NCBI GenBank assembly: GCA_021774785.1
Contig: JAJFIQ010000026.1
Coordinates: 186,001-250,000, forward strand
DNA from: Emcibacter sp.
GTDB taxonomy: Bacteria > Pseudomonadota > Alphaproteobacteria > Sphingomonadales > Emcibacteraceae
Reading direction: 5' to 3'
DNA: 64,000 nucleotides
Part shown: piece after piece, positions 1-64,000 of the stretch
Numbering within the stretch: the first letter of the stretch is position 1
Layout of the letters: every line of letters starts with the position of its first letter
Translations under genes and position numbers: made by a program
Notes under the pieces: generated by a model
What the model was told of the DNA's origin: nothing
Databases searched by the model: none
The model's input: only the letters and a program-made list of their open reading frames with translations

Positions 1-1
1 C

Positions 2-1111
2 CGCGATGTACCGCCCAGCAGTGCCAAGGGCTTTGTGGAAAAATTTGAACAGGACATCAGCAGTTTTGACAATGTGAAAATTACCACGGTTACCGGACGT
101 TATTATGCCATGGACCGTGACAAGCGCTGGGACCGGGTGAAAAAAGCCTATCACGGCATGGTGGACGCGGTCGGTAATGTCGCTCCAAACGCCCTTGATG
201 CCATTGAAGCAAGTTATGCTGACGGCAATAGTGACGAGTTTATGCTCCCGGCCATCATCGGTGACTATGGCGGCATGAAAGATGGCGACGCCCTATTAAT
301 GGCCAATTTCCGGGCAGACCGGGCACGGGAAATTCTGACCGCACTGATGGACCCTGACTTTGATGGTTTCACGCGGAACAGGCATCTGAATTTTTGCAAT
401 CACCTTGGCATGAGCGAATATTCCAATGCCCTGAACGCTTTTATGACCACCCTATTTCCGTCAGAAGAACTTATTGATACGCTGGGCGAGATTATTTCCC
501 GAAATGACATGAAGCAATTACGCATAGCCGAGACTGAAAAATACGCTCATGTGACATTTTTCTTTAATGGCGGCAGTGAAGAAATTTATAACGGTGAAGA
601 TCGAATCCTGATCCCGTCACCGGACGTGGCAACCTATGACCTGAAACCGGAAATGTCCGCACCGGAGGTAACTGATAATCTTGTGGACGCCATCACCTCA
701 CAAAAATACGACCTGATCGTGGTGAATTTTGCCAATCCGGATATGGTCGGCCATACCGGCATTATGACAGCGGCTAAAATCGCCGTTGAAACCGTGGATA
801 ATAGTCTGGGTCGCCTGAAGCACGCTTTGGAAGAGGTTGGCGGATGCATGCTGGTTACCGCTGATCATGGCAATATAGAATTGATGAAAAACCAGAAAAC
901 CGGACAGCCCCACACGGCCCATACCACTAATCTGGTTCCCTTTATTCTGGTCAATGGACCGGGTAATTATACTCTGGAAAGTGGCTGCCTTGCCGACGTG
1001 GCCCCGACAATTCTGCACCTAATCGGTTTGGAGCAACCGGAAGCCATGACAGGGCATTGTCTGTTGAAAGACGACGCCACTAATATGACGGAGGGCCATG
1101 CCACTGCTTAA
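2..1111 (+). CDS. gpmI: 2,3-bisphosphoglycerate-independent phosphoglycerate mutase, 3' part
   Basis: Interconverts 3- and 2-phosphoglycerate in glycolysis and gluconeogenesis in the cytoplasm. The reading frame is open to the left edge and the first visible residues (RDVPPSSAKGF) belong to the family, so the gene starts outside the window and the GTG at 35 is internal. About 370 of the usual 510 residues are present. The metal-binding signatures are visible: NFANPDMVGHTG, TADHGN and HTAHTTNLVPF, as is RYYAMDRDKRW. The N-terminal part with the phosphoserine nucleophile is missing because of the edge. The stop overlaps the envC start by 14 bases, which suggests co-transcription with the cell-envelope genes that follow, an arrangement common in alphaproteobacteria. 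Confidence 0.96.
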   Translation, partial: RDVPPSSAKGFVEKFEQDISSFDNVKITTVTGRYYAMDRDKRWDRVKKAYHGMVDAVGNVAPNALDAIEASYADGNSDEFMLPAIIGDYGGMKDGDALLMANFRADRAREILTALMDPDFDGFTRNRHLNFCNHLGMSEYSNALNAFMTTLFPSEELIDTLGEIISRNDMKQLRIAETEKYAHVTFFFNGGSEEIYNGEDRILIPSPDVATYDLKPEMSAPEVTDNLVDAITSQKYDLIVVNFANPDMVGHTGIMTAAKIAVETVDNSLGRLKHALEEVGGCMLVTADHGNIELMKNQKTGQPHTAHTTNLVPFILVNGPGNYTLESGCLADVAPTILHLIGLEQPEAMTGHCLLKDDATNMTEGHATA

Positions 1112-2402
1112 AGCGTCTCACCATATCAAATATAAGGGGTCAGGTGTGACCCTGATCGCCCTTGTCTGTATAATGGCGGGAAATTTATGGGCGGCACCAC
1201 CACCCGCAGATGAAAAGGCCCTTGATGATATGCGGGATAAAATTACCGCATCAAGTGAAAGGGCCCGGATATTTGAAGAACAATCAAAATCACTTGATCA
1301 GAAAATCAATGACCTACGCGCCAATCTGGTAACTGCGGCTAAGAAAATTCAGGATGCTGAAGACGACGTATATTCACGAGAGGATCGCCTTGATGTGTTG
1401 AACGTTCGGGAGAAAGATCTTAAAAAATTCCTTAAAGCACGCTATGGCCAGATGGCAAAAACCCTCGCCGCCATGCAGCGCCTAAGCCAACAGCCCGCAG
1501 AGATGGTGGCCTATCGTCCCGATAAAGCCATCAATAGCCTGCGCAGTGCCAGTCTTTTAAAAACCCTGCAACCTGAATTGAAAAAACGTGCGGAAGTCAT
1601 CCGGCAGGATATGACGGAACTCGCCATAGTCCGCAAAGAGATCACCAAGGAACGCCAAGAGCTGAGAGAAATCTTACAAGCCTTGACCAAAGAACAGATT
1701 GAAATGAACCAACTGCTGGCCGAACGCCGCCAGAAGCAAAAAGAACTTCGGCGGGCAACCAGAGCCGAACGTGAAAAATTAAAACAATTTGCTGCCCAGG
1801 CCAAAAGCCTCAAGGAACTTGTTGATAGGATAAAAAAAGAAAATATAGAACGGGAAAATGCTGCCATCGCCGCGGCAAAAAGACTGAAAGAAAAACCCGG
1901 AACAGAAGCACAGCCAGCCACAACAGATACGGCACGTTTGCAGCTTGATTCGCTACCGGGTAGCAATATTTCCTTCCATAATGCCAAAGGTACCATACCC
2001 CTACCGGCGCGCGGGTCCATACACCGGACCTTTGGCATAAAAACGCCGGAAGGCCTGTCTTCTGAGGGTATTACCATACATACACTGCCCCGGGCAACGG
2101 TGGTTTCCCCCCATGAAGGGCGCATTGTATTTGCCGGAAAATTCAGATCCTACGGTCAATTGTTGATTATCGCCCACGGACCGGAGTATCATACGCTTTT
2201 GGCTGGCATGACCCGCCTTGATGCGGAAGTAGGCCAATGGGTGCTAAAGGGAGAACCCATCGGACAAATGGCAACAGAAGCCGATACGACGATAACAGGC
2301 GTCGCTGTTGCCGGACAGAATTTATATGTGGAATTAAGACGGATGGGGAAACCCATCAACCTGCTGCCATGGATAGTGGCACGGGATAGAAAGGTACTTT
2401 AA
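1098..2402 (+). CDS. envC: EnvC-like murein hydrolase activator (coiled coil plus degenerate LytM)
   Basis: Periplasmic activator of division amidases in the EnvC family. The 434 residues begin with a hydrophobic export segment at about 14-32. A long charged coiled coil follows (about 38-265, rich in Lys, Glu and Arg), then a C-terminal M23/LytM domain (about 285-430). Catalytic M23 enzymes carry HxxxD and HxH zinc motifs. Here the first site reads TPEGLSSEGITIHT and lacks the usual His and Asp, while HGPEYHTLLAGM is retained, so the domain is probably a non-enzymatic regulator as in EnvC. It overlaps gpmI and is followed two bases later by ctpA. A weak AAGG element precedes the next gene. 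Confidence 0.88.
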   Translation: MPLLKASHHIKYKGSGVTLIALVCIMAGNLWAAPPPADEKALDDMRDKITASSERARIFEEQSKSLDQKINDLRANLVTAAKKIQDAEDDVYSREDRLDVLNVREKDLKKFLKARYGQMAKTLAAMQRLSQQPAEMVAYRPDKAINSLRSASLLKTLQPELKKRAEVIRQDMTELAIVRKEITKERQELREILQALTKEQIEMNQLLAERRQKQKELRRATRAEREKLKQFAAQAKSLKELVDRIKKENIERENAAIAAAKRLKEKPGTEAQPATTDTARLQLDSLPGSNISFHNAKGTIPLPARGSIHRTFGIKTPEGLSSEGITIHTLPRATVVSPHEGRIVFAGKFRSYGQLLIIAHGPEYHTLLAGMTRLDAEVGQWVLKGEPIGQMATEADTTITGVAVAGQNLYVELRRMGKPINLLPWIVARDRKVL

Positions 2403-2404
2403 AA

Positions 2405-3775
2405 ATGAGAAAATATATAGCAACCCTAGTGGTATCTCTTGCCATTGTCAGCGTTACACTATTCAGTGCAACGACCAGCCAGGGCAAAAGTTCGGACACC
2501 TATAAACAGCTCAATCTGTTTGGTGATGTTTTTGAAAAAATACGCTCACAATATGTCCGTGACGTCACTGACGAAGAACTGATCGAGGCTGCCATCAATG
2601 GCATGTTAAGCTCACTGGACCCTCATTCCAGTTACCTTACCGCAAAAAGTTTTGATGACATGCAGGTCCAGACCAAGGGCGAATATGGTGGCCTTGGCAT
2701 GGAAGTAACGCTGGATAAAGGTGTTGTGCGCGTGGTATCCCCCATTGATGACACGCCCGCATCCCGCGCTGGCATACAGGCCGGTGACTATATTACCAAG
2801 CTTGACGGTGAACAGGTGATGGGCCTGACCCTGACCGAAGCCGTCAGCAAGATGAAGGGCGAAATTGGCACAGATATTGTGATGACCGTCATACGAAAAG
2901 GCGAAAAAGCACCGCTGGAAATTACCCTGACCCGCGACACGATTACCATCAAATCCGTGCGTCACCGCCTTGAAGGAGAGGTGGGATATATCCGCATTTC
3001 CTCTTTCACAGAAAAAACCGAGAGCGGACTTCTGGAAGCTCTGGATAAAATCAAGGAAGAGCTTGGCGACAATCTTCAGGGAGTTGTTCTTGATCTACGC
3101 AATAATCCCGGTGGCCTGCTCAATCAGTCTATCGCCGTATCCAGCACTTTCCTCGAACGCGGTGAAGTTGTCTCAACCCGCACCAGAAACGACGATCATG
3201 TACAACGGTTCCCCGCCCGTAAAGGTGATGTCATTGGTGGCAAACCCATGATTATACTGATCAATGGCGGCTCTGCTTCTGCATCAGAAATCGTTGCCGG
3301 TGCCCTTCAGGATCATCGGCGGGCCGTCGTTGTCGGTACCCAGTCCTTTGGCAAGGGATCGGTTCAGACCGTCATGCCCCTTGGGGCCAACGGTGCCATG
3401 CGCCTGACCACGGCTTATTATTTCACACCGTCTGGTAATTCCATACAGGGCGAGGGTATCACACCTGACATCCTTGTTGAGCAGATCAGGTTTGACAAAA
3501 CCGAACAAATCAATAGCCGCAGCCGTTCGGAAAATGATCTGAGAGGTAGTCTGGCAAACCCAAATGGTGATTCAGATGACACGGCAGATCAGAATGATAA
3601 TGAAGCCGCCGAGGAAAATTCCGAGAGCAATTCAAATGAAGCCACGGATGATAGTGAAGTGGGTGCTGATAAGAAAGATAAAGAACCGGTATTAACAACG
3701 GCTCAGGATGACTATCAACTGAATTACGCCATCAATCTTTTACATGGTATGGCCATAGCAAGGAATGTTGATTAA
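2405..3775 (+). CDS. ctpA: S41 family C-terminal processing peptidase with PDZ domain
   Basis: Exported serine protease of the CtpA/Prc type that trims envelope proteins from their C-termini. It has 456 residues: an N-terminal signal or anchor (about 5-25), a PDZ domain (about 90-170) and the S41 catalytic domain. The GSASASE block at 289-295 carries the nucleophile and Lys317 in the SFGKGS block is the base. Residues about 384-424 are an unusual Asp/Asn/Glu/Ser-rich linker before a short conserved-looking C-terminal segment. The gene follows envC by two bases and precedes the deacetylase by five, so the three are probably one operon. Function is well supported by the family; the natural substrate is not known. 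Confidence 0.93.
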   Translation: MRKYIATLVVSLAIVSVTLFSATTSQGKSSDTYKQLNLFGDVFEKIRSQYVRDVTDEELIEAAINGMLSSLDPHSSYLTAKSFDDMQVQTKGEYGGLGMEVTLDKGVVRVVSPIDDTPASRAGIQAGDYITKLDGEQVMGLTLTEAVSKMKGEIGTDIVMTVIRKGEKAPLEITLTRDTITIKSVRHRLEGEVGYIRISSFTEKTESGLLEALDKIKEELGDNLQGVVLDLRNNPGGLLNQSIAVSSTFLERGEVVSTRTRNDDHVQRFPARKGDVIGGKPMIILINGGSASASEIVAGALQDHRRAVVVGTQSFGKGSVQTVMPLGANGAMRLTTAYYFTPSGNSIQGEGITPDILVEQIRFDKTEQINSRSRSENDLRGSLANPNGDSDDTADQNDNEAAEENSESNSNEATDDSEVGADKKDKEPVLTTAQDDYQLNYAINLLHGMAIARNVD

Positions 3776-3780
3776 CACCA

Positions 3781-4911
3781 ATGGTTGACGCGCCAGAACT
3801 AACAAGCATGACACGTCACAGGACTGTCCGGCCACTCATTGCCGCATGGGTATTTGTATTCGTCATTCTGGGAACAGGCTTTGTCTGGTTATCCCTTTCC
3901 CCTGATGTGACACCTGCTCCGGATGAAAATCCGGATATTGCGGCGGCAAAGAATGGCGATGATCCTGCGGATAGCAATCATGATATTGTTATTGCCAGCG
4001 AGATTCCGCCGCCTGAAACAAAGATCGTCGAAGAAAAACGGCCCGATAAAACACCAGAACTTATTCCGGAAACGGAACCTGATGACAGGGTTGCTGGCAT
4101 AAGTCTGGTCAAGGCTCCCATAGAAGGTCTTGTCATGATGGGCGCCAACGGGCCCTTGCCTGTGCTTGGACCGGATTCCATGGTCGCCTGGAAAGAATAT
4201 GCCAGACCGGACGGCAATTCCAATAGTGACTTGCCTAAGGTAGCCATTCTTGTCACCGGAATTGGCCTGAATAGCAAATCATCGGATCTTGCCATCAAAC
4301 AACTGCCGGGACAGATTGATCTGGGCTTTTCACCCTACGGGCGGAAATTGCAGGACTGGATGGATAAAGGACGGGAATATGGCCACGAAGGTTTCCTGAT
4401 GATCCCCACAGAGCCGCTTAAATACCCCGAAAATGACCCCGGTCCCCATACCCTGCTCGCAGGGGCTTCTGCCAGAGATAATCTGAAAAATCTCGATTGG
4501 TTATTGTCACGCTTCACAGGGTATGTGGGTGTCATCAATGAAATGGGATCAAAATTTACCGCATCTGAGGCTGACATGCTGCCCATCCTCAATGATCTGC
4601 ATGAGCGGGGGTTAATGTTTCTGGATGCGCGATCCACCCGCTTCAGTGTTGCCGCGAAGCTGGCCCGCCGCATCGCCATGCCACGGGCGCTCAATAACCT
4701 CTATATCGATAATACCATCAGCGCGTCAGAGATTACGCGGAACCTCACTATATTGGAGAATACGGCCCGCACATACGGGGCCGCCCTTGGTGTGGCACGG
4801 GCCTTTCCCCTGACCATAAATGAACTTGAAAAATGGTCACGGGGCCTGAAAGCACGTGGCATTGAGCTTGTACCCATAACCGCCATCGCCAATCGTCAGC
4901 CAATCCGGTAA
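3781..4911 (+). CDS. divergent polysaccharide deacetylase family protein (YibQ-like)
   Basis: A 376-residue protein with one N-terminal membrane segment (about 20-40), an acidic proline-rich linker (about 45-100) and a C-terminal domain of the divergent polysaccharide deacetylase family (formerly DUF610). Recognisable stretches are KVAILVTGIGLN, DLGFSPYG, GHEGFLMIPTEP and the GYVGVINEMGSKFT block. The substrate of the family is not established; its constant company with envC and ctpA points to the cell envelope. No Shine-Dalgarno element precedes the ATG at 3781, and the ATG at 3808 is an alternative start. It faces the reverse-strand GST gene, whose stop lies four bases away. Confidence 0.85.
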   Translation: MVDAPELTSMTRHRTVRPLIAAWVFVFVILGTGFVWLSLSPDVTPAPDENPDIAAAKNGDDPADSNHDIVIASEIPPPETKIVEEKRPDKTPELIPETEPDDRVAGISLVKAPIEGLVMMGANGPLPVLGPDSMVAWKEYARPDGNSNSDLPKVAILVTGIGLNSKSSDLAIKQLPGQIDLGFSPYGRKLQDWMDKGREYGHEGFLMIPTEPLKYPENDPGPHTLLAGASARDNLKNLDWLLSRFTGYVGVINEMGSKFTASEADMLPILNDLHERGLMFLDARSTRFSVAAKLARRIAMPRALNNLYIDNTISASEITRNLTILENTARTYGAALGVARAFPLTINELEKWSRGLKARGIELVPITAIANRQPIR

Positions 4912-4915
4912 AAAT

Positions 4916-5623
4916 TTAATTTCCGAAATATTTATCCTGAACCCTGTGGGTAAAATCCACAAGGTTTTTATAACCCCGTGCCTTGTCAAACACCGGTGCC
5001 GAGAAAGTATCCAACAGAAGCATTTGGGATAATATGCCGAAAGCTGTCGCGTCCAGACTGCTGGGCCGGTCACCAAAAAAATATTGCTTGTCACCCAGAT
5101 AATCTGATAGAGCCGCCAGATCACCATCGCCAATTTCCGTAACTTCGGCGGCTGAATGGCGCGCTATGCCTTGTCCTTGCAGAGTTTTCAGTAAATTTTT
5201 TCTGATCATATTCGGTACGAAAAGCTTCAACGGAAAGGGCAGAGAACCGAAGAAGGCCTCCTTCAAAATCATCCAGTTATCGTCCATCGCCCAACGGGAA
5301 TAGACCATAGTCCAATATAGATTTTCATCTATCATTTTTATAAAGCTATGGGCCACAGCCTTCTGTTCTGGGGTCAAATGCCCATCAAGAACACCATTAT
5401 GCTTGTCCTCCAGATGTCTGATTATATACATGCTGTCGGCAATAACATCATCGCCGTCCCTGATAAAGGGCAGCTTTCCTTTTGGGGCACGGCGCAAATA
5501 TTTGTTCCCACTATGGGTGTCATAGGCAAGACCGGCCATTTTTAGATAGGCTTCCACTTTTACACAAAAGGGACTTGGGTCGCAGACTTTCCCCATGGGC
5601 CCGAATTTATAGAGTTCAATCAT
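4916..5623 (-). CDS. glutathione S-transferase family protein (failed-axon-connections/metaxin-like)
   Basis: A 235-residue cytoplasmic protein with an N-terminal thioredoxin-like GST domain (about 1-80; note DPSPFCVKVEAYLKMAG and the PKGKLPFI and IADSMYIIRHLE blocks) and an all-helical C-terminal domain ending in a FFGDRPSSLDATAFG motif. The pattern fits the Fax/metaxin-like branch of GSTs, which is widespread in proteobacteria and rarely has a known substrate. AGGGA lies just upstream of the ATG. The gene is transcribed against its neighbours and sits between the deacetylase gene and rppH, which are usually adjacent in alphaproteobacteria, so it looks like a lineage-specific insertion into the cluster. 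Confidence 0.85.
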   Translation of the reverse strand: MIELYKFGPMGKVCDPSPFCVKVEAYLKMAGLAYDTHSGNKYLRRAPKGKLPFIRDGDDVIADSMYIIRHLEDKHNGVLDGHLTPEQKAVAHSFIKMIDENLYWTMVYSRWAMDDNWMILKEAFFGSLPFPLKLFVPNMIRKNLLKTLQGQGIARHSAAEVTEIGDGDLAALSDYLGDKQYFFGDRPSSLDATAFGILSQMLLLDTFSAPVFDKARGYKNLVDFTHRVQDKYFGN

Positions 5624-5753
5624 AAGTATCCCTTATATTTAGTCAGAAAGAGGGATAATGTTCTATATTTGTTCTTTCGTCAAGTAAAGTTTTTTTGATC
5701 ATGGGCGCAAACAAGTTTATAGTAATTTGTGAAAAAATACGGAATAAGTAATT

Positions 5754-6245
5754 ATGCTTAAAGAGCCTGCCATTCTGCCCTACCGCCCCTGTGTCGGCAT
5801 CATGTTACTCAATGAAAAGGGCAAGGTTTTTGTGGCAAAACGCATTGATACAGAAGTTGCGGCATGGCAAATGCCACAGGGCGGTATCGACAATGGGGAA
5901 GACCCTGAGCGTGCCGCCTTTCGCGAAATGGAAGAAGAAATCGGCTCCCGCAACGCCGAAATTATAAAGGTCCATGAAGACTGGTTACAATATGACCTGC
6001 CCGACCATCTGATTGGTAAAGTCTGGAAAGGCAAATACCGGGGTCAGAGAATGAAATGGTATCTCATGCGATACCTTGGGCAGGATAGTGATATTGACCT
6101 GGAAACCCATCAGCCTGAATTTAGCACATGGAGATGGCTGGATGTGAACGAGCTGCCAAAGACCATTGTTGAATTTAAACGACCCCTGTATGCTGAACTG
6201 GTTCGGTATTTCGGACCCTTAGTGAATTTAGAAGTAAAGATATAG
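5754..6245 (+). CDS. rppH: RNA pyrophosphohydrolase (Nudix)
   Basis: Removes pyrophosphate from the 5' end of primary transcripts, opening them to RNase E decay, and belongs to the RppH/IalA branch that also acts on dinucleoside polyphosphates. At 163 residues it has the normal family length. The Nudix box spans residues 43-64 with G43, E49, R57-E58 and E61-E62-x-G in the GX5EX7REUXEEXG arrangement. The N-terminal YRPCVGIMLLN and the QMPQGGID run are typical of RppH. A GGAATAAG element lies 5' of the ATG. It starts its own short cluster after the reverse-strand GST gene. Confidence 0.94.
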   Translation: MLKEPAILPYRPCVGIMLLNEKGKVFVAKRIDTEVAAWQMPQGGIDNGEDPERAAFREMEEEIGSRNAEIIKVHEDWLQYDLPDHLIGKVWKGKYRGQRMKWYLMRYLGQDSDIDLETHQPEFSTWRWLDVNELPKTIVEFKRPLYAELVRYFGPLVNLEVKI

Positions 6246-6248
6246 TCT

Positions 6249-7109
6249 ATGAATTTTGAATGTACTGAATTATCTATCAACTCCTCAATTCGTCAGGCAT
6301 ATGGTTGTTTATGGCATTATAAATTTCAGCATGTCATGATTTCCATTTTAGCGGCCCTGCCTTTTTGTCTGGCTGGCTTCTCCGGCGCACTTGATCCGGT
6401 ATTTTCCGTAACTTCAACTATGGTAAATATGCCGGAAGGCTTCAACCTGTCCTTTGCTATTTTGGTATTGACCACATTCATATGGGCTATTCCGGTAATT
6501 ATCCTGTGGCATAGACTCTATCTTCTGGGGCCTGAACATCTGATCCGCAAAAAAGTATGGCCCCTGATTACCCGTACCCTAAAAGTAATCAGCCATTCAC
6601 TGATTTTCTTTGGCATGGGTCTGGTTGCAGCTGTTGGCATAACGTGGGGTATATTATATTTAAGGGTTATGAGCGATTCAGAAGGCACAATCACAGAAAT
6701 GGGGCAAATGGAGTATGCGCTCTATATTTTTGGCATACTTATCATCTTTAGCTTCCTGCTGCTCATAGCCTTGCGGCTTAGCATGGCTTTTTCGTCCCTG
6801 ACCATTGGCAAATCTTTACGCTTTACCACATCCTGGGACATGACCCGCAAGAATACTTTTCGGATGCTGGCTGCTACCCTTACCGGTGGTTTACCGTTAA
6901 TCGGTATTGTGGCGTTACTATTGTGGGCTGCCAAATATTATTTTCAGATTGACCTGCTGGCAGGAACCGCGCCAGAGCCTGAAGCGATCTATATCTTTGT
7001 CCTGATATGTTCCCCCATTCTGACATTACCCATGGCGATATTATGCTCTCTGGCTTCCACATTCTATCGCCATTGCGGTTGTGCGGAATTCAGGGAATCA
7101 CTAAGGTAG
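6249..7109 (+). CDS. hypothetical polytopic membrane protein
   Basis: Not recognised. The 286-residue product has six clear hydrophobic segments at about 27-47, 67-90, 108-132, 153-178, 205-227 and 246-270, and ends in a short soluble tail containing HCGCAEF. The start lies three bases after the rppH stop, so the two are probably translated from one message. No catalytic or transport signature is visible. Some poorly described small inner-membrane families have this shape. The Cys-rich end is the only distinctive feature I can point to. It is followed by the DUF2461 gene with an eight-base gap. Confidence 0.7.
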   Translation: MNFECTELSINSSIRQAYGCLWHYKFQHVMISILAALPFCLAGFSGALDPVFSVTSTMVNMPEGFNLSFAILVLTTFIWAIPVIILWHRLYLLGPEHLIRKKVWPLITRTLKVISHSLIFFGMGLVAAVGITWGILYLRVMSDSEGTITEMGQMEYALYIFGILIIFSFLLLIALRLSMAFSSLTIGKSLRFTTSWDMTRKNTFRMLAATLTGGLPLIGIVALLLWAAKYYFQIDLLAGTAPEPEAIYIFVLICSPILTLPMAILCSLASTFYRHCGCAEFRESLR

Positions 7110-7117
7110 ACAACAAT

Positions 7118-7816
7118 ATGACTGATCAATTTTCCGGCTTTAATACAGAATTTTGGGCTTTTTTCAACGACCTGAGACAGAATAACAATCGGGAGTGGTT
7201 TGCTAATAACAAAACCCGCTATCAGGACAAGGTCGTCGCCCCGGTCAGTGCCTTCATTTCCGCCATTGCCCCGAAATTACGGGAAATTTCGCCCCATTAT
7301 AACGCCGACCCCCGACCCAACAAGGGGTCCATGTTTCGCATTTACCGTGATGTACGTTTTTCAAAAGATAAACGTCCCTATAAAGAACATGCCGCTGCCC
7401 AGTTCCGCCACAGGATGGGCAAGGATGCCCATGCACCCGGTTTTTATGTCCATCTTGAAGCGGATAATATCCGATATGGCGGAGGCATCTGGGCACCCCC
7501 CAGTGATGCCCTCAAAAACATCCGGACGCATATTGTGGACAAGCCCGGCAAATGGCAGGATATCATCGAAGATAAAGCATTAGTGAATCAGTTTGGCGGC
7601 ATTCGGGGCGACAGCCTGAAACGAACGCCTCGGGATTTTGATCCGGACTCACACCATATGGATGACATAAAACGGAAAAGCTTTTTCGCCATGAAGGTCT
7701 TAAATGATACTGATATGACCGGCACAGCAGCCTTCGTTGATGAAGTGATCAGCACTTTTGAGGCGGCAGCGCCCCTGATGCATTTCATTTCAGATGCGGT
7801 AAATGTAGAATTTTGA
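7118..7816 (+). CDS. DUF2461 domain-containing protein (TIGR02453)
   Basis: A 232-residue soluble protein of the DUF2461 family. Characteristic blocks are the N-terminal FNDLRQNNNREWFANN run, MFRIYRDVRFSKDKRPYKEH and the GFYVHLEADN strand, all in the expected order. The molecular function of the family is unknown. The ATG at 7118 is chosen because the family begins a few residues before the F-x-x-E-x-x-x-F-F-N-D-L block and AAGG lies 11 bases upstream; the frame stays open further 5' into the preceding gene. Its stop abuts the stop of the facing serine hydrolase gene inside a TGATCA palindrome, with no bases between. Confidence 0.88.
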   Translation: MTDQFSGFNTEFWAFFNDLRQNNNREWFANNKTRYQDKVVAPVSAFISAIAPKLREISPHYNADPRPNKGSMFRIYRDVRFSKDKRPYKEHAAAQFRHRMGKDAHAPGFYVHLEADNIRYGGGIWAPPSDALKNIRTHIVDKPGKWQDIIEDKALVNQFGGIRGDSLKRTPRDFDPDSHHMDDIKRKSFFAMKVLNDTDMTGTAAFVDEVISTFEAAAPLMHFISDAVNVEF

Positions 7817-9235
7817 TCACTCCAAAGCCTTTAAGATATCCGCCGAAAATCTAGCAATATCAAATCGCTGGCCATCGGCACTGTCATAGCCACGCCGTAT
7901 GATCACCAGATTTCGCGATGGGATGATCATCATATATTGCCCCCGATTGCCCGCAGAGGAAAAAGCATCATCGGGCATGCCAGAGAAACGGCTTGGGTAT
8001 AGCCAGAACTGCGCCCCGTAACCGGCTGAGACCGAACCATCCCGCCTGAATTTTGGCGGCTGTGCAGGGGCGGCTGTGCTGACATAATCACGCCAGCCTT
8101 CGGGTAGAATACGTTTCCCCCGCCACAGGCCATCATTCAGATAAAGGATGCCGAGGCGGGCCAGATCCCGCGGCGTAGTCCAGACCTGGCTGGACATAAT
8201 AAAGTTCCCCTGCCAGTCAGTTTCAGCAATAGTATTATGCATACCGATTTTACGAAATAATTCTTCCGCCGGGAATTTTAGCATTTTATCATCGTCATCA
8301 AGAGTTGCCCTCAAACTACGAATAGCCAGCATGGTATCATTATTAGCATATTTATAACGGCTGCCTGGCGCGGCCTCCAGCATGTTTCTGGTGGCCTTAT
8401 CGGTGACCAGAGAGCCGCCGTAATAGACAAAGCTAGTGCGGTTTCCAGCGGCTGTACTATCCAACCCGCTAGCCATATGAAGCAGGTTTTCAAGTGTTAT
8501 TTTCTGTCGCGGGTCACCGGGGGCAGACCATTCGGGGATATTGGCTGGTGCCTTGACATCCAGCAAACCTTTTTCAACCGCAACCCCGATTACACTGGCG
8601 GCAATAGATTTCGCCGTCGACCATGTGCGCTGGGATGTATAGGGCGTATAGTCCGCCTTATATTGTTCGATCAGCAATTTATCTGGAGTTGTCACTAATG
8701 CCGCACTCATCACAGTTGGATCACCATATTTATGGGTTGTGAAGGCATCATTGATAATCTCTTGCAGGGCCTCTGTCGTATTCCCTCTTTCTGACACACC
8801 ATTGCCAAAAGGCCAGGGTTCGATGCTCATGATACGCATATAACTCAGGTCAGCAGTTGCCACATGTTCCCGCATGGACAGATCGGCACCCGTGGGCAGT
8901 TGAGTACAGCCCAGACCGGGCCGCCATACGGCAAAGCGTGGCGGCATAGCATCGCTATACCAGGCTGAGACATATTTCTCTTTGGTGTGGATTTTAGCAT
9001 CAGGTAGCGCATCATAATATTCCCGATAATCCACCCGAATACCCGTAAGCTCATCCTGCTTGATCATGTCAAAAGATTTGCCACCATTGAACGTAGCGCT
9101 ACAAGTAAAGGCGGCTTTATAGCCGGCGACCTGTGCCTTGATAGTGGCCGGATTCAGGTCAATGGTCTGAGCGGAGGATGCCATCAGTGACAAGACCATA
9201 CTGACAAAAATTATTTTTCTTTTACCTGTTTTCAT
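7817..9235 (-). CDS. exported serine hydrolase, beta-lactamase/class C esterase family
   Basis: A 472-residue protein with a signal peptide (basic start KTGKRK, hydrophobic core about 8-21, cleavage near SSAQT). Its C-terminal two thirds form a beta-lactamase-like serine hydrolase. The nucleophile motif is S206-T-A-K209 and a YAN triplet in RYKYANNDTM gives the second motif; GHxG-like residues near the end are less clear. The family includes esterases, D-aminopeptidases and amide hydrolases, so the substrate cannot be read off. It lies 14 bases downstream of the phytase-like gene on the same strand, and the two probably form a secreted two-gene operon. Confidence 0.86.
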   Translation of the reverse strand: MKTGKRKIIFVSMVLSLMASSAQTIDLNPATIKAQVAGYKAAFTCSATFNGGKSFDMIKQDELTGIRVDYREYYDALPDAKIHTKEKYVSAWYSDAMPPRFAVWRPGLGCTQLPTGADLSMREHVATADLSYMRIMSIEPWPFGNGVSERGNTTEALQEIINDAFTTHKYGDPTVMSAALVTTPDKLLIEQYKADYTPYTSQRTWSTAKSIAASVIGVAVEKGLLDVKAPANIPEWSAPGDPRQKITLENLLHMASGLDSTAAGNRTSFVYYGGSLVTDKATRNMLEAAPGSRYKYANNDTMLAIRSLRATLDDDDKMLKFPAEELFRKIGMHNTIAETDWQGNFIMSSQVWTTPRDLARLGILYLNDGLWRGKRILPEGWRDYVSTAAPAQPPKFRRDGSVSAGYGAQFWLYPSRFSGMPDDAFSSAGNRGQYMMIIPSRNLVIIRRGYDSADGQRFDIARFSADILKALE

Positions 9236-9249
9236 ATCTACGCCACTCT

Positions 9250-10359
9250 CTAATTCAAACCATTCACGGCAAAGGCCAATATCTGCGTCACCTGCGCAAA
9301 ACTGAAATTATCATCGGAGATCATTATCAGGCTCCGGCGGCCATCCTTTAGCATCTTGCCAAAGCTCATGCCTTCTATGTTATCAATGGTAATGCCAAGT
9401 TCACCAAGATCAAGCAGCAATTTTTTATCTGCTATCTGATATTGGGATCCTTGCAGACTTTCTAGGCTCAAAACATCTGTTGCGCCCGCAAGATTCACCA
9501 GATAAAGCCTTACCGATAACCCTACCCCGAAGGAAAAGGACCGTTCCGCAATAATATACTCATTGCTGTTCAGGGCCAGAATATCCACAACACCATTGAC
9601 GGAGAAATTACCGACCGGCAGTGGCTCTTTATGGACTGGCTCCAGTGAATAAACATATTCATGGATCGCCTGACCCGTTTCAATATCAAACTGCAACAGC
9701 CGCACAAGAGCGCCATGACCAGCATCAGCCTCCTGCCCGTCCTGTTTGAGCGGTCCTTCGGTGGAAATCACAAGGGATTTATTGTCAGTGGTCACCGTCA
9801 GGGCTTCAAAGGCCAGATTGTCACGGATGCCTTTGTTGTCTGTTACCAGATATTTTTTGGGCAGCGTAAAGTCCCGTAGATAAGAACCATCCAGCGCCAT
9901 TTCCCGAACAAACGGATTAACCCCATGCTTGGCATGGCCTTCGCTGGTCCAGAAATAGCTGTTACCCGAAGGTGATATTTTCAGGGATTCCGGATCCACA
10001 TAGGATTTTCCAAAGAAATCCGCCTTTGGGAAAACAGCTCCGTCGATACCCTTGATAAAATGCACATCCGCCACCTTCCAGCCATGAAAACCAGAAATGT
10101 CATAATCCAGCTTCAGGCCATAGAAACGCGCAGGGTTTTCCTTGGACCTATCATCACTTACTGCCACATAACTTTCAGTCTTGGGGTCATAGTCAAGACC
10201 AGACAGCCCCCCGACCATCGTACCCTCATAATTATATTCGTGAGGAATGATACGCTGACCAATATAACCAAAGGTGATATCCGCCCCATGGGAAAATGAC
10301 GCCATGATGGCAAAAAGAAATAATCCACTTATCAATTTTTTATTATACAAACGCCCCAT
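9250..10359 (-). CDS. esterase-like activity of phytase family protein, exported
   Basis: A 369-residue protein with an N-terminal signal sequence (about 8-25, LISGLFLFAIMASFSHGA) followed by a single phytase-like propeller domain. Family landmarks are GGLSGLDYDP near residue 48, the SDDRSKENPARFY stretch, DPESLKISPSGNSYFWTSEG and the C-terminal NIEGMSFGKMLKDGRRSLIMISDDNF. The domain is found in secreted phosphodiesterase or phytase-like proteins of alphaproteobacteria, but the reaction of most members is untested. It is the first gene of a probable operon with the serine hydrolase downstream. The upstream 120 bases separate it from the atp terminator. Confidence 0.84.
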   Translation of the reverse strand: MGRLYNKKLISGLFLFAIMASFSHGADITFGYIGQRIIPHEYNYEGTMVGGLSGLDYDPKTESYVAVSDDRSKENPARFYGLKLDYDISGFHGWKVADVHFIKGIDGAVFPKADFFGKSYVDPESLKISPSGNSYFWTSEGHAKHGVNPFVREMALDGSYLRDFTLPKKYLVTDNKGIRDNLAFEALTVTTDNKSLVISTEGPLKQDGQEADAGHGALVRLLQFDIETGQAIHEYVYSLEPVHKEPLPVGNFSVNGVVDILALNSNEYIIAERSFSFGVGLSVRLYLVNLAGATDVLSLESLQGSQYQIADKKLLLDLGELGITIDNIEGMSFGKMLKDGRRSLIMISDDNFSFAQVTQILAFAVNGLN

Positions 10360-10423
10360 TGATCTTCCTTATTAACCAGACATAAAAGTTATTTTGACCA
10401 AGTGATAAGTTTTTACAATAAAA

Positions 10424-10454
10424 AAAGCCCTGTAAAATGAATTTACAGAGCTTT
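10424..10454 (-). terminator. intrinsic terminator of the atp operon
   Basis: Two 13-base arms (10424-10436 and 10442-10454) pair with a single mismatch around a five-base loop. Read on the minus strand the hairpin is followed by a run of six T, the hallmark of a Rho-independent terminator. It lies 23 bases beyond the atpC stop and so closes the atpHAGDC transcript. Confidence 0.88.
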
Positions 10455-10476
10455 CAAAAAATTATGTCTGTCGTTT

Positions 10477-10884
10477 TTAAGCGGCCAGGTCAAGCACACC
10501 TAATATTTCAACCAGTCGGTCACGCACTTTGTTGGCCTCGGCCAATTGCTTTTCATCCTTGGCATCAGCCACATCTTCGTTGGCATTTTTCAGTTCCGCT
10601 TCCAGAGCTTCCCTATCAACATCTGACAAAGGCATGGCTTCCTCGGCCAAAACTGTCAGGCCTTCCGGGTTCACTTCGGCGAAACCGCCGCGCACCAGAA
10701 GCTGCTGTGGCTCGTCGCCGTTATGAACTTCGAGAATACCGGTTCTGAGTGTTGAGACCACAGGGGCATGATTGATCAGAACCCCGAAATCGCCCTCAAC
10801 ACCGGGGACGACTACCATATCCACATCAGTGGACATAAGAAGTTTTTCCGGTGAAACAAGTTCGAAATGTAACTTTTCGGCCAT
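10477..10884 (-). CDS. atpC: ATP synthase F1 epsilon subunit
   Basis: Central-stalk subunit of the F1 motor, 135 residues. It shows the N-terminal beta-barrel signature LHFELVSPEKLLMSTDVDMVVVPG (given here in part) with GDFGVLINHAPVVSTLRTG, and the C-terminal helical region rich in Glu, Asp and Ala. It is the last gene of the operon, 16 bases after atpD, and is followed by the terminator hairpin. Length and order match the alphaproteobacterial F1 operon, in which F0 genes are encoded elsewhere. Confidence 0.95.
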   Translation of the reverse strand: MAEKLHFELVSPEKLLMSTDVDMVVVPGVEGDFGVLINHAPVVSTLRTGILEVHNGDEPQQLLVRGGFAEVNPEGLTVLAEEAMPLSDVDREALEAELKNANEDVADAKDEKQLAEANKVRDRLVEILGVLDLAA

Positions 10885-10900
10885 GAGGCTTCCCTATGCT

Positions 10901-12331
<1,431 letters not shown>

Positions 12332-12345
12332 TCAACTCTCGTTTT

Positions 12346-13224
12346 TTAGAGCGCCTCTGCGCCCGAAATAATTTCAATCAATTCGTTGGTAATCACGGCC
12401 TGACGGGTACGGTTGTATGTGGTCCGCAGGGCGTCAATCATATCACCGGCATTGCGGGTCGCGCTATCCATAGCGGTCATGCGTGATCCCTGCTCGCTGG
12501 CAGCATTTTCAAGTAAAGACCGGAAAATCTGCACGCCCAGATTACGGGGTAACAGGGCTTCCAGTATTTCCGTCTCGTCCGGCTCATAGTCATAGGCTGC
12601 GCCGCCAAGGTCAACCACATTTTCCTCATCAAAGGAGGCGGGTATCATCTGTTGTGCGGTTACGATCTGGGTCAGAGCAGACTGGAATTTAGCGTAAAAC
12701 AAGGTACATACATCAAATTCACCGGCCTCATAAGAAGACAATAAATAATCAGTAATCGGTCCTGCATCGCCGTAAGCCAGACGTTTGACATGGGACATAT
12801 CAAAATGCTTGATAATCCGGCTACCATAATCACGTTTCAGGGATGCCGCGCCTTTTTTGCCGATAGTAACGATCTTAACGTCTTTACCTTCCGCAATCAG
12901 ACTGGAAATTTTCTTACGGGCACCTTTAACAATATTGGTATTGAAACCACCGCAAAGACCACGTTCGGATGTTGCCACAACGATAAGCTGAATATCTTGC
13001 CTGCCAGTACCCGCCAGCAGTTTTGGACCGCCAACCTGACCAACCATGCTTGATGCCAGAGACGCCAGAACATTTTCCATACGTTCTGCATAAGGCCGGG
13101 CGGCTTCGGCAGCTTCCTGCGCACGGCGCAGCTTTGACGCCGCCACCATTTTCATGGCCTTGGTGATCTTCTGCGTGCTTTGCACGCTTGTGATCCGGTT
13201 TCTGAGGTCTTTAAGGTTAGCCAT
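12346..13224 (-). CDS. atpG: ATP synthase F1 gamma subunit
   Basis: Rotor subunit of F1, 292 residues. The N-terminal helix carries the family signature LRNRITSVQSTQKITKAMKMVAASKLRRAQ (shown here only as the key run TQKITKAMKMVAASKLR), and the C-terminal helix contains GSRMTAMDSATRNAGDMI and TRQAVITNELIEI. The central domain includes ERGLCGGFNTN. Position between atpA and atpD and the intact terminal helices leave little doubt. The 20-base gaps on either side are normal for this operon. Confidence 0.97.
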   Translation of the reverse strand: MANLKDLRNRITSVQSTQKITKAMKMVAASKLRRAQEAAEAARPYAERMENVLASLASSMVGQVGGPKLLAGTGRQDIQLIVVATSERGLCGGFNTNIVKGARKKISSLIAEGKDVKIVTIGKKGAASLKRDYGSRIIKHFDMSHVKRLAYGDAGPITDYLLSSYEAGEFDVCTLFYAKFQSALTQIVTAQQMIPASFDEENVVDLGGAAYDYEPDETEILEALLPRNLGVQIFRSLLENAASEQGSRMTAMDSATRNAGDMIDALRTTYNRTRQAVITNELIEIISGAEAL

Positions 13225-13243
13225 ACTGACTTGATCCTAAAAC

Positions 13244-14772
<1,529 letters not shown>

Positions 14773-14773
<1 letters not shown>

Positions 14774-15345
14774 TATCCAACCTCTTTCATTGATTCTTCA
14801 AGATTAGCGAGTTTAGTCTTTAGCGATGAATCGATCATGCGAGATCCGATTTTAACGACCAAGCCCCCAAGGAGGCTATCGTCAACATCCGTATCCACAG
14901 TCACATCACTGCCGACCATTGATTTAAGTTTCTTTTTCAAGGCATCGAGCTGAGCTTTGGTCAGTTCCTGCGCTGTCACCACAGAAGCACTCACTTCACC
15001 ATTATGGTGAGCCAGGATTCTGTTGAATTCAGAAATAATATTTTCCAGTTGATCCAGACGACCATTATTTGCCACAACCGCGACGAAATTTGCCACAAGG
15101 CTGTCAAGCCCGGCGGCGTTGATCACGGCGGCCATTGCCCGGCCTTTTTCTTCGGATGAGAAAACCGGATTCAGTGTCAGACCTTTAAGGTCAGAACTTG
15201 TCCCCAGTAACGTTGACAGAGTAGCAACATCCTGTGCTATTTTTTCAAGTGTTTTTGCTTCCGTCCCCAAATCAAACAATGCAATGGCATAACGGCCAGC
15301 AAGTCCTGTGATCGTCAGGTTTTCAGAAACAATATTTGAAGCCAT
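14773..15345 (-). CDS. atpH: ATP synthase F1 delta subunit
   Basis: Peripheral-stalk subunit joining F1 to F0, 190 residues from the chosen ATG. Family signs are [13 protein letters not shown] near the start and the C-terminal [32 protein letters not shown] region. The start is uncertain: the ATG at 15345 begins the conserved part but has no good ribosome site at normal distance. GAGGAAG lies about 18 bases upstream of it and only eight bases before a TTG at 15357, so TTG 15357 is a fair alternative; the frame also stays open to a TTG at 15372. It is the first gene of the operon. Confidence 0.93.
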
Positions 15346-15377
15346 ATCTGATGACAACTTGGTCTTCCTCAAAATTT

Positions 15378-15383
15378 ATTATA
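15378..15383 (-). promoter_or_regulatory. candidate -10 box of the atp operon
   Basis: Read on the minus strand this is a perfect TATAAT, placed so that transcription would begin near 15371, just upstream of the candidate atpH starts. No convincing -35 hexamer is found at 16-18 bases. A small inverted repeat, GTCTTG at 15413-15418 and CAAGAC at 15425-15430, lies a little further upstream and could bind a regulator. The call rests on sequence match and position only. Confidence 0.45.
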
Positions 15384-15468
15384 CATTTGTTTGGGCGTTA
15401 CCTAGCACAGTGGTCTTGAGTCCGCAAGACAGCAAATGAACAACTTGAATTTTTTTTGAATAATCGCC

Positions 15469-17652
15469 TTAAAAAAAACTATAAGGATCAATATCAACCT
15501 GAATATAAACCCCCCGTTCCAGCGCACAGGAAGATAGCCACTGACCCATGGTTTTTTGTAATTTCACTGGCTTCTCCGCCTTAACCAACAAACGGAAACG
15601 GTGCTTGCCCCGAAGATAGGACATGGGGGCCGGTACCGGCCCCAGAACGGTGATTCTTTTATCTTTGGGGGCAAGGGCTGAAATTCTACGGGCTGTCTTC
15701 GTCACACCGTTATAATCCGACCCCGATATAATAATCGCCGCCAGCTTACCAAAAGGCGGCAGTTTTTGTAGTTCTCTTGCCTGCGCTTCCTGTTCCAGAA
15801 ACTCCTGCCCATCACCTGAAATCAAGGCCCGCATCACCGGATGCCCCGGAGAATAGGTCTGAAAAAACACTTGCCCCGGCCTTTCCGCCCGTCCGGCCCG
15901 GCCCGCTACCTGTTCCAATTGCTGCCATGTGCGCTCCGCCGCCCGTGGGTCTCCACCGCCAAGGCCCAAATCCGCATCTACCACCCCCACAAGGGTCAGC
16001 ATGGGAAAATGATAGCCCTTGGTGACGATCTGGGTGCCAATGATAAAATCAACCTCATGACGCTCAATACTGTCAATCACCTGTCGCATTTGGGCGGGAG
16101 ATGATATTTCATCACTGGCCATCACAGCGATTCGCGCTTCGGGGAAAAGTTCACTAACCTCTTCCGCCACACGCTCCACCCCCGGCCCGCAGGCAACCAT
16201 GGTATCCTTATTGTCACATTCCGGGCAGACATTCGGTTTGCCACAGGAAAACCCACAATGATGGCAGGTCAGCCGCTCGCCCTTTCGATGTTCCACCAGC
16301 CATGCCGAACAATGGGGGCATTCCATACGGTGACCACAGGTGCGGCACAGGGTCAGGGGCGCATAGCCACGACGATTAAGATACAGAAGCGACTGTTCGC
16401 CGCACTCTAGGTTTTTGGCCAAGGCTTCGCGCAGTGGTTCAGACAACCATGTTCCCGTGCTGAGTTTATGATTGCGTAAATCAATGGCGGTCATATCCGG
16501 CAACTCGGCCGTGCCGTGACGTTCGCCCAGATATAACCAGTCATATTTTCCGGCTTCGGCATTTAAGATGGTTTCCAGAGACGGGGTGGCCGATGCCAGT
16601 ATCACCGGGCAATTTGCCTGCATGGCCCGAACGACCGCCATATCCCGTCCATGATACATGACCCCGTCTTCCTGCTTGAAGGTACCGGAATGTTCCTCAT
16701 CAACCACAATAAGTTTCAAATCCTGAAACGGCAGAAACAAAGCCGACCTTGCACCAACGATCACCCGCGCACTACCGTTAACCACGGCCCACCATGACCG
16801 CCTGCGGCTTGCGGGGGTTAGTTCCGAATGCCAGACCACGGGCGCGGAGCCAAATCGGGTCTCGAATCGCGCCAGCCATTGTGCGGTCAGGGCAATTTCC
16901 GGCACCAGCACCAAAATCTGCCCGCCTTCGGCCTTTAATGCCTCGGCAATGGCCTCAAAATATACCTCCGTCTTGCCGGAACCCGTGATGCCTTCCAGCA
17001 GCACCGGTTTAAAATTATGGGCCAAAACCATTTCCTGCATATGACGGGCGGCTTTTTGCTGTTCCGGGGATAATTCCGGGCCGGGGTGATTGGCATCCGG
17101 CTCGGGATATGGCTCATCCCCCATCACCTCAACTGCTATCATCTGTCCGGCCTTGACCATACCCCGCACCACCCCCTCGCCCACAGCAGCAAGTTCAGCC
17201 CAGGTTTTCAACGCCATCGGTATATCTTTGGGCACGTCCAGCGTAGCGACCGCACGTCTTCCTTCGGTCAGCTTGTCCGGAAGATCAGACACCAGACGAT
17301 AAAATGTTTTTTTCTTGGCCCGGTCAAATACCCGGGGCACACTGACCGCCATTTTCAACACTGCCCCCAAAGGAGACAGGGTATAAGACGCAACCCAGTC
17401 AATGAATGTCATCAAGGATGCCGGCAGGGGCGGCAGGTCAAGTTTTCCCGCTATGGGTTTTAGCTTATCCGCTGCAACCTCATTTTTTCCCGGTGACATA
17501 TTCCAGACCACGCCCTGTAATATACGACTGCCCAAGGGTACCGTGACAAAATCTCCCGCTGTCAAAGGGGTACTCCTGTCCGCCAGATAATCGAACGGAC
17601 CGGAAAGCGGCAGCGGTAAAAGCACCTGTATGCGCCTTGGTTCAAGTGACAT
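15469..17652 (-). CDS. priA: primosomal protein N', replication restart helicase
   Basis: Superfamily 2 DNA helicase that reloads the replisome at stalled forks, 727 residues. The N-terminal DNA-binding domain is followed by a helicase core with Walker A GITGSGKTEVY, Walker B as DEEH, and LASATPSLET. The two zinc sites are visible as paired Cys motifs (CRTCGHRMECPHC and CHHCGFSCGKPNVCPEC), then the GTQIVTKGYHFP and QVAGRAGRAERPG helicase motifs. It is divergent from fsa, with only about 110 bases between the two starts. All helicase motifs look intact. Confidence 0.96.
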   Translation of the reverse strand: MSLEPRRIQVLLPLPLSGPFDYLADRSTPLTAGDFVTVPLGSRILQGVVWNMSPGKNEVAADKLKPIAGKLDLPPLPASLMTFIDWVASYTLSPLGAVLKMAVSVPRVFDRAKKKTFYRLVSDLPDKLTEGRRAVATLDVPKDIPMALKTWAELAAVGEGVVRGMVKAGQMIAVEVMGDEPYPEPDANHPGPELSPEQQKAARHMQEMVLAHNFKPVLLEGITGSGKTEVYFEAIAEALKAEGGQILVLVPEIALTAQWLARFETRFGSAPVVWHSELTPASRRRSWWAVVNGSARVIVGARSALFLPFQDLKLIVVDEEHSGTFKQEDGVMYHGRDMAVVRAMQANCPVILASATPSLETILNAEAGKYDWLYLGERHGTAELPDMTAIDLRNHKLSTGTWLSEPLREALAKNLECGEQSLLYLNRRGYAPLTLCRTCGHRMECPHCSAWLVEHRKGERLTCHHCGFSCGKPNVCPECDNKDTMVACGPGVERVAEEVSELFPEARIAVMASDEISSPAQMRQVIDSIERHEVDFIIGTQIVTKGYHFPMLTLVGVVDADLGLGGGDPRAAERTWQQLEQVAGRAGRAERPGQVFFQTYSPGHPVMRALISGDGQEFLEQEAQARELQKLPPFGKLAAIIISGSDYNGVTKTARRISALAPKDKRITVLGPVPAPMSYLRGKHRFRLLVKAEKPVKLQKTMGQWLSSCALERGVYIQVDIDPYSFF

Positions 17653-17762
17653 AAATATTTTCCAATTTATTGGCCAAAAATAAAAGGACTGTTTTTTTTT
17701 GTCACTATATTATAAAACTGATTTCAGGAAATATATTTTTACTCATGAAAGGTTTTTGTAGC

Positions 17763-18419
17763 ATGAAGTTCTTTTTGGATACGGCGGAAATTAATGACAT
17801 CCGTGAAATGGCGGCAACCGGACTTGTGGACGGGGTAACCACCAATCCATCACTGATCTTGAAATCAGGCCGGGATTATTTTGAGGTAACAAAAGAAATT
17901 TGTGACCTTATTGATGGTCCGGTCAGTGCCGAGGTCGCCGCCACCGATTATGATGGCATGATCGCTGAAGCCGCAGAAATTTATAATATCGCGGATAACA
18001 TCGCCCTCAAAGTACCCATGACCATTGACGGACTACGGGCATGCAAACATTTCACCGATCAGGGCAAGATGGTCAACGTGACTTTATGTTTTTCCGCCGC
18101 TCAGGCATTACTGGCTGCCAAGGCCGGAGCTACTTTCATTTCCCCTTTCGTCGGTCGTCATGACGATGTAGGTTTTGATGGCATGCAGTTGATCGAAGAC
18201 ATCCGTCTGATTTATGATAATTATGAATTTGATACAGAAATTCTGGTCGCCAGCACGCGCCACCCCATACATATCATTGAAAGCGCGCGCATAGGTGCCG
18301 ATGTAGTTACCCTGCCACCAAAAGTATTACGCCAGCTATTCAATCATCCCCTGACGACCAATGGTCTTGCGGCCTTTGTCGCAGACTGGGAAAAAACCGG
18401 ACAAAGCATCGTTAAATAA
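17763..18419 (+). CDS. fsa: fructose-6-phosphate aldolase / small transaldolase-like protein
   Basis: TIM-barrel class I aldolase of the TalC/FSA family, 218 residues, catalysing cleavage or transfer of dihydroxyacetone units on sugar phosphates. The start [10 protein letters not shown], the GVTTNPSLI block and the Schiff-base Lys83 in ALKVPMT are clear, with [11 protein letters not shown] further on. The ATG at 17763 is preferred because it begins the family-typical MKFFLDT and AAAGG lies ten bases upstream, although the frame is open to 17670. Many proteins annotated as transaldolase in this subfamily are aldolases, so the exact activity is inferred. It leads an fsa-DUF484-xerC operon. Confidence 0.92.
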
Positions 18420-18420
18420 A

Positions 18421-19140
18421 GTGAAAAAAGATCACAAAAGTAAAAGCATCAAGAAAAAACATATTTTAAGCGAAAATGAGGTTCGGGATTATCTGATCCT
18501 GAATCCTAATTTTTTTGACCAGAATAAAGATCTGCTGGCCATTCTGAAACCCACGCGACAAAAACGCGATGATCAGGTGGTTGATTTTCAGGCGGTTTTA
18601 CTGGATCGTCTGCAAAATGAAGTCAGCAGCTTAAGTGACACTCAGGGATCTCTTATCCATGCCTCCCGAAGCAATATGACAACACAGGCCCGCATCCACG
18701 CGGCGGTGTTATGCTTGTTGGAAGCGCGGGATTTTGACCATCTGTGCCATATGGTCTGCAATGACTGGATTGATATTTTACAAGTGGACAGCATCACCAT
18801 ATGCTTTGAAAAAAATCCAAAAGTGCCCTTACCAAAGAACGGTAATATCCGCCTGTTGAAAAAGGGGGTAATCAATGGCTTTCTCGGTCATGAGAATGCC
18901 GCCATCCTGCGCGGCAATGTGAAGGCTGCTGAGGAAATTTATGGCCCAGCCACCCCGCTGATCAAGGCAGAAGCCCTGATTCGTATTGAGGAAAGGGACC
19001 ATAACCCCTTGGGGATACTGGCCTTTGGTAGTCGGGATGAAGGGTTTTTCACCCCCGGACAGGGCACCGAACTTTTACGTTTCCTGTCCGCTGCTTTCCA
19101 CGGTCAGTTAAAAAGCCTGTTAGCTGACGGGAACAAATAA
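18421..19140 (+). CDS. DUF484 family protein
   Basis: A 239-residue protein of the DUF484 family, which has a GAF-like fold and commonly lies next to xerC. Landmarks are SENEVRDYLILNPNFFDQNKDLL at about 19-41 (partial motif NPNFF), the VDFQAVLLDRLQNE helix and the C-terminal LGILAFGSRDEGFFTPGQGTELLRFL block (key run FGSRDEGFF). The GTG at 18421 is taken as the start because it follows the fsa stop directly and removes a family-foreign extension that would overlap fsa. Function unknown; a role with XerC is guessed from linkage only. Confidence 0.88.
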   Translation: MKKDHKSKSIKKKHILSENEVRDYLILNPNFFDQNKDLLAILKPTRQKRDDQVVDFQAVLLDRLQNEVSSLSDTQGSLIHASRSNMTTQARIHAAVLCLLEARDFDHLCHMVCNDWIDILQVDSITICFEKNPKVPLPKNGNIRLLKKGVINGFLGHENAAILRGNVKAAEEIYGPATPLIKAEALIRIEERDHNPLGILAFGSRDEGFFTPGQGTELLRFLSAAFHGQLKSLLADGNK

Positions 19141-19158
19141 GCCTGCTATAGTGGCAGC

Positions 19159-20094
19159 ATGACCGCGAAACATATTATATTTCCCGCCCTCATGCCGTTG
19201 CTGGAAGGCTGGCTCACATACCTTCAAACGGAAAAGCGGGTCTCAAAGCATACCTATGATGCTTACAGAAGGGACATTACCGTCTTTTTTACTTTTCTGG
19301 CTGATCATCTGGGACAGGCACCAACCGCCAAAAACCTCAGCAACTTGCGGCCTGTGGATTTCAGGTCGTTCTTTGCCCGAAGAAGACGGGACGGGCTGAC
19401 CCCGGCATCTGTGGCGCGCACCTTAAGTGCTATCAGGGCGTTTTATAAATACCTCCGGCGTAATGAAATCCTGCAGAATGATGCTATCAATGCCATCAGT
19501 TCACCAAAACTGCCCAAACGCCTGCCCCGCCCACTGGACGAACAGGCGGCAAAGAAAAGCCTCACCGATGTGGCTGACTTTGCCAAACAAGATTGGGTCG
19601 GGGACCGTGATATAGCGGTACTGACCCTGCTCTATGGCTGTGGCCTGCGCATTTCAGAAGCCTTAAATCTGAACCGACAGGATTTACCGGATGGTGACAT
19701 GCTACGGGTGCTGGGTAAACGCAACAAGGAAAGGCTGGTGCCATTGCTGCCTGTTGTACGGGCGGCCATAGATACTTATCTTGAAAGCTGTCCCCAATCA
19801 CTGCCCCAGGACGGGCCGCTTTTTATCGGGATTCAAGGCAAGCGACTGAATGCACGCATGATCCAGCTCGCCATGCAAAAACTACGCGAGCTTCTGGGAC
19901 TGCCGCCGTCCGCCACCCCCCATGCCCTGCGCCATAGTTTCGCCACCCACCTGCTGACCGCAGGCGGCGATTTGCGTACCATTCAGGAATTATTGGGTCA
20001 CGCGTCGCTCACCACCACCCAGCATTACACCGATGTGGATACCGCTTACCTGATGGATGTCTATAACAATGCCCATCCGGGGGCGAATGATTAG
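19159..20094 (+). CDS. xerC: tyrosine recombinase XerC
   Basis: Site-specific recombinase that with XerD resolves chromosome dimers at dif. The 311 residues comprise an N-terminal SAM-like domain (about 14-100) and a catalytic domain. The catalytic set is visible: Arg in GCGLRISEAL, His-x-x-Arg in HALRHSF, His in LGHAS and the nucleophile Tyr in QHYTDVD. Location behind fsa and DUF484 and beside priA is the housekeeping context of xerC, so a mobile-element integrase is unlikely. The stop overlaps by three bases the stop of the facing gene. Confidence 0.94.
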   Translation: MTAKHIIFPALMPLLEGWLTYLQTEKRVSKHTYDAYRRDITVFFTFLADHLGQAPTAKNLSNLRPVDFRSFFARRRRDGLTPASVARTLSAIRAFYKYLRRNEILQNDAINAISSPKLPKRLPRPLDEQAAKKSLTDVADFAKQDWVGDRDIAVLTLLYGCGLRISEALNLNRQDLPDGDMLRVLGKRNKERLVPLLPVVRAAIDTYLESCPQSLPQDGPLFIGIQGKRLNARMIQLAMQKLRELLGLPPSATPHALRHSFATHLLTAGGDLRTIQELLGHASLTTTQHYTDVDTAYLMDVYNNAHPGAND

Positions 20095-21044
20095 GGAATC
20101 GTGGCTATACTATTATCCACACTCACCACATAAACAGTTTCCTCATCATGGGTCAGAAGCCGTGATTTCTTGAATCCGGCCAATTGCGCCAACCGCTTGA
20201 ACTTCTTTTCACTATTCTGAAAATAAAGAGTGCTGTATTTTTCTTCGGGAAAATAATCCAATATTGCCTGAATATGATATGCTACTGCATAAAGATATTC
20301 TGGTAAATTCTTGCCAGAATCACCTTTTATTTTTTTGTCTTTATCCGGGTCTCTGGCGATCGTAAAGAGCAATAATCCCTTAACCTGGCTCCCGGCTTCT
20401 GCCATCCAATTTGGGTTAAATTCATTATCGCCGGATTCCGCCGTTTCAAAATAATGATGATAACCATGGTCAGACAGCGGAAGTATGTGGGAGAAAAATA
20501 CGGGTTGTCTCTCTTGTTTCTGGTTTTGTGGTTCATCCATAATCATTAAAAATGATTTCGGATTCTTGTGCCACATTGCCAAATTCCGACTGAGTTTCTC
20601 CTGCTCGCTACCAGCCCATGGCGTTCCCCTGAAGGCGGCAGCGTTAATCGCACTGACCTTCATAATTTCCGTTTCATTTTCTGGCCATTTATAAGTGGCT
20701 TTACTTTCAAGTCTTTTCTGTAATGCCAAACTTCCTTTGTCAATATGAAGGCACTTGTCAAATATTTGGCCAAATTGTTCTGATGTCCTGAAAAATTTTG
20801 TTATATATTTAAAATCCTTATTTCCAAGATGACTGCGTCGTAACATAAATTTAGCCAAAGCCCACAACAGAAAAACCGCCGCCGGTAAAGCTGTAAGGAA
20901 CTTATAGTAAATGTCATATTCCTCATTAACCCCCAACGTCATCAATATCATATAGGATATGGCCAGCATAAGGGCTATCCCAGCTGTCACGACAGGACTA
21001 AGCTCCTTCCAAAAACGGCCTATTCTAGTCAAAATCAAATACAT
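20091..21044 (-). CDS. hypothetical membrane-anchored protein, GNAT-like soluble domain possible
   Basis: Not recognised by family. The 317-residue protein has two N-terminal membrane helices (about 18-38 and 47-67) and a cytoplasmic domain. The soluble part contains AINAAAFRGTPWAGS, FLMIMDEPQ, and near the end AYHIQAILDYFPEEKYSTLYF followed by RLAQLAGFKKSRLL. That last pattern (helix, strand, then a Gly-Phe pair after a helix) resembles the end of a GNAT acetyltransferase fold, but no acetyl-CoA loop is obvious. It converges on xerC and is followed on the same strand by nothing closely coupled. Membrane-tethered GNAT-like is an inference of low certainty. Confidence 0.6.
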   Translation of the reverse strand: MYLILTRIGRFWKELSPVVTAGIALMLAISYMILMTLGVNEEYDIYYKFLTALPAAVFLLWALAKFMLRRSHLGNKDFKYITKFFRTSEQFGQIFDKCLHIDKGSLALQKRLESKATYKWPENETEIMKVSAINAAAFRGTPWAGSEQEKLSRNLAMWHKNPKSFLMIMDEPQNQKQERQPVFFSHILPLSDHGYHHYFETAESGDNEFNPNWMAEAGSQVKGLLLFTIARDPDKDKKIKGDSGKNLPEYLYAVAYHIQAILDYFPEEKYSTLYFQNSEKKFKRLAQLAGFKKSRLLTHDEETVYVVSVDNSIATIP

Positions 21045-21061
21045 GCGGTTATCTCAAAATA

Positions 21062-21877
21062 TCATAACAGATCATCAAATTCAGCTTTGCTTTTTGAAAG
21101 AGCGGCAACGGCACCCTTGACCACATCCTCCTTGGACAGCATACCCGCATTCCACGCGGCAATATATTCTAACCCATCCGCCACATTATGATCACGGGTA
21201 TGGTTGAGAATTTCCTTGCTGCCAGATATGGCAAGCGGGGATTGGCCAGCGATACGGGCAGCAACAGTCATTACATGAGCCAGAAGCGCATCATGATCGG
21301 GGGTCACATGAGTGACATATCCGGTATTCATCGCCTCACCCGCCAGATATTTCCGACCAGTATAGGCCAGTTCCCGCATCAGGCCATCAGGAATTTGCCG
21401 GGGCATTCGCTGCATGGTGCCAAGGTCGGCGACCATGCCAATATTAATTTCCTGAATGATGAAAAAGGCGTCAGCACTGGCATAACGGATATCGCAAGCC
21501 GATACCATATCAACGCCTGCACCAAAGCATCCCCCCTGAATTGCCGCCAACACGGGTACGCGACATTTATCAATGGCCTCAAACGGAGCCTGAAGAAATT
21601 TCAGATGCCGACGCATTTTATCCATGGCCCGGGCAGGGTCCACATTTTCTGGCGGCATGCTGGATTGCAGATAACCTAAATCAATGCCCGATGTAAAATG
21701 TTTGCCCGATGAGGCCACGACCACTACCCGCACATCGGGGTCTTCGTTGATCCGTTCAAATACCTCGCGGCATTCGGTCCAGAAACCTTCGCCCAAGGCA
21801 TTGGCCTTTTGTGGATTACTGAGTGTAATGATGGCAATATGATCCGTAATTTCCAACGTAAAAGATGTATAGTCCAT
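21062..21877 (-). CDS. delta3,5-delta2,4-dienoyl-CoA isomerase (crotonase superfamily)
   Basis: Crotonase-fold enzyme of 271 residues. It matches the ECH1 type of dienoyl-CoA isomerase in its oxyanion-hole segments GKHFTSGIDL and GGCFGAGVDMVSACDIRYA. The pair of acidic catalytic residues in EINIGMVADLG corresponds to the Glu and Asp that shuttle protons in the mammalian enzyme. The C-terminal GSKEILNHTRDHNV and YIAAWNAGML blocks also fit. It would reposition double bonds during beta-oxidation of unsaturated fatty acids with odd-numbered double bonds. It is 17 bases from the neighbouring unknown gene, on the same strand. Confidence 0.86.
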   Translation of the reverse strand: MDYTSFTLEITDHIAIITLSNPQKANALGEGFWTECREVFERINEDPDVRVVVVASSGKHFTSGIDLGYLQSSMPPENVDPARAMDKMRRHLKFLQAPFEAIDKCRVPVLAAIQGGCFGAGVDMVSACDIRYASADAFFIIQEINIGMVADLGTMQRMPRQIPDGLMRELAYTGRKYLAGEAMNTGYVTHVTPDHDALLAHVMTVAARIAGQSPLAISGSKEILNHTRDHNVADGLEYIAAWNAGMLSKEDVVKGAVAALSKSKAEFDDLL

Positions 21878-21898
21878 GGGCTTTTCCTTGGGCGGTTT

Positions 21899-22510
21899 TC
21901 AGTTTCCCCTATTGTAAGAAAAGCTGGTGTGTGCCGCAAGCCTATATCCTAATAATAGTATCAAAATACCCATATGAACCATCGGCTGAAAAATATCGGC
22001 CTTGACCATCATGAAATTATGGGTGACCACTAAAATGCTTATGAGATATATCAGCTTGTGAAGCCTGATCCAATTCTTGCCCAGCCGTCTAACCCATCCC
22101 TTGGTGGAGGTTACCGCCAACGGTATCAACAATATAATTCCGATCATACCGAAGGTTATGGCCGGGCGTTTTATGATCTCTTTCAGAATGGTGGGCCAGT
22201 CAAAATAATAATCAAGCACCACGAAGTTCAACAAATGCAGAACCACATAAGAAAAAGCATAAAGACCGGTCATGCGACGGAATTTAATCACAATATTCCA
22301 GCCAGAAATTCTGCGTAAGGGTGTCATGGCAAGACCCAGCAGGATAAAGCGGATTGCCCAATCACCGGTATAGGCATGAATATATTTGATGGGGTTGGCG
22401 GTCAGCAGATTATCCTGAAAATCATAAAGCAGCCAGCCCTGCCACATTAGCCATGCCGCCGGTAACAATGCCAGAAAATGCGCGAGCGCTTTTAGATAAA
22501 GCAGAGGCAT
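21899..22510 (-). CDS. msrQ: MsrQ, heme-binding membrane partner of the methionine sulfoxide reductase
   Basis: Inner-membrane cytochrome b-type protein, 203 residues with about six hydrophobic helices, that supplies electrons from the quinone or flavin pool to MsrP. Diagnostic stretches are the GDWAIRFILLGLAMTPLRR run (partial), RRMTGLYAFSYVVLHLLNF with a probable heme His, and WIRLHKLIYL with another. It is translationally coupled to msrP: its start overlaps the msrP stop at 22510. Normal family length. Confidence 0.92.
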   Translation of the reverse strand: MPLLYLKALAHFLALLPAAWLMWQGWLLYDFQDNLLTANPIKYIHAYTGDWAIRFILLGLAMTPLRRISGWNIVIKFRRMTGLYAFSYVVLHLLNFVVLDYYFDWPTILKEIIKRPAITFGMIGIILLIPLAVTSTKGWVRRLGKNWIRLHKLIYLISILVVTHNFMMVKADIFQPMVHMGILILLLGYRLAAHTSFSYNRGN

Positions 22511-23475
22511 CAGAAATTTTTTTTCAAATTCATGCCGCTGTACATATGTGCCACTTCCTCGGCGTAACCATTGAACATCAATGTCTCGCGCCTGCGAAAT
22601 TCCCCCAGACGCCGCTCATTGGCCTGCGTCCATCGAGGGTGGTCAACTTCCGGGTTCACATTGGCATAAAAACCATATTCTCTGGGGGCCAGTCGTTTCC
22701 AACTGTTACGGGGTATTTTTTCCACAAAGCTTATGCGGACAATGGATTTTATGCCCTTGAAGCCGTATTTCCACGGCACCACCAGCCGCATGGGGGCACC
22801 ATTCTGGTTAGGCAGCTCCCTGCCGTATAAGCCCACCGCCATCATGGTCAACGGATGAGTGGCCTCATCCATGCGCAGGCCTTCGACATAGGGCCAGTGG
22901 ATGACCCGTCTATTTTGTCCCGGCATCTGCTTTTTATCGACCAGTGTTTCAAACTGGATATATTTGGCTTTGGATGTGGGGCCGAGTTTTTTAATAATTT
23001 CCACGAGTGGAATACCAACCCACGGGATCACCATTGACCATGCCTCCACACAACGCATACGGTATACACGTTCCTGCAAGGCGTGTGGCCTGATCAAATC
23101 GTCTATGTCATAATCACCCGGATTGTCCACATGACCATCCACTTTAACGGTCCAGGGGCGAGGCCGCAGGCTATGGGCATTTCGCACCGGATCATCTTTC
23201 TTGGTGCCAAACTCATAAAAATTATTATAGCTCGACACTACCCGGTAGGATGTCTTTTTTTCTTCGGTCGAAAAGGCCGCATTATGAGTGATATTTTCAA
23301 GTACTCTGCTTTCAGCTTTTGCTTCGGGGCTATTCAGACCCAAGGCGGCGACAGCGGCAATTCCGGCACCGATACGGGCGCCGTCCTGCATGAATTCGCG
23401 GCGGTTGTGATATATATTTGCCGGTGTGATCTCGCTGGACTTCACGTCCGATGGTTTTAGAAACCTGAATAACAT
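22510..23475 (-). CDS. msrP: MsrP, periplasmic protein-methionine-sulfoxide reductase, molybdopterin subunit
   Basis: Repairs oxidised methionines in periplasmic proteins using a molybdopterin cofactor, 321 residues. The N-terminus carries a twin-arginine export motif (NRREFMQ at about 25-31) and a hydrophobic stretch ending at SPEAKA. The Mo ligand Cys is in [15 protein letters not shown], and YGFKGIKSI and GMNLKKNF near the C-terminus match the family. AGGG precedes the ATG by about eight bases. First gene of the msrPQ operon; HOCl-type oxidative stress control is known elsewhere, but no regulator is visible here. Confidence 0.94.
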
Positions 23476-23607
23476 AGTCTTACCCTGATATTTTTCGTGC
23501 TTTTGTTAAATATAATAGATATGACGGGGAAAATCCACAAACAGCCCTTCACGTTTCGGTGTTAATCGGCTATCACTTGGCGAATTTATTTTATTTCAGG
23601 AAACTTA

Positions 23608-25404
23608 ATGGCCCCCCCGCTCCTTACCATAACCGACATGGCACTTCGTTTTGGCGAAAACCCGCTTTTTGACGGGGTTGAACTTTCCATCGGTGATCGT
23701 GACCGCATCAGTCTTGTGGGGCGCAATGGTTCCGGAAAATCCACGCTCATGAAAGTGATCAGCGGCATTACGGAGGCTGACCGAGGCAAAAGATTTCTGC
23801 AACCGGGATGCCATGTAACCTATCTGGATCAGGAACCGGATATGAAGGGTTATAAAAGGCTTCATGATTATGTGGCAAGTGGATTGACCCATGCCTCTAC
23901 AGAGGACCATTTTCTGGTTGATATTATTCTGGCTGAAATTAACCTTGCGCCCGACCTTGACCCCGCCGTTTTATCGGGCGGGGAGGCCAGGCGGGCAGCT
24001 CTGGCGCGGGCCTTGATCAGTGATGCCGATATCCTACTGCTGGATGAGCCCACCAACCATCTGGATATCGCGACCATTGAATGGCTTGAGGGACGGCTAC
24101 AGGCCTTTCGAGGTGGTTTGGTGATCATCAGCCATGACCGTACTTTCCTCAATAATATCACCAATACTACTTTCTGGCTTGACCGGGGGCGGGTGCGGCG
24201 TCTGGACAAGGGCTTCAAATATTTTGAGGAATGGTCAGAAAAGATCATCGAGCAGGAACGGGTAGAGCGGGCCAAGCTGGACAAGCTGATCGAAAAAGAA
24301 ACCGAATGGTCCCATAAAGGTATCACCGCGCGCCGCAAAAGAAACATGGGCCGTATGCGCGCCCTCTGGGCCTTGCGGGACAAGCGGGCCGATCAGATCG
24401 CGGTCACCGGACAGGCCAAGCTTGAAATTGACAGCGGAAAAGCGGCGGGCAAAAAAGTTATTGAGGCCTTCAAAATTTCTAAATCCTTTGGTGATCAGGT
24501 TATCGCACAGGATTTCTCCCTGCGAATCATGCGCGGCGACCGCATTGGCATCATCGGCCCCAACGGAGTTGGCAAAACCACCCTGCTCAAAATGTTGACC
24601 AAGGAGCTGGAAACCGATAAAGGCCGGGTGAAGCACGGCACCAATCTCGAGATCACTTACCTTGACCAGAAACGGGCGCGTCTTCAGGATGATGAAACCC
24701 TATGGGATCATTTGAGCGACGGCGGCGACCACATCATGGTCCGTGGCGAGAGTAAGCATATTATATCTTATCTGAAAGATTTCCTGTTTGATGCAGGACA
24801 GGCCCGAAGCCCGGTCAGTTCCCTGTCCGGCGGTGAGAAAAACCGTCTGGTTTTGGCCAAAACAATAGCCATGCCCACCAACTTTCTCATATTGGATGAA
24901 CCGACAAATGATCTGGATATGGATACGTTGGATCTGTTGCAGGATGTTCTCGGGGAATATGACGGTACCCTGATTCTGGTCAGCCATGACCGGGACTTTC
25001 TTGACCGGATTGTGACCTCCTCCCTTGTGATGGAAGGCGACGGCAAGATCACGGAATATCCCGGCGGCTATAGTGACTATATCCGGCAAAGCAAGAACCA
25101 AAAGTCAATTCAGACTGCCCCTACTGCGAAAAAATCAGGCAAAGTTGCTGATGCCCCGAAACAACGCATTGCCAAGCTGAGCTTTAAACACCAGCATTCC
25201 CTGAAAATATTACCTCAGGAAATTAATGCGCTGGAAAAAATGATCGTTAAATATCAGTCGAAATTGGGTGAGACAAATTTTTATACCAAAGACCCCGACG
25301 GTTTTCACAAAATTAACGACGCACTGGAAAAGGCCATAGCCGACCTTGGCGCAAAAGAAGAAGAATGGCTGGAGCTTGAAATGATGCGGGAAGAGCTGGA
25401 ATAA
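23608..25404 (+). CDS. uup: ABC-F family ATPase (Uup-like)
   Basis: Soluble protein of 598 residues with two ABC ATPase domains and no membrane segments. The first has Walker A GRNGSGKST near residue 39 and signature LSGGEARR; the second has GPNGVGKTT and LSGGEKNR, each followed by a DEPTN Walker B and a linker helix region between them rich in Arg and Lys. The C-terminal coiled-coil extension (about 490-598) fits Uup rather than EttA. ABC-F proteins act on ribosomes or DNA; Uup is associated with transposon excision and ribosome functions. AGGAAAC lies before the ATG. Symbol by similarity of architecture. Confidence 0.88.
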   Translation: MAPPLLTITDMALRFGENPLFDGVELSIGDRDRISLVGRNGSGKSTLMKVISGITEADRGKRFLQPGCHVTYLDQEPDMKGYKRLHDYVASGLTHASTEDHFLVDIILAEINLAPDLDPAVLSGGEARRAALARALISDADILLLDEPTNHLDIATIEWLEGRLQAFRGGLVIISHDRTFLNNITNTTFWLDRGRVRRLDKGFKYFEEWSEKIIEQERVERAKLDKLIEKETEWSHKGITARRKRNMGRMRALWALRDKRADQIAVTGQAKLEIDSGKAAGKKVIEAFKISKSFGDQVIAQDFSLRIMRGDRIGIIGPNGVGKTTLLKMLTKELETDKGRVKHGTNLEITYLDQKRARLQDDETLWDHLSDGGDHIMVRGESKHIISYLKDFLFDAGQARSPVSSLSGGEKNRLVLAKTIAMPTNFLILDEPTNDLDMDTLDLLQDVLGEYDGTLILVSHDRDFLDRIVTSSLVMEGDGKITEYPGGYSDYIRQSKNQKSIQTAPTAKKSGKVADAPKQRIAKLSFKHQHSLKILPQEINALEKMIVKYQSKLGETNFYTKDPDGFHKINDALEKAIADLGAKEEEWLELEMMREELE

Positions 25405-25407
25405 AAA

Positions 25408-25435
25408 ACACCGCGCAAATTATTCTGCGCGGTGT
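25408..25435. terminator. bidirectional intrinsic terminator between uup and the POT transporter
   Basis: A perfect 10-base stem (25408-25417 with 25426-25435) closes an eight-base loop. On the minus strand it is followed by six T and on the plus strand by TTTCATTT. It lies between two convergent genes and can end transcription from both, more strongly for the transporter side. Confidence 0.9.
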
Positions 25436-25447
25436 TTCATTTAGATC

Positions 25448-27010
25448 TTAATGCACGCCATGCATAAGTTTTCTGAGCATTGGTGTCAGCAACAAGATGA
25501 ACACACCAACGCCGACAGCACCGAAACCAATGGTGGTATATACTTCCATTGTCGCCGCAACATCCAGCTGCCCATTGGTCGCACCATGCGCTGTACTTCC
25601 GGTTAAGGAGCTGATCCAGCCGGCAATATAGTTGCCGAGTGCTGAGAATAAGAACCATGTTCCCATCATCATACCAACAATCTTACTGACGCTGAGCTTT
25701 GTCACCATGGAAAGACCAACCGGACTTAAGCAAAGCTCTGCAACGGTGAGGGATAGATAGATGAATACAAGCCACATAAAGCTTTTTGAATTCCCTTCTT
25801 CCATACCCATACCCCATGAGAACACAATATAACCAAGCCCAATTAACAGCATGGCAATGGCAAATTTAGCCGGGGTGGATGGCTCCACATGTTTCTTTGC
25901 CAACAATACCCAAAGCCACGCCATTACAGGTGCCAGCAACACTATGAATAGAGCATTCATCATTTGAACTTGTGATGCCAGAACATTCATGCCCAAAACA
26001 TTCAGATTAAATTGCTGGTCTGCCAACAGGGTAAGACTGGCCGCTTGCTGTTCAAACAAGGCCCAGAAAACGGACTGTACCGCGATCAGAAAGAGGGCAA
26101 CCATTATCCGTTCACGCTCAATTTTTGTGAAATTCTTAAAGGCATAGACCATAATAAGCGCAATCATCACAAAGCCGGAAACACCTAGAAACTGCCCAAC
26201 CAGTTTTTGGTTCTGGATAAGCATCCAGCTCACGCCAACCAAAGCCAGACCGAACAGATAAATAGTCCATTCCTTATTAATGCCGATCGGTGATTTTTCC
26301 TTCAGAATTGCCGGATTGCTTGGTTCTGCCCGGCCATCAAGAAATTTCTGTCCCCACAGAAAAACCAGAAGACCAAAGAGCATACCGATACCCGCAAGGC
26401 CAAAGCCATAATTCCAGCCATGAACTTCACCAACATAACCAACAACACCTGTGGCAAATACAGCCCCCAGATTAATACCCATATAAAAAATGGAAAAACC
26501 GCCGTCCCGGCGTGGATCATTGGGTCCGTATAAAGCCCCGACAATCGTGGAAATGTTGGCTTTCAGAAAACCAACACCCGTAATGATCAAAGCCAAGGCA
26601 AGGAAGAAAATATTGATATAGGTATCATTTCGGACCACTGCATCGCCATCCATGAAGGAAGCCGGGCCATGGAAGCCCATCAATGAATGCCCCGCGACCA
26701 GTAAAAGCGCGCCGTATGTCACAGCTTTTCGACTGCCAAGATAACGGTCGGCCATATAGCCGCCAATGATCGGCATCATATAAACAAGGCCAGCATAGGC
26801 CCCGTAAATCATGCTGGCTTCACCCGCACTATAAAGATGATATTTTACCAGATATAGGACAAGGATGGTGCGCATGCCGTAATAAGAAAACCGCTCCCAC
26901 ATTTCGGTAAGAAAACAAATGGACAGGCCAATGGGATGGCCCATAAGTTCTCTTTTCTGCGACCCCTTATAGAATTCTTCAGAATCGGTATCGTTTGTTA
27001 TGTCAGACAT
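25448..27010 (-). CDS. proton-dependent oligopeptide transporter (POT/PTR2 family)
   Basis: Inner-membrane di- and tripeptide-proton symporter, 520 residues with the 12-14 helix pattern of the family. The ExxERFxYYG proton-coupling motif is present as EMWERFSYYGMR near residue 37, and the PTR2 signature FYMGINLGAVFATGVVGYV (short form) near residue 175. Long cytoplasmic tail of charged residues at the N-terminus. AGGGAATATTT precedes the ATG at close distance. It stands alone on the minus strand between the terminator and a 250-base intergenic region in which I see no other gene. Confidence 0.93.
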   Translation of the reverse strand: MSDITNDTDSEEFYKGSQKRELMGHPIGLSICFLTEMWERFSYYGMRTILVLYLVKYHLYSAGEASMIYGAYAGLVYMMPIIGGYMADRYLGSRKAVTYGALLLVAGHSLMGFHGPASFMDGDAVVRNDTYINIFFLALALIITGVGFLKANISTIVGALYGPNDPRRDGGFSIFYMGINLGAVFATGVVGYVGEVHGWNYGFGLAGIGMLFGLLVFLWGQKFLDGRAEPSNPAILKEKSPIGINKEWTIYLFGLALVGVSWMLIQNQKLVGQFLGVSGFVMIALIMVYAFKNFTKIERERIMVALFLIAVQSVFWALFEQQAASLTLLADQQFNLNVLGMNVLASQVQMMNALFIVLLAPVMAWLWVLLAKKHVEPSTPAKFAIAMLLIGLGYIVFSWGMGMEEGNSKSFMWLVFIYLSLTVAELCLSPVGLSMVTKLSVSKIVGMMMGTWFLFSALGNYIAGWISSLTGSTAHGATNGQLDVAATMEVYTTIGFGAVGVGVFILLLTPMLRKLMHGVH

Positions 27011-27259
27011 AAATATTCCCTAGCTAAATTGCATATTTTTTATATTTTGTTTTAAAGTCACGCAGTCTGGCAGAAAAGAAATCACCTGTCACCAATAGTC
27101 GAGCTTCTTAAAAAAAAAGAACAGAATCTTCCAATCCCGCCCCTTCTATAGAAATATTATTCAATATATTCATGGAATATTCCCTGATACCACAGGAAGA
27201 TGCCGAATCTGGAACAGGATAAGTACTGGATTATACCGATGGAAAGCACAGGATCACAT

Positions 27260-27580
27260 TTATGGTCTGGGCGGTAACAGGCTTTCCAGATGAGAAATAT
27301 AAGTTTTAAAGGCCGCCCTGCCACTGTCCGTTAGTTTGCATAGTGTCTGTGGGCGTTTGCCTTTAAATTGCTTCGTCACATTAAGGTAACCCGCCTCTTC
27401 TAATTTACGCATATGGGTTGACAGATTACCATCTGATACATTGATTGACTTTTTAAGGTGGGTAAAATCTACCTCGCCCTTGTTACAATCATCACTATTG
27501 GTGGCAAGAAAGGACATGATGGCAAGCCTTACCCTGCCATGAATCACATCGTTAATCTCTTTATGGTCAAAACTGGTCAC
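27260..27580 (-). CDS. small winged-helix transcriptional regulator
   Basis: A 106-residue DNA-binding protein. The helix-turn-helix reads DFTHLKKSINVSDGNLSTHMRKLEEAGYL in outline (key run SDGNLSTHMRKLEEAGYL), followed by a wing with KGKRPQTLCKLTDSGRAAF. This is the compact wHTH type that often accompanies genes for membrane proteins of unknown function. It is the last gene of a three-gene minus-strand operon with two membrane proteins (27592-28403). A long palindrome at 28468-28494 upstream of the operon is the natural candidate for its own operator. Autoregulation is inferred. Confidence 0.85.
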   Translation of the reverse strand: MTSFDHKEINDVIHGRVRLAIMSFLATNSDDCNKGEVDFTHLKKSINVSDGNLSTHMRKLEEAGYLNVTKQFKGKRPQTLCKLTDSGRAAFKTYISHLESLLPPRP

Positions 27581-27591
27581 TTGCCCCTCCC

Positions 27592-28212
27592 CTATGCATC
27601 ATCATTCTTTGCCAGTGCCATCAGTTTAAATCCCGGAAGCGCCAGCAACAGAAAATCCAGAATGGCAATGGTCAGCAATAGATATTGATCTGCAAAGGGT
27701 TTTACAATGAATAATATAACCGCTACCCACCAGCCGTAGGCCACCAAACGAAACCATTTAATTCCTGTGCTATAGGAAGAAGCATAAAAGGCAATCGCCA
27801 TGACAATGGAAATCACATAACAAATTTCTGTTCCCATATGATCTTTAGCCCCAAGCATAACCGCAACAATATTTGCCAAAATAAATATACCAAGCGAAAT
27901 ACCAATGGAAGTGAACAAATTGGTGGTGATCAAATCATTACTGCCGGATATGACCTTATCCCGTGCTAACTGCTTTCCTTTCATGATAGTGAAAATAATA
28001 CCCGCGACCCAAAATGATCCCCATAGATAGGGCATATAGGCATGGGGGAAATTTCCCATGACGGCAAAATATTGAGCCAGCGTGACAAAGGCACTTAAAG
28101 TACCCCAAAAGGCGAGAAACGGACCGGCTTGACTGGTTCTTTTTCGGGTTTTTTCCATAATTCCGCGGATGTATGCCAAATTTTCTTCTGCTGTGAATAT
28201 TTCTTCTGTCAT
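27592..28212 (-). CDS. hypothetical polytopic membrane protein of a wHTH-linked operon
   Basis: Not recognised by name. The 206-residue protein begins with a charged cytoplasmic stretch (EENLAYIRGIMEKTRKRT) and then has six hydrophobic segments at about 31-52, 58-76, 98-122, 130-150, 160-176 and 180-200. It has no transporter or enzyme motif. It starts three bases before the upstream 62-residue membrane protein ends on the minus strand and precedes the wHTH gene by 12 bases, so the three are one transcription unit. A sensing role for the regulator is possible but only from linkage. Confidence 0.75.
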   Translation of the reverse strand: MTEEIFTAEENLAYIRGIMEKTRKRTSQAGPFLAFWGTLSAFVTLAQYFAVMGNFPHAYMPYLWGSFWVAGIIFTIMKGKQLARDKVISGSNDLITTNLFTSIGISLGIFILANIVAVMLGAKDHMGTEICYVISIVMAIAFYASSYSTGIKWFRLVAYGWWVAVILFIVKPFADQYLLLTIAILDFLLLALPGFKLMALAKNDDA

Positions 28213-28214
28213 TT

Positions 28215-28403
28215 CTAATTCCTTATTTCAAAAGTATTTTCTTGTATATATTGATACCACTGCCATCCAATAACGACAGATAACAGGGCAAGAATAATTG
28301 CGGGTACTGCAGAAATGAGGGGGTCAAATACGATATGGAATGTAGCAGCAACGCCCAGCAATGCCGCCAGTATATATTCCCAAACCCTTGGATGATGAGA
28401 CAT
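28215..28403 (-). CDS. small two-helix membrane protein
   Basis: Not recognised. A 62-residue protein with two hydrophobic helices (about 9-27 and 31-47) and a short charged tail. The ATG at 28403 is chosen because AAAGGA lies eight bases upstream; a GTG at 28448 in the same frame has no such site. First gene of the operon with the 206-residue membrane protein and the wHTH regulator. Its start lies 65 bases from the palindrome at 28468-28494. Confidence 0.7.
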   Translation of the reverse strand: MSHHPRVWEYILAALLGVAATFHIVFDPLISAVPAIILALLSVVIGWQWYQYIQENTFEIRN

Positions 28404-28467
28404 GTTTTTTTCCTTTAAATCAATTGCCGTAAAGTCAAAACGACTCACTGCCTATTATTTATTGCAC

Positions 28468-28494
28468 AAATAACTTTGTTTTTCAAAGTTATTT
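28468..28494. promoter_or_regulatory. 11-bp perfect inverted repeat, probable operator
   Basis: The arms 28468-28478 and 28484-28494 are exact reverse complements around five T. The core is AACTTTG-N5-CAAAGTT. The element is upstream of the three-gene operon that ends in a wHTH regulator and about 120 bases before the divergent M14 peptidase start. A homodimeric regulator would fit such a site; a transcription terminator is less likely because no gene ends here. Confidence 0.6.
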
Positions 28495-28614
28495 TATATT
28501 TTAAGTGACTAATACCCTTTATCTTGTTTAAAATCCGTTATTTACAGCCCCTTGGAATCCACATATAAAGACCGCAAAGACAAGCATAACTCAAATATTT
28601 CGGGACAGATAATC

Positions 28615-29739
28615 ATGAAAATCAACAGTAATTTTGATGCCGGCAATATCCATGTCATAGAAGCAGAAAATCCCGGAAATATACGGTTGCGCATTCGCCA
28701 TGACCATAATTCTGATTTTTACCAATGGTTTAATTTCCGCCTGACCGGGGCCAAAGGACAGCTATGCGCCATGACCATTGAAAATGCCGCCGGGGCAGCC
28801 TATGCCGATGGCTGGAAAGACTATCAGGCTTGCGCCTCTTATGATCGGGAAGAATGGTTTCGGGTTAGTACTGTTTACCATGATGGTGAGATTACGATCC
28901 AGCATATCCCGGAAAGTGACAGCGTCTATTACGCTTATTTTGCCCCCTATAGCATGGAACGCCACCATAGTCTGGTGTCCCAAGCCGCCGAGCATGAAAA
29001 AGTCAGCCTGCATGTGATCGGTGAAACGCTCGACGGACAGGATATGGACCTGCTGACCATTGGCGATATGGCGGTGGGGAAAAAAGTGATCTGGGTCATT
29101 GCCCGTCAACATCCCGGCGAAAGCATGGCCGAATGGTTTGTGGAAGGCTTCCTTGACCGCCTTCTGGATGATGAAGATGCCCTCAGCCGCAGTTTGCTGG
29201 AAAGGGCGGTTTTTTATGTGGTACCCAATATGAACCCCGACGGCAGCCGTCGCGGTCACCTGCGCACCAATGCGGCGGGTGCCAACCTGAACCGTGAATG
29301 GGAAAATCCGTCAGTGGAAAATTGCCCGGAAGTATTCTATGTACGCGGTAAGATGGACGAGGTCGGAATGGACCTTGTGCTTGATGCACACGGTGATGAG
29401 GCTCTGCCTTATAATTTCATCGCATGCTTCGATGGCATACCGGATGTGGATTCGGCCAAACTTGACCTGGCTTATGATTATCAACGGCAACTGATGCAGT
29501 TTAATCCTGATTTTCAGATGGAATATGGCTATCCGAAAGATGCCCCCGGTGCCGCCAACATGACAATTGGCACCAATCAGATGGCCCATCGGTATCAGGC
29601 CGTAGCCATGACTTTGGAAATGCCGTTCAAGGATACCGCCAATTGCCCTGATCCTGAACAAGGATGGTCACCGGAACGCTGCCGTAAGTTGGGTTATTCC
29701 AATCTGGATGCCTTAGCCGCCATCATTGATCGGCTTTAG
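28615..29739 (+). CDS. M14 family zinc carboxypeptidase, cytosolic (AGBL/CCP-like) type
   Basis: A 374-residue metallopeptidase of the M14D-like group. The N-terminal beta-sandwich (about 1-120, with the SDFYQWFNFRLTG block) precedes the catalytic domain. Zinc ligands are His and Glu of RQHPGESMAEWF and the His of DAHGDE; the substrate-binding Arg and Asn lie in RTNAAGANLNREW after NPDGSRRG, and the catalytic Glu is in MTLEMPF. The ATG at 28615 is preferred over an upstream TTG at 28552. Bacterial members are known as carboxypeptidases with poorly defined natural substrates. It converges with the decayed cobQ, the stops overlapping by four bases. Confidence 0.88.
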   Translation: MKINSNFDAGNIHVIEAENPGNIRLRIRHDHNSDFYQWFNFRLTGAKGQLCAMTIENAAGAAYADGWKDYQACASYDREEWFRVSTVYHDGEITIQHIPESDSVYYAYFAPYSMERHHSLVSQAAEHEKVSLHVIGETLDGQDMDLLTIGDMAVGKKVIWVIARQHPGESMAEWFVEGFLDRLLDDEDALSRSLLERAVFYVVPNMNPDGSRRGHLRTNAAGANLNREWENPSVENCPEVFYVRGKMDEVGMDLVLDAHGDEALPYNFIACFDGIPDVDSAKLDLAYDYQRQLMQFNPDFQMEYGYPKDAPGAANMTIGTNQMAHRYQAVAMTLEMPFKDTANCPDPEQGWSPERCRKLGYSNLDALAAIIDRL

Positions 29740-30521
29740 TTAACGGGCGGCGCGAGAATGGCATACAGATCAAGATGCGCCTCAAGATGATCCGCTAACT
29801 GATCAAGGGCATCTTGCACTTCACCATCATAATGGAAGGCATTTGTCGTGCGTTTGTGAAAATCACTTAAATAAGCCGCGCGAAACTCATCATCAGCAAA
29901 CAAACCGTGAAGATAGCATCCCATGCCCGCCCATCCGGTGATATCGCCCCATCGGGGCCGTGACCCAATTCGAGCAGTGGTCGGGCACAGTCGGCCCCCT
30001 CAGTCCGGCCCATATGCATTTCATAACCTCTAACCTGTTTGTCCAAAGGGTGATACAGGCCCGAAACCTGTTCCAGTGTTTTTTCCTCTGTCAGGAAAGT
30101 TTCCACATCCAAAAGGCCTAGGCCGGATATGATTTTTGCTGCCCCTTCAATGCCATGCGTTTCTGATAAAATTTGTCCCAGCATCAAGCAGGTTTCGCTT
30201 CTTACCCATATAATCCCGCGCCATATAATGACCAACCACTTTGCCGTGGACGACCACCTGTGCACCCTTGTCGCACTCCGGTTTCAACAAGACCGGATTC
30301 ATATGCACCGTGGGGTCAGCACCGCAAGCAAGTGCTTGAAGCCATTGGGCACGGCCTATTTCACCACCACCCATGGTCACAGCGGCATTATTAGACATAT
30401 TCTGTGGCTTAAAGGGCAGGACTTTCAGACCGCGGCGAGCATAAGTCCGGCACAGTCCCACCACGATCAGTGACTTGCCCACATCGGACCCGGTGCCTTG
30501 AAACATGATGGATTTGGCCAT
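29736..30521 (-). pseudogene. cobQ: cobyric acid synthase remnant with internal deletion and frameshift
   Basis: CobQ amidates adenosylcobyrinic a,c-diamide in cobalamin synthesis and is normally about 480-500 residues. Here the N-terminus is intact ([20 protein letters not shown] with its P-loop, then [36 protein letters not shown] and ARDYMG). It then jumps, in another frame, to the end of the glutamine amidotransferase domain ([41 protein letters not shown]). Around 200 or more middle residues are missing, including the catalytic Cys region. A second break at the CCC run 29920-29922 shifts ISPDGRAW away from GCYLHGLFADDEFR; adding one base would restore it. Two independent lesions make this a genuine wreck rather than a sequencing slip. 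Confidence 0.88.
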
Positions 30522-30531
30522 AATCAACGCC

Positions 30532-31290
30532 CTACATGGTACTGGCCCAGCCCCCATCAACGGTAAGGGTGATGCCTGTGACATAACTGCTGGCGCGGCT
30601 GGCAAGATAAATCGCTGCAGCGGCCATATCTTCCGGTTCACCTATGCGCCCCATGGGTATATTGTCCAGCATCATCTGTTCATGCTCTATCAACACAACC
30701 TTGGTCATGTCGCTGGGAAAAGCGCCGGGTGCTATGGCGTTGACCGTGATTTTATCTCTGCACAGCCGCTTGGCCAGAACCTTGGTCATGTGAATTACCG
30801 CAGCTTTGCTCGCAGAATAGCTATAGGTTTCAAAGCGCGGCACCGATTGACCATCGACCGAAGCAATATTGATAATCCGACCCATATCTGAGGCCCGAAG
30901 CAAAGGCAGAAATTTCTGGGTCAGGAAAAATACTGATTTCAAATTAATGTCCATAACCTTATCCCAGCCACTTTCAGGAAATTCGTCAATGGGGGCGGCC
31001 CATACCGCACCGGCATTATTAACCAGAATATCTATTTTTTCTTCCCGGTCCGATATTTCAGCAACAAATTCTTCGATACCATGTAAATTTGACAGATCTT
31101 CCTGAAGGGCTATGCAGTCGCCATATTGGGATAAGGATTCTGCTGTGGCATAAGCCTGATCCGCATTGCGGGAGCAGATATAGGTCTTAGCCCCGTTTTC
31201 CACAAAGCCGCGCGCTATCATGGCACCGATACCGCGTGAGCCACCGGTAATAACAGCCACTTTTCCGGAAATATCAAACAGGTTTTTCAT
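30532..31290 (-). CDS. short-chain dehydrogenase/reductase
   Basis: NAD(P)-dependent oxidoreductase of the classical SDR family, 252 residues. The cofactor loop TGGSRGIG lies at about 15-22, NNAG at about 90, the catalytic Ser in INIASVDG and Tyr-x-x-x-Lys in [10 protein letters not shown]. The C-terminal GAFPSDMT and [10 protein letters not shown] match FabG- and RhlG-type members. Substrate unknown. It overlaps maiA by four bases (ATGA), so it belongs to the fumarylacetoacetase-maiA operon and may act on a related aromatic or keto acid. The dead cobQ follows after ten bases. Confidence 0.88.
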
Positions 31291-31922
31291 AGGGCATCTA
31301 TCTGGTTTTCTGGCTGCGCCTCTATGAAGGCGTCCAGTGTGTTACAATTATCTGTAATACGAATGATAGTTGGAAAATCCTCCAAGGGACAGTTAAATCG
31401 CCGGGCATTATAAACTTGTGGCACCAGACACAGATCGGCAAAGGTTACAGTGTTTCCGTGACAGAAATCACCTGATTTACCATCCTGAAGCAGGATTTCA
31501 AAGGCGCGGAAGCCTTCCAGTATCCAATGTTGATACCATATGGTTTTCTGTTCTGCGCTAGCCCCAAGTTCATCCGTAATATATTTCAGAACCCGCAGGT
31601 TATCTATGGGATGAATATCACAGGCAATGATCCCGGAAAGCTGGCGAACCCTCGCCCGGGCCGCCGCATCACTTGGTAGTAGCGCTGGCGCAGGATAGCT
31701 TTCTTCCAGATATTCCAGCATGGCCATGGACTGTCCCATCCCCACGTCGCCATCGCTCAGGTAAGGCACAAACCCTTGGGGGTTTTTTGACATATAGTCT
31801 TCCCCTTTATGTTCGCCACCCAATATGGACAGGGGAATATGTGTGCAATCCAGTCCCTTGACATTCAAGGCTATCCGAACACGATAGGCCGTTGACGATC
31901 TGAAATATCCATAAAGTTCCAT
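31287..31922 (-). CDS. maiA: maleylacetoacetate isomerase (zeta-class GST)
   Basis: Glutathione-dependent cis-trans isomerase of the homogentisate pathway of tyrosine and phenylalanine breakdown, 211 residues. The zeta-class active-site motif appears as SSTAYRVRIALN near residue 9, the thioredoxin fold has NPQGFVPYL and QSMAMLEYLEE, and the C-terminal GNTVTFADLCLVPQVYNARRF block is diagnostic. The gene lies ten bases after the fumarylacetoacetase-family gene, which catalyses the next step, and overlaps the SDR. Same family members can also act on maleylpyruvate; the neighbour supports the maleylacetoacetate assignment. Confidence 0.9.
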   Translation of the reverse strand: MELYGYFRSSTAYRVRIALNVKGLDCTHIPLSILGGEHKGEDYMSKNPQGFVPYLSDGDVGMGQSMAMLEYLEESYPAPALLPSDAAARARVRQLSGIIACDIHPIDNLRVLKYITDELGASAEQKTIWYQHWILEGFRAFEILLQDGKSGDFCHGNTVTFADLCLVPQVYNARRFNCPLEDFPTIIRITDNCNTLDAFIEAQPENQIDAL

Positions 31923-31932
31923 TATTTTTCCC

Positions 31933-32913
31933 TTACGGCGTATATTGTTTCACCAGCTGATCGATACGGCCAAAGATAGTATTGCCATTACTGTCAAACA
32001 TATCTATTTCGACCCTGTCACCGAAGCTCATGAAAGGGGTTGACGGCTTGCCGTCAGCAATGGTTTCCAGACAACGCACTTCCGCCAGACAACAAGAACC
32101 TTCTTCTGAACCTCTGTTAGACACGGTACCGGAACCGATCACCGTACCCGCCACCAAAGAACGTGACTTGGCCACATGCTTGATCAATTGTGTGAAATCG
32201 AAAGTCATATCAATACCCGCATTTGGCTTACCCACTTCCGTGCCATTGAGGGTCGCATGAAGTGGCAGGCTGATTTTTTTACCGTCCCAGGCATCCCCCA
32301 ACTCATCGGGTGTGACAAAAACCGGCGAGAAAGCCGTCCATGGCTTGGACTGGTAAAATCCAAATTGTTTGGCAAGCTCGCCCGGTATCAGGTTACGCAA
32401 AGACACATCATTAAGGATCGCCAGTAATTTGATATGACCCTTGGCATCTTCCAGACTAACACCGGCGGGCACATCATCAGTGATCACAGCAACTTCGGCT
32501 TCGAAATCAATGCCCCATTCTTCTGACTCCACATCAATATCATCGCAAGGCCCGATGAAGGCATCGGACGCCCCCATATATACCAGCGGGTCAGACCAGA
32601 AACTTTCCGGCAGTTCAGCCCCGCGTGCCTTGCGCACCAATTCCACATGGGTGACATAGGCACTACCATCCACCCAGTGATAAGACCGGGGTAGTGGCGC
32701 GGCACAAGCCGCCGGATTGAAGGCAGAAGCGTTAAGCTTGCCTGCCTCCAGATCATCATAGATAGCGCGCAACGCGCCTTCAACTTCTGCCCAGTTATCC
32801 AGAGCCGACTGCATGGTCGGTGCCACTTCTTGCGCAGATACATATTTGCTGAGATCTTTTGAAACGACGATCAGATGACCATCACGTTCGTGTTTTAATG
32901 ATGCTAATTTCAT
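31933..32913 (-). CDS. fumarylacetoacetate hydrolase family protein
   Basis: A 326-residue enzyme of the FAH family, expected to split fumarylacetoacetate to fumarate and acetoacetate in the last step of tyrosine breakdown. The metal-binding triad is seen in DVESEEWGIDFEAEVAVI, with further family blocks in ILNDVSLRNLIPGELAK, WTAFSPVFVTPDELG and GSGTVSNRGSEEGSCCL (short motif GSGTVSNRG). It starts an operon with maiA and the SDR and is divergent from a MarR regulator, with a 17-base palindrome between them. Homogentisate dioxygenase and 4-hydroxyphenylpyruvate dioxygenase genes are not in the window. Confidence 0.87.
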   Translation of the reverse strand: MKLASLKHERDGHLIVVSKDLSKYVSAQEVAPTMQSALDNWAEVEGALRAIYDDLEAGKLNASAFNPAACAAPLPRSYHWVDGSAYVTHVELVRKARGAELPESFWSDPLVYMGASDAFIGPCDDIDVESEEWGIDFEAEVAVITDDVPAGVSLEDAKGHIKLLAILNDVSLRNLIPGELAKQFGFYQSKPWTAFSPVFVTPDELGDAWDGKKISLPLHATLNGTEVGKPNAGIDMTFDFTQLIKHVAKSRSLVAGTVIGSGTVSNRGSEEGSCCLAEVRCLETIADGKPSTPFMSFGDRVEIDMFDSNGNTIFGRIDQLVKQYTP

Positions 32914-32976
32914 TGGTATAATCCATCCATTTCAAATATCATAAAAATAATTCTGAAAAATTTCTATGGTTTCGCT

Positions 32977-32993
32977 TAATAACAATGTTATTA
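32977..32993. promoter_or_regulatory. 17-bp palindrome between the fumarylacetoacetase operon and marR, probable MarR operator
   Basis: The sequence TAATAACAATGTTATTA is a perfect inverted repeat of eight bases on each side of a central A. It lies in the 134-base space between the divergent FAH-family gene and the MarR gene. MarR dimers bind 16-20-base palindromes of this kind, so it is the obvious operator for control of both directions. Confidence 0.65.
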
Positions 32994-33047
32994 TAGTTAC
33001 AAATGAAACTTTTTTCAAGATATTAAAGTTATTAAGGAATATATATT

Positions 33048-33500
33048 ATGTCAGTCAATAAAAACAGCAAGCTGGTATTAGAGCGTTTTTTGCCTTACCG
33101 ACTCTCATATCTGACTAATATTATCAGCAGAAAACTTGCCCGTCTATATTCTGATCAATTTGATATCACTACTCACGAATGGAAAATACTCGCCACCCTT
33201 AACCGCCATCCCAACATCTCTGCGGCAAACGCAGGGGAGAAGACGGCCATGGATAAAGTTGCCGTCAGTCGGGCAATTAAAGGCCTTTGTGATAAGGGGC
33301 TGGTACATAAAATCTTCTCGAAAGAAGACCGCCGCCGTTCGGTGCTTAACATGACAGAAGAAGGAGAGGCCATATATAGCCGGATAGAACCCCTTGTCAC
33401 CGAATATGAAAATTCCCTGCTGGCAATTTTAAACAGCCAAGAGCTATCGCAGCTAGATCATCTGCTTGATAAGATGACCGCTCATGTGACGTCGGATTAG
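33048..33500 (+). CDS. MarR family transcriptional regulator
   Basis: A 150-residue winged-helix regulator. The recognition region is ANAGEKTAMDKVAVSRAIKGLCDKGLVHK in outline (key run KVAVSRAIKGLCDKGL) followed by the typical wing motif KEDRRRSVLNMTEEG. MarR proteins are dimeric repressors released by small aromatic ligands. Divergence from the fumarylacetoacetase operon with a palindrome between argues that it controls aromatic amino-acid breakdown, the ligand being perhaps a homogentisate-pathway intermediate. The stop overlaps the hemN stop by four bases. Confidence 0.9.
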   Translation: MSVNKNSKLVLERFLPYRLSYLTNIISRKLARLYSDQFDITTHEWKILATLNRHPNISAANAGEKTAMDKVAVSRAIKGLCDKGLVHKIFSKEDRRRSVLNMTEEGEAIYSRIEPLVTEYENSLLAILNSQELSQLDHLLDKMTAHVTSD

Positions 33501-34876
33501 CCTTCGCTTTCATGAACACAGCGATCAATGATGTCTGAATCTTGGGGGAAATAGGCATCAAACAAGGTTGCTATGGCCCGAAGGTACGGCTGACCAGCTT
33601 CTGTTATCTGGTAAGATGTCCCCATCTGTTGCAGGTAACCCACGGCAACCAGCTTATCCAGATCTGCCTTTTCCCGCCTGAAATCATGATCTAGCCCGTG
33701 TTTTTCGGCAACGGCCCAGGGATCCACAGCAAAATAGCTCATCAGGTTTGATATTATTTCCCGTATCATCAGATCGGTGGCATCAATTTTCAAACCACGG
33801 CGTACCGGAATTTCACCCTTGTCCAACGCTTCGGAATAGGCTCTCAAATCCGGGCTGTTCTGGGCATAGCCGCCGGGTAAAGAACCAATGGCAGAGGCCC
33901 CAAAACCAATTAATGTGGTCGCCGGGTCAGCACTATAGCCCTGAAAATTCCGTTTCATACGGCCTTGCTCGCGAGCCGCCAGCAGACTATCACCGGGCAG
34001 GGCAAAATGGTCCAGACCGATGGCCTGATAACCAAATTCCTGCAATTTTTCACTGGCCAGATTAAACATGGCCTGTCGTTCCAATTGTTCCGGCAGGTGG
34101 TGCTTATCCATCATCTGCTGATGTTTTTTCATCCACGGTACATGGGCATAGCCGAATAACGCTATGCGGGATGGTTTGAATTCATGGGTTTTAGCAACGG
34201 TTTCTTCGATAGTTTCCAACGTTTGACGTGGCATACCATAGATCAGGTCAAAATTAATATTGGTTATTCCGGCCCGTCGGAACCAGCTTAGATTATCGGC
34301 AATAAGCTCTTCCGACTGAATTCGGTTTATGGCTTCCTGCACATGGATGTTAAAATCCTGAATGCCCAAACTTGCCCGATTAACGCCACTCATGGCATAG
34401 GCCTTAACCTTGTCTTCAGAGCAGGTACGGGGGTCGACCTCGACCGCTATTTCCGCGTCGGGCAAAATATCAAAATTATCCCGTACCAGTGACATCAAAT
34501 CTAAAAATGAATCCGCACTGATGATGGTCGGTGATCCACCGCCAAAATGAATATGGCTGATTTTCTTTTTATTTTTTTTCTGGCTAGTAATCCCACCAAT
34601 CAGGTTGATTTCCTTACGCAAAATATCCAGATAACGTTCCACCGGTTCATAACTATTGGAAATTTTGGTAAAGCAGCCACAAAACCAACATAGCTTTTCA
34701 CAAAAAGGAATATGAAAATACAGGCTGATCGGCTGGTCATCGGGCAAGTCCGCCAACCATTCACCATAAACACCCGGTTCTAGGTCTTGAAACTCCAATG
34801 CAGTCGGATAGCTGGTATAGCGCGGCAGGCGGCGCGGCTTGATAACCACGGGGGATATTTTTTGATTAACTGTCAT
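33497..34876 (-). CDS. hemN: oxygen-independent coproporphyrinogen III oxidase
   Basis: Radical-SAM enzyme that decarboxylates coproporphyrinogen III in anaerobic heme synthesis, 459 residues. The 4Fe-4S cysteines are in HIPFCEKLCWFCGC (C-x3-C-x2-C) near residue 60. HIHFGGGSPTII, DPRTCS, GVNRASLGIQDFN and GYAHVPWMKKHQ match true HemN rather than HemW. No Shine-Dalgarno element is found before the ATG at 34876, while an FNR-type box is centred exactly 41.5 bases upstream of it. That combination suggests anaerobic induction of a leaderless message. Converges on marR. Confidence 0.94.
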   Translation of the reverse strand: MTVNQKISPVVIKPRRLPRYTSYPTALEFQDLEPGVYGEWLADLPDDQPISLYFHIPFCEKLCWFCGCFTKISNSYEPVERYLDILRKEINLIGGITSQKKNKKKISHIHFGGGSPTIISADSFLDLMSLVRDNFDILPDAEIAVEVDPRTCSEDKVKAYAMSGVNRASLGIQDFNIHVQEAINRIQSEELIADNLSWFRRAGITNINFDLIYGMPRQTLETIEETVAKTHEFKPSRIALFGYAHVPWMKKHQQMMDKHHLPEQLERQAMFNLASEKLQEFGYQAIGLDHFALPGDSLLAAREQGRMKRNFQGYSADPATTLIGFGASAIGSLPGGYAQNSPDLRAYSEALDKGEIPVRRGLKIDATDLMIREIISNLMSYFAVDPWAVAEKHGLDHDFRREKADLDKLVAVGYLQQMGTSYQITEAGQPYLRAIATLFDAYFPQDSDIIDRCVHESEG

Positions 34877-34910
34877 ATTAGGTCATATGCCATATCTGTG
34901 ATCAAAAACA

Positions 34911-34924
34911 CTGATCCAGATCAA
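34911..34924. promoter_or_regulatory. FNR/Anr-type box upstream of hemN
   Basis: CTGATCCAGATCAA differs at one position from the TTGAT-N4-ATCAA consensus of FNR-family regulators. Its centre, 34917.5, is 41.5 bases upstream of the A of the hemN ATG at 34876. Class II FNR activation places the box at -41.5 from the transcription start, so the start point would coincide with the ATG. hemN genes are classic FNR targets. The site assignment is by pattern and position. Confidence 0.72.
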
Positions 34925-34950
34925 GAAATTTCACGGGTTAAAGATATTCA

Positions 34951-35193
34951 TTACATAAAGGCCTTATAGGCCATCAAAGTAAATGTGTCCTTGATACCGG
35001 GAATGGTCTGTACCCTGTCATTGATATAACGGCCAATATCTTCGTCTTCCTCAAGATGAAGCTTCATCATCAGGTCAAAGGCACCAGACACAGAATAAAC
35101 CTCCTCGGTCTCCTCCAGATTATCAACAATATGTTCGGCTACCTCATAAACCTTGCCAAGCTCACATTTAATCTGTACGAAAATATTTTTCAT
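34951..35193 (-). CDS. stand-alone Lrp/AsnC ligand-binding (RAM) domain protein
   Basis: An 80-residue protein that is nearly all the C-terminal ligand-binding domain of Lrp/AsnC regulators: IFVQIKCELGKVYEVAEHI, then VYSVSGAFDLMMKLHLEE and DRVQTIPGIKDTFTLMAY. There is no helix-turn-helix. The ATG at 35193 has AGGA at eight bases. Such stand-alone RAM proteins form oligomers and may sense amino acids without binding DNA, or modify another Lrp protein. A full-length Lrp exists at 52811-53236 in this window. It is divergent from the thioesterase gene, 48 bases apart. Confidence 0.86.
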   Translation of the reverse strand: MKNIFVQIKCELGKVYEVAEHIVDNLEETEEVYSVSGAFDLMMKLHLEEDEDIGRYINDRVQTIPGIKDTFTLMAYKAFM

Positions 35194-35241
35194 CTTTATG
35201 ATCCTAGTATCGTAACTTGTTATTCGGGAATTTACAAAGAA

Positions 35242-35673
35242 ATGCCACGTTTCACAACAGAAATAGTCGTTCGCTTCAATCATGTCGATCCTGCGGGGAT
35301 CGTATATTACCCCCGTTATTATGAAATGATCAATCAGGCAAGCGAAATCTGGTTTGAAGAAGGGCTGGATTACCCCTATCCCAAAATGTTCGCTGAAGGA
35401 TGGGCCGTGCCACTGGCTCATCTGGAAAGCAGCTTCAAAAATCCAAGCTATCTTAATGACAGGCTGAATTTTGCCATCGGTGTTACCAAAATCGGACACA
35501 GCCGTATTGATCTATCCATTGTCACAACATGCAATGGCGAAACCCGATTCCTTACCCGCCAGACTATTGTCTGGGTCAATCATAAAAAAATCAAGTCCGC
35601 CACGATTCCGCAAGATATTCGGGAAAAAATGGAACGCTTCCTGCTCACAGATGATGAAGACATTTCTTTTTAG
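35242..35673 (+). CDS. acyl-CoA thioesterase, 4-hydroxybenzoyl-CoA thioesterase-like (hotdog fold)
   Basis: A 143-residue hotdog-fold enzyme. The catalytic Asp is in FNHVDPAGIVYYPRYYEM near residue 16, the pattern of the 4-hydroxybenzoyl-CoA thioesterase/YbgC group. The second half has the WAVPLAHLESSFKNP and GHSRIDLSI strands. The ATG at 35242 is chosen because the conserved part begins at once after it and the frame upstream runs into the divergent gene. Substrate unknown; acyl- or aroyl-CoA is likely. Confidence 0.86.
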   Translation: MPRFTTEIVVRFNHVDPAGIVYYPRYYEMINQASEIWFEEGLDYPYPKMFAEGWAVPLAHLESSFKNPSYLNDRLNFAIGVTKIGHSRIDLSIVTTCNGETRFLTRQTIVWVNHKKIKSATIPQDIREKMERFLLTDDEDISF

Positions 35674-35689
35674 GCAATCTTTTGCCTAA
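35670..35689 (+). terminator. hairpin after the thioesterase gene, weak terminator candidate
   Basis: TTAGGCAA at 35670-35677 pairs perfectly with TTGCCTAA at 35682-35689 around a four-base loop and contains the stop codon. No strong T run follows, so termination by this hairpin alone is doubtful; it may only protect the mRNA end. Confidence 0.4.
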
Positions 35690-35802
35690 TTAATGACAAT
35701 TTTATGTAAGAATTTCTTGTTTGCTCATTCACAAAAGGATAAACAGCTATTAAAGGCTATACTTCCGCCAGAATTAAAATAGTAATCAAGAATGGAATAT
35801 TC

Positions 35803-36276
35803 ATGACCGTGTATGAAATTATAAAGACTGTGACCGGAAAATCGGCAAAAGCAATGATCTTGGCAATTGCTTTTATTCTGGGAGGATGCAGCATCTTTGG
35901 CGGCGGAGATGATAAAGTAAAAAATATCGAGGCTGCAGAGGAAGTTTACCAGATTGGTGTCAATGCCTATCTGTGGCGGGCAACTCTGGATACCCTATCT
36001 TTCATGCCCATGAAAAGCGCGGATCATAATGGCGGCGTAATCATGACCGAATGGAAGATTAACCCCGGCAATGATAAAGAACGGACAAAGGTTGATATTA
36101 TCATTCTGGGTCGGAAACTGACAGCCGATTCCCTGAAAGTTTCAGTTCATCGTCAGTTGAACAAAAGCACTGGCTGGGCGGATGAAGCCCCCCGTCCGGG
36201 AGCTTCCATTAATATTCGTAATGCCATTTTGATGCAGGCGCGGCTTCTACGACGTAATAACGCCCCTATCAGATAA
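35803..36276 (+). CDS. DUF3576 domain-containing lipoprotein
   Basis: A 157-residue protein of the alphaproteobacterial DUF3576 family, which commonly precedes leuS. The lipobox is ILGGC near residue 29 after a hydrophobic export core, so the mature protein would be lipid-anchored. Typical blocks are [17 protein letters not shown] near residue 50 and the [17 protein letters not shown] end. GGA lies six bases before the ATG. Function unknown; an outer-membrane role is suggested by the downstream lptE. Confidence 0.88.
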
Positions 36277-36295
36277 TATTTCATCAGGAAAAGAA

Positions 36296-38851
36296 ATGAC
36301 ACGCTATAACGCCGCTCTTACCGAGGCAAAATGGCAAAAGACCTGGGCTGACAGTGAAACCTTCACGGCCACAGAAGACCCGGCACGGCCAAAATACTAT
36401 GTCCTGGAAATGTTCCCCTATCCCTCTGGCAAGATTCACATGGGACATGTGCGTAACTATACCCAGGGCGATGTCGTCGCGCGCTACCGCCGAGCAAAGG
36501 GCTTTAATGTATTGCACCCCATGGGTTGGGACGCCTTTGGCATGCCGGCTGAAAATGCGGCCATGGAGCATAATGTCCATCCGGCCAAATGGACATATGA
36601 GAATATTGACCATATGCGGGACCAGCTAAAACAGATGGGACTGAGCATTGACTGGTCCAGAGAACTGGCAACCTGCGACCCGGACTATTACGGTCAGGAA
36701 CAGAAAATGTTTCTGGACTTTCTCGCCGCTGATCTGGTCTACCGCAAGGAATCATGGGTCAACTGGGATCCGGTTGACAATACGGTTCTGGCCAATGAAC
36801 AGGTTATTGATGGCTGTGGCTGGCGGTCTGGTGCTCCGGTGGAACGTCGCCGTCTGAGCCAATGGTTCCTGAAAATCACCGAATATGCCGATGAGTTAAA
36901 CGCGGCGCTGGACGAGCTGCCCCGCTGGCCGGAAAAAGTCCGGACCATGCAGAAAAACTGGATCGGCCGGTCCGAAGGCCTGCGGCTGTTCTTTGATATT
37001 GAGGGTCATGACCCGTTGGAAGTCTACACCACGCGGCCCGATACCATTTTCGGTGCCTGTGGTATGGCGATCGCGGCGGATCATCCGCTAGCTGATAAGC
37101 TGGCACAGGATAATCCGGCTCTACAGGAATTTATCACCGAATGTCGTTCCGGGGCTACCACCGAAGAAGCCATGGAAAAGATGGAGAAGAAAGGATTTGA
37201 TACGGGTATTGTCGCCAGCACCCCATTCGAGGACCGAACCTTACCTGTCTTTGTGGCTAACTTCGTTTTGATGGAATATGGCACGGGCGCTATTTTCATG
37301 TCAGCGGCCCATGATCAGCGCGATCTGGACTTTGCCCATAAATATAATCTTGACGTACGAACCGTAATCCGGCCCGATGGTGAGGATGATGATTATACCG
37401 TGGGCAAAGAAGCCTATGTCGGACCCGGTAAGCTGTTTAATTCCGGCTTTCTCGATGGTATGACCATTGAAGACGCCAAAGCGGAAGTAGCCCGCCGAGC
37501 CGAAGACGGCAACTTTGGCAAAAAAACTATAAATTTCCGCCTGCGCGACTGGGGTATCTCCCGCCAGCGTTATTGGGGCTGCCCCATTCCGATCATTCAT
37601 TGTGACGATTGCGGCATTGTTCCCGTACCGAAAACCGAAATGCCGGTGAAGCTGCCCGATGATGTGAGTTTTGACAAGCCGGGTAATCCGCTCGAACATC
37701 ACCCCACATGGAAGAATGTTGACTGCCCGAAATGTGGCAAGGCGGCACGGCGCGAAACAGATACCTTTGATACTTTCATCGATTCGTCATGGTATTTTGC
37801 CCGCTTTTGCTCGCCAAAATCGGATGATCCGGTGGATGTGACGGCAACAGATTACTGGCTACCCGTGGATCAGTATGTGGGCGGTGTTGAGCATGCAATA
37901 CTGCATTTGCTCTATTCGCGCTTTTACACCCGCGCCATGAAGAAGGTCGGCTTGTCTTCGGTGAAAGAACCCTTTGACGGCCTATTCACACAGGGTATGG
38001 TCTGCCATGAAACTTACACTGACCCAGAGGGGAACTGGGTGTTACCCAGCGATATTATCTGGGGCGAAGGCAACAAATTAGCCCAGACAAAAACCGGTGA
38101 GTTGGTTTCCATTGGCCGATCGGTCAAAATGTCCAAATCCAAAAAGAATGTGGTCGACCCGACAGAAATCATTGATCAGTATGGTGCTGACACCGCCCGC
38201 TGGTTCATGCTGTCAGACAGCCCGCCGGAACGTGACCTTGAATGGACCGAAGAAGGCGTTGAAGGTGCCTGGCGCTTTACCCAGCGGCTTTGGCGGACAA
38301 TCGTAACCGGCATAGAAAACTTAAGCGAAGTTTCGGGTGAGCCAAGTGACTTTAGCAAGACCGCAACGGACCTGCGCCGTATGTGCCATGTGAGCATTGA
38401 CAGCATTGGTCACGATATTGAGGACTTCCACTTTAACAATGCCGTGGCACAGATTTATAAATTCTCCAATGCCACAAGTGCCTTCAAATCAGATGGCTCG
38501 GACGGAGATGTCTTTGCCTTGCGTGAAGCCCTGACCACTTTGGTACAGCTTGTCGCCCCCATGATGCCCCATCTGGCCGAAGAAATGTGGCAAATGGTGG
38601 GAAAAGAAGGTATCGTTACGGATGCACCATGGCCCACTGCTCAAGCTGAATTGATGAAGGAAAATACCGTGACCATCGCTATTCAGGTCAAAGGCAAGCT
38701 CAAGGATACTATTGAGGTGGCCAAGGACATGGATAAGGGTGAGGTTGAAAAATTGGCTCTGGCCCAAGAAAAAATACAAAATGCAGTGGGCGACAATGCC
38801 ATTCGCAAGGTTATTGTTGTCCCCAACCGAATTGTCAATATTGTGATATGA
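36296..38851 (+). CDS. leuS: leucyl-tRNA synthetase
   Basis: Class I synthetase charging tRNA-Leu, 851 residues, full bacterial length. The HIGH motif reads HMGH in [15 protein letters not shown] near residue 50, and KMSKS is intact in [13 protein letters not shown] near residue 610. The editing domain shows [10 protein letters not shown] and [15 protein letters not shown]. Zinc-type Cys pairs lie near residues 435-485. AGGAAAAGAA precedes the ATG. It leads the operon leuS-lptE-holA. Confidence 0.98.
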
Positions 38852-38861
38852 GGCACATGCA

Positions 38862-39389
38862 ATGAAGTTCTTTCTGGTTCTAATATCGGCTATCATATTA
38901 TCCGGTTGTGGCTTCAAGCCCATGTATGGACAGTTTTCCGATGGACAGGGCGACCTTCGGCAGGTCATGGCCAATATCCGGGTTACCGATATTACGGAAC
39001 AGGGACGACCATCACGCATCGGGCAGGTCATCCGCAATAATCTTCTGGATCGCCTGACGCCCTTCGGGGAAACCAAGTCAGCGGAATATGTCCTGAAGGT
39101 CGCTTTCCTGATTGAAGAACATGGCTACGGAATTCGCGAAGATGAGAGTGTGACTCTGCAAAATCTGAAACTGGTCACATCCTACCAACTGGAAGACTTG
39201 GAAACCTCAAAAGTGGTTCTGGATTTTGCAGCGCGATCTTTGGTGACATATGACTTGGCCCAGTCGGATTATTCCAATATGATAGCCCGCAATGCGGCTC
39301 TGAAACGCCTGTCAGAAGAAGTCGCCAATCAAATGGCCACCCGGATCGGGGCTTTTTTCAGCAACGCGGCAAGCAAAGAACATCCTTGA
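38862..39389 (+). CDS. lptE: LPS assembly lipoprotein LptE
   Basis: Outer-membrane lipoprotein that plugs the LptD pore during lipopolysaccharide export, 175 residues. The lipobox LSGC lies at about residues 14-17 after the hydrophobic start, followed directly by GFKPMYG as in many alphaproteobacterial LptE proteins. IGQVIRNNLLDRLTPFG and the NAALKRLSEEVANQM helix are family-like. Its position between leuS and holA is the normal one. GAGG precedes the ATG by nine bases. Confidence 0.92.
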   Translation: MKFFLVLISAIILSGCGFKPMYGQFSDGQGDLRQVMANIRVTDITEQGRPSRIGQVIRNNLLDRLTPFGETKSAEYVLKVAFLIEEHGYGIREDESVTLQNLKLVTSYQLEDLETSKVVLDFAARSLVTYDLAQSDYSNMIARNAALKRLSEEVANQMATRIGAFFSNAASKEHP

Positions 39390-39402
39390 ATATTGGCAAT
39401 AA

Positions 39403-40431
39403 ATGAAATTAAACAGAAACGAAACCCTAGCACAGGTCAGAAAACTTAACCCCGCCTATCGGGCGGTACTGATTTATGGACGTGATGAGGGCTTAGTACG
39501 CGAGCGGGCAGATAAAATTGCGGGACAGATTGTTGAAGATCTGCGCGATGCTTTTCAGATTGCCAATATAGAGCCGGGCCGGCTGAAGGAAGAGCCTTCG
39601 CTGATTGCCGATGAAGCGGCAGCCATTTCCATGATGGGTGGCCGGCGTGTTGTCCGGGTTGATGGGGCAGGCGAAAATGTTACCGAGGCGGCAAAATCTT
39701 TTCTGGCAAACCCCATGGGCGACGGGTTGGTCATCATTACCGCTGGCGGTATAAAAACCACATCCGCGCTGGTCAAGCTTTTCAACACAGCGAAAAATGC
39801 TGCGGCTATTGCCTGTTATGAGGATAATCAAGGCGACCTGCAAAATCTTATCATGGAAGTGATGGGTCAGCATAATCTTGGGCTGGACCCCGATGCCGCC
39901 GCCTATCTTCATAATAATCTGGGCGGTGACAGAATGGTATCCCGAGGGGAACTTGAAAAACTGGCGCTCTATAAAGGAAGGCATGAAAGCCGACAAAATG
40001 TAACGCTGGACGATGCCCGTGCTTGTGTCGGCGACAGCGGTACTTTGACCCTTGATATGATTGCAACGGCTACCACAGGCGGTGATCTGAAAATTCTGGA
40101 TGAAACCCTGTTCAAAGCGTTTAACCGGGGGGAGAATGCGATTCCAATCCTGCGCAATCTGGCGAGACGGCTGCAAAAACTACATCTGGTGCTCGGCAGT
40201 ATGGACAGAGGCATTTCTGCCGACCAGGCGATCAAGGCCGTGGTCTATAGCCCCTATTCGCCGGAGAAGAAATCCCTCATGGGGCAATTGGGAAAATGGT
40301 CTACTTCCAAATTATCCAATGCACTTGAAATCGTCATGGAAGCCGAAGCCGATTGTAAGATAACCGGATTACCGGCAGAGGCCATCTGCGCGCGCGCCTG
40401 TCTGCGCATTGCCAATGCTGCCAGAATTTAA
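39403..40431 (+). CDS. holA: DNA polymerase III delta subunit
   Basis: Clamp-loader subunit that opens the beta clamp, 342 residues. Recognisable blocks are YRAVLIYGRDEGLVRERADKI near residue 20 (short form YGRDEGLV), SMMGGRRVVRVDGAGE, LGGDRMVSRGELEKLALY and the SDQAIK-like SADQAIKAVVYSPYSPEKK near the end. Follows lptE by 13 bases in the leuS-lptE-holA operon. The facing enoyl-CoA hydratase gene ends 11 bases further on. Confidence 0.92.
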   Translation: MKLNRNETLAQVRKLNPAYRAVLIYGRDEGLVRERADKIAGQIVEDLRDAFQIANIEPGRLKEEPSLIADEAAAISMMGGRRVVRVDGAGENVTEAAKSFLANPMGDGLVIITAGGIKTTSALVKLFNTAKNAAAIACYEDNQGDLQNLIMEVMGQHNLGLDPDAAAYLHNNLGGDRMVSRGELEKLALYKGRHESRQNVTLDDARACVGDSGTLTLDMIATATTGGDLKILDETLFKAFNRGENAIPILRNLARRLQKLHLVLGSMDRGISADQAIKAVVYSPYSPEKKSLMGQLGKWSTSKLSNALEIVMEAEADCKITGLPAEAICARACLRIANAARI

Positions 40432-40442
40432 ATTAGGGTTAT

Positions 40443-41219
40443 TTAGTAATCCGGCTTTCGTTTATTGAGAAAGGCTGCCACCCCTTCTTTATGATCTGGC
40501 CCATCAAAGGCAGCCAGAAAAACACCTTCGGATTGACCGTCATCGTCGCGCACCCCGGTTTGAATGCGATTGATGCTTTTTTTTATTTCCCGCAAGCTGT
40601 GAGGACTATTATTCAGAAGCAGGACAGTATAATCTTTAACCTGTTGCTCCAAAGTTGCCACAGGGTAAATTTCATTGACCAGCCCCATTTTCAGGGCCTT
40701 ATCCGCCCCGATTATGCGGGCGGAGAACAGAATGTCACGGGTTGCCGACGGGCCAACCTGATCCAATAGGCGACGGGTATCAGACAGGCCATAAACCAGA
40801 CCAAGCTTTGCCGGTGTAATACCGTAACAGGATTTCTCATCACCAAAACGCAGGTCACAACTAAGGGCCAAAATGCAGCCACCACCGATGCAGGCCCCTG
40901 CGATCATGGCAATGGTCGGTTTTGTAAATCCTTCAATAGCCCCGCAAGCTGCCCTAATGGCAAGGCGGTTCTGGTCGCGGGCCTCGGCGTCATTGATGAA
41001 TAAATCAAATTCACTTATGTCAGCCCCGGCACAGAAGATATTCGGCACCTCAGACCTCAGGATCAGAATTTTAATGTCCGGGTCATGTTCTGCTTCCTTT
41101 ACCAGTGCCGGAATTGCCTGCCACATATCAATATTCAGGGCATTTTTCCTGTCTGGCCGGTTGAGCGTAAGCCAAGCAATGTGATGATCTTTTTTAAGAT
41201 ATATTAGCTGTTCTGTCAT
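40443..41219 (-). CDS. enoyl-CoA hydratase/isomerase family protein
   Basis: Crotonase-superfamily enzyme of 258 residues acting on acyl-CoA thioesters. The oxyanion-hole segments are NIFCAGADISEFD and GACIGGGCILALSCDLRFG. ITPAKLGLVYGLSDTRRLLDQVG follows at the place where one of the hydratase Glu residues normally sits; the residue set is not fully canonical, so hydratase against isomerase cannot be decided. The ATG at 41219 has no ribosome site but stands six bases after a perfect TATAAT, which points to leaderless translation. An upstream in-frame start at 41255 is less likely. Confidence 0.86.
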   Translation of the reverse strand: MTEQLIYLKKDHHIAWLTLNRPDRKNALNIDMWQAIPALVKEAEHDPDIKILILRSEVPNIFCAGADISEFDLFINDAEARDQNRLAIRAACGAIEGFTKPTIAMIAGACIGGGCILALSCDLRFGDEKSCYGITPAKLGLVYGLSDTRRLLDQVGPSATRDILFSARIIGADKALKMGLVNEIYPVATLEQQVKDYTVLLLNNSPHSLREIKKSINRIQTGVRDDDGQSEGVFLAAFDGPDHKEGVAAFLNKRKPDY

Positions 41220-41225
41220 ACGGAA

Positions 41226-41255
41226 ATTATAGCAAGTGAGCATAAGAAAGCACAA
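41226..41255 (-). promoter_or_regulatory. promoter of the enoyl-CoA hydratase gene, leaderless arrangement
   Basis: Read on the minus strand, TATAAT occupies 41226-41231 and TTGTGC occupies 41250-41255 with an 18-base spacer. Six bases separate the -10 box from the ATG at 41219, so the RNA should start at or next to the A of the start codon. The absence of a Shine-Dalgarno element agrees. Confidence 0.6.
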
Positions 41256-41257
41256 GA

Positions 41258-42145
41258 TTAATCGGGGACAAATTTGGTGATCGCAAAAACTTTATTACCA
41301 TTCCCCATAAATTCCAGATAATCAAAACTTGTGGCACGGGCAAGGGCTATTCCGCGACCATGGCAGGTTTCATTGGCTGATAGATCAATGTCCAGATATT
41401 CCATATGGTTAAAGCCCGCGCCCTGATCCTCTATTTTAAAAGAAACCTGCGTATCTTCTCTCTCGAAGGTAATCTCCAGATACCTGTCTTTATATTCAGC
41501 CATGTCAAGACGCATGTTAATCTCATCCCGGTGAAGGTTATTGGCCATCAAGCGCCATTTTTCTTCATTACCTATCTCAAGATTACCATGTTCGATACCA
41601 TTGGCCAGCATTTCAAACAGGCCAAAAGCAATGCGATCCGAATCCGGACATGTCATGGCGAGCAATTTGGTCAGAGCTTCAGCCTGCTCGAAGTTTTTAA
41701 TGCGGAATGTTCCCCGCGTGATGGCTCCAAACACAGTATGGTAAGACTGGATTTTTAACCTGAGCGCGCGCCGTTGTAAAAATTCATTTTCTGCACTCTG
41801 CAGCACGGAATACAGCACATGATCCGTAAAGGCATTCTGTAACCATTGATAGGATGCTACATTCTTGGGGGAATTGTGCTTTTCGCTCGCCTCCTTGGTC
41901 AAATACAGGATCAATGGAATATCTCTGAAGCTGTCATTTTTGGCTAATTTTTTCAGGAAAATTTCATCCGCCATCAAGGGCTCATAATTAGTAATAATAG
42001 TATAAATTTCATCAGTATTTTTGGCAAGCAGATCATAAGCATCCTTAAAACCAGTCGCGGCTACATAAGGACAGTTTTTCTTTTCAAGAGCCATTGTAAG
42101 ATTTTTAGTGCACACTTTTTGATTGTGAACAACTAATATTTTCAT
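41258..42145 (-). CDS. degenerate receiver fused to anti-sigma-type HATPase domain
   Basis: A 295-residue two-domain protein. Residues about 1-120 have the receiver fold order (KILVVHNQ, IITNYEPLM, PLILYLTKEA) but the acidic pair is replaced by His-Asn and the phosphoacceptor Asp by Asn, so it should not be phosphorylated. Residues about 155-295 form an RsbW/SpoIIAB-like GHKL ATPase: FEMLANGIEHGNLEIG (N box), KIEDQGAGF (G1) and CHGRGIALARATSFDYLEF (G2). It is divergent from the STAS-led chemotaxis operon that also encodes a STAS antagonist and a PP2C phosphatase, so a partner-switch kinase is likely. The target protein is unknown. Confidence 0.82.
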   Translation of the reverse strand: MKILVVHNQKVCTKNLTMALEKKNCPYVAATGFKDAYDLLAKNTDEIYTIITNYEPLMADEIFLKKLAKNDSFRDIPLILYLTKEASEKHNSPKNVASYQWLQNAFTDHVLYSVLQSAENEFLQRRALRLKIQSYHTVFGAITRGTFRIKNFEQAEALTKLLAMTCPDSDRIAFGLFEMLANGIEHGNLEIGNEEKWRLMANNLHRDEINMRLDMAEYKDRYLEITFEREDTQVSFKIEDQGAGFNHMEYLDIDLSANETCHGRGIALARATSFDYLEFMGNGNKVFAITKFVPD

Positions 42146-42297
42146 AATATTTAATATCCTGAATATTAAGCGGTAATCTTATAGTCAATAGAATAATAAG
42201 GCTATAAATCTTTCAAAATCATTAATTTAACCGTGACAACCCTGTTATCTGCATTGTTTAAATGATATATACTTGAGGTAGAGTATTTTATATTAGT

Positions 42298-42324
42298 AAT
42301 TTCTACATAATTATATTAGAAATT
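42298..42324. promoter_or_regulatory. inverted repeat upstream of the chemotaxis operon
   Basis: AATTTCTA at 42298-42305 and TAGAAATT at 42317-42324 are exact reverse complements, 11 bases apart, in the AT-rich space between the HATPase gene and the STAS-cheY operon. The arms suit a dimeric regulator. No promoter could be assigned with confidence. Confidence 0.4.
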
Positions 42325-42336
42325 AAGAATAATCTT

Positions 42337-42353
42337 AAACTTATGTTAAGTTT
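42337..42353. promoter_or_regulatory. short palindrome before the chemotaxis operon
   Basis: AAACTTA at 42337-42343 and TAAGTTT at 42347-42353 pair exactly across a three-base centre. It lies about 65 bases before the preferred STAS start and could be an operator or an mRNA leader hairpin. It is distinct from the repeat at 42298-42324. Confidence 0.4.
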
Positions 42354-42418
42354 TCCTCCCTAACTTTCATTCAATAGGCATCAAATTGTCTGACAATTAT
42401 AAAAATTTGGAGAATATT

Positions 42419-42733
42419 GTGGGTATATTGAAAACAACTGATTCCAGTGATGAAATATGTCTGGTTCTAAAGTCCGTAATGGACTTGACCGTGGCCGAAG
42501 ACCTGCGACTTGGATTCCTTGACTGTCTGACAAAGAACAAGACCATAAAGATCATGGCCGGTGATGTTGAGCGTATCACCACACCCTGCCTTCAGGTGTT
42601 GTTCGCCATGAAAAATAAAACCGCAGAGCAAGACATAAAATTCTTAATTCCCGAGATGTCCGAGGCTTTTCAGAATGCACTTAAAGATGTCGGGCTTGAC
42701 GATCAGTTTATTACTTCGGAGCAGGACGTATGA
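42419..42733 (+). CDS. STAS domain protein at the head of the chemotaxis operon
   Basis: A small STAS-fold protein, 104 residues from the preferred GTG. It has LVLKSVMDLTVAEDLRLGFLDCL, then the VERITTPCLQVLFAM segment, and EMSEAFQNALKDVGLDDQF at the end, a pattern I recognise from short STAS genes beside alphaproteobacterial che operons. The usual DSxG phosphorylation motif is replaced by ITTPCLQ, so regulation by serine phosphorylation is doubtful. GTG 42419 has GGAG six bases upstream; a TTG at 42386 would add 11 residues. It overlaps cheY by four bases (ATGA). Confidence 0.82.
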   Translation: MGILKTTDSSDEICLVLKSVMDLTVAEDLRLGFLDCLTKNKTIKIMAGDVERITTPCLQVLFAMKNKTAEQDIKFLIPEMSEAFQNALKDVGLDDQFITSEQDV

Positions 42734-43095
42734 GTAAAACCGCACTGACAATCGATGATTCGAAAACCATGAGAGACATGGTTGCCTTCACCCTGAAAAA
42801 TGCGGGGTTTGAGGTTACCGAAGCCGAAAACGGACAATTGGGTCTGGATCAGATTAATGGCTCGTCATTTGATGTCATCATAACAGATATCAATATGCCC
42901 ATAATGGACGGCATAGAATTTACCCGCGAAGCCCGAAAACGGGCTGAAGCGCGGACAACACCTATCCTTATTCTGACCACAGAAAGCGGCTCTTCCCTAA
43001 AGAATGAAGGGCGAACTGCCGGAGCCACTGGCTGGATTGTTAAACCGTTTAATCCCGAAAAATTACTTCAGGTCGTTGAAAAGGTATGCGGGTAA
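42730..43095 (+). CDS. cheY: chemotaxis response regulator CheY
   Basis: Single-domain receiver of 121 residues. The acidic pair is in TIDDSKTMR near residue 8, the phosphoacceptor Asp in ITDINMPIMDG, Thr in LTTES and Lys in IVKPFNPEKLL. Closest to the CheY type found beside cheA in class-F-like alphaproteobacterial operons; it would be phosphorylated by CheA and bind the flagellar switch or serve as a phosphate sink. Only one free cheY is visible in this operon. Confidence 0.94.
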   Translation: MSKTALTIDDSKTMRDMVAFTLKNAGFEVTEAENGQLGLDQINGSSFDVIITDINMPIMDGIEFTREARKRAEARTTPILILTTESGSSLKNEGRTAGATGWIVKPFNPEKLLQVVEKVCG

Positions 43096-43123
43096 GTCCC
43101 CTTAAAAAGTAAAAGGAATATTT

Positions 43124-45172
43124 ATGTCAGATCCCATGGAGCAGTTTAAGGTCATTTTCTTTGAAGAATGTTCCGAGCTTTTGACAAGCCTTGAGGAAGG
43201 CCTGATGCTATTACAACAGGGCGATCAGGACTCGGAAACCATGAATGCGGTTTTCCGGGCCGTTCATTCCATCAAGGGCGGTGCCGGGGCCTTTGGTTTT
43301 GATGCTCTCGTGGCCTTCGCCCATATTCAGGAAACGCTGCTCGATGAAATGCGATCCGGCACCATTGTGATGAAGCCGGAATATATTGACGTTCTGCTAC
43401 AGGCCTATGACATTTTAAGCGAACTTGTCGGTGCTGCCCAGCGCCAAGTAGCCGTTGACAAGAATTATGGCGCCGAAGCAGCCTTGGCCATGAAAGCTAT
43501 CATGGAAAATAAAGGCGTAGCAGTATCAGAGAAAAAACCTGAGAGCCCGGACGAAGAATCACAAGATATTGATAGTCATCGTTTTAAAATCTCCTTCAAA
43601 CCTTTCGAGGAATTATACCAGCGCGCCAATGAGCCGATTTTGCTGATCCGAGAATTGCGCGATCTGGGCGAGATGGAAATGACACTGGATACTTCTGATA
43701 TGCCGAATCTTGAGGAGATGAACGCGGAACTGGCTTATTTCTCCTGGGAATTCAGTTTAGTGACAGAATTTAGCGAAGATGCCATTGAAGAAGTATTTGA
43801 ATTCGTTGAAGGCGATTGCGAACTGACCATTGAGCAAGAAAATTTAGTCACGCCAGAAAAACCCGTCCATACCAATGATCCAGCAGATGACAATATTACA
43901 GATCAGGCCGCTGTCCCGGCTAAATCCAATAGCGGGGAAACCGTAGTCAGTCAATCAATCCGTGTCGAACTGGATAAAGTGGACAGGCTGGTCAATATGG
44001 TCGGCGAACTTGTGATAACACAGGCCATGCTGCGTGAGCAGGGCAGCCAACTTCTGGTAGAGCAATATCCCAATCTGGTACAGGGTATCGAGGAGCTTTC
44101 CCGCCATATCCGTGATTTGCAGGAAAGTGTCATGGCTATCCGTGCGCAACCCGTGAAATCGGTCTTTTCCCGTATGCCCCGTCTGGTTCGGGAACTGACC
44201 GCGTCCTTGGGCAAAAAAGCCCGCCTTGTAATGTCCGGCGAAGAGACAGAAGTTGATAAAACCGTGACCGAAAGAATCGGTGATCCTCTGATGCATATGA
44301 TCCGCAACAGCGTAGATCATGGACTGGAATCCCCCGAAGCCCGTCTCGATGCAGGCAAAGATGAAGAAGGAACCATTCATCTTTCGGCCTTTCATCGGGG
44401 CGGGCGCATATTCATTGAAATTGAAGATGACGGGGCGGGCATCAACAAACAAGTGGTGCTGAATAAGGCCATTGAAAATGGTCTGGTCCCCCCAGACTCC
44501 AGCCTGTCCGATGAAGAGATTAATAATCTCATTTTCATGCCCGGATTCTCTACCGCAGAAAGTGTCACAAACGTATCCGGACGAGGCGTGGGCATGGATG
44601 TTGTCCGCAAAAATATTCAAAGTCTCGGTGGGCGCATATCCATCAGTTCAAATGCGGGAAAGGGTAGCAAATTCACCATGTCTCTGCCACTGACGCTGGC
44701 AGTAATGGATGGCATGGTGGTGGAAATAGGCACAGAAAAATTTGTCCTGCCGTTGGTGAATATCATTCAGACACTTCGCCCGACACCGCAAGAAGTTAAT
44801 AGCCTGCCCGATGGCCGCAATGTGATGATGTTCCGAGACGAATATATTTCTCTGGTGCCGCTCTATGATGTTTTCGATGTTAAGGATGCCACTCACGACC
44901 CCTGTGAAGGTCTTGTGGTCGTAGTCGAAGGCGACGGCGGCATACTCATGGGCTTCATCGTTGATGACCTTGTTAATCAGCAGCAGGTGGTGATCAAAAG
45001 CCTGGAGACAAACTACGAATTAATTGAAGGCGTATCGGGAGCAACCATCCTCGGCAATGGCCGGGTATCGCTGATTGTGGACATTGCCACCGTGCAGGAA
45101 ATGACAGCGAAAAAAACTCAGGAAACAGAAACTCACTTAACTCAGGTACCCGTCAGCATGGAGGTCCACTAA
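43124..45172 (+). CDS. cheA: chemotaxis histidine kinase CheA
   Basis: Central kinase, 682 residues. The HPt phosphorylated residue is His48 in AVHSIKGGAGAFGF. A linker with a P2-like region (about 140-270) precedes dimerisation (about 280-350), the ATPase domain with MIRNSVDHGLESPEAR, DDGAGINK and GRGVGMDVVRKN, and a CheW-like domain to the C-terminus. All catalytic boxes are intact. It phosphorylates CheY and CheB. Stop and cheW start overlap in TAATG, with a strong GGAGGT upstream. Confidence 0.97.
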   Translation: MSDPMEQFKVIFFEECSELLTSLEEGLMLLQQGDQDSETMNAVFRAVHSIKGGAGAFGFDALVAFAHIQETLLDEMRSGTIVMKPEYIDVLLQAYDILSELVGAAQRQVAVDKNYGAEAALAMKAIMENKGVAVSEKKPESPDEESQDIDSHRFKISFKPFEELYQRANEPILLIRELRDLGEMEMTLDTSDMPNLEEMNAELAYFSWEFSLVTEFSEDAIEEVFEFVEGDCELTIEQENLVTPEKPVHTNDPADDNITDQAAVPAKSNSGETVVSQSIRVELDKVDRLVNMVGELVITQAMLREQGSQLLVEQYPNLVQGIEELSRHIRDLQESVMAIRAQPVKSVFSRMPRLVRELTASLGKKARLVMSGEETEVDKTVTERIGDPLMHMIRNSVDHGLESPEARLDAGKDEEGTIHLSAFHRGGRIFIEIEDDGAGINKQVVLNKAIENGLVPPDSSLSDEEINNLIFMPGFSTAESVTNVSGRGVGMDVVRKNIQSLGGRISISSNAGKGSKFTMSLPLTLAVMDGMVVEIGTEKFVLPLVNIIQTLRPTPQEVNSLPDGRNVMMFRDEYISLVPLYDVFDVKDATHDPCEGLVVVVEGDGGILMGFIVDDLVNQQQVVIKSLETNYELIEGVSGATILGNGRVSLIVDIATVQEMTAKKTQETETHLTQVPVSMEVH

Positions 45173-45693
45173 TGACAACAATTGCAGCAAATGATACCCC
45201 CGCCGATGAACAGGCCGGGGACATAGCAGACATTAACCAGTATATTTCCTTTAACGTGGGAAAAGAGCTTTACGCCGTGGAAATCACAACCGTGCGCGAG
45301 ATCAAGGGTTGGATTCCCACCACCAGCCTGCCCAATTCACCGGATTATATGCGTGGTGTGATTAACCTGCGTGGTGTGATTGTTCCGGTCTTTGACCTGC
45401 GTACCCGCTTTCGCCGTGGCCAAACGGAGCCAGGCAAGAACCATGTGGTGATCATCGTAAAACTGGACGCACGAACCATCGGTATTCTGGTGGATGCGGT
45501 ATCTGATATTCTGAGCATATCGTCAGAAGAAATTCTCACCGTGCCAGATCTGGACGTAAACCCGGAATATAGATTCATGGAAGGCCTCGTCGCCGTAGAA
45601 GAAAAAATGGTGGCAATCATCAAGCCAAGATTACTTTTTAATATGGAATTAGTCCCGGATTTGGAACCAGAAACAGCGGCGGAAGTCGCCTGA
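45172..45693 (+). CDS. cheW: chemotaxis coupling protein CheW
   Basis: Adaptor joining receptors to CheA, 173 residues. The YISFNVGKELYAVEITTVREIKGW start (short form FNVGKELYAVEI), PDYMRGVINLRGVIVPVFDLRTRF and LVDAVSDILSI are classic. The GGAGGT ribosome site at 45160-45165 and TAATG coupling suggest matched expression with CheA. No irregularity. Confidence 0.96.
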   Translation: MTTIAANDTPADEQAGDIADINQYISFNVGKELYAVEITTVREIKGWIPTTSLPNSPDYMRGVINLRGVIVPVFDLRTRFRRGQTEPGKNHVVIIVKLDARTIGILVDAVSDILSISSEEILTVPDLDVNPEYRFMEGLVAVEEKMVAIIKPRLLFNMELVPDLEPETAAEVA

Positions 45694-45736
45694 ATTATCA
45701 TAATTATAAGATTGTGAATGACAAGGAGCACACAAG

Positions 45737-48004
45737 ATGAAGACCTCAGCAATACTATCACCCATACGCCGTCTGAATAACAGCACGCTTGGGTTAATAA
45801 TTTCCATCCTTTTGGTTGCAACAATGGCAATCTTCATCAGCATCGGGGTAGAGACTCAGAGCATGACAGTCCCTCTGGTCGGGTCGGTATTCACCGGATT
45901 TGCAGCCCTTGCTGCATGGCTCTCACACAGCAGGCAAAATGCCCAGTTGAGTGTCATGAACCATGCCCTGTCCAGACTGGAGGCGGGCGATGTAAGCGTA
46001 AAATTACCCGATGCAACGGGTGAAGATGATATGAGCCATATACTCAGGTCGATCACTGACATTCGGGACGGCAAGGAAAGAAACAATCGCTTGCAAAGCG
46101 CCCTAAGTGGCGCCCAGACCAATATCATGATTGCCGATACAGACTATAATATTGTTTATATGAATCAGACCATGTTGGATATGATGACATCAAATGAGGC
46201 CAAGCTGCGCGAAGTTCTGCCCCGGCTGGATGCCAACAAGCTCATCGGCACCAATATTGATTCATTCCACAAAAATCCGGCCCATCAGCGCGGCATACTG
46301 CAAAATCTGACCTCAACCATAGAAACTCATCTGGAACTGTCTGGCATCGAATTTGATCTGGTGGTCAGCCCGATCTGGGATGCCGACGGCGCACGTAACG
46401 GAACTGTCGTTGAATGGGAAGATGTCACTGAAAAACTGTTGAAAGAACGGACCGAAACCCGCCTTGCCAATGATAATCAGCGGATCAAGATCGCCCTTGA
46501 TAATGCCAGCACCAATGTCATGGTGGCGGATAAGGATTTCAATATTGTATATATGAATGACATCCTACGGGATATGTTACAGAAAGCGGAGCCGGAGCTC
46601 CGCAGGGTTCTGCCGAATTTTGATGCCAGCAAGCTCATCGGGACAAATATTGATGTCTTTCACAAAAACCCGGCCCATCAACGCGGCATGATGCAAAATC
46701 TGACCACAACCATCGACAGTAATATCAAGGTCGGTAAATTTGACTTCAACCTGATCGTTAACCCAGTCAATGGGGATGATGGGGAACGGCTTGGTACTGT
46801 TGTGGAATGGAAAGACATGACACAGGAACTGGCCATCGAAACAGAAATCAATGAAGTGGTTAATGCCGCAGCTTCCGGTGACTTCTCCAAACGCGTATCC
46901 ACCGAAGGCAAAGAAGGCTTTATGTTGAGCCTCGCCGATAACATGAATTCCATTGGAGCCAACACCCAAGCTGCAACAGATGACCTAGCCCGTGTTCTGG
47001 CGGAATTGGCGCAGGGAAATCTGACCGAGAAGATCGCTGCCAATTATGAAGGTACCTTCGAGTTGTTGAAAAACAGCGCAAACGGCACCGCAGAACAATT
47101 AACCAGCATCGTAACCCAGGTCAATAGTTCAGCAGGCGAGGTTGCCTCTGCCGCATCCGAACTTTCCACAGGCAGTGACGACTTGTCTCGGCGCACGGAA
47201 GCACAGGCATCGGCTCTGGAAGAAACCGCCGCTTCCATGGAAGAACTGGCAGTGACGGTGAAACAGAATTCGGATAATGCGAATGATGCCAACAAACTGG
47301 CCGATAAGTCCCGCGAAATGGCTGTTAACGGTGGTGAGGTGGCGAAAGAGGCTGTGGAAGCCATGGGCGTGATTGAGGATTCCTCACAAAAGGTTTCTGA
47401 CATTATCGGCGTCATAGATGATCTGGCCTTTCAGACCAATCTTCTGGCCCTCAATGCGGCGGTGGAAGCCGCACGGGCGGGCGAAGCCGGCAAAGGTTTC
47501 GCTGTAGTTGCCGAAGAGGTTCGTACCCTAGCCCAGCGCTCGGCTCAGGCCTCCAACGAGATAAAATCACTGATCACAAGCTCCAATTCACAGGTCAAAA
47601 GCGGCGTGGAGCTGGTCAATAATGCCGGCACCGCGCTCGGTGAAATCATGGAATCCATCGCCAAGGTGGCGGAAATTGTCTCTGAAATTGCCAGTGCCAG
47701 TTCAGAACAGACCCAAGGCATTGACGAAGTCAATGTTGCCATCGCCGAGATGGATGACATGACCCAGCAAAACTCATCCCTTGTGGAGGAAAGCACCGCT
47801 GCCGCACGGGTACTGGAACGTCAGGCCGCTGAAATGCAAGGCCTGATGGCCTTTTTCAAGGTAGAGCAGGGTGGTCATGGACAGCTTGCCGCCTCTCCCG
47901 TCCTTGTTCAACAGGAGCAGGCCGCAAGGATGGTGGAACCTGTCAAGACGCCGGACCTGAAGAATAAAGCCGTAGGCGGTGATGCTAAATGGGCTGAATT
48001 TTAG
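45737..48004 (+). CDS. methyl-accepting chemotaxis protein with tandem PAS domains
   Basis: Receptor of 755 residues. Two close membrane helices (about 18-38 and 44-62) leave almost no periplasmic part, so sensing must be cytoplasmic. PAS1 (about 121-233) and PAS2 (about 251-363) are near copies sharing [14 protein letters not shown] and [15 protein letters not shown]-like region follows (about 371-430), then the signalling hairpin with the [23 protein letters not shown] tip (short form [16 protein letters not shown]). The C-terminus KWAEF matches the xWxxF tether of CheR/CheB. Ligand unknown; PAS domains often bind heme, flavin or redox signals. Confidence 0.94.
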
Positions 48005-48015
48005 GAGCATCCCCC

Positions 48016-48873
48016 ATGTCAGAGGCCGCCGAAAGAGTCCGGGAATATGAATGGCGTGATCAGGATTTCAAATTCCTGGCCGGGCTGCTTCATGAAAAAA
48101 CCGGCATTGTATTGACCGAAAAAAAGAAAGAGATGATGTATGGTCGTCTGGTCCGCAGACTACGGGCATTAAGCATCCCAAGCTTTGCGGATTATTGCAA
48201 ATATCTGCAAGGCTCGTCCGGAAAGAAAGAACTGGGCTTCACCCTCAATGCCATCACAACAAACACCACCGACTTCTTTCGGGAAAAACATCATTTTGAA
48301 TATTTACGGGACCAGATACTGCCGCCAGTCAACAAACAGGTTGGTCTGAATTCTGCCCATCACTTCCGGATCTGGTCCGCTGGGTGCTCATCGGGACAGG
48401 AACCCTACAGCATTGCTATGGTTATGCGAAATGTTCTAGGGCCTTCTGCTCGGAATTGCAAAATTCTGGCCACGGATCTGGACAGCAATATGCTGGCGAC
48501 GGCGAAATTTGGCCAATATGACGCTGAGAAATGCCGCGAAACGATCCCAAGAACCTACCGCGCCTCCTATACCCAAAGGGTAAAGGATTCAGAAGGTGAT
48601 CTGGTGAAAATGAAGGATGAAGTAAAAAACCTCATTACCTATAAACAGCTGAACTTATTACATGATTGGCCCATGAAGGGAAAATTTGACATTATATTCT
48701 GTCGCAATGTCATGATTTATTTTGACAAGGAAACCCAGGACAAACTGGTGCGGCGCTACGCCACCTACCTGAAACCCAGCGGTATTTTATTTATTGGTCA
48801 TTCTGAAAGCCTGCTCAGTGTGTCGGATATCTATAAATGTGAGGGAAAAACAACATACAGGCTATTACGATGA
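48016..48873 (+). CDS. cheR: chemotaxis protein methyltransferase CheR
   Basis: SAM-dependent methyltransferase that methylates receptor glutamates, 285 residues. N-terminal helical domain, then the NTTDFFREKHHFEYL motif and the SAM-binding WSAGCSSGQEPYSIAM, with CRNVMIYFDKETQ near residue 225. The stop overlaps the cheD ATG (ATGA). The xWxxF tail of the upstream receptor is the expected docking site. Confidence 0.96.
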   Translation: MSEAAERVREYEWRDQDFKFLAGLLHEKTGIVLTEKKKEMMYGRLVRRLRALSIPSFADYCKYLQGSSGKKELGFTLNAITTNTTDFFREKHHFEYLRDQILPPVNKQVGLNSAHHFRIWSAGCSSGQEPYSIAMVMRNVLGPSARNCKILATDLDSNMLATAKFGQYDAEKCRETIPRTYRASYTQRVKDSEGDLVKMKDEVKNLITYKQLNLLHDWPMKGKFDIIFCRNVMIYFDKETQDKLVRRYATYLKPSGILFIGHSESLLSVSDIYKCEGKTTYRLLR

Positions 48874-49532
48874 TATCAACCCCCTCTGGCACCAAAGAAA
48901 AAGACCGTTCTAAATTTATTGAACATCGGCGGCGGGATATCATTGGCGATATTCCGGCAGGGTCAAATTATTATGATCATAAATTCGATACGATGGTTCA
49001 CAAGATCAACGAAGGCGGTTTCTGCGTATTAAGCCGATCAGAGCATGTGATTATGACAACGCTCGGCTCATGCATTTCTGTTTGCATCTTTGATCCGGTG
49101 GCGAAAGTGGGCGGCATGAATCATTTTCTTCTGCCCGAAGAACACAATGCTGACCGCAAGGACAGTTTCAGCATGAGGTACGGCAATAACGCCATGGAAA
49201 CGCTTCTCAATGAAGTTTTGAAGCGCGGCGGACAAAAAACACGGCTGGTGCTCAAGGCCTTTGGTGCGGGAAATGTCCTGTCCATCAATGCCGATATCGG
49301 GGCAAAGAATCAAATCTTTTTAAAACAATATATTACCGATGAAGGCATGAAGCTGGATACCTGCGATTTGGGCGGGGATTTTCCCAGACGCGTGGCTTTT
49401 TTCCCCGCCACTGGCAAAGCCTTTGTCAAGCTTCTCCGCCGGGCCGGGGATCGTAATATCGGCGACCAGGAAGAAAAATACCGCAGACAGATCGAGAAAC
49501 AGCATGTTTCCGGCGATATTGAATTATTTTAA
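48870..49532 (+). CDS. cheD: chemoreceptor glutamine deamidase CheD
   Basis: Deamidates glutamines on receptors and can modulate phosphatase activity in some bacteria, 220 residues. The active-site Cys and Thr lie in TTLGSCISVCIFDP near residue 66, with the His in GGMNHFLLPEE. The N-terminal about 40 residues are an extension. It ends in VSGDIELF, an acidic-hydrophobic tail usual in alphaproteobacterial CheD. Coupled to cheR by ATGA overlap. Confidence 0.95.
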   Translation: MISTPSGTKEKDRSKFIEHRRRDIIGDIPAGSNYYDHKFDTMVHKINEGGFCVLSRSEHVIMTTLGSCISVCIFDPVAKVGGMNHFLLPEEHNADRKDSFSMRYGNNAMETLLNEVLKRGGQKTRLVLKAFGAGNVLSINADIGAKNQIFLKQYITDEGMKLDTCDLGGDFPRRVAFFPATGKAFVKLLRRAGDRNIGDQEEKYRRQIEKQHVSGDIELF

Positions 49533-49543
49533 CAGGAAGGTCA

Positions 49544-50608
49544 GTGATGAAAAAAATAAGACTGTTAATTATTGATGATAGTATCCTGATCAGGACCATG
49601 ATCAAATCCATCGTGTCCACAGACCCTTCCATCGACGTGGTTGGCGAGGCAACAGACCCTTATGAAGCCCGCGACAAGATCAAACAATTAAACCCGGATG
49701 TCATTACCCTTGATGTGGAAATGCCTAAAATGGACGGGTTGTCCTTTCTGGAAAAAATTATGTCCCTGCGACCCATGCCTGTGGTTATGGTATCTACCCT
49801 GACCCAGAAAGGGGCAGATATAACCATAAAAGCACTGGAGCTTGGTGCGGTGGATTATGTAGCAAAACCACTGGATCTGGATTTAACGGTGATCGGACAA
49901 GAACTGATCCAGAAAATAAAAGTTGCCAGCACCGCCCGCATAAGACAAAGTGGCCGGCAAGGGCTTGCAAGACAGTCCAAAAAGCCCCTGATCAGTCCAG
50001 AAATATATACCAGAAAGTTAATTGCCATTGGCTCATCTACTGGCGGCGTAGAATCTCTCTATGACATCATTTACAACTTGCCCGTGGACTGTCCCCCTGT
50101 AATCATCGCCCAGCATATCTCAAAGGGATTTTCCGAGCGGTTTGCCATCAGAGTTAACAAAAGTTGTGCCATCACTGTGAAGGAAGCGGAGCATGGTGAA
50201 AAACTTCTGATGGGTACAGTTTATATTGGACAGGGTGGAAAACATATCACGGTGAAGAAATCAGGTCATAACTTTATCTGTCAGGTCTTGGATGATACGG
50301 AAGGGGAAAGTTATCGACCATCGGTGGACAGGCTGTTCTGTTCAGTGGCCGATGTGGTTGGATCGGATGCGGTTGGCGTCATACTGACGGGTATGGGCAA
50401 AGATGGTGCCCTTGGGCTATTGACCATGCGCGGGGCCGGAGCGGCCACTTTAGGACAGGATGAGGCCAGCTCAATCGTTTATGGAATGCCAAAGGCCGCT
50501 ATGATGGCCGGTGCCGTGGAAAGACAGGTACCCCTGTGCCATATGGCCCGGGAAATAATTCAAGCCTGTGCCAGTGCAACAACCAATAGGAAAGCCACAG
50601 CAGTATGA
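49544..50608 (+). CDS. cheB: protein-glutamate methylesterase / receiver CheB
   Basis: Response regulator that demethylates receptors, 354 residues. The receiver (about 4-125) has IIDDSILIR, the Asp in VITLDVEMPKMDG and Lys in AKPLD. The esterase domain shows the nucleophile Ser in AIGSSTGGVESL, His in IIAQHISKGFSERF and Asp in GMGKDGALGL. Phosphorylation by CheA opens the active site. The stop overlaps the next gene by four bases (ATGA), tying that gene to the chemotaxis operon. Confidence 0.96.
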   Translation: MMKKIRLLIIDDSILIRTMIKSIVSTDPSIDVVGEATDPYEARDKIKQLNPDVITLDVEMPKMDGLSFLEKIMSLRPMPVVMVSTLTQKGADITIKALELGAVDYVAKPLDLDLTVIGQELIQKIKVASTARIRQSGRQGLARQSKKPLISPEIYTRKLIAIGSSTGGVESLYDIIYNLPVDCPPVIIAQHISKGFSERFAIRVNKSCAITVKEAEHGEKLLMGTVYIGQGGKHITVKKSGHNFICQVLDDTEGESYRPSVDRLFCSVADVVGSDAVGVILTGMGKDGALGLLTMRGAGAATLGQDEASSIVYGMPKAAMMAGAVERQVPLCHMAREIIQACASATTNRKATAV

Positions 50609-51240
50609 CAGGCAGCCCCCACCCCAAGATAAATAATGATAATATGCAGGGTATGGCTGCAGAGGACCTGTTGGATATTCGGCAATCTACGATGGCTAAT
50701 ATCTCAGAAGAAATCCTGCAGGTTTCTGATCTTGTGGAAGACAGCATTGTTGACCTGTCCGATGAATTCATGAAGCTGGTGAAATATTCGAAACAACATG
50801 TTGATGACATGACCGTCGCCTGTGATCTCCTACAGGGGGAAAAGTCCGATAAGAGTGGGTCAATCAAAGATAAAGTGCATGAAATGTTACGGGAAAGTGC
50901 AAAGGTTTCCACCTACTTCCATCAAAATGTAAACCGCATGGTATATACCATGCAGTTTCAGGATCGCGCCCGTCAGCTTATGCATGCCATCTCTGCTTCT
51001 TTGAATATTTTAATTACCCTGTCTGAATCCATTGAAAAAGGTCAAAACTCCAACAAAATAAAGGAAAAAGTAACTATTTCAGTAGATAATAAGAATATTC
51101 TAATAAATATGATTGAAAATGCCGCTCACAAAGAGCTAGACCAAAATTACATCCTGAAAATGTTTATGGGTTCCGCCGAAGAAAATAGTGAAACGGGGCG
51201 TGATGATGAGGATGACTTCACCGATATTGAATTTTTTTAA
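50605..51240 (+). CDS. CheZ-like putative phosphatase of the chemotaxis operon
   Basis: A 211-residue helical protein not assigned to a named family by eye. The stretch MQFQDRARQLMHAIS at about 116-130 has the same FQD-x-x-x-Q arrangement as the CheY-dephosphorylating helix of CheZ, with D120 and Q124 in the catalytic places. The acidic C-terminus DEDDFTDIEFF resembles the CheY-binding tail of CheZ. Long helices (about 18-75 and 85-150) fit the four-helix-bundle core. It may be a diverged CheZ or a CheT-like protein known from rhizobia, as I recall it. Coupled to cheB by ATGA. Function inferred. Confidence 0.72.
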   Translation: MTGSPHPKINNDNMQGMAAEDLLDIRQSTMANISEEILQVSDLVEDSIVDLSDEFMKLVKYSKQHVDDMTVACDLLQGEKSDKSGSIKDKVHEMLRESAKVSTYFHQNVNRMVYTMQFQDRARQLMHAISASLNILITLSESIEKGQNSNKIKEKVTISVDNKNILINMIENAAHKELDQNYILKMFMGSAEENSETGRDDEDDFTDIEFF

Positions 51241-51251
51241 CTTGAGGACTC

Positions 51252-51563
51252 ATGATGGAATATCAAATCGACATTACCAAAGACATATTTAAAGCTAAAT
51301 TGAGCGAAAAGATTACTTTTTCAGATTTGGATGGCTTCCGGGAAATGGTAAAGCGTATGGTGGAAAGCAACTCTGATAGTAATATCGTTGATTTGGCTGA
51401 TGTGGAATTCATAGATTCCGCCGGACTGGGCATGTTATTACTGGCGCGCGATGAAATATCAAAAGTATCGTCAAATTTAACATTAAAGGCACCGCAAGGA
51501 CAGGTTCTACGCATGTTCAATGTGGCCCGCTTCGATCAGATGTTTGATATAGTAGAATATTAA
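51252..51563 (+). CDS. STAS domain anti-sigma factor antagonist
   Basis: A 103-residue classical SpoIIAA/RsbV-type STAS protein. The phosphorylatable Ser lies in EFIDSAGLGMLLLARD, with NIVDLADV before it and GQVLRMFNVARFDQMFDI at the end. Such proteins are switched by an RsbW-type kinase and a PP2C phosphatase; both candidates are in this window (41258-42145 and 51573-52814). GAGG precedes the ATG; a second ATG at 51255 is an alternative start. It lies 12 bases after the CheZ-like gene. Confidence 0.9.
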   Translation: MMEYQIDITKDIFKAKLSEKITFSDLDGFREMVKRMVESNSDSNIVDLADVEFIDSAGLGMLLLARDEISKVSSNLTLKAPQGQVLRMFNVARFDQMFDIVEY

Positions 51564-51572
51564 TCATAAAAA

Positions 51573-52814
51573 GTGGCTCCTTCATCAACATATCAACATC
51601 CTGTTCCGTCAAGACAGAAAAATATCGAATTTGACAGCATGCCAACGGATATTCTGGGCAGAAAAATTCTTATTGTCGATGATGACGAACTTCATTGTCA
51701 GTTGATTGCCATTATTTTAACCCAGGATGGCTACAAAAACCTGCATTTTGCCCGCGATGGCCGGGAGGCTTTGACTATGGCAACAGGCCTGAAACCGGAT
51801 ATGATCATTCTGGATATATTAATGCCAAATATTGACGGGCTGGAAGTCTGTCGCCAGCTTCGGGCAATGAGACAATTCAAAAACACACCCATCATCGCCC
51901 ATACCATAAAACATAGCCCCGATGACCGGGCCGAGATTTTTGATGCTGGGGCCACAGATATTTTCCCAAAACCCGTATCCGAAAGAGAGGTCCAGAAGCG
52001 CGTCACCATGCATCTGAAATATAACCGGATGATGAAGGGGCTGAAGAAATATCACCAACGATTGACCCATGATCTGGAGATCGCCCATTCCATGCAGGAC
52101 GCCCTGCTACCCGAATTATCACAATTGGAACAGATTATGGAAAGCCATGGGGTAGACATTGACTATCAATATGAATCGTCCCAAGAATTGGGGGGCGACT
52201 TTTGGGGTATTGATACTTTGGATCCGGACCGTCTCTATATCTATATCGCAGATTTTTCGGGTCATGGGGTAGCGGCCTCTTTAAATACTTTCCGGCTTCA
52301 CTCGCTAATCTCGAATTATAATATACCGAACGCCCAGAATGCCACGCCGGCGGACTATCTGGAAAAACTTAACCGGGATTTATTCAATTTATTGCCAGTG
52401 GAACAATATGCCACCATGTTATGTGGTTTCATTGATGTTCGCCAGGATACATTCACCTATGCCGCTGCCGCATCCACTGCACCTGTGAAGCTAAACATAG
52501 TGACCGGCGAAGTAACCACCCTCAACCCTGTCGGATTTCCTCTGGGTATGATCGCGGAGGCTACCTATGAAAACCACACCGTTTCCTTCAAAAAAGACGA
52601 ATTGCTTTTATTCTATAGCGATGTGCTAACTGAAAGCCGGGATCAGCAGGGCCGGATGATCGGCGACGATAATTTCGTGAAAATGTGTCATCAAACAAAT
52701 GCTCATCTTTGTGAAGACCAATCCTTCCTTAGCCGACTTCTGAAAAGCTTTGATATGCTGGTGGTCAGACCGTTGCTTGACGACCTGACGGCCGTTACCG
52801 TGAAAAGACTCTAA
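51573..52814 (+). CDS. response regulator with PP2C (SpoIIE-type) phosphatase domain
   Basis: A 413-residue protein joining an N-terminal receiver (about 30-150: ILIVDDDELHCQ, IILDILMPNIDG with the acceptor Asp, PKPVS with Lys) through a coiled coil to a PP2C phosphatase domain (about 195-410: QELGGDFWGI, IYIADFSGHGVAASL and FYSDVLTESRD metal sites). It should dephosphorylate the adjacent STAS protein when its receiver is phosphorylated. The GTG at 51573 has no ribosome site and the ATG at 51639 is an alternative. The stop overlaps the Lrp gene stop by four bases. Confidence 0.9.
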   Translation: MAPSSTYQHPVPSRQKNIEFDSMPTDILGRKILIVDDDELHCQLIAIILTQDGYKNLHFARDGREALTMATGLKPDMIILDILMPNIDGLEVCRQLRAMRQFKNTPIIAHTIKHSPDDRAEIFDAGATDIFPKPVSEREVQKRVTMHLKYNRMMKGLKKYHQRLTHDLEIAHSMQDALLPELSQLEQIMESHGVDIDYQYESSQELGGDFWGIDTLDPDRLYIYIADFSGHGVAASLNTFRLHSLISNYNIPNAQNATPADYLEKLNRDLFNLLPVEQYATMLCGFIDVRQDTFTYAAAASTAPVKLNIVTGEVTTLNPVGFPLGMIAEATYENHTVSFKKDELLLFYSDVLTESRDQQGRMIGDDNFVKMCHQTNAHLCEDQSFLSRLLKSFDMLVVRPLLDDLTAVTVKRL

Positions 52815-53236
52815 ATTTCAAATTTTGTCGACAGAACGATGGAAGATGTTGTTTTTTTAATCCCTTCCATACGGCCTATTTCATCAAGAGTGCTGTCAAT
52901 TTCTTCTGTGGTTTCTGCCTTGACCAGTACTATCATATCATAAATTCCGCTAACGGCATATACCGCCTTTATCAATGGCATTTTTTTTAAATTCTGTAAT
53001 ATCTGGTCAGCAAATTTTGGGTTAAGCAGCATCAATACATGGGCCGTGATCTGACGCCTATCATAATCACTATTAAAACGGATGGTATAGCCCTCAATGA
53101 TGCCCCGGTCTTCAAGGCGGGAAATGCGGTCCTGAACCGTGGAACGGGACAGACCCATCATGCGCGCCAGAGCCGTCGTGCTTTCCCGACCATTGTTTTT
53201 AAGCAGATTAAGTAGTTTCTGATCTTTTTCATCCAT
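52811..53236 (-). CDS. Lrp/AsnC family transcriptional regulator
   Basis: A full-length 141-residue Lrp protein. The helix-turn-helix is ESTTALARMMGLSRSTVQDRISRLEDRGII in outline (key run MMGLSRSTVQDRISRLEDRG); the RAM ligand domain follows (VLMLLNPKF, VYAVSGIYDMIVLVKAE). It is divergent from a sodium-coupled transporter gene and close to the hut operon, so it may regulate amino-acid uptake. The 178-base space holds a small palindrome, GCAC at 53282-53285 and GTGC at 53289-53292. Confidence 0.93.
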   Translation of the reverse strand: MDEKDQKLLNLLKNNGRESTTALARMMGLSRSTVQDRISRLEDRGIIEGYTIRFNSDYDRRQITAHVLMLLNPKFADQILQNLKKMPLIKAVYAVSGIYDMIVLVKAETTEEIDSTLDEIGRMEGIKKTTSSIVLSTKFEI

Positions 53237-53414
53237 GTCGTAAAAATGATGGATTATGCGTTAAATAGCAAGATATAATTAGCACTTCGTGCATCACCGA
53301 CACTCAAACCGGGATATATATTATTTCACTGGAACCTGTCTGTACTTGTGATACTGTGTCAGCCAAGAAAAATGAACTATTCATATAAAAATAACAAAAC
53401 TTGGGATTAATAAC

Positions 53415-54785
53415 ATGCAACCAGCAAAACATGAACACTGGTCATCGGGGTTTACTTTCCTTTTGGCCGCCGTTGGCAGCGCCGTAGGCCTTGGTAATAT
53501 CTGGCGCTTTCCTTACGTTGTTGCCGAAAATGGCGGCGGGGCCTTTGTCTTGATATATTTGGCCATTGTCTTCGTATTCGGTATTCCGCTACTGATGTCT
53601 GAACTTATGATCGGACGCAGCTCTCAAAAACCACCCCTCAGTGCCATACAGACCTTCGGTCGCGGCTCCCGCGCCAAAAAATTATGGAATGCGCTGGGCT
53701 GGTCATATTTGCTGGTGCCGCTTGGTATATTGACCTTTTATTCCGTGGTCGCCGGATGGACCCTTGATTATGCCTTCGGCATGAGCATCGGCACCTTTAA
53801 CAATCTGGAAGACGGCGCATCAGCCAGCATGTTTCAGGATCTTCTGCAAAGCCCGATAAAGCTTGTTTTCTGGATGACATTATCCATTGGTATTACCGTA
53901 GGAATTGTCGCACGCGGATTGAAATCCGGTCTGGAACAGACGGTAAAAATATTAATGCCAGCCTTATTTGTGATCCTGATTATTCTGGTGCTTTATGCCT
54001 CCATTACCGGTGATTTTGCCAAAAGTTTTGCTTTTATGTTTGAGCCTGACTTTTCAAAAATCACGCCTGAACTGGTCCTGATGGCCGCAGGGCAGGCCTT
54101 TTTCTCCCTGTCTCTGGGCAGTGGGGCGATTATGGTTTATGGCTCATATCTGACCCGTGATATATCTATACCTAAAATGGCGGTGGGTGTTGCTCTTGCT
54201 GATTCAGGTGTTGCCTTGCTGGCCGGATTTGCCATCTTCCCCATCGTATTTGCTTTTGGAGTTGATCATTCGGCGGGGCCGGGCCTTGTGTTTGTCACCT
54301 TGCCCATCGTCTTTAATGATATGGGCGGCATTGGTCAGATATTCGGGGTATTATTCTTTCTGTTACTGGCTTTTGCAGCCGTCACCTCCACCATCTCCCT
54401 GTTAGAGCCGATGGTGGCCCAGCTCTCGGAAGAGGGAACCTTCAAGCGGGCACGCGCGGCCATATATAGCGGTGCTGTCTTATGGGTTGTTGGTGTTTTT
54501 GTCGCCCTGTCCAATAATATACTCAGCGACGTTCACCCCTTGGGATTCCTGCCTCTCTTTGAAGGCAAGACCATTGAGGGGGTCATTGAATTCCTCTCCG
54601 CCAATGTCTTTATGCTGCTCAACGGGTTGCTGGTATCAGTCTTTGTAGGCTGGTCCATAAAACGGACGGTGACGCTGGAGGAAATGGGACTGGGGGATTC
54701 AGTCCTGTTTAAAATCTGGTTCATGCTGGTACGTTTTGTGGTGCCACTTGGGGTTGGCTTTATTTTCTATGACGTGGTGCTGTAA
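53415..54785 (+). CDS. sodium-dependent transporter, neurotransmitter:sodium symporter (SNF) family
   Basis: Inner-membrane Na+-coupled amino-acid transporter, 456 residues with 11-12 hydrophobic helices. The signature AAVGSAVGLGNIWRFPYVVAENGGGAFV (short form GSAVGLGNIWRFPY) with its unwound TM1 sodium site is intact. GAIMVYGSYLTRD and LLLAFAAVTSTISLLEP match LeuT-like proteins. The Lrp gene is divergent. GGGA is eight bases before the ATG. Substrate unknown; the neighbouring hut genes make histidine or another amino acid possible. The 3' end overlaps hutG by 26 bases. Confidence 0.92.
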   Translation: MQPAKHEHWSSGFTFLLAAVGSAVGLGNIWRFPYVVAENGGGAFVLIYLAIVFVFGIPLLMSELMIGRSSQKPPLSAIQTFGRGSRAKKLWNALGWSYLLVPLGILTFYSVVAGWTLDYAFGMSIGTFNNLEDGASASMFQDLLQSPIKLVFWMTLSIGITVGIVARGLKSGLEQTVKILMPALFVILIILVLYASITGDFAKSFAFMFEPDFSKITPELVLMAAGQAFFSLSLGSGAIMVYGSYLTRDISIPKMAVGVALADSGVALLAGFAIFPIVFAFGVDHSAGPGLVFVTLPIVFNDMGGIGQIFGVLFFLLLAFAAVTSTISLLEPMVAQLSEEGTFKRARAAIYSGAVLWVVGVFVALSNNILSDVHPLGFLPLFEGKTIEGVIEFLSANVFMLLNGLLVSVFVGWSIKRTVTLEEMGLGDSVLFKIWFMLVRFVVPLGVGFIFYDVVL

Positions 54786-55554
54786 GAAAATATTCTATCA
54801 TAGCCTTTAGGGTTGGCCGTAATCTGGCGGCCAAATTCTCCCGAAAAATAAAGGTGGGTGCCTCATCCATATAAGTAGTTTGCGAAATTTCAAGCTGTAT
54901 GGCATGGATGTCATTGTCAGGATCGCCGTAGTGACGGGTGATGTATCCGCCCTTAAACCGCCCGTTCAGAACGCTGCTGTAGGGCGAGGAATTCGCGATG
55001 GCGAGCAGCCCTTCCGCCATATGCAGGCCACAGCTTGTACCATTACCACTACCAAGGTTAAGGTCTGGCAGTTGGCCATCAAAGAAACGCGGCACGTGAG
55101 CTTTAATGGAATGAGCATCCCATAACAGGGCATAACCAAATTGTGCTTTTATACGGTCCAGTTCAGCCCTTAATTTATCATGGTACGGTTGCCAATAGAC
55201 CTTCTGCCGCCGCTGAGTTTCCTGTTCGTCCGGCACACAACCCTCTTTATAAAGCGACTGATTGTCAAAGCCCGTTGTTGGGCAGAGCTCCGTCTCGCTC
55301 TGCCCTGGATAGAGAGCCTTACCGCCCGCATCCCGGTTCAGGTCAATGACCGTGCGGCTGTAATGAGCCATCAGTATGGATGCGCCCATGTCTTCCAGAA
55401 AATTATAGAGCTGATCCAGATACCAGTCAGTATCGGTAACCTGTCGGCCTTTTTCCGTTAAAGAAGCTTCCCCCTCCGATGCGAGAGCCGTACCCATATG
55501 AGGGATACTGACCAGAAGCGGGATACTTCCCTGACGGAAATGAAATGCCGCCAT
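54760..55554 (-). CDS. hutG: N-formylglutamate deformylase
   Basis: Hydrolyses N-formylglutamate to glutamate and formate in the five-step histidine pathway, 264 residues. Landmarks are PLLVSIPHMGT near residue 13, DTDWYLDQLYNF, YSRTVIDLNRDAGG, and LLWDAHSIKAHVPRFFDGQLPDLNLG (short form DAHSIKAHVPRFF). This is the deformylase type, which requires a formimidoylglutamate deiminase (HutF) upstream in the pathway; no hutF is in view. It follows hutH by one base. Convergent with the transporter, ends overlapping. Confidence 0.92.
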   Translation of the reverse strand: MAAFHFRQGSIPLLVSIPHMGTALASEGEASLTEKGRQVTDTDWYLDQLYNFLEDMGASILMAHYSRTVIDLNRDAGGKALYPGQSETELCPTTGFDNQSLYKEGCVPDEQETQRRQKVYWQPYHDKLRAELDRIKAQFGYALLWDAHSIKAHVPRFFDGQLPDLNLGSGNGTSCGLHMAEGLLAIANSSPYSSVLNGRFKGGYITRHYGDPDNDIHAIQLEISQTTYMDEAPTFIFRENLAARLRPTLKAMIEYFLTAPRHRK

Positions 55555-55555
55555 A

Positions 55556-57100
55556 TCACATTTTCCCTGAGGGTAAAATATCCATGACCGGATCGGAAAA
55601 AGCCCCCTCTTTCACCAATGTAGTGATGGCTTCTATATCGGGCGCGAAATAGCGATCCTGATCATAATAAGCAACATAGTTCCTTATTTTAAGCTGCATT
55701 TCCTGTAACACTTCAGAAGTCTTTTCCGGTACCCGCAAATCAATCCCCTGCGCCGCTGCCAAACATTCAATAGCAATCACGTTGGCACTGTTAAAGGCCA
55801 TATCAGACAGGCGCCGCGCACCAAAGGTCGCCATGCTCACATGGTCTTCCTGATTTGCGCTGGTGGGCAGGCTGTCGACGCTGGAGGGATGAGCAAAGCT
55901 CTTATTTTCCGATACCAGTGCCGCCGCCGTTACCTGCGCGATCATAAAACCGGAATTGATTCCGCTGTCACGAACCAGAAAAGCCGGCAGGTTGCTCATT
56001 TTCGGGTCTATGAGGAAAGCCAGCCGTCGCTCTGATATGGCCGCTATCTCGCACAAGGCTAGTGCCAGCGTATCAGCGGCAAAAGCCACAGGTTCCGCAT
56101 GAAAATTGCCGCCGGAAATTACATCGCCATTTTCGAAAATCAGGGGGTTGTCAGTCGTGGCATTGGCTTCAATAAGTAGCGTCCGGGCGGCATTATTGAT
56201 GATGTCAAGGCAGGCCCCCATGACCTGTGGCTGGCAGCGCAAGGAATAGGGGTCCTGCACCTTGCCACAATCTACGTGGGACCGCATAATGCCACTGCCC
56301 TCTAGTAAAGCCAGATATTTCGGGGCCACCGCAATCTGTCCCGGTTGACCGCGAGCCGCATGAATACGGGCATCAAAGGGAGCAACACTTCCCATAAGGG
56401 CATCAATGCTCATGGCGCCCGCAACCACCGCTGCGGCGAATATATCTTCCGTCTGGAACAGCCCGACCAGTGCCAGTGCCGTGGATACCTGTGTCCCATT
56501 CAAAAAGGCTAACCCCTCTTTAGCACACAATGTTATGGGCTTTAGACCAACTTTCTTTAGGCCATCCATGGCGGAGATTTTTTCACCCTCGCATCTGACA
56601 TAGCCTTCACCCATTAAGGCTGCCGTCATATGAGCCAGCGGCGACAAATCACCAGACGCCCCAACAGAACCCTTTTCCGGTATACAGGCTATCAACCCGG
56701 CATTGATAAAATCAATAAAGGCCAATATGGTGGATAGCCTTATGCCGGAATGACCCTGGCTCAGGCTGGAGATTTTTAAAGAATATATCAGCCGAACCAC
56801 ATCATCGGAAAGGTCTTTGCCTACACCTGTGCAATGGGACAGGACGAGATTAGTCTGAAGTTTTTCCAGATTATCATCATCGATACTGGTGCTCGCCAAC
56901 AGACCGAAACCCGTGTTGATACCATAAACAGTCTGACCATCTGCAATGATGTCTTCCACGGTTTTACGCGACCGTTCAATCTCGGGGTAAGCCGCTTTAT
57001 CAAGAACAATCTGATAGGGCATACGGTATATCTTTCTCAGATCCCCAAGCGATATTTCTGCCGGATGAATAGTGAAGATAGTCTCAGATATATGGCTCAT
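55556..57100 (-). CDS. hutH: histidine ammonia-lyase
   Basis: Deaminates histidine to urocanate, 514 residues. The MIO cofactor comes from the Ala-Ser-Gly of [13 protein letters not shown] near residue 145. YGINTGFG and [14 protein letters not shown] are also intact. The ATG at 57100 overlaps the hutU stop as ATGA, which decides the start; a longer frame beginning at 57148 adds residues foreign to the family. Middle gene of the operon hutU-hutH-hutG. Confidence 0.97.
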
Positions 57101-58773
57101 CCCGCATCTCCAAACATGGGCAGCTTCAAGCCTTTTTCCTTGGCACATTCTATGGCCGTATCATATCCGGCATCGGCATGACGCATGACGCCAGTTGCGG
57201 GATCATTCCACAAGACCCGGCCCATTTTTTCTGCGGCATCGTCGGTGCCATCGGCCAAAATAACCACGCCCGAATGCTGGGAAAATCCCATACCAACGCC
57301 GCCACCGTGATGCAGGCTAACCCATGTGGCCCCGCTGGCTGTATTGAGCAACGCATTAAGCAACGGCCAGTCTGACACCGCATCGGAGCCATCTTTCATG
57401 CTTTCGGTTTCCCGGTTAGGACTAGCGACAGAGCCACTGTCCAGATGATCGCGCCCGATGACTACCGGGGCCTTCAGCTCGCCGTTTCTGACCATTTCAT
57501 TAAAGGCCAGGCCCAGCTTGTGTCGTTCCCCCAGACCGACCCAGCAGATACGCGCCGGCAGCCCCTGAAACTGGATACGGTCACGGGCCATATCGAGCCA
57601 GTTATGCAGATGGGGATTGTCAGGGATCAATTCCTTGACCTTCTGGTCTGTCTTGTAAATATCTTCCGGATCGCCGCTAAGAGCCACCCAGCGGAAAGGG
57701 CCAATACCGCGACAAAACAAAGGCCGCACATAAGCCGGAACAAACCCTGGAAAATCAAAGGCATCTTCCACGCCTTCATCAAAGGCCACCTGCCGGATAT
57801 TATTGCCATAATCAAAGGTTGGAATGCCCATATGGTGATAATTCAGCATGGCTTTCACATGGATCGCCATAGATGCTTTTGCCGCAATCTCAACCGCTTT
57901 CGGGTCGCTTTCCCTCATGGCAATCCATTCATCAACTGTCCAGCCTATGGGCAGATAACCATTATGTGGATCATGGGCCGATGTCTGATCTGTGACCGCA
58001 TCAGGCTTAATGCCGCGCCTGATCATTTCAGGTATAATCTCCGCCGCATTACCCAGCAGCCCTACAGAAATAGCGGTGCCTTCCTCTGTGGCGCGGATGA
58101 TCATTTTCATGGCCTCATCCAGTGTTTCAGCTCTTTTATCCAGATATCCCGTGTTCAGACGCATTTGGATACGGTCCGACTGGCATTCAATGGCCAACAT
58201 ACTGGCCCCGGCCATGGTTGCGGCCAAGGGCTGTGCGCCCCCCATACCACCAAGACCGGCCGTCAATATCCATTTTCCCTTCAGATCGCCACCAAAATGT
58301 TGGCGGCCCATTTCCACAAAAGTCTCGTAAGTCCCCTGCACAATGCCCTGACTGCCAATGTAAATCCAGCTTCCGGCTGTCATCTGGCCGTACATCATCA
58401 GGCCTTTTTTATCCAATTCATTAAAATGGTCCCAATTGGCCCAATGAGGCACCAAATTGGAATTGGCGATCAGCACCCGTGGTGCCCCCTTATGGGTGGG
58501 AAAGATACCAACCGGCTTGCCGCTCTGGATAAGCAGGGTCTCATTTTCCTCTAGATCCTTCAGGCTTTCAACTATCTTATCAAAACATTGCCAGTTACGG
58601 GCCGCCCGACCAATGCCGCCATAAACCACCAAGGCATGCGGGTTTTCAGCAACCGCAGGGTCAAGATTATTCATCAGCATTCGAAGTGGTGCTTCCGTGG
58701 CCCAGCTTTTGGCACTAAGGATTGTTCCGGTCGCGGCCTTCACAATACGGGAATTTTGTCTGTTAATTGTCAT
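57097..58773 (-). CDS. hutU: urocanate hydratase
   Basis: Converts urocanate to 4-imidazolone-5-propionate using tightly bound NAD, 558 residues. Recognisable blocks are [12 protein letters not shown] near residue 32, [34 protein letters not shown], and [18 protein letters not shown] near the end. First gene of the hut operon on the minus strand; a TGTATAGACA site lies 13 bases upstream of its ATG. Several long opposite-strand frames inside it are shadows. Confidence 0.97.
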
Positions 58774-58785
58774 CTGATATAAACC

Positions 58786-58795
58786 TGTCTATACA
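58786..58795. promoter_or_regulatory. hut operator copy 1, near hutU
   Basis: TGTCTATACA is an imperfect palindrome of the TGT-N4-ACA type bound by GntR/HutC-family repressors. It begins 13 bases upstream of the hutU ATG and just downstream of TATATATA on the minus strand, so it would cover the hutU transcription start. An identical copy lies before hutI at 58879-58888. Confidence 0.65.
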
Positions 58796-58878
58796 ACCTA
58801 TATATACTATTGCTGATTTAAGATAAAAAGCAAGCTGTTATAAATTTATTTCCATTAATCATAATTTCCATGTTAGCT

Positions 58879-58888
58879 TGTCTATACA
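58879..58888. promoter_or_regulatory. hut operator copy 2, near hutI
   Basis: The second TGTCTATACA lies 15 bases before the hutI ATG and is flanked by CTTG and CAAG, enlarging the palindrome. It is in the divergent hutU-hutI space. Two identical 10-mers placed at both starts argue for a shared hut repressor, although no hutC gene is present in the window. Confidence 0.65.
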
Positions 58889-58903
58889 GCAAGGAATCGT
58901 CAT

Positions 58904-60121
58904 ATGTCACAATTGCAAAATGAACCAACTACAGTCTGGAAAGACGTCACCCTCCTGACCATGACGGAGGGATATGGTTTGATTCGGGACGGGGCAATAG
59001 CCGCAAAGGATGGCAAGATCGTCTGGCTTGGGTATGCACAGGACTTGCCCGAAGCTTACGCAGATGCAGAGATTATATCCGGTGGGGGTCACTATTTGAC
59101 CCCCGGCCTTATCGACTGTCACACCCATCTTGTTTACGGTGGCAGTCGCGTCACAGAATTTGAAAAACGCCTGAGCAGTATGAGCTATGAAGATATCGCC
59201 CGCGAAGGCGGCGGCATCCTGTCCACTGTCCGGGCCACCCGCAATACAGATGAGGATATGCTGTATTTATCCGCAGAAAATAGACTGGCTCATTTGCAAA
59301 GGAATGGTGTCACCACGGTTGAGATTAAATCCGGTTATGGCCTTGATCTGGACAATGAGCTTAAAATGCTGCGTGTTGCCCGTAAACTGGGGCGGAAACC
59401 TGACATAGATGTGGTCACCAGTTTTCTCGGCGCCCATGCGGTGCCACCGGAATTCGAAGGCGATTCGAACGGGTTTATGGATTATCTTTCTGGCGAAATA
59501 CTGGACGCTGTGATGCGGGAGAATCTAGCCGATGCGGTTGATGCTTTCTGTGAAAACATCGCCTTTAACACCGATCAGATCGAAATTCTTTTTACCAAAG
59601 CCCGCGAACGGGGCTTACCCGTCAAACTGCATGCGGAACAATTGAGCAATAGTGGCGGGACGATACTGGCCGCAGAATATCAAGCCCTGTCGGCAGATCA
59701 TCTTGAATGCCTGGACGAAGAAGGTGTGAAATATATGGCGGCGGCTGGTATGGTTGCGGTTTTGCTGCCGGGGGCATTTTATACGCTGCGGGATGATCGC
59801 ATACCACCCATTGAACTATTCAGAAAACATGCCGTCCCCATGGCGGTGGCAAGTGACAGCAACCCCGGCTCCTCGCCCGTCCTGTCGCTCACCCTTATGG
59901 TCAATATGGCATCAACCCTGTTTCGCCTAACACCGGAAGAAGCGTTAGCCGGAGTCACCCGAAATGCAGCACAGGCACTCGGACTTCATGATCGGGGAAT
60001 ATTAGAGGTCGGCAGAAAAGCCGACTTTGCCCTGTGGGATATCAGCCACCCGGCTGAATTGGCCTATCATGTCGGCGGCAACCCTTGTGTCGCAATTGTA
60101 AAAAATGGGGTTCCTTTTTGA
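58904..60121 (+). CDS. hutI: imidazolonepropionase
   Basis: Zinc amidohydrolase that opens imidazolonepropionate to formimidoylglutamate, 405 residues. Metal ligands are His-x-His in LIDCHTHLVYGG near residue 72, His in VKLHAEQLSN and SADHLECLD, and Asp in ASDSNPGSSPV. TRNAAQALGLHDRG near the end matches the family. AAGGA lies eight bases before the ATG. Divergent from hutU and probably co-regulated with it through the repeated operator. Confidence 0.96.
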   Translation: MSQLQNEPTTVWKDVTLLTMTEGYGLIRDGAIAAKDGKIVWLGYAQDLPEAYADAEIISGGGHYLTPGLIDCHTHLVYGGSRVTEFEKRLSSMSYEDIAREGGGILSTVRATRNTDEDMLYLSAENRLAHLQRNGVTTVEIKSGYGLDLDNELKMLRVARKLGRKPDIDVVTSFLGAHAVPPEFEGDSNGFMDYLSGEILDAVMRENLADAVDAFCENIAFNTDQIEILFTKARERGLPVKLHAEQLSNSGGTILAAEYQALSADHLECLDEEGVKYMAAAGMVAVLLPGAFYTLRDDRIPPIELFRKHAVPMAVASDSNPGSSPVLSLTLMVNMASTLFRLTPEEALAGVTRNAAQALGLHDRGILEVGRKADFALWDISHPAELAYHVGGNPCVAIVKNGVPF

Positions 60122-60166
60122 TGGAGAGAACTATCGCTTCTCCCGTCGCTGCTTGAGTTCCCCTTT

Positions 60167-61309
60167 TTATTTCACCCTTCTGACAGAAATCTGGTCTTCC
60201 GTCAGGCCAAGATCGATCAAATCCTGTGGCAGCCCATCCTCTATGATCAGCGATGCGGCAATCCGGCCCATGGCGGGGGCCGTTTTAATACCAAATCCGC
60301 CTTGTCCCGCCAACCAGAAAAAACCCTGAGCTTTGGGGTCAAACCCCACTACCGGGTGACCATCTGCCACCTGATTGCGCAGTCCTGCCCAGCTATGGTC
60401 AATTTTATCCACTGTTAACAATGTGGCTTTCTCCAGAAAATGCGCGCCGTAGGCAATATCGATTTCTTCGGGCTGGGCATCAGACGGGAGCATGAGTTTT
60501 TCATCACCCGGTGTCATCAGGATCTTGCCTGAATCCGGCTTGAAATAATATCCCTCCGTTACATTCATGACAAGCGGCCACTCCTCAGGTGATGTGCCAC
60601 GCTCCACCCCTACCATAATCACAGTCCGGCGCAGGGGCCGAATGTGGATAGGCGATAGTTTCGCAATTTCGGCTATCTGATCAACCCAAGCCCCGGCAGC
60701 GTTAATCACCACGTTAGTCAGAAATACACCCTTGGTTGTTGTCACCTGCCAACGATCAGAAACTCTTTTAATTGCTGTGACCTCAGCATTGGTGATCACC
60801 TCGCCCGGAGTGGATTTTATGGCCCGTAGGTAACCCTCATGCAGAGCACTCACATCCATATCAGCAGCCCCCTGTTCCACAAGAACACGACCTTGATATT
60901 CCGGTGCCAGAATGGGCAAAAGACGTGTGGCTTCCTCACCATTAATAAATTCTGACGGAACGTCAATTTGAGATAGCTTCTGCTTAAGCTCATCCAGACT
61001 GCTCTGATTATCAGAGCTGGCGATATAGATCAGGGGTCGGAATTTAAGTAACGGATGTGAAGTAAACCCTTCTGGCGGATGACATAAAAACTTTTCGCTC
61101 CCACGCACCAGAATATTGAGCAACGGGTCAGCTTTGTTATAGCTTTTCTGGAAAATAGCTGACGACCTGCCCGTGCTGTGATAGCCGGCCTGACCTTCTT
61201 TTTCAAGGACGATGACTTTGCCTTTTTTGCACAGTTCATAACCGGCGGAAGCGCCGGCAATACCGCCACCAATTATAATAAAGTCTGCTGTTTCTATTTT
61301 ACTATTCAC
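60167..61309 (-). CDS. FAD-dependent oxidoreductase, D-amino-acid oxidase (DAO) family
   Basis: A 380-residue flavoprotein. The dinucleotide-binding motif ADFIIIGGGIAGASAGYEL lies at residues 8-26 (short form IIGGGIAGAS), and AGYHSTGRSSAIF, VVINAAGAWVDQIAEIA and AGLRNQVADGHPVVGFDP follow. The family oxidises secondary or D-amino acids such as D-amino acids, sarcosine or glycine. The start is a GTG at 61309 without a clear ribosome site. It converges with hutI and is divergent from the CoA-ester lyase across a 239-base space. Confidence 0.87.
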   Translation of the reverse strand: MNSKIETADFIIIGGGIAGASAGYELCKKGKVIVLEKEGQAGYHSTGRSSAIFQKSYNKADPLLNILVRGSEKFLCHPPEGFTSHPLLKFRPLIYIASSDNQSSLDELKQKLSQIDVPSEFINGEEATRLLPILAPEYQGRVLVEQGAADMDVSALHEGYLRAIKSTPGEVITNAEVTAIKRVSDRWQVTTTKGVFLTNVVINAAGAWVDQIAEIAKLSPIHIRPLRRTVIMVGVERGTSPEEWPLVMNVTEGYYFKPDSGKILMTPGDEKLMLPSDAQPEEIDIAYGAHFLEKATLLTVDKIDHSWAGLRNQVADGHPVVGFDPKAQGFFWLAGQGGFGIKTAPAMGRIAASLIIEDGLPQDLIDLGLTEDQISVRRVK

Positions 61310-61454
61310 GGCTTGAATCTTGATTCTGACATATTGATTTTCGACACCCTATTCCCATTGGGAGATTGAGACAATAAAAATCTGCCAAACCTCAATTATG
61401 CTGTAACGCAACAGAGTATAATCAGCTGTTATATAAAGAATATTTCGTTTTTTC

Positions 61455-61466
61455 TCGCAAGTGCGA
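61455..61466. promoter_or_regulatory. palindrome in the DAO/CoA-lyase intergenic region
   Basis: TCGCA-AG-TGCGA is an exact short inverted repeat within an AT-rich divergent space (61310-61548) that otherwise holds no gene. The wider context TTTC..GAAA extends the symmetry. It could be the operator of a divergent promoter pair; no regulator gene is adjacent. Confidence 0.4.
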
Positions 61467-61548
61467 AATTTTATTGTGGAAAATATAAATATATTTGATA
61501 GATTATTAGCATATACCTCAAAAATCAAAATGACAAGAGTGATAGATC

Positions 61549-62595
61549 ATGAGAAAAACACCCAAGGATTTTTTTAAACCCCTGTCCATAGGCGCACCAG
61601 ACCCTTATCAGGAAATTCCGGTGGCGTTAGAACGGATGATACATTTTTTTCCCCCACAAATAGAAAAGATGCGCAATAAAATTCCTGATATGATCGGCAA
61701 AGTGGATGTGCTGCTGGGCAATCTGGAAGATGCCATTCCAGCAGATGCCAAAAAAGAAGCCAGAGCCGGATTTATCGAAGTAACGGCGAAAAATGATTTT
61801 GGCAATACCGGATTATGGACTCGGGTCAATTGTCTTAACAGCCCGTGGTTTCTAGATGATGTGACGGAAATTATGTCAACCGTTGGCAACAAACTCGATG
61901 TGATTATGTTGCCGAAAGTAGAAGGCCCATGGGATATTCATTATCTTGATCAGTTGCTGGCCCAGCTGGAATCCCGTCATAATATTACCAAACCCGTTAT
62001 GATCCATGCCATTCTTGAAACCGCACAGGGCGTGAATAATGTGGAAGAAATCGCCGCTGCCAGCCCGCGTATGCACGGCATGAGCCTTGGGCCCGCAGAT
62101 CTGGCCGCATCGCGTGGCATGAAAACGACCCGTGTCGGGGGTGGTCATCCTTTTTATGGCATCCTTGCCGATGATAAGGGCGACAACAGTGCGCGCGCTT
62201 TCTATCAACAGGATTTATGGCATTTTACAGTAGCAAAAATGGTCGATGCCTGTATGTCATATGGCCTTAAAGCCTTTTACGGCCCCTTTGGTGACTTTGC
62301 CGATGATGCGGCCTGTGAAGCCCAGTTCCGCAATGCCTTTTTGATGGGTTGCATGGGCGCATGGTCCCTGCATCCAAAACAGATCGCCATCGCAAAGGCG
62401 GTTTTCAGCCCCGATGTGGATGAAGTGATATTTGCCAAAAAGATTCTGGACGCCATGCCTGATGGTACAGGAGCGGTGATGATAGACGGCAAGATGCAGG
62501 ATGATGCGACCTGGAAACAGGCCAAGGTAATCGTTGATCTGGCAAAGATTGTCGCCTCTCAAGACAAAGAACTTGGTACCAGATACGGCTTTTAA
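61549..62595 (+). CDS. HpcH/HpaI aldolase / citrate-lyase-type CoA ester lyase
   Basis: A 348-residue class II-type lyase of the CitE/malyl-CoA lyase superfamily. The metal-binding Glu and Asp are in [13 protein letters not shown] and the substrate Arg in [26 protein letters not shown] and [20 protein letters not shown] (short form [12 protein letters not shown]) lie further on. Members split malyl-CoA, beta-methylmalyl-CoA or citramalyl-CoA into glyoxylate or pyruvate and an acyl-CoA; this branch is longer than R. sphaeroides Mcl1 and its substrate is not settled. The stop overlaps the histidine kinase stop by four bases. Confidence 0.85.
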
Positions 62596-63671
62596 TTAAT
62601 AATCCGTAGTTTGGGGACTTCGATAAAAACCTCTGTACCCTTATTAACGGTACTCTTTAAGGTCAATGCTCCCCCATGCATTTCGATCAGAGAATTGGTC
62701 AATGGCAGGCCGAGACCTGTTCCCTCTATTTCTCTATCAAGAGAATTTCCGGCTTGTCGGAAAAGTTCCATGGCGGCCTTCATTTGATGGGGGTCCATAC
62801 CAATGCCACTATCCTTTATGACGATGACTAAATTTCCCGAAGCGTTCGTCTGATAAGTGACGGTTATCTTTCCACCTTCTGGCGTGAATTTAATGGCATT
62901 TGATAATATATTTAACATGATTTGACGAAATTTTTGCTCGTCAGCCAGTAGGTCATATTCCTGGTCTTCTGGTAAGAAGGCAATAGAAATTTCCTTATCA
63001 TCCGCATTTATGGCCACCATATTAAGGGCACCTCTGATCAAACCTGACAGGTTAAATTCACTGTCATAAATTTCCATTTCCCCGGCTTCTATCTTGGAGA
63101 TATCTAGAATATCATTAATTAATCCCAGCAAATGCTCGGCGGATATATTAACATTATTGCCATACTCCATAAGGGTCGAAGTATCGAATTTATATTCAGA
63201 TGCCCGGCTTATCATATCAGAAAAGCCTATGATTGAATTAAGGGGTGTTCTAAGTTCATGGCTCATATTAGCCAAAAATCTCGATTTAGCCTTACTGGCA
63301 ACCTCTGCTTCTACCTTGGCCTTCACAATTTCGTTAGTTTGTTTTTCCACCTCATCTGAAAGATTCGATACAAACGGAACCCAGCGAATTAGCCCAAAGG
63401 CAATCATCAAAAACCCACCAAGACCCCCAACAAATTTTTCCAACACCGCCTGAATAGGTGTTGGCCCAATAATTATATATTGGCTGAGCACATCAAATTC
63501 ATCGGTAATATCCACAAGACTGCCAAATAATAACAGAGCGAAACCACCAAGGATCATTTGCCAGCCAAGGCGTCTGGGCATGAATCGGCCTTTGCCTTTT
63601 TGCCAAAGAAAAATAACAATGAGCAGCAAGATCAGCGTCCGAATGCATTCTAATATAATATTACTGGTCAT
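62592..63671 (-). CDS. membrane sensor histidine kinase
   Basis: A 359-residue kinase. Hydrophobic segments at about 8-22, 38-53, 64-78 and 83-98 form a short membrane sensor, followed by a coiled helix (about 105-130) and the HisKA domain with the phosphorylated His in [17 protein letters not shown]. The HATPase has [15 protein letters not shown] (N box), KDSGIGMD (G1) and [18 protein letters not shown] (G2). No response regulator is adjacent. Converges with the CoA-ester lyase. Confidence 0.92.
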
Positions 63672-63760
63672 TACTACTGATCTTTGGTTGTTTATTTTAC
63701 TCTTAAAATTATATCATCAAGTTTTTTATTTAACAGTGTTTAAATTAGGGCAAACCATAA

Positions 63761-64000
63761 TTACTCCCCCAGCCAGCAAGCCACATGATGAATTAGATAA
63801 GCATCCCTGTCCAATTCCCCCTTTGGCGCAATGAGCCAGTCCCATGAATCTTTAGGGGTCGGCAAATCAATCTCCGCGAAGACGGATTCTCGTTCCAACA
63901 ATTCCCCACCTCTATTATAACAACGTTCAATGTCACTTATAATCAGGGATTGAGGGGCCACGGATTTCAATAACTTCAGGTGGCTGTCGGTAATATTTTT
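63761..64000 (-). CDS. hypothetical protein, 5' end beyond the right edge
   Basis: The visible 79 residues are the C-terminal end of a larger gene; the frame is open to position 64000, so any start inside the window (TTG at 63970) is not the true one. Visible text includes LKLLKSVAPQSLIISDIERCYNRG and the end DAYLIHHVACWLGE. I do not recognise the family. The 90 bases between it and the kinase gene hold no clear terminator. Confidence 0.55.
   Translation of the reverse strand, partial: KNITDSHLKLLKSVAPQSLIISDIERCYNRGGELLERESVFAEIDLPTPKDSWDWLIAPKGELDRDAYLIHHVACWLGE

Follow-up and report, generated by a model that had tools for sequence, protein, structure and literature searches.

The chemotaxis genes of the window, a stretch of 64,000 nucleotides, are best explained as a stage 1 F7 chemosensory operon with a split partner switch of the HsbR/CrsR type as its output arm, a reading to which we give a probability of about 0.7. 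The host is Emcibacter sp., a marine alphaproteobacterium. A sequence-only reading of this DNA had listed the genes given below; 12 of 12 open reading frames were located at the positions given beforehand, and the families were borne out by Pfam, by comparison with E. coli (used for CheR and CheB, the other che genes being identified by Pfam) or by profile comparison.

41258..42145, minus strand: HATPase, a stand-alone RsbW-type serine kinase (HsbR/CrsR third-domain type) with an N-terminal pseudo-receiver (PF13581; motif residues; hhalign)
42386..42733, plus strand: STAS1, the first STAS protein of F7 clusters (sub-threshold Pfam STAS; position at the head of F7 clusters)
42730..43095, plus strand: CheY (Pfam Response_reg, 94.5 bits)
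43124..45172, plus strand: CheA, F7 class (Pfam; identity to E. coli F7 CheA)
45172..45693, plus strand: CheW (Pfam)
45737..48004, plus strand: Aer2-like chemoreceptor with two heme-PAS-type domains, HAMP, a 36H signalling domain and the tether KWAEF (3VOL and 4HI4 matches; Tar comparison)
48016..48873, plus strand: CheR (39% identity to E. coli CheR)
48870..49532, plus strand: CheD, C-terminus GDIELF (Pfam CheD; tail)
49544..50608, plus strand: CheB (46% identity to E. coli CheB)
50605..51240, plus strand: CheZ-like protein with an FQDRARQ motif and a DIEFF tail (hhalign)
51252..51563, plus strand: STAS2, an RsbV/HsbA/CrsA-type antagonist with a DSAGLG phosphosite (Pfam STAS, 49.7 bits)
51573..52814, plus strand: REC-PP2C phosphatase, RsbU/SpoIIE family (Pfam REC 95.4 bits, SpoIIE 112.2 bits)

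The order from 42386 to 52814 is STAS1-CheY-CheA-CheW-receptor-CheR-CheD-CheB-CheZ-like-STAS2-(REC-PP2C), with the RsbW-like kinase divergent at the head. Neighbouring genes from STAS1 to PP2C overlap or, by their coordinates, have 9 to 43 bases between them, and a single transcript for this string is plausible. The arrangement, remarked on before, is no accident: G004, G005 and G011 of the genus have it at the same locus, G013 has it as far as the contig end, and it recurs across the class. Two of the proposed identities proved weak. STAS1 scores 20.9 and 18.8 bits against Pfam STAS, under the cut-offs, and has TTPCLQ, not DSAG, at the phosphosite position; almost every F7 cluster fetched has it at the head. 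For the CheZ-like gene, Pfam gives no CheZ (PF04344) match; the PF04344 matches of the genome sit at other loci.

We assign the che genes of this block to the F7 class, in a test limited to E. coli F7 references and the genome's own paralogs. CheA is 42% identical to the E. coli F7 CheA over 662 residues, as against 38% over 395 residues for the genome's second CheA, and CheA, CheR and CheB all resemble their E. coli F7 counterparts more than the paralogs in this genome's second set. A quick CheA tree with long branches nests the E. coli F7 CheA among these CheAs and leaves the second CheA outside. Pfam finds Hpt, dimerisation, HATPase and CheW domains in CheA, and PAS, HAMP and MCP domains in the receptor, whose signalling domain aligns with E. 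coli Tar with zero indels, giving 36H, and whose tail KWAEF fits the F7 tether pattern x-[HFYW]-x2-[HFYW]. The second che set, on contig 24, adjoins CtrA-like, ChpT-like and FliI genes; it was ruled out as the same system because it lacks CheD, its CheA carries two CheW domains and it lies in flagellar/CtrA surroundings. With that cluster and its CtrA-like and ChpT-like genes, other phosphodonors exist in this organism.

For the receptor, the second PAS domain matches the Aer2 PAS-HAMP structure 3VOL with E=3e-65 and the first matches 4HI4 with E=8e-32, and each contains FHKNPAHQR, with the conserved histidines of the Aer2 type. Judged by these matches, both are Aer2-type heme-PAS domains, and oxygen is therefore the likely input.

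The switch proteins were compared residue by residue. HATPase_c_2 (PF13581) matches the HATPase at 28.4 bits, narrowly above the cut-off, and residues E178, N182, D240-x-G242-x-G244 and G263-R-G are invariant across 12 homologues. Its N-terminus aligns with the receivers of intact homologues (hhalign 97.9%), and the acidic pair, the phospho-Asp and the Lys are all lost, so on these residues the domain is a degenerate, dead pseudo-receiver. The nearest solved relative of its profile is PDB 9qih, 'SenB', over both domains (E=2e-23); no paper on this SenB turned up in the limited library searched. In REC-PP2C, whose nearest solved relative is PDB 3eq2, a probable two-component response regulator (E=6e-50), the receiver residues D36, D37, D81 and K133 and the presumed metal ligands D209, D227, D350 and D403 are all present and invariant in 12 homologues. 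STAS2 has a phosphorylatable Ser in DSAGLG, and the Asp-Ser motif is found in every aligned homologue. By these alignments, kinase, STAS2 and PP2C keep their catalytic residues.

We propose that oxygen, read by the two heme-PAS domains, would set CheA activity through the 36H receptor, itself adapted by CheR, CheB and CheD. CheA~P would phosphorylate CheY and CheB and, as we infer, the receiver of REC-PP2C, which would turn the phosphatase on; to this last transfer we give a little less than an even chance. The active phosphatase would strip the phosphate from the DSAGLG serine of STAS2, with the divergent HATPase as the opposing kinase, and STAS2 is very probably the substrate of both enzymes. 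Since the receiver of the HATPase appears dead, control by phosphorylation would enter on the phosphatase side only. Unphosphorylated STAS2 would draw the HATPase, or a different binding protein, away from a target whose gene lies elsewhere; flagellar number and c-di-GMP, put forward earlier, are candidate outputs.

The claim that a che operon is joined here to a kinase-antagonist-phosphatase switch holds in that co-occurrence and linkage are real and far above chance; as wiring it is not new, being known from PMC7184735 and PMC9855816. Among 336 other alphaproteobacterial genomes, kinase and F7 CheA occur together in 13, against 2.3 expected (p=3e-9); kinase-profile matches with E above 1e-20 in small genomes were excluded as probably other GHKL ATPases. 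Kinase and F7 che lie no more than about 12 kb apart in 8 of the 13, for which a simple model, with each genome counted as independent, gives a chance of about 6e-15. Several other families have the full collinear che-McpA-STAS2-RECPP2C-HATPase cluster, and L157 and L042 have a fused, CrsR-like REC-PP2C-HATPase beside che. Every kinase linked to F7 che has a degenerate receiver, whereas eight kinases not so linked have intact ones (Fisher p=0.007, kinship not corrected).

A shared locus, and perhaps a shared transcript, need not mean a shared signal. The F7 system may act on the motor or some other target by way of CheY and the CheZ-like protein, while the triad obeys another phosphodonor. Triads do occur without linked che, including in sister genera, and in P. 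aeruginosa the phosphotransfer protein HptB and hybrid kinases, rather than CheA, feed HsbR (PMC6482189). Within the genus, moreover, che is kept while the switch decays: G008 and G010 lack the kinase gene and have a PP2C without its receiver and with two metal ligands lost (D209N, D403G); G015 and G001 no longer have a PP2C gene at the locus; and G009 and G012 lack STAS2, PP2C and kinase alike. The expectation that the STAS-PP2C pair would stay with che in relatives is thus borne out in many lineages and fails in several members of this genus and in the sister genera. Because che is kept where the switch has decayed, it would be of use even with no switch left, and that the two are linked in the window does not prove signal flow. 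Against independence of the two signals stand the recurrence of the linkage, in at least eight of the alphaproteobacterial genomes sampled and also in gammaproteobacteria, its seemingly repeated origin and the low chance probability given above. We consider separate signalling the most serious alternative, though an unlikely one.

Further behind stands a feedback arrangement, in which STAS1, STAS2 or both would bind array components and the switch would regulate how abundant or how active the F7 array is. The operon is flanked by two STAS proteins, and STAS1 is kept in operons that lost the switch, wherever the stretch is assembled; but STAS1 has no Asp-Ser phosphosite and the operon is kept even without phosphatase and kinase, and we think this improbable. 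Control of a sigma factor on the model of Shewanella, where it is RpoS, or of Pseudomonas, where it is FliA by way of FlgM, is very improbable: homologous three-domain regulators act on RpoS (PMC9855816), and HsbA on FlgM/FliA (PMC6482189), but neither RpoS nor FliA was recognised among the 13 sigma-70-region-2 proteins of the genome (RpoD, RpoH-like and ECF types), which rejects both as targets encoded here, provided that the assembly is as complete as its rating of 100% says. The proposed switch may still have an ECF factor or RpoH as its target.

Trees and synteny suggest how the locus was assembled. In the triad tree the genus groups with che-less triads of the same family at the same locus (alternative rejected, p=0.001), and in the che tree it stands apart from the F7 operon of G016, of the same family (p=0.009); both trees were quick, with several long branches, and the clades tested were named after the tree was seen. 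Most likely, the ancestor of the family already had the triad at this locus, and an F7 che operon was inserted into it. The joining of che and triad seems to have arisen more than once, and to have been assembled here a second time.

On profile comparison, the gene called CheZ-like corresponds to the C-terminal half of an F7 McpA-type receptor, with the receptor hairpin missing (hhalign against the McpA-like C-terminus, 98.6%, E=1e-15). McpA-like proteins in turn match CheZ (70%, E=4e-5; reversed control 0.4%). The window protein itself gave no significant match to CheZ in profile comparison, and only a link via McpA-like proteins is supported. The CheZ-type FQDxxxQ is present in 31 of 34 family members, with profile support for McpA-like forms only. 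AlphaFold2 models of this protein (mean pLDDT 51, low confidence) and, from one sequence, of the HATPase (43) were not good enough to search for related folds and were set aside. The C-terminal tail of the CheZ-like protein, DIEFF, is shared with CheD, whose tail (here GDIELF) is conserved across the phylum. In the limited library searched, no paper was found on the McpA/CheZ relation or the CheD tail, a weak sign of novelty. Together, the relation and the tail would fill two stated gaps: F7 stage 1 and 2 clusters have no cheZ gene, and the conservation of the McpA C-terminus lacks an explanation. A joint reading, which we hold as doubtful, is that the repeated, independent joining of F7 and triad reflects a selected circuit, in which a heme-PAS oxygen array drives a switch with a target other than RpoS, and that McpA-type 'receptors' are CheZ-type CheY phosphatases tethered to a receptor hairpin which, like CheD, use a [DE][IV]E[LF]F tail to bind one shared partner, perhaps CheY.

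What ancestral F7 chemosensory systems do is still an unsettled question (PMC7184735, PMC7534058). The locus and its relatives offer a natural experiment: next to one and the same che operon, species of the genus have a complete switch, a half-decayed one or none, and sister genera have the switch alone. Comparing them makes directly testable whether the F7 array drives the switch, and what the output is where RpoS is absent.

The pairing of che with a partner switch is itself largely known from other bacteria, and three-part switches of this sort control stress genes elsewhere. Ortega 2020 described F7 clusters flanked on one side by an anti-sigma antagonist and on the other by an antagonist together with a serine phosphatase, and the stage 1 order in gammaproteobacteria is STAS-cheY-cheA-two cheW-aer2-cheR-cheD-cheB-mcpA-STAS-PP2C (PMC7184735). 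The present locus resembles these clusters (V. cholerae cluster III, M. alcaliphilum) in gene order, in its Aer2-like 36H receptor with a CheR tether and in having a second che system elsewhere. It differs in its single CheW, in the 211-residue protein without a receptor hairpin that occupies the McpA slot, in the separate kinase gene divergent at the head and in a genome in which RpoS was not recognised. What appears new is this separate kinase gene with a dead receiver, the insertion history, the decay of the switch with che kept in several genus members, the lack of a recognised RpoS or FliA, the CheZ-like protein as the C-terminal half of an McpA-type receptor, and the Aer2-type PAS pair. 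In S. oneidensis, Che1 adjoins CrsR/CrsA, a regulator of RpoS (PMC9855816), so that an F7 operon lies beside receiver, PP2C, kinase/anti-sigma and STAS antagonist parts as it does here; CrsR is one three-domain protein whose target, RpoS, was not found in our genome, whereas phosphatase and kinase are separate here and the kinase has a pseudo-receiver. HsbR of P. aeruginosa, with targets FlgM, HsbD and RpoS, is likewise one protein, fed by HptB and with no known feed from CheA (PMC6482189, PMC5085249). All the modules of CrsR and HsbR (receiver, PP2C, kinase and a STAS protein with a Ser phosphosite) are found at this locus, in two genes in place of the single three-domain protein, and with HsbR/HsbA it shares the REC-PP2C-kinase logic and the serine-phosphorylated STAS antagonist.

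All 12 genes that the sequence-only reading had listed for this locus are present, and Pfam backs most of them. The genes from STAS1 (42386) to the phosphatase REC-PP2C (ending at 52814) lie on the forward strand and overlap or are 9-43 bases apart, with STAS2 starting 11 bases past the CheZ-like gene and the phosphatase gene 9 bases past STAS2; these coordinates make a single transcript plausible. The gene for the HATPase kinase is divergent from this string. The window is part of contig 19 in a genome of 3.5 Mb with a completeness rating of 100%, and the same locus occurs in related marine alphaproteobacterial MAGs and Emcibacter sp. Downstream, at 54760-58773, genes resembling HutG, HutH and HutU (histidine utilisation) were recognised by eye and are unrelated to the finding.

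The che genes fall in chemosensory class F7. CheA, CheR and CheB share 42%, 39% and 46% identity with the E. coli F7 proteins, and less (38%, 32% and 36%) with the second che set of the same genome, while in a quick CheA tree the E. coli F7 CheA was nested within the set and the second CheA fell outside it. The receptor signalling domain aligns to E. coli Tar with zero indels (36H class), and other receptors of this genome show block differences of 7 and 14 residues. Both receptor PAS domains match heme-PAS structures of P. aeruginosa Aer2 (E=3e-65 and 8e-32) and contain FHKNPAHQR, which we take from the Aer2 structures to be the site of the heme-binding histidine; the receptor ends in KWAEF, a tail of the CheR-tether type. 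The second che set (contig 24) adjoins genes read as FliI/FliJ-like, CtrA-like and ChpT-like, and a Pfam-recognised CheZ lies on contig 11 (170530-170952), about 2 kb from FliM. Another Pfam-recognised CheZ (contig 14, 79773-80054) has a long acidic C-terminal extension, the whole protein being about 380 residues long.

The three proteins of the putative partner switch (kinase, STAS2 and REC-PP2C) retain their catalytic or phosphosite motifs. The N-box and G boxes of the kinase (E178, N182, D240-x-G-x-G, GRG) are kept in 12 of 12 homologues, STAS2 carries DSAGLG with an Asp-Ser pair conserved in aligned relatives, and REC-PP2C keeps its receiver residues (D36, D37, D81, K133) and presumed metal ligands (D209, D227, D350, D403). 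Residues 1-130 of the kinase form a degenerate receiver, which matches the receivers of intact homologues (hhalign, 97.9%) and lacks the acidic pair, phospho-Asp and Lys. This receiver is degenerate in every kinase linked to F7 che genes and intact in eight kinases without che linkage in the fetched stretch (Fisher p=0.007, with kinases counted as independent of phylogeny). We infer that control has shifted to the receiver of the phosphatase in cases where that protein has one. Eight fetched loci (L161-L168) encode stand-alone kinases with an intact receiver and no che genes nearby, and there phosphorylation would act on the kinase itself. The closest solved relative of the kinase profile, across both domains, is SenB (PDB 9qih); a search of the available literature found no paper on it. 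As for the output, the genome encodes 13 sigma-70-type proteins, read as RpoD, an RpoH-like protein and ECF types, among which neither RpoS nor FliA was recognised.

Within the genus, the complete set sits between LeuS-HolA-ECH and AsnC. At the same chromosomal place in three sister genera (G016-G018), the kinase gene is divergent from STAS2-PP2C with no che genes in between; one of these, G016, has an F7 operon with an McpA-like gene at another site (L095), with no adjoining switch. The switch tree groups the genus with these che-less switches (SH-aLRT 96-97; alternative rejected, AU p=0.001), and in the che tree the G016 operon clusters with operons from other families, apart from the genus (SH-aLRT 98), a clade joining the two being rejected (AU p=0.009). 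Given the trees and this synteny, the simplest reading is that an F7 operon was inserted between the kinase and STAS2-PP2C and that the pairing arose independently. Because the tested clades were named only after the trees were seen, and the trees were quick ones, we regard this as probable, short of proven. Another genus of this family (G019), which lacks the kinase, has a shortened F7-like cluster (L096) that runs from STAS1-CheY-CheA directly into a receptor hairpin.

Among 336 other alphaproteobacterial genomes, the kinase was found in 20, an F7-like CheA in 38 and both in 13, against 2.3 expected (p=3e-9, treating genomes as independent). Gene order across relatives, by which the sequence-only reading could be refuted, gave a mixed answer: the kinase and F7-like CheA lie on one contig within about 12 kb in 8 of these 13 genomes, but sister genera have che-less switches and in several congeners the switch beside che is decayed or lost. 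The usual order, on one strand, is che-McpA-STAS2-RECPP2C-HATPase (L040, L041, L043, L130, L132, L133, L143). L146 and L169 have the kinase on the opposite strand, and a fused REC-PP2C-HATPase adjoins che in L157. Azospirillum (L056, L057) and a relative (L149) have a tandem pair of REC-PP2C, or a single longer frame, beside the F7 cluster.

Decay of the switch within the genus takes several forms. Two genomes (G008, G010) lack the kinase gene and have a PP2C in which the receiver is lost and two metal ligands are substituted (D209N, D403G); two (G015, G001) have no PP2C gene between STAS2 and AsnC, G015 still having the kinase on another contig; and two (G009, G012) lack STAS2, PP2C and kinase. 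Several are incomplete drafts, and the losses fall inside assembled stretches except for the kinase of G001 and G012. As che genes remain in all six, retention of the che operon does not require the switch.

The CheZ-like protein matches the C-terminal part of McpA-like receptors encoded in this slot, between CheB and STAS2, in other clusters (profile comparison, 98.6%, E=1e-15), and a comparison of McpA-like proteins with CheZ profiles gives a match at 70% (E=4e-5; 0.4% for the reversed control). The FQDxxxQ motif of the McpA-like proteins, present in 31 of 34 family members, aligns to DFQDLTGQ in E. coli CheZ and follows the receptor hairpin in those from this slot (L040, L041, L043, L056, L057, L130-L149). 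A second element, of the type [DE][IV]E[LF]F, is shared in F7 clusters by CheD and the CheZ-like/McpA-like proteins, and it ends two proteins of the window:
49512-49529, forward strand, CheD tail
51223-51237, forward strand, CheZ-like tail
Tails like [DE][IV]E[LFM]F end 31 of 34 CheZ-like/McpA-like and 33 of 44 CheD proteins (distinct sequences) versus 1 of 1319 background frames, and the CheD tail recurs across the phylum. F7 stage 1-2 clusters have no cheZ, and McpA proteins show a striking, unexplained conservation of their C-terminus (Ortega 2020, PMC7184735). An unproven proposal is that McpA-like proteins act as CheZ-type phosphatases tethered to a receptor and that the tail docks on a partner common to CheD and McpA-like proteins. 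The McpA-like proteins may serve as the CheY phosphatase otherwise missing from F7 stage 1-2 systems.

The gene order of this operon is that by which stage 1 F7 clusters were defined, with an anti-sigma antagonist at the start and an antagonist and serine phosphatase at the end (Ortega 2020, PMC7184735). Shewanella Che1 is an F7 system containing CrsR and CrsA, a partner switch acting on RpoS (PMC9855816), and in the related P. aeruginosa switch HsbA is dephosphorylated by phosphorylated HsbR (PMC6482189). The coupling of CheA to the switch suggested by the sequence-only reading is therefore already a current hypothesis, there too without proof, for some gammaproteobacterial F7 systems; that reading is partly supported, and most of it was known there as a hypothesis. 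Novel relative to these systems are the split kinase with a dead receiver and a host without a recognised RpoS, together with a probable second assembly of che genes and switch, the stepwise decay of the switch and an McpA-type protein without the hairpin.
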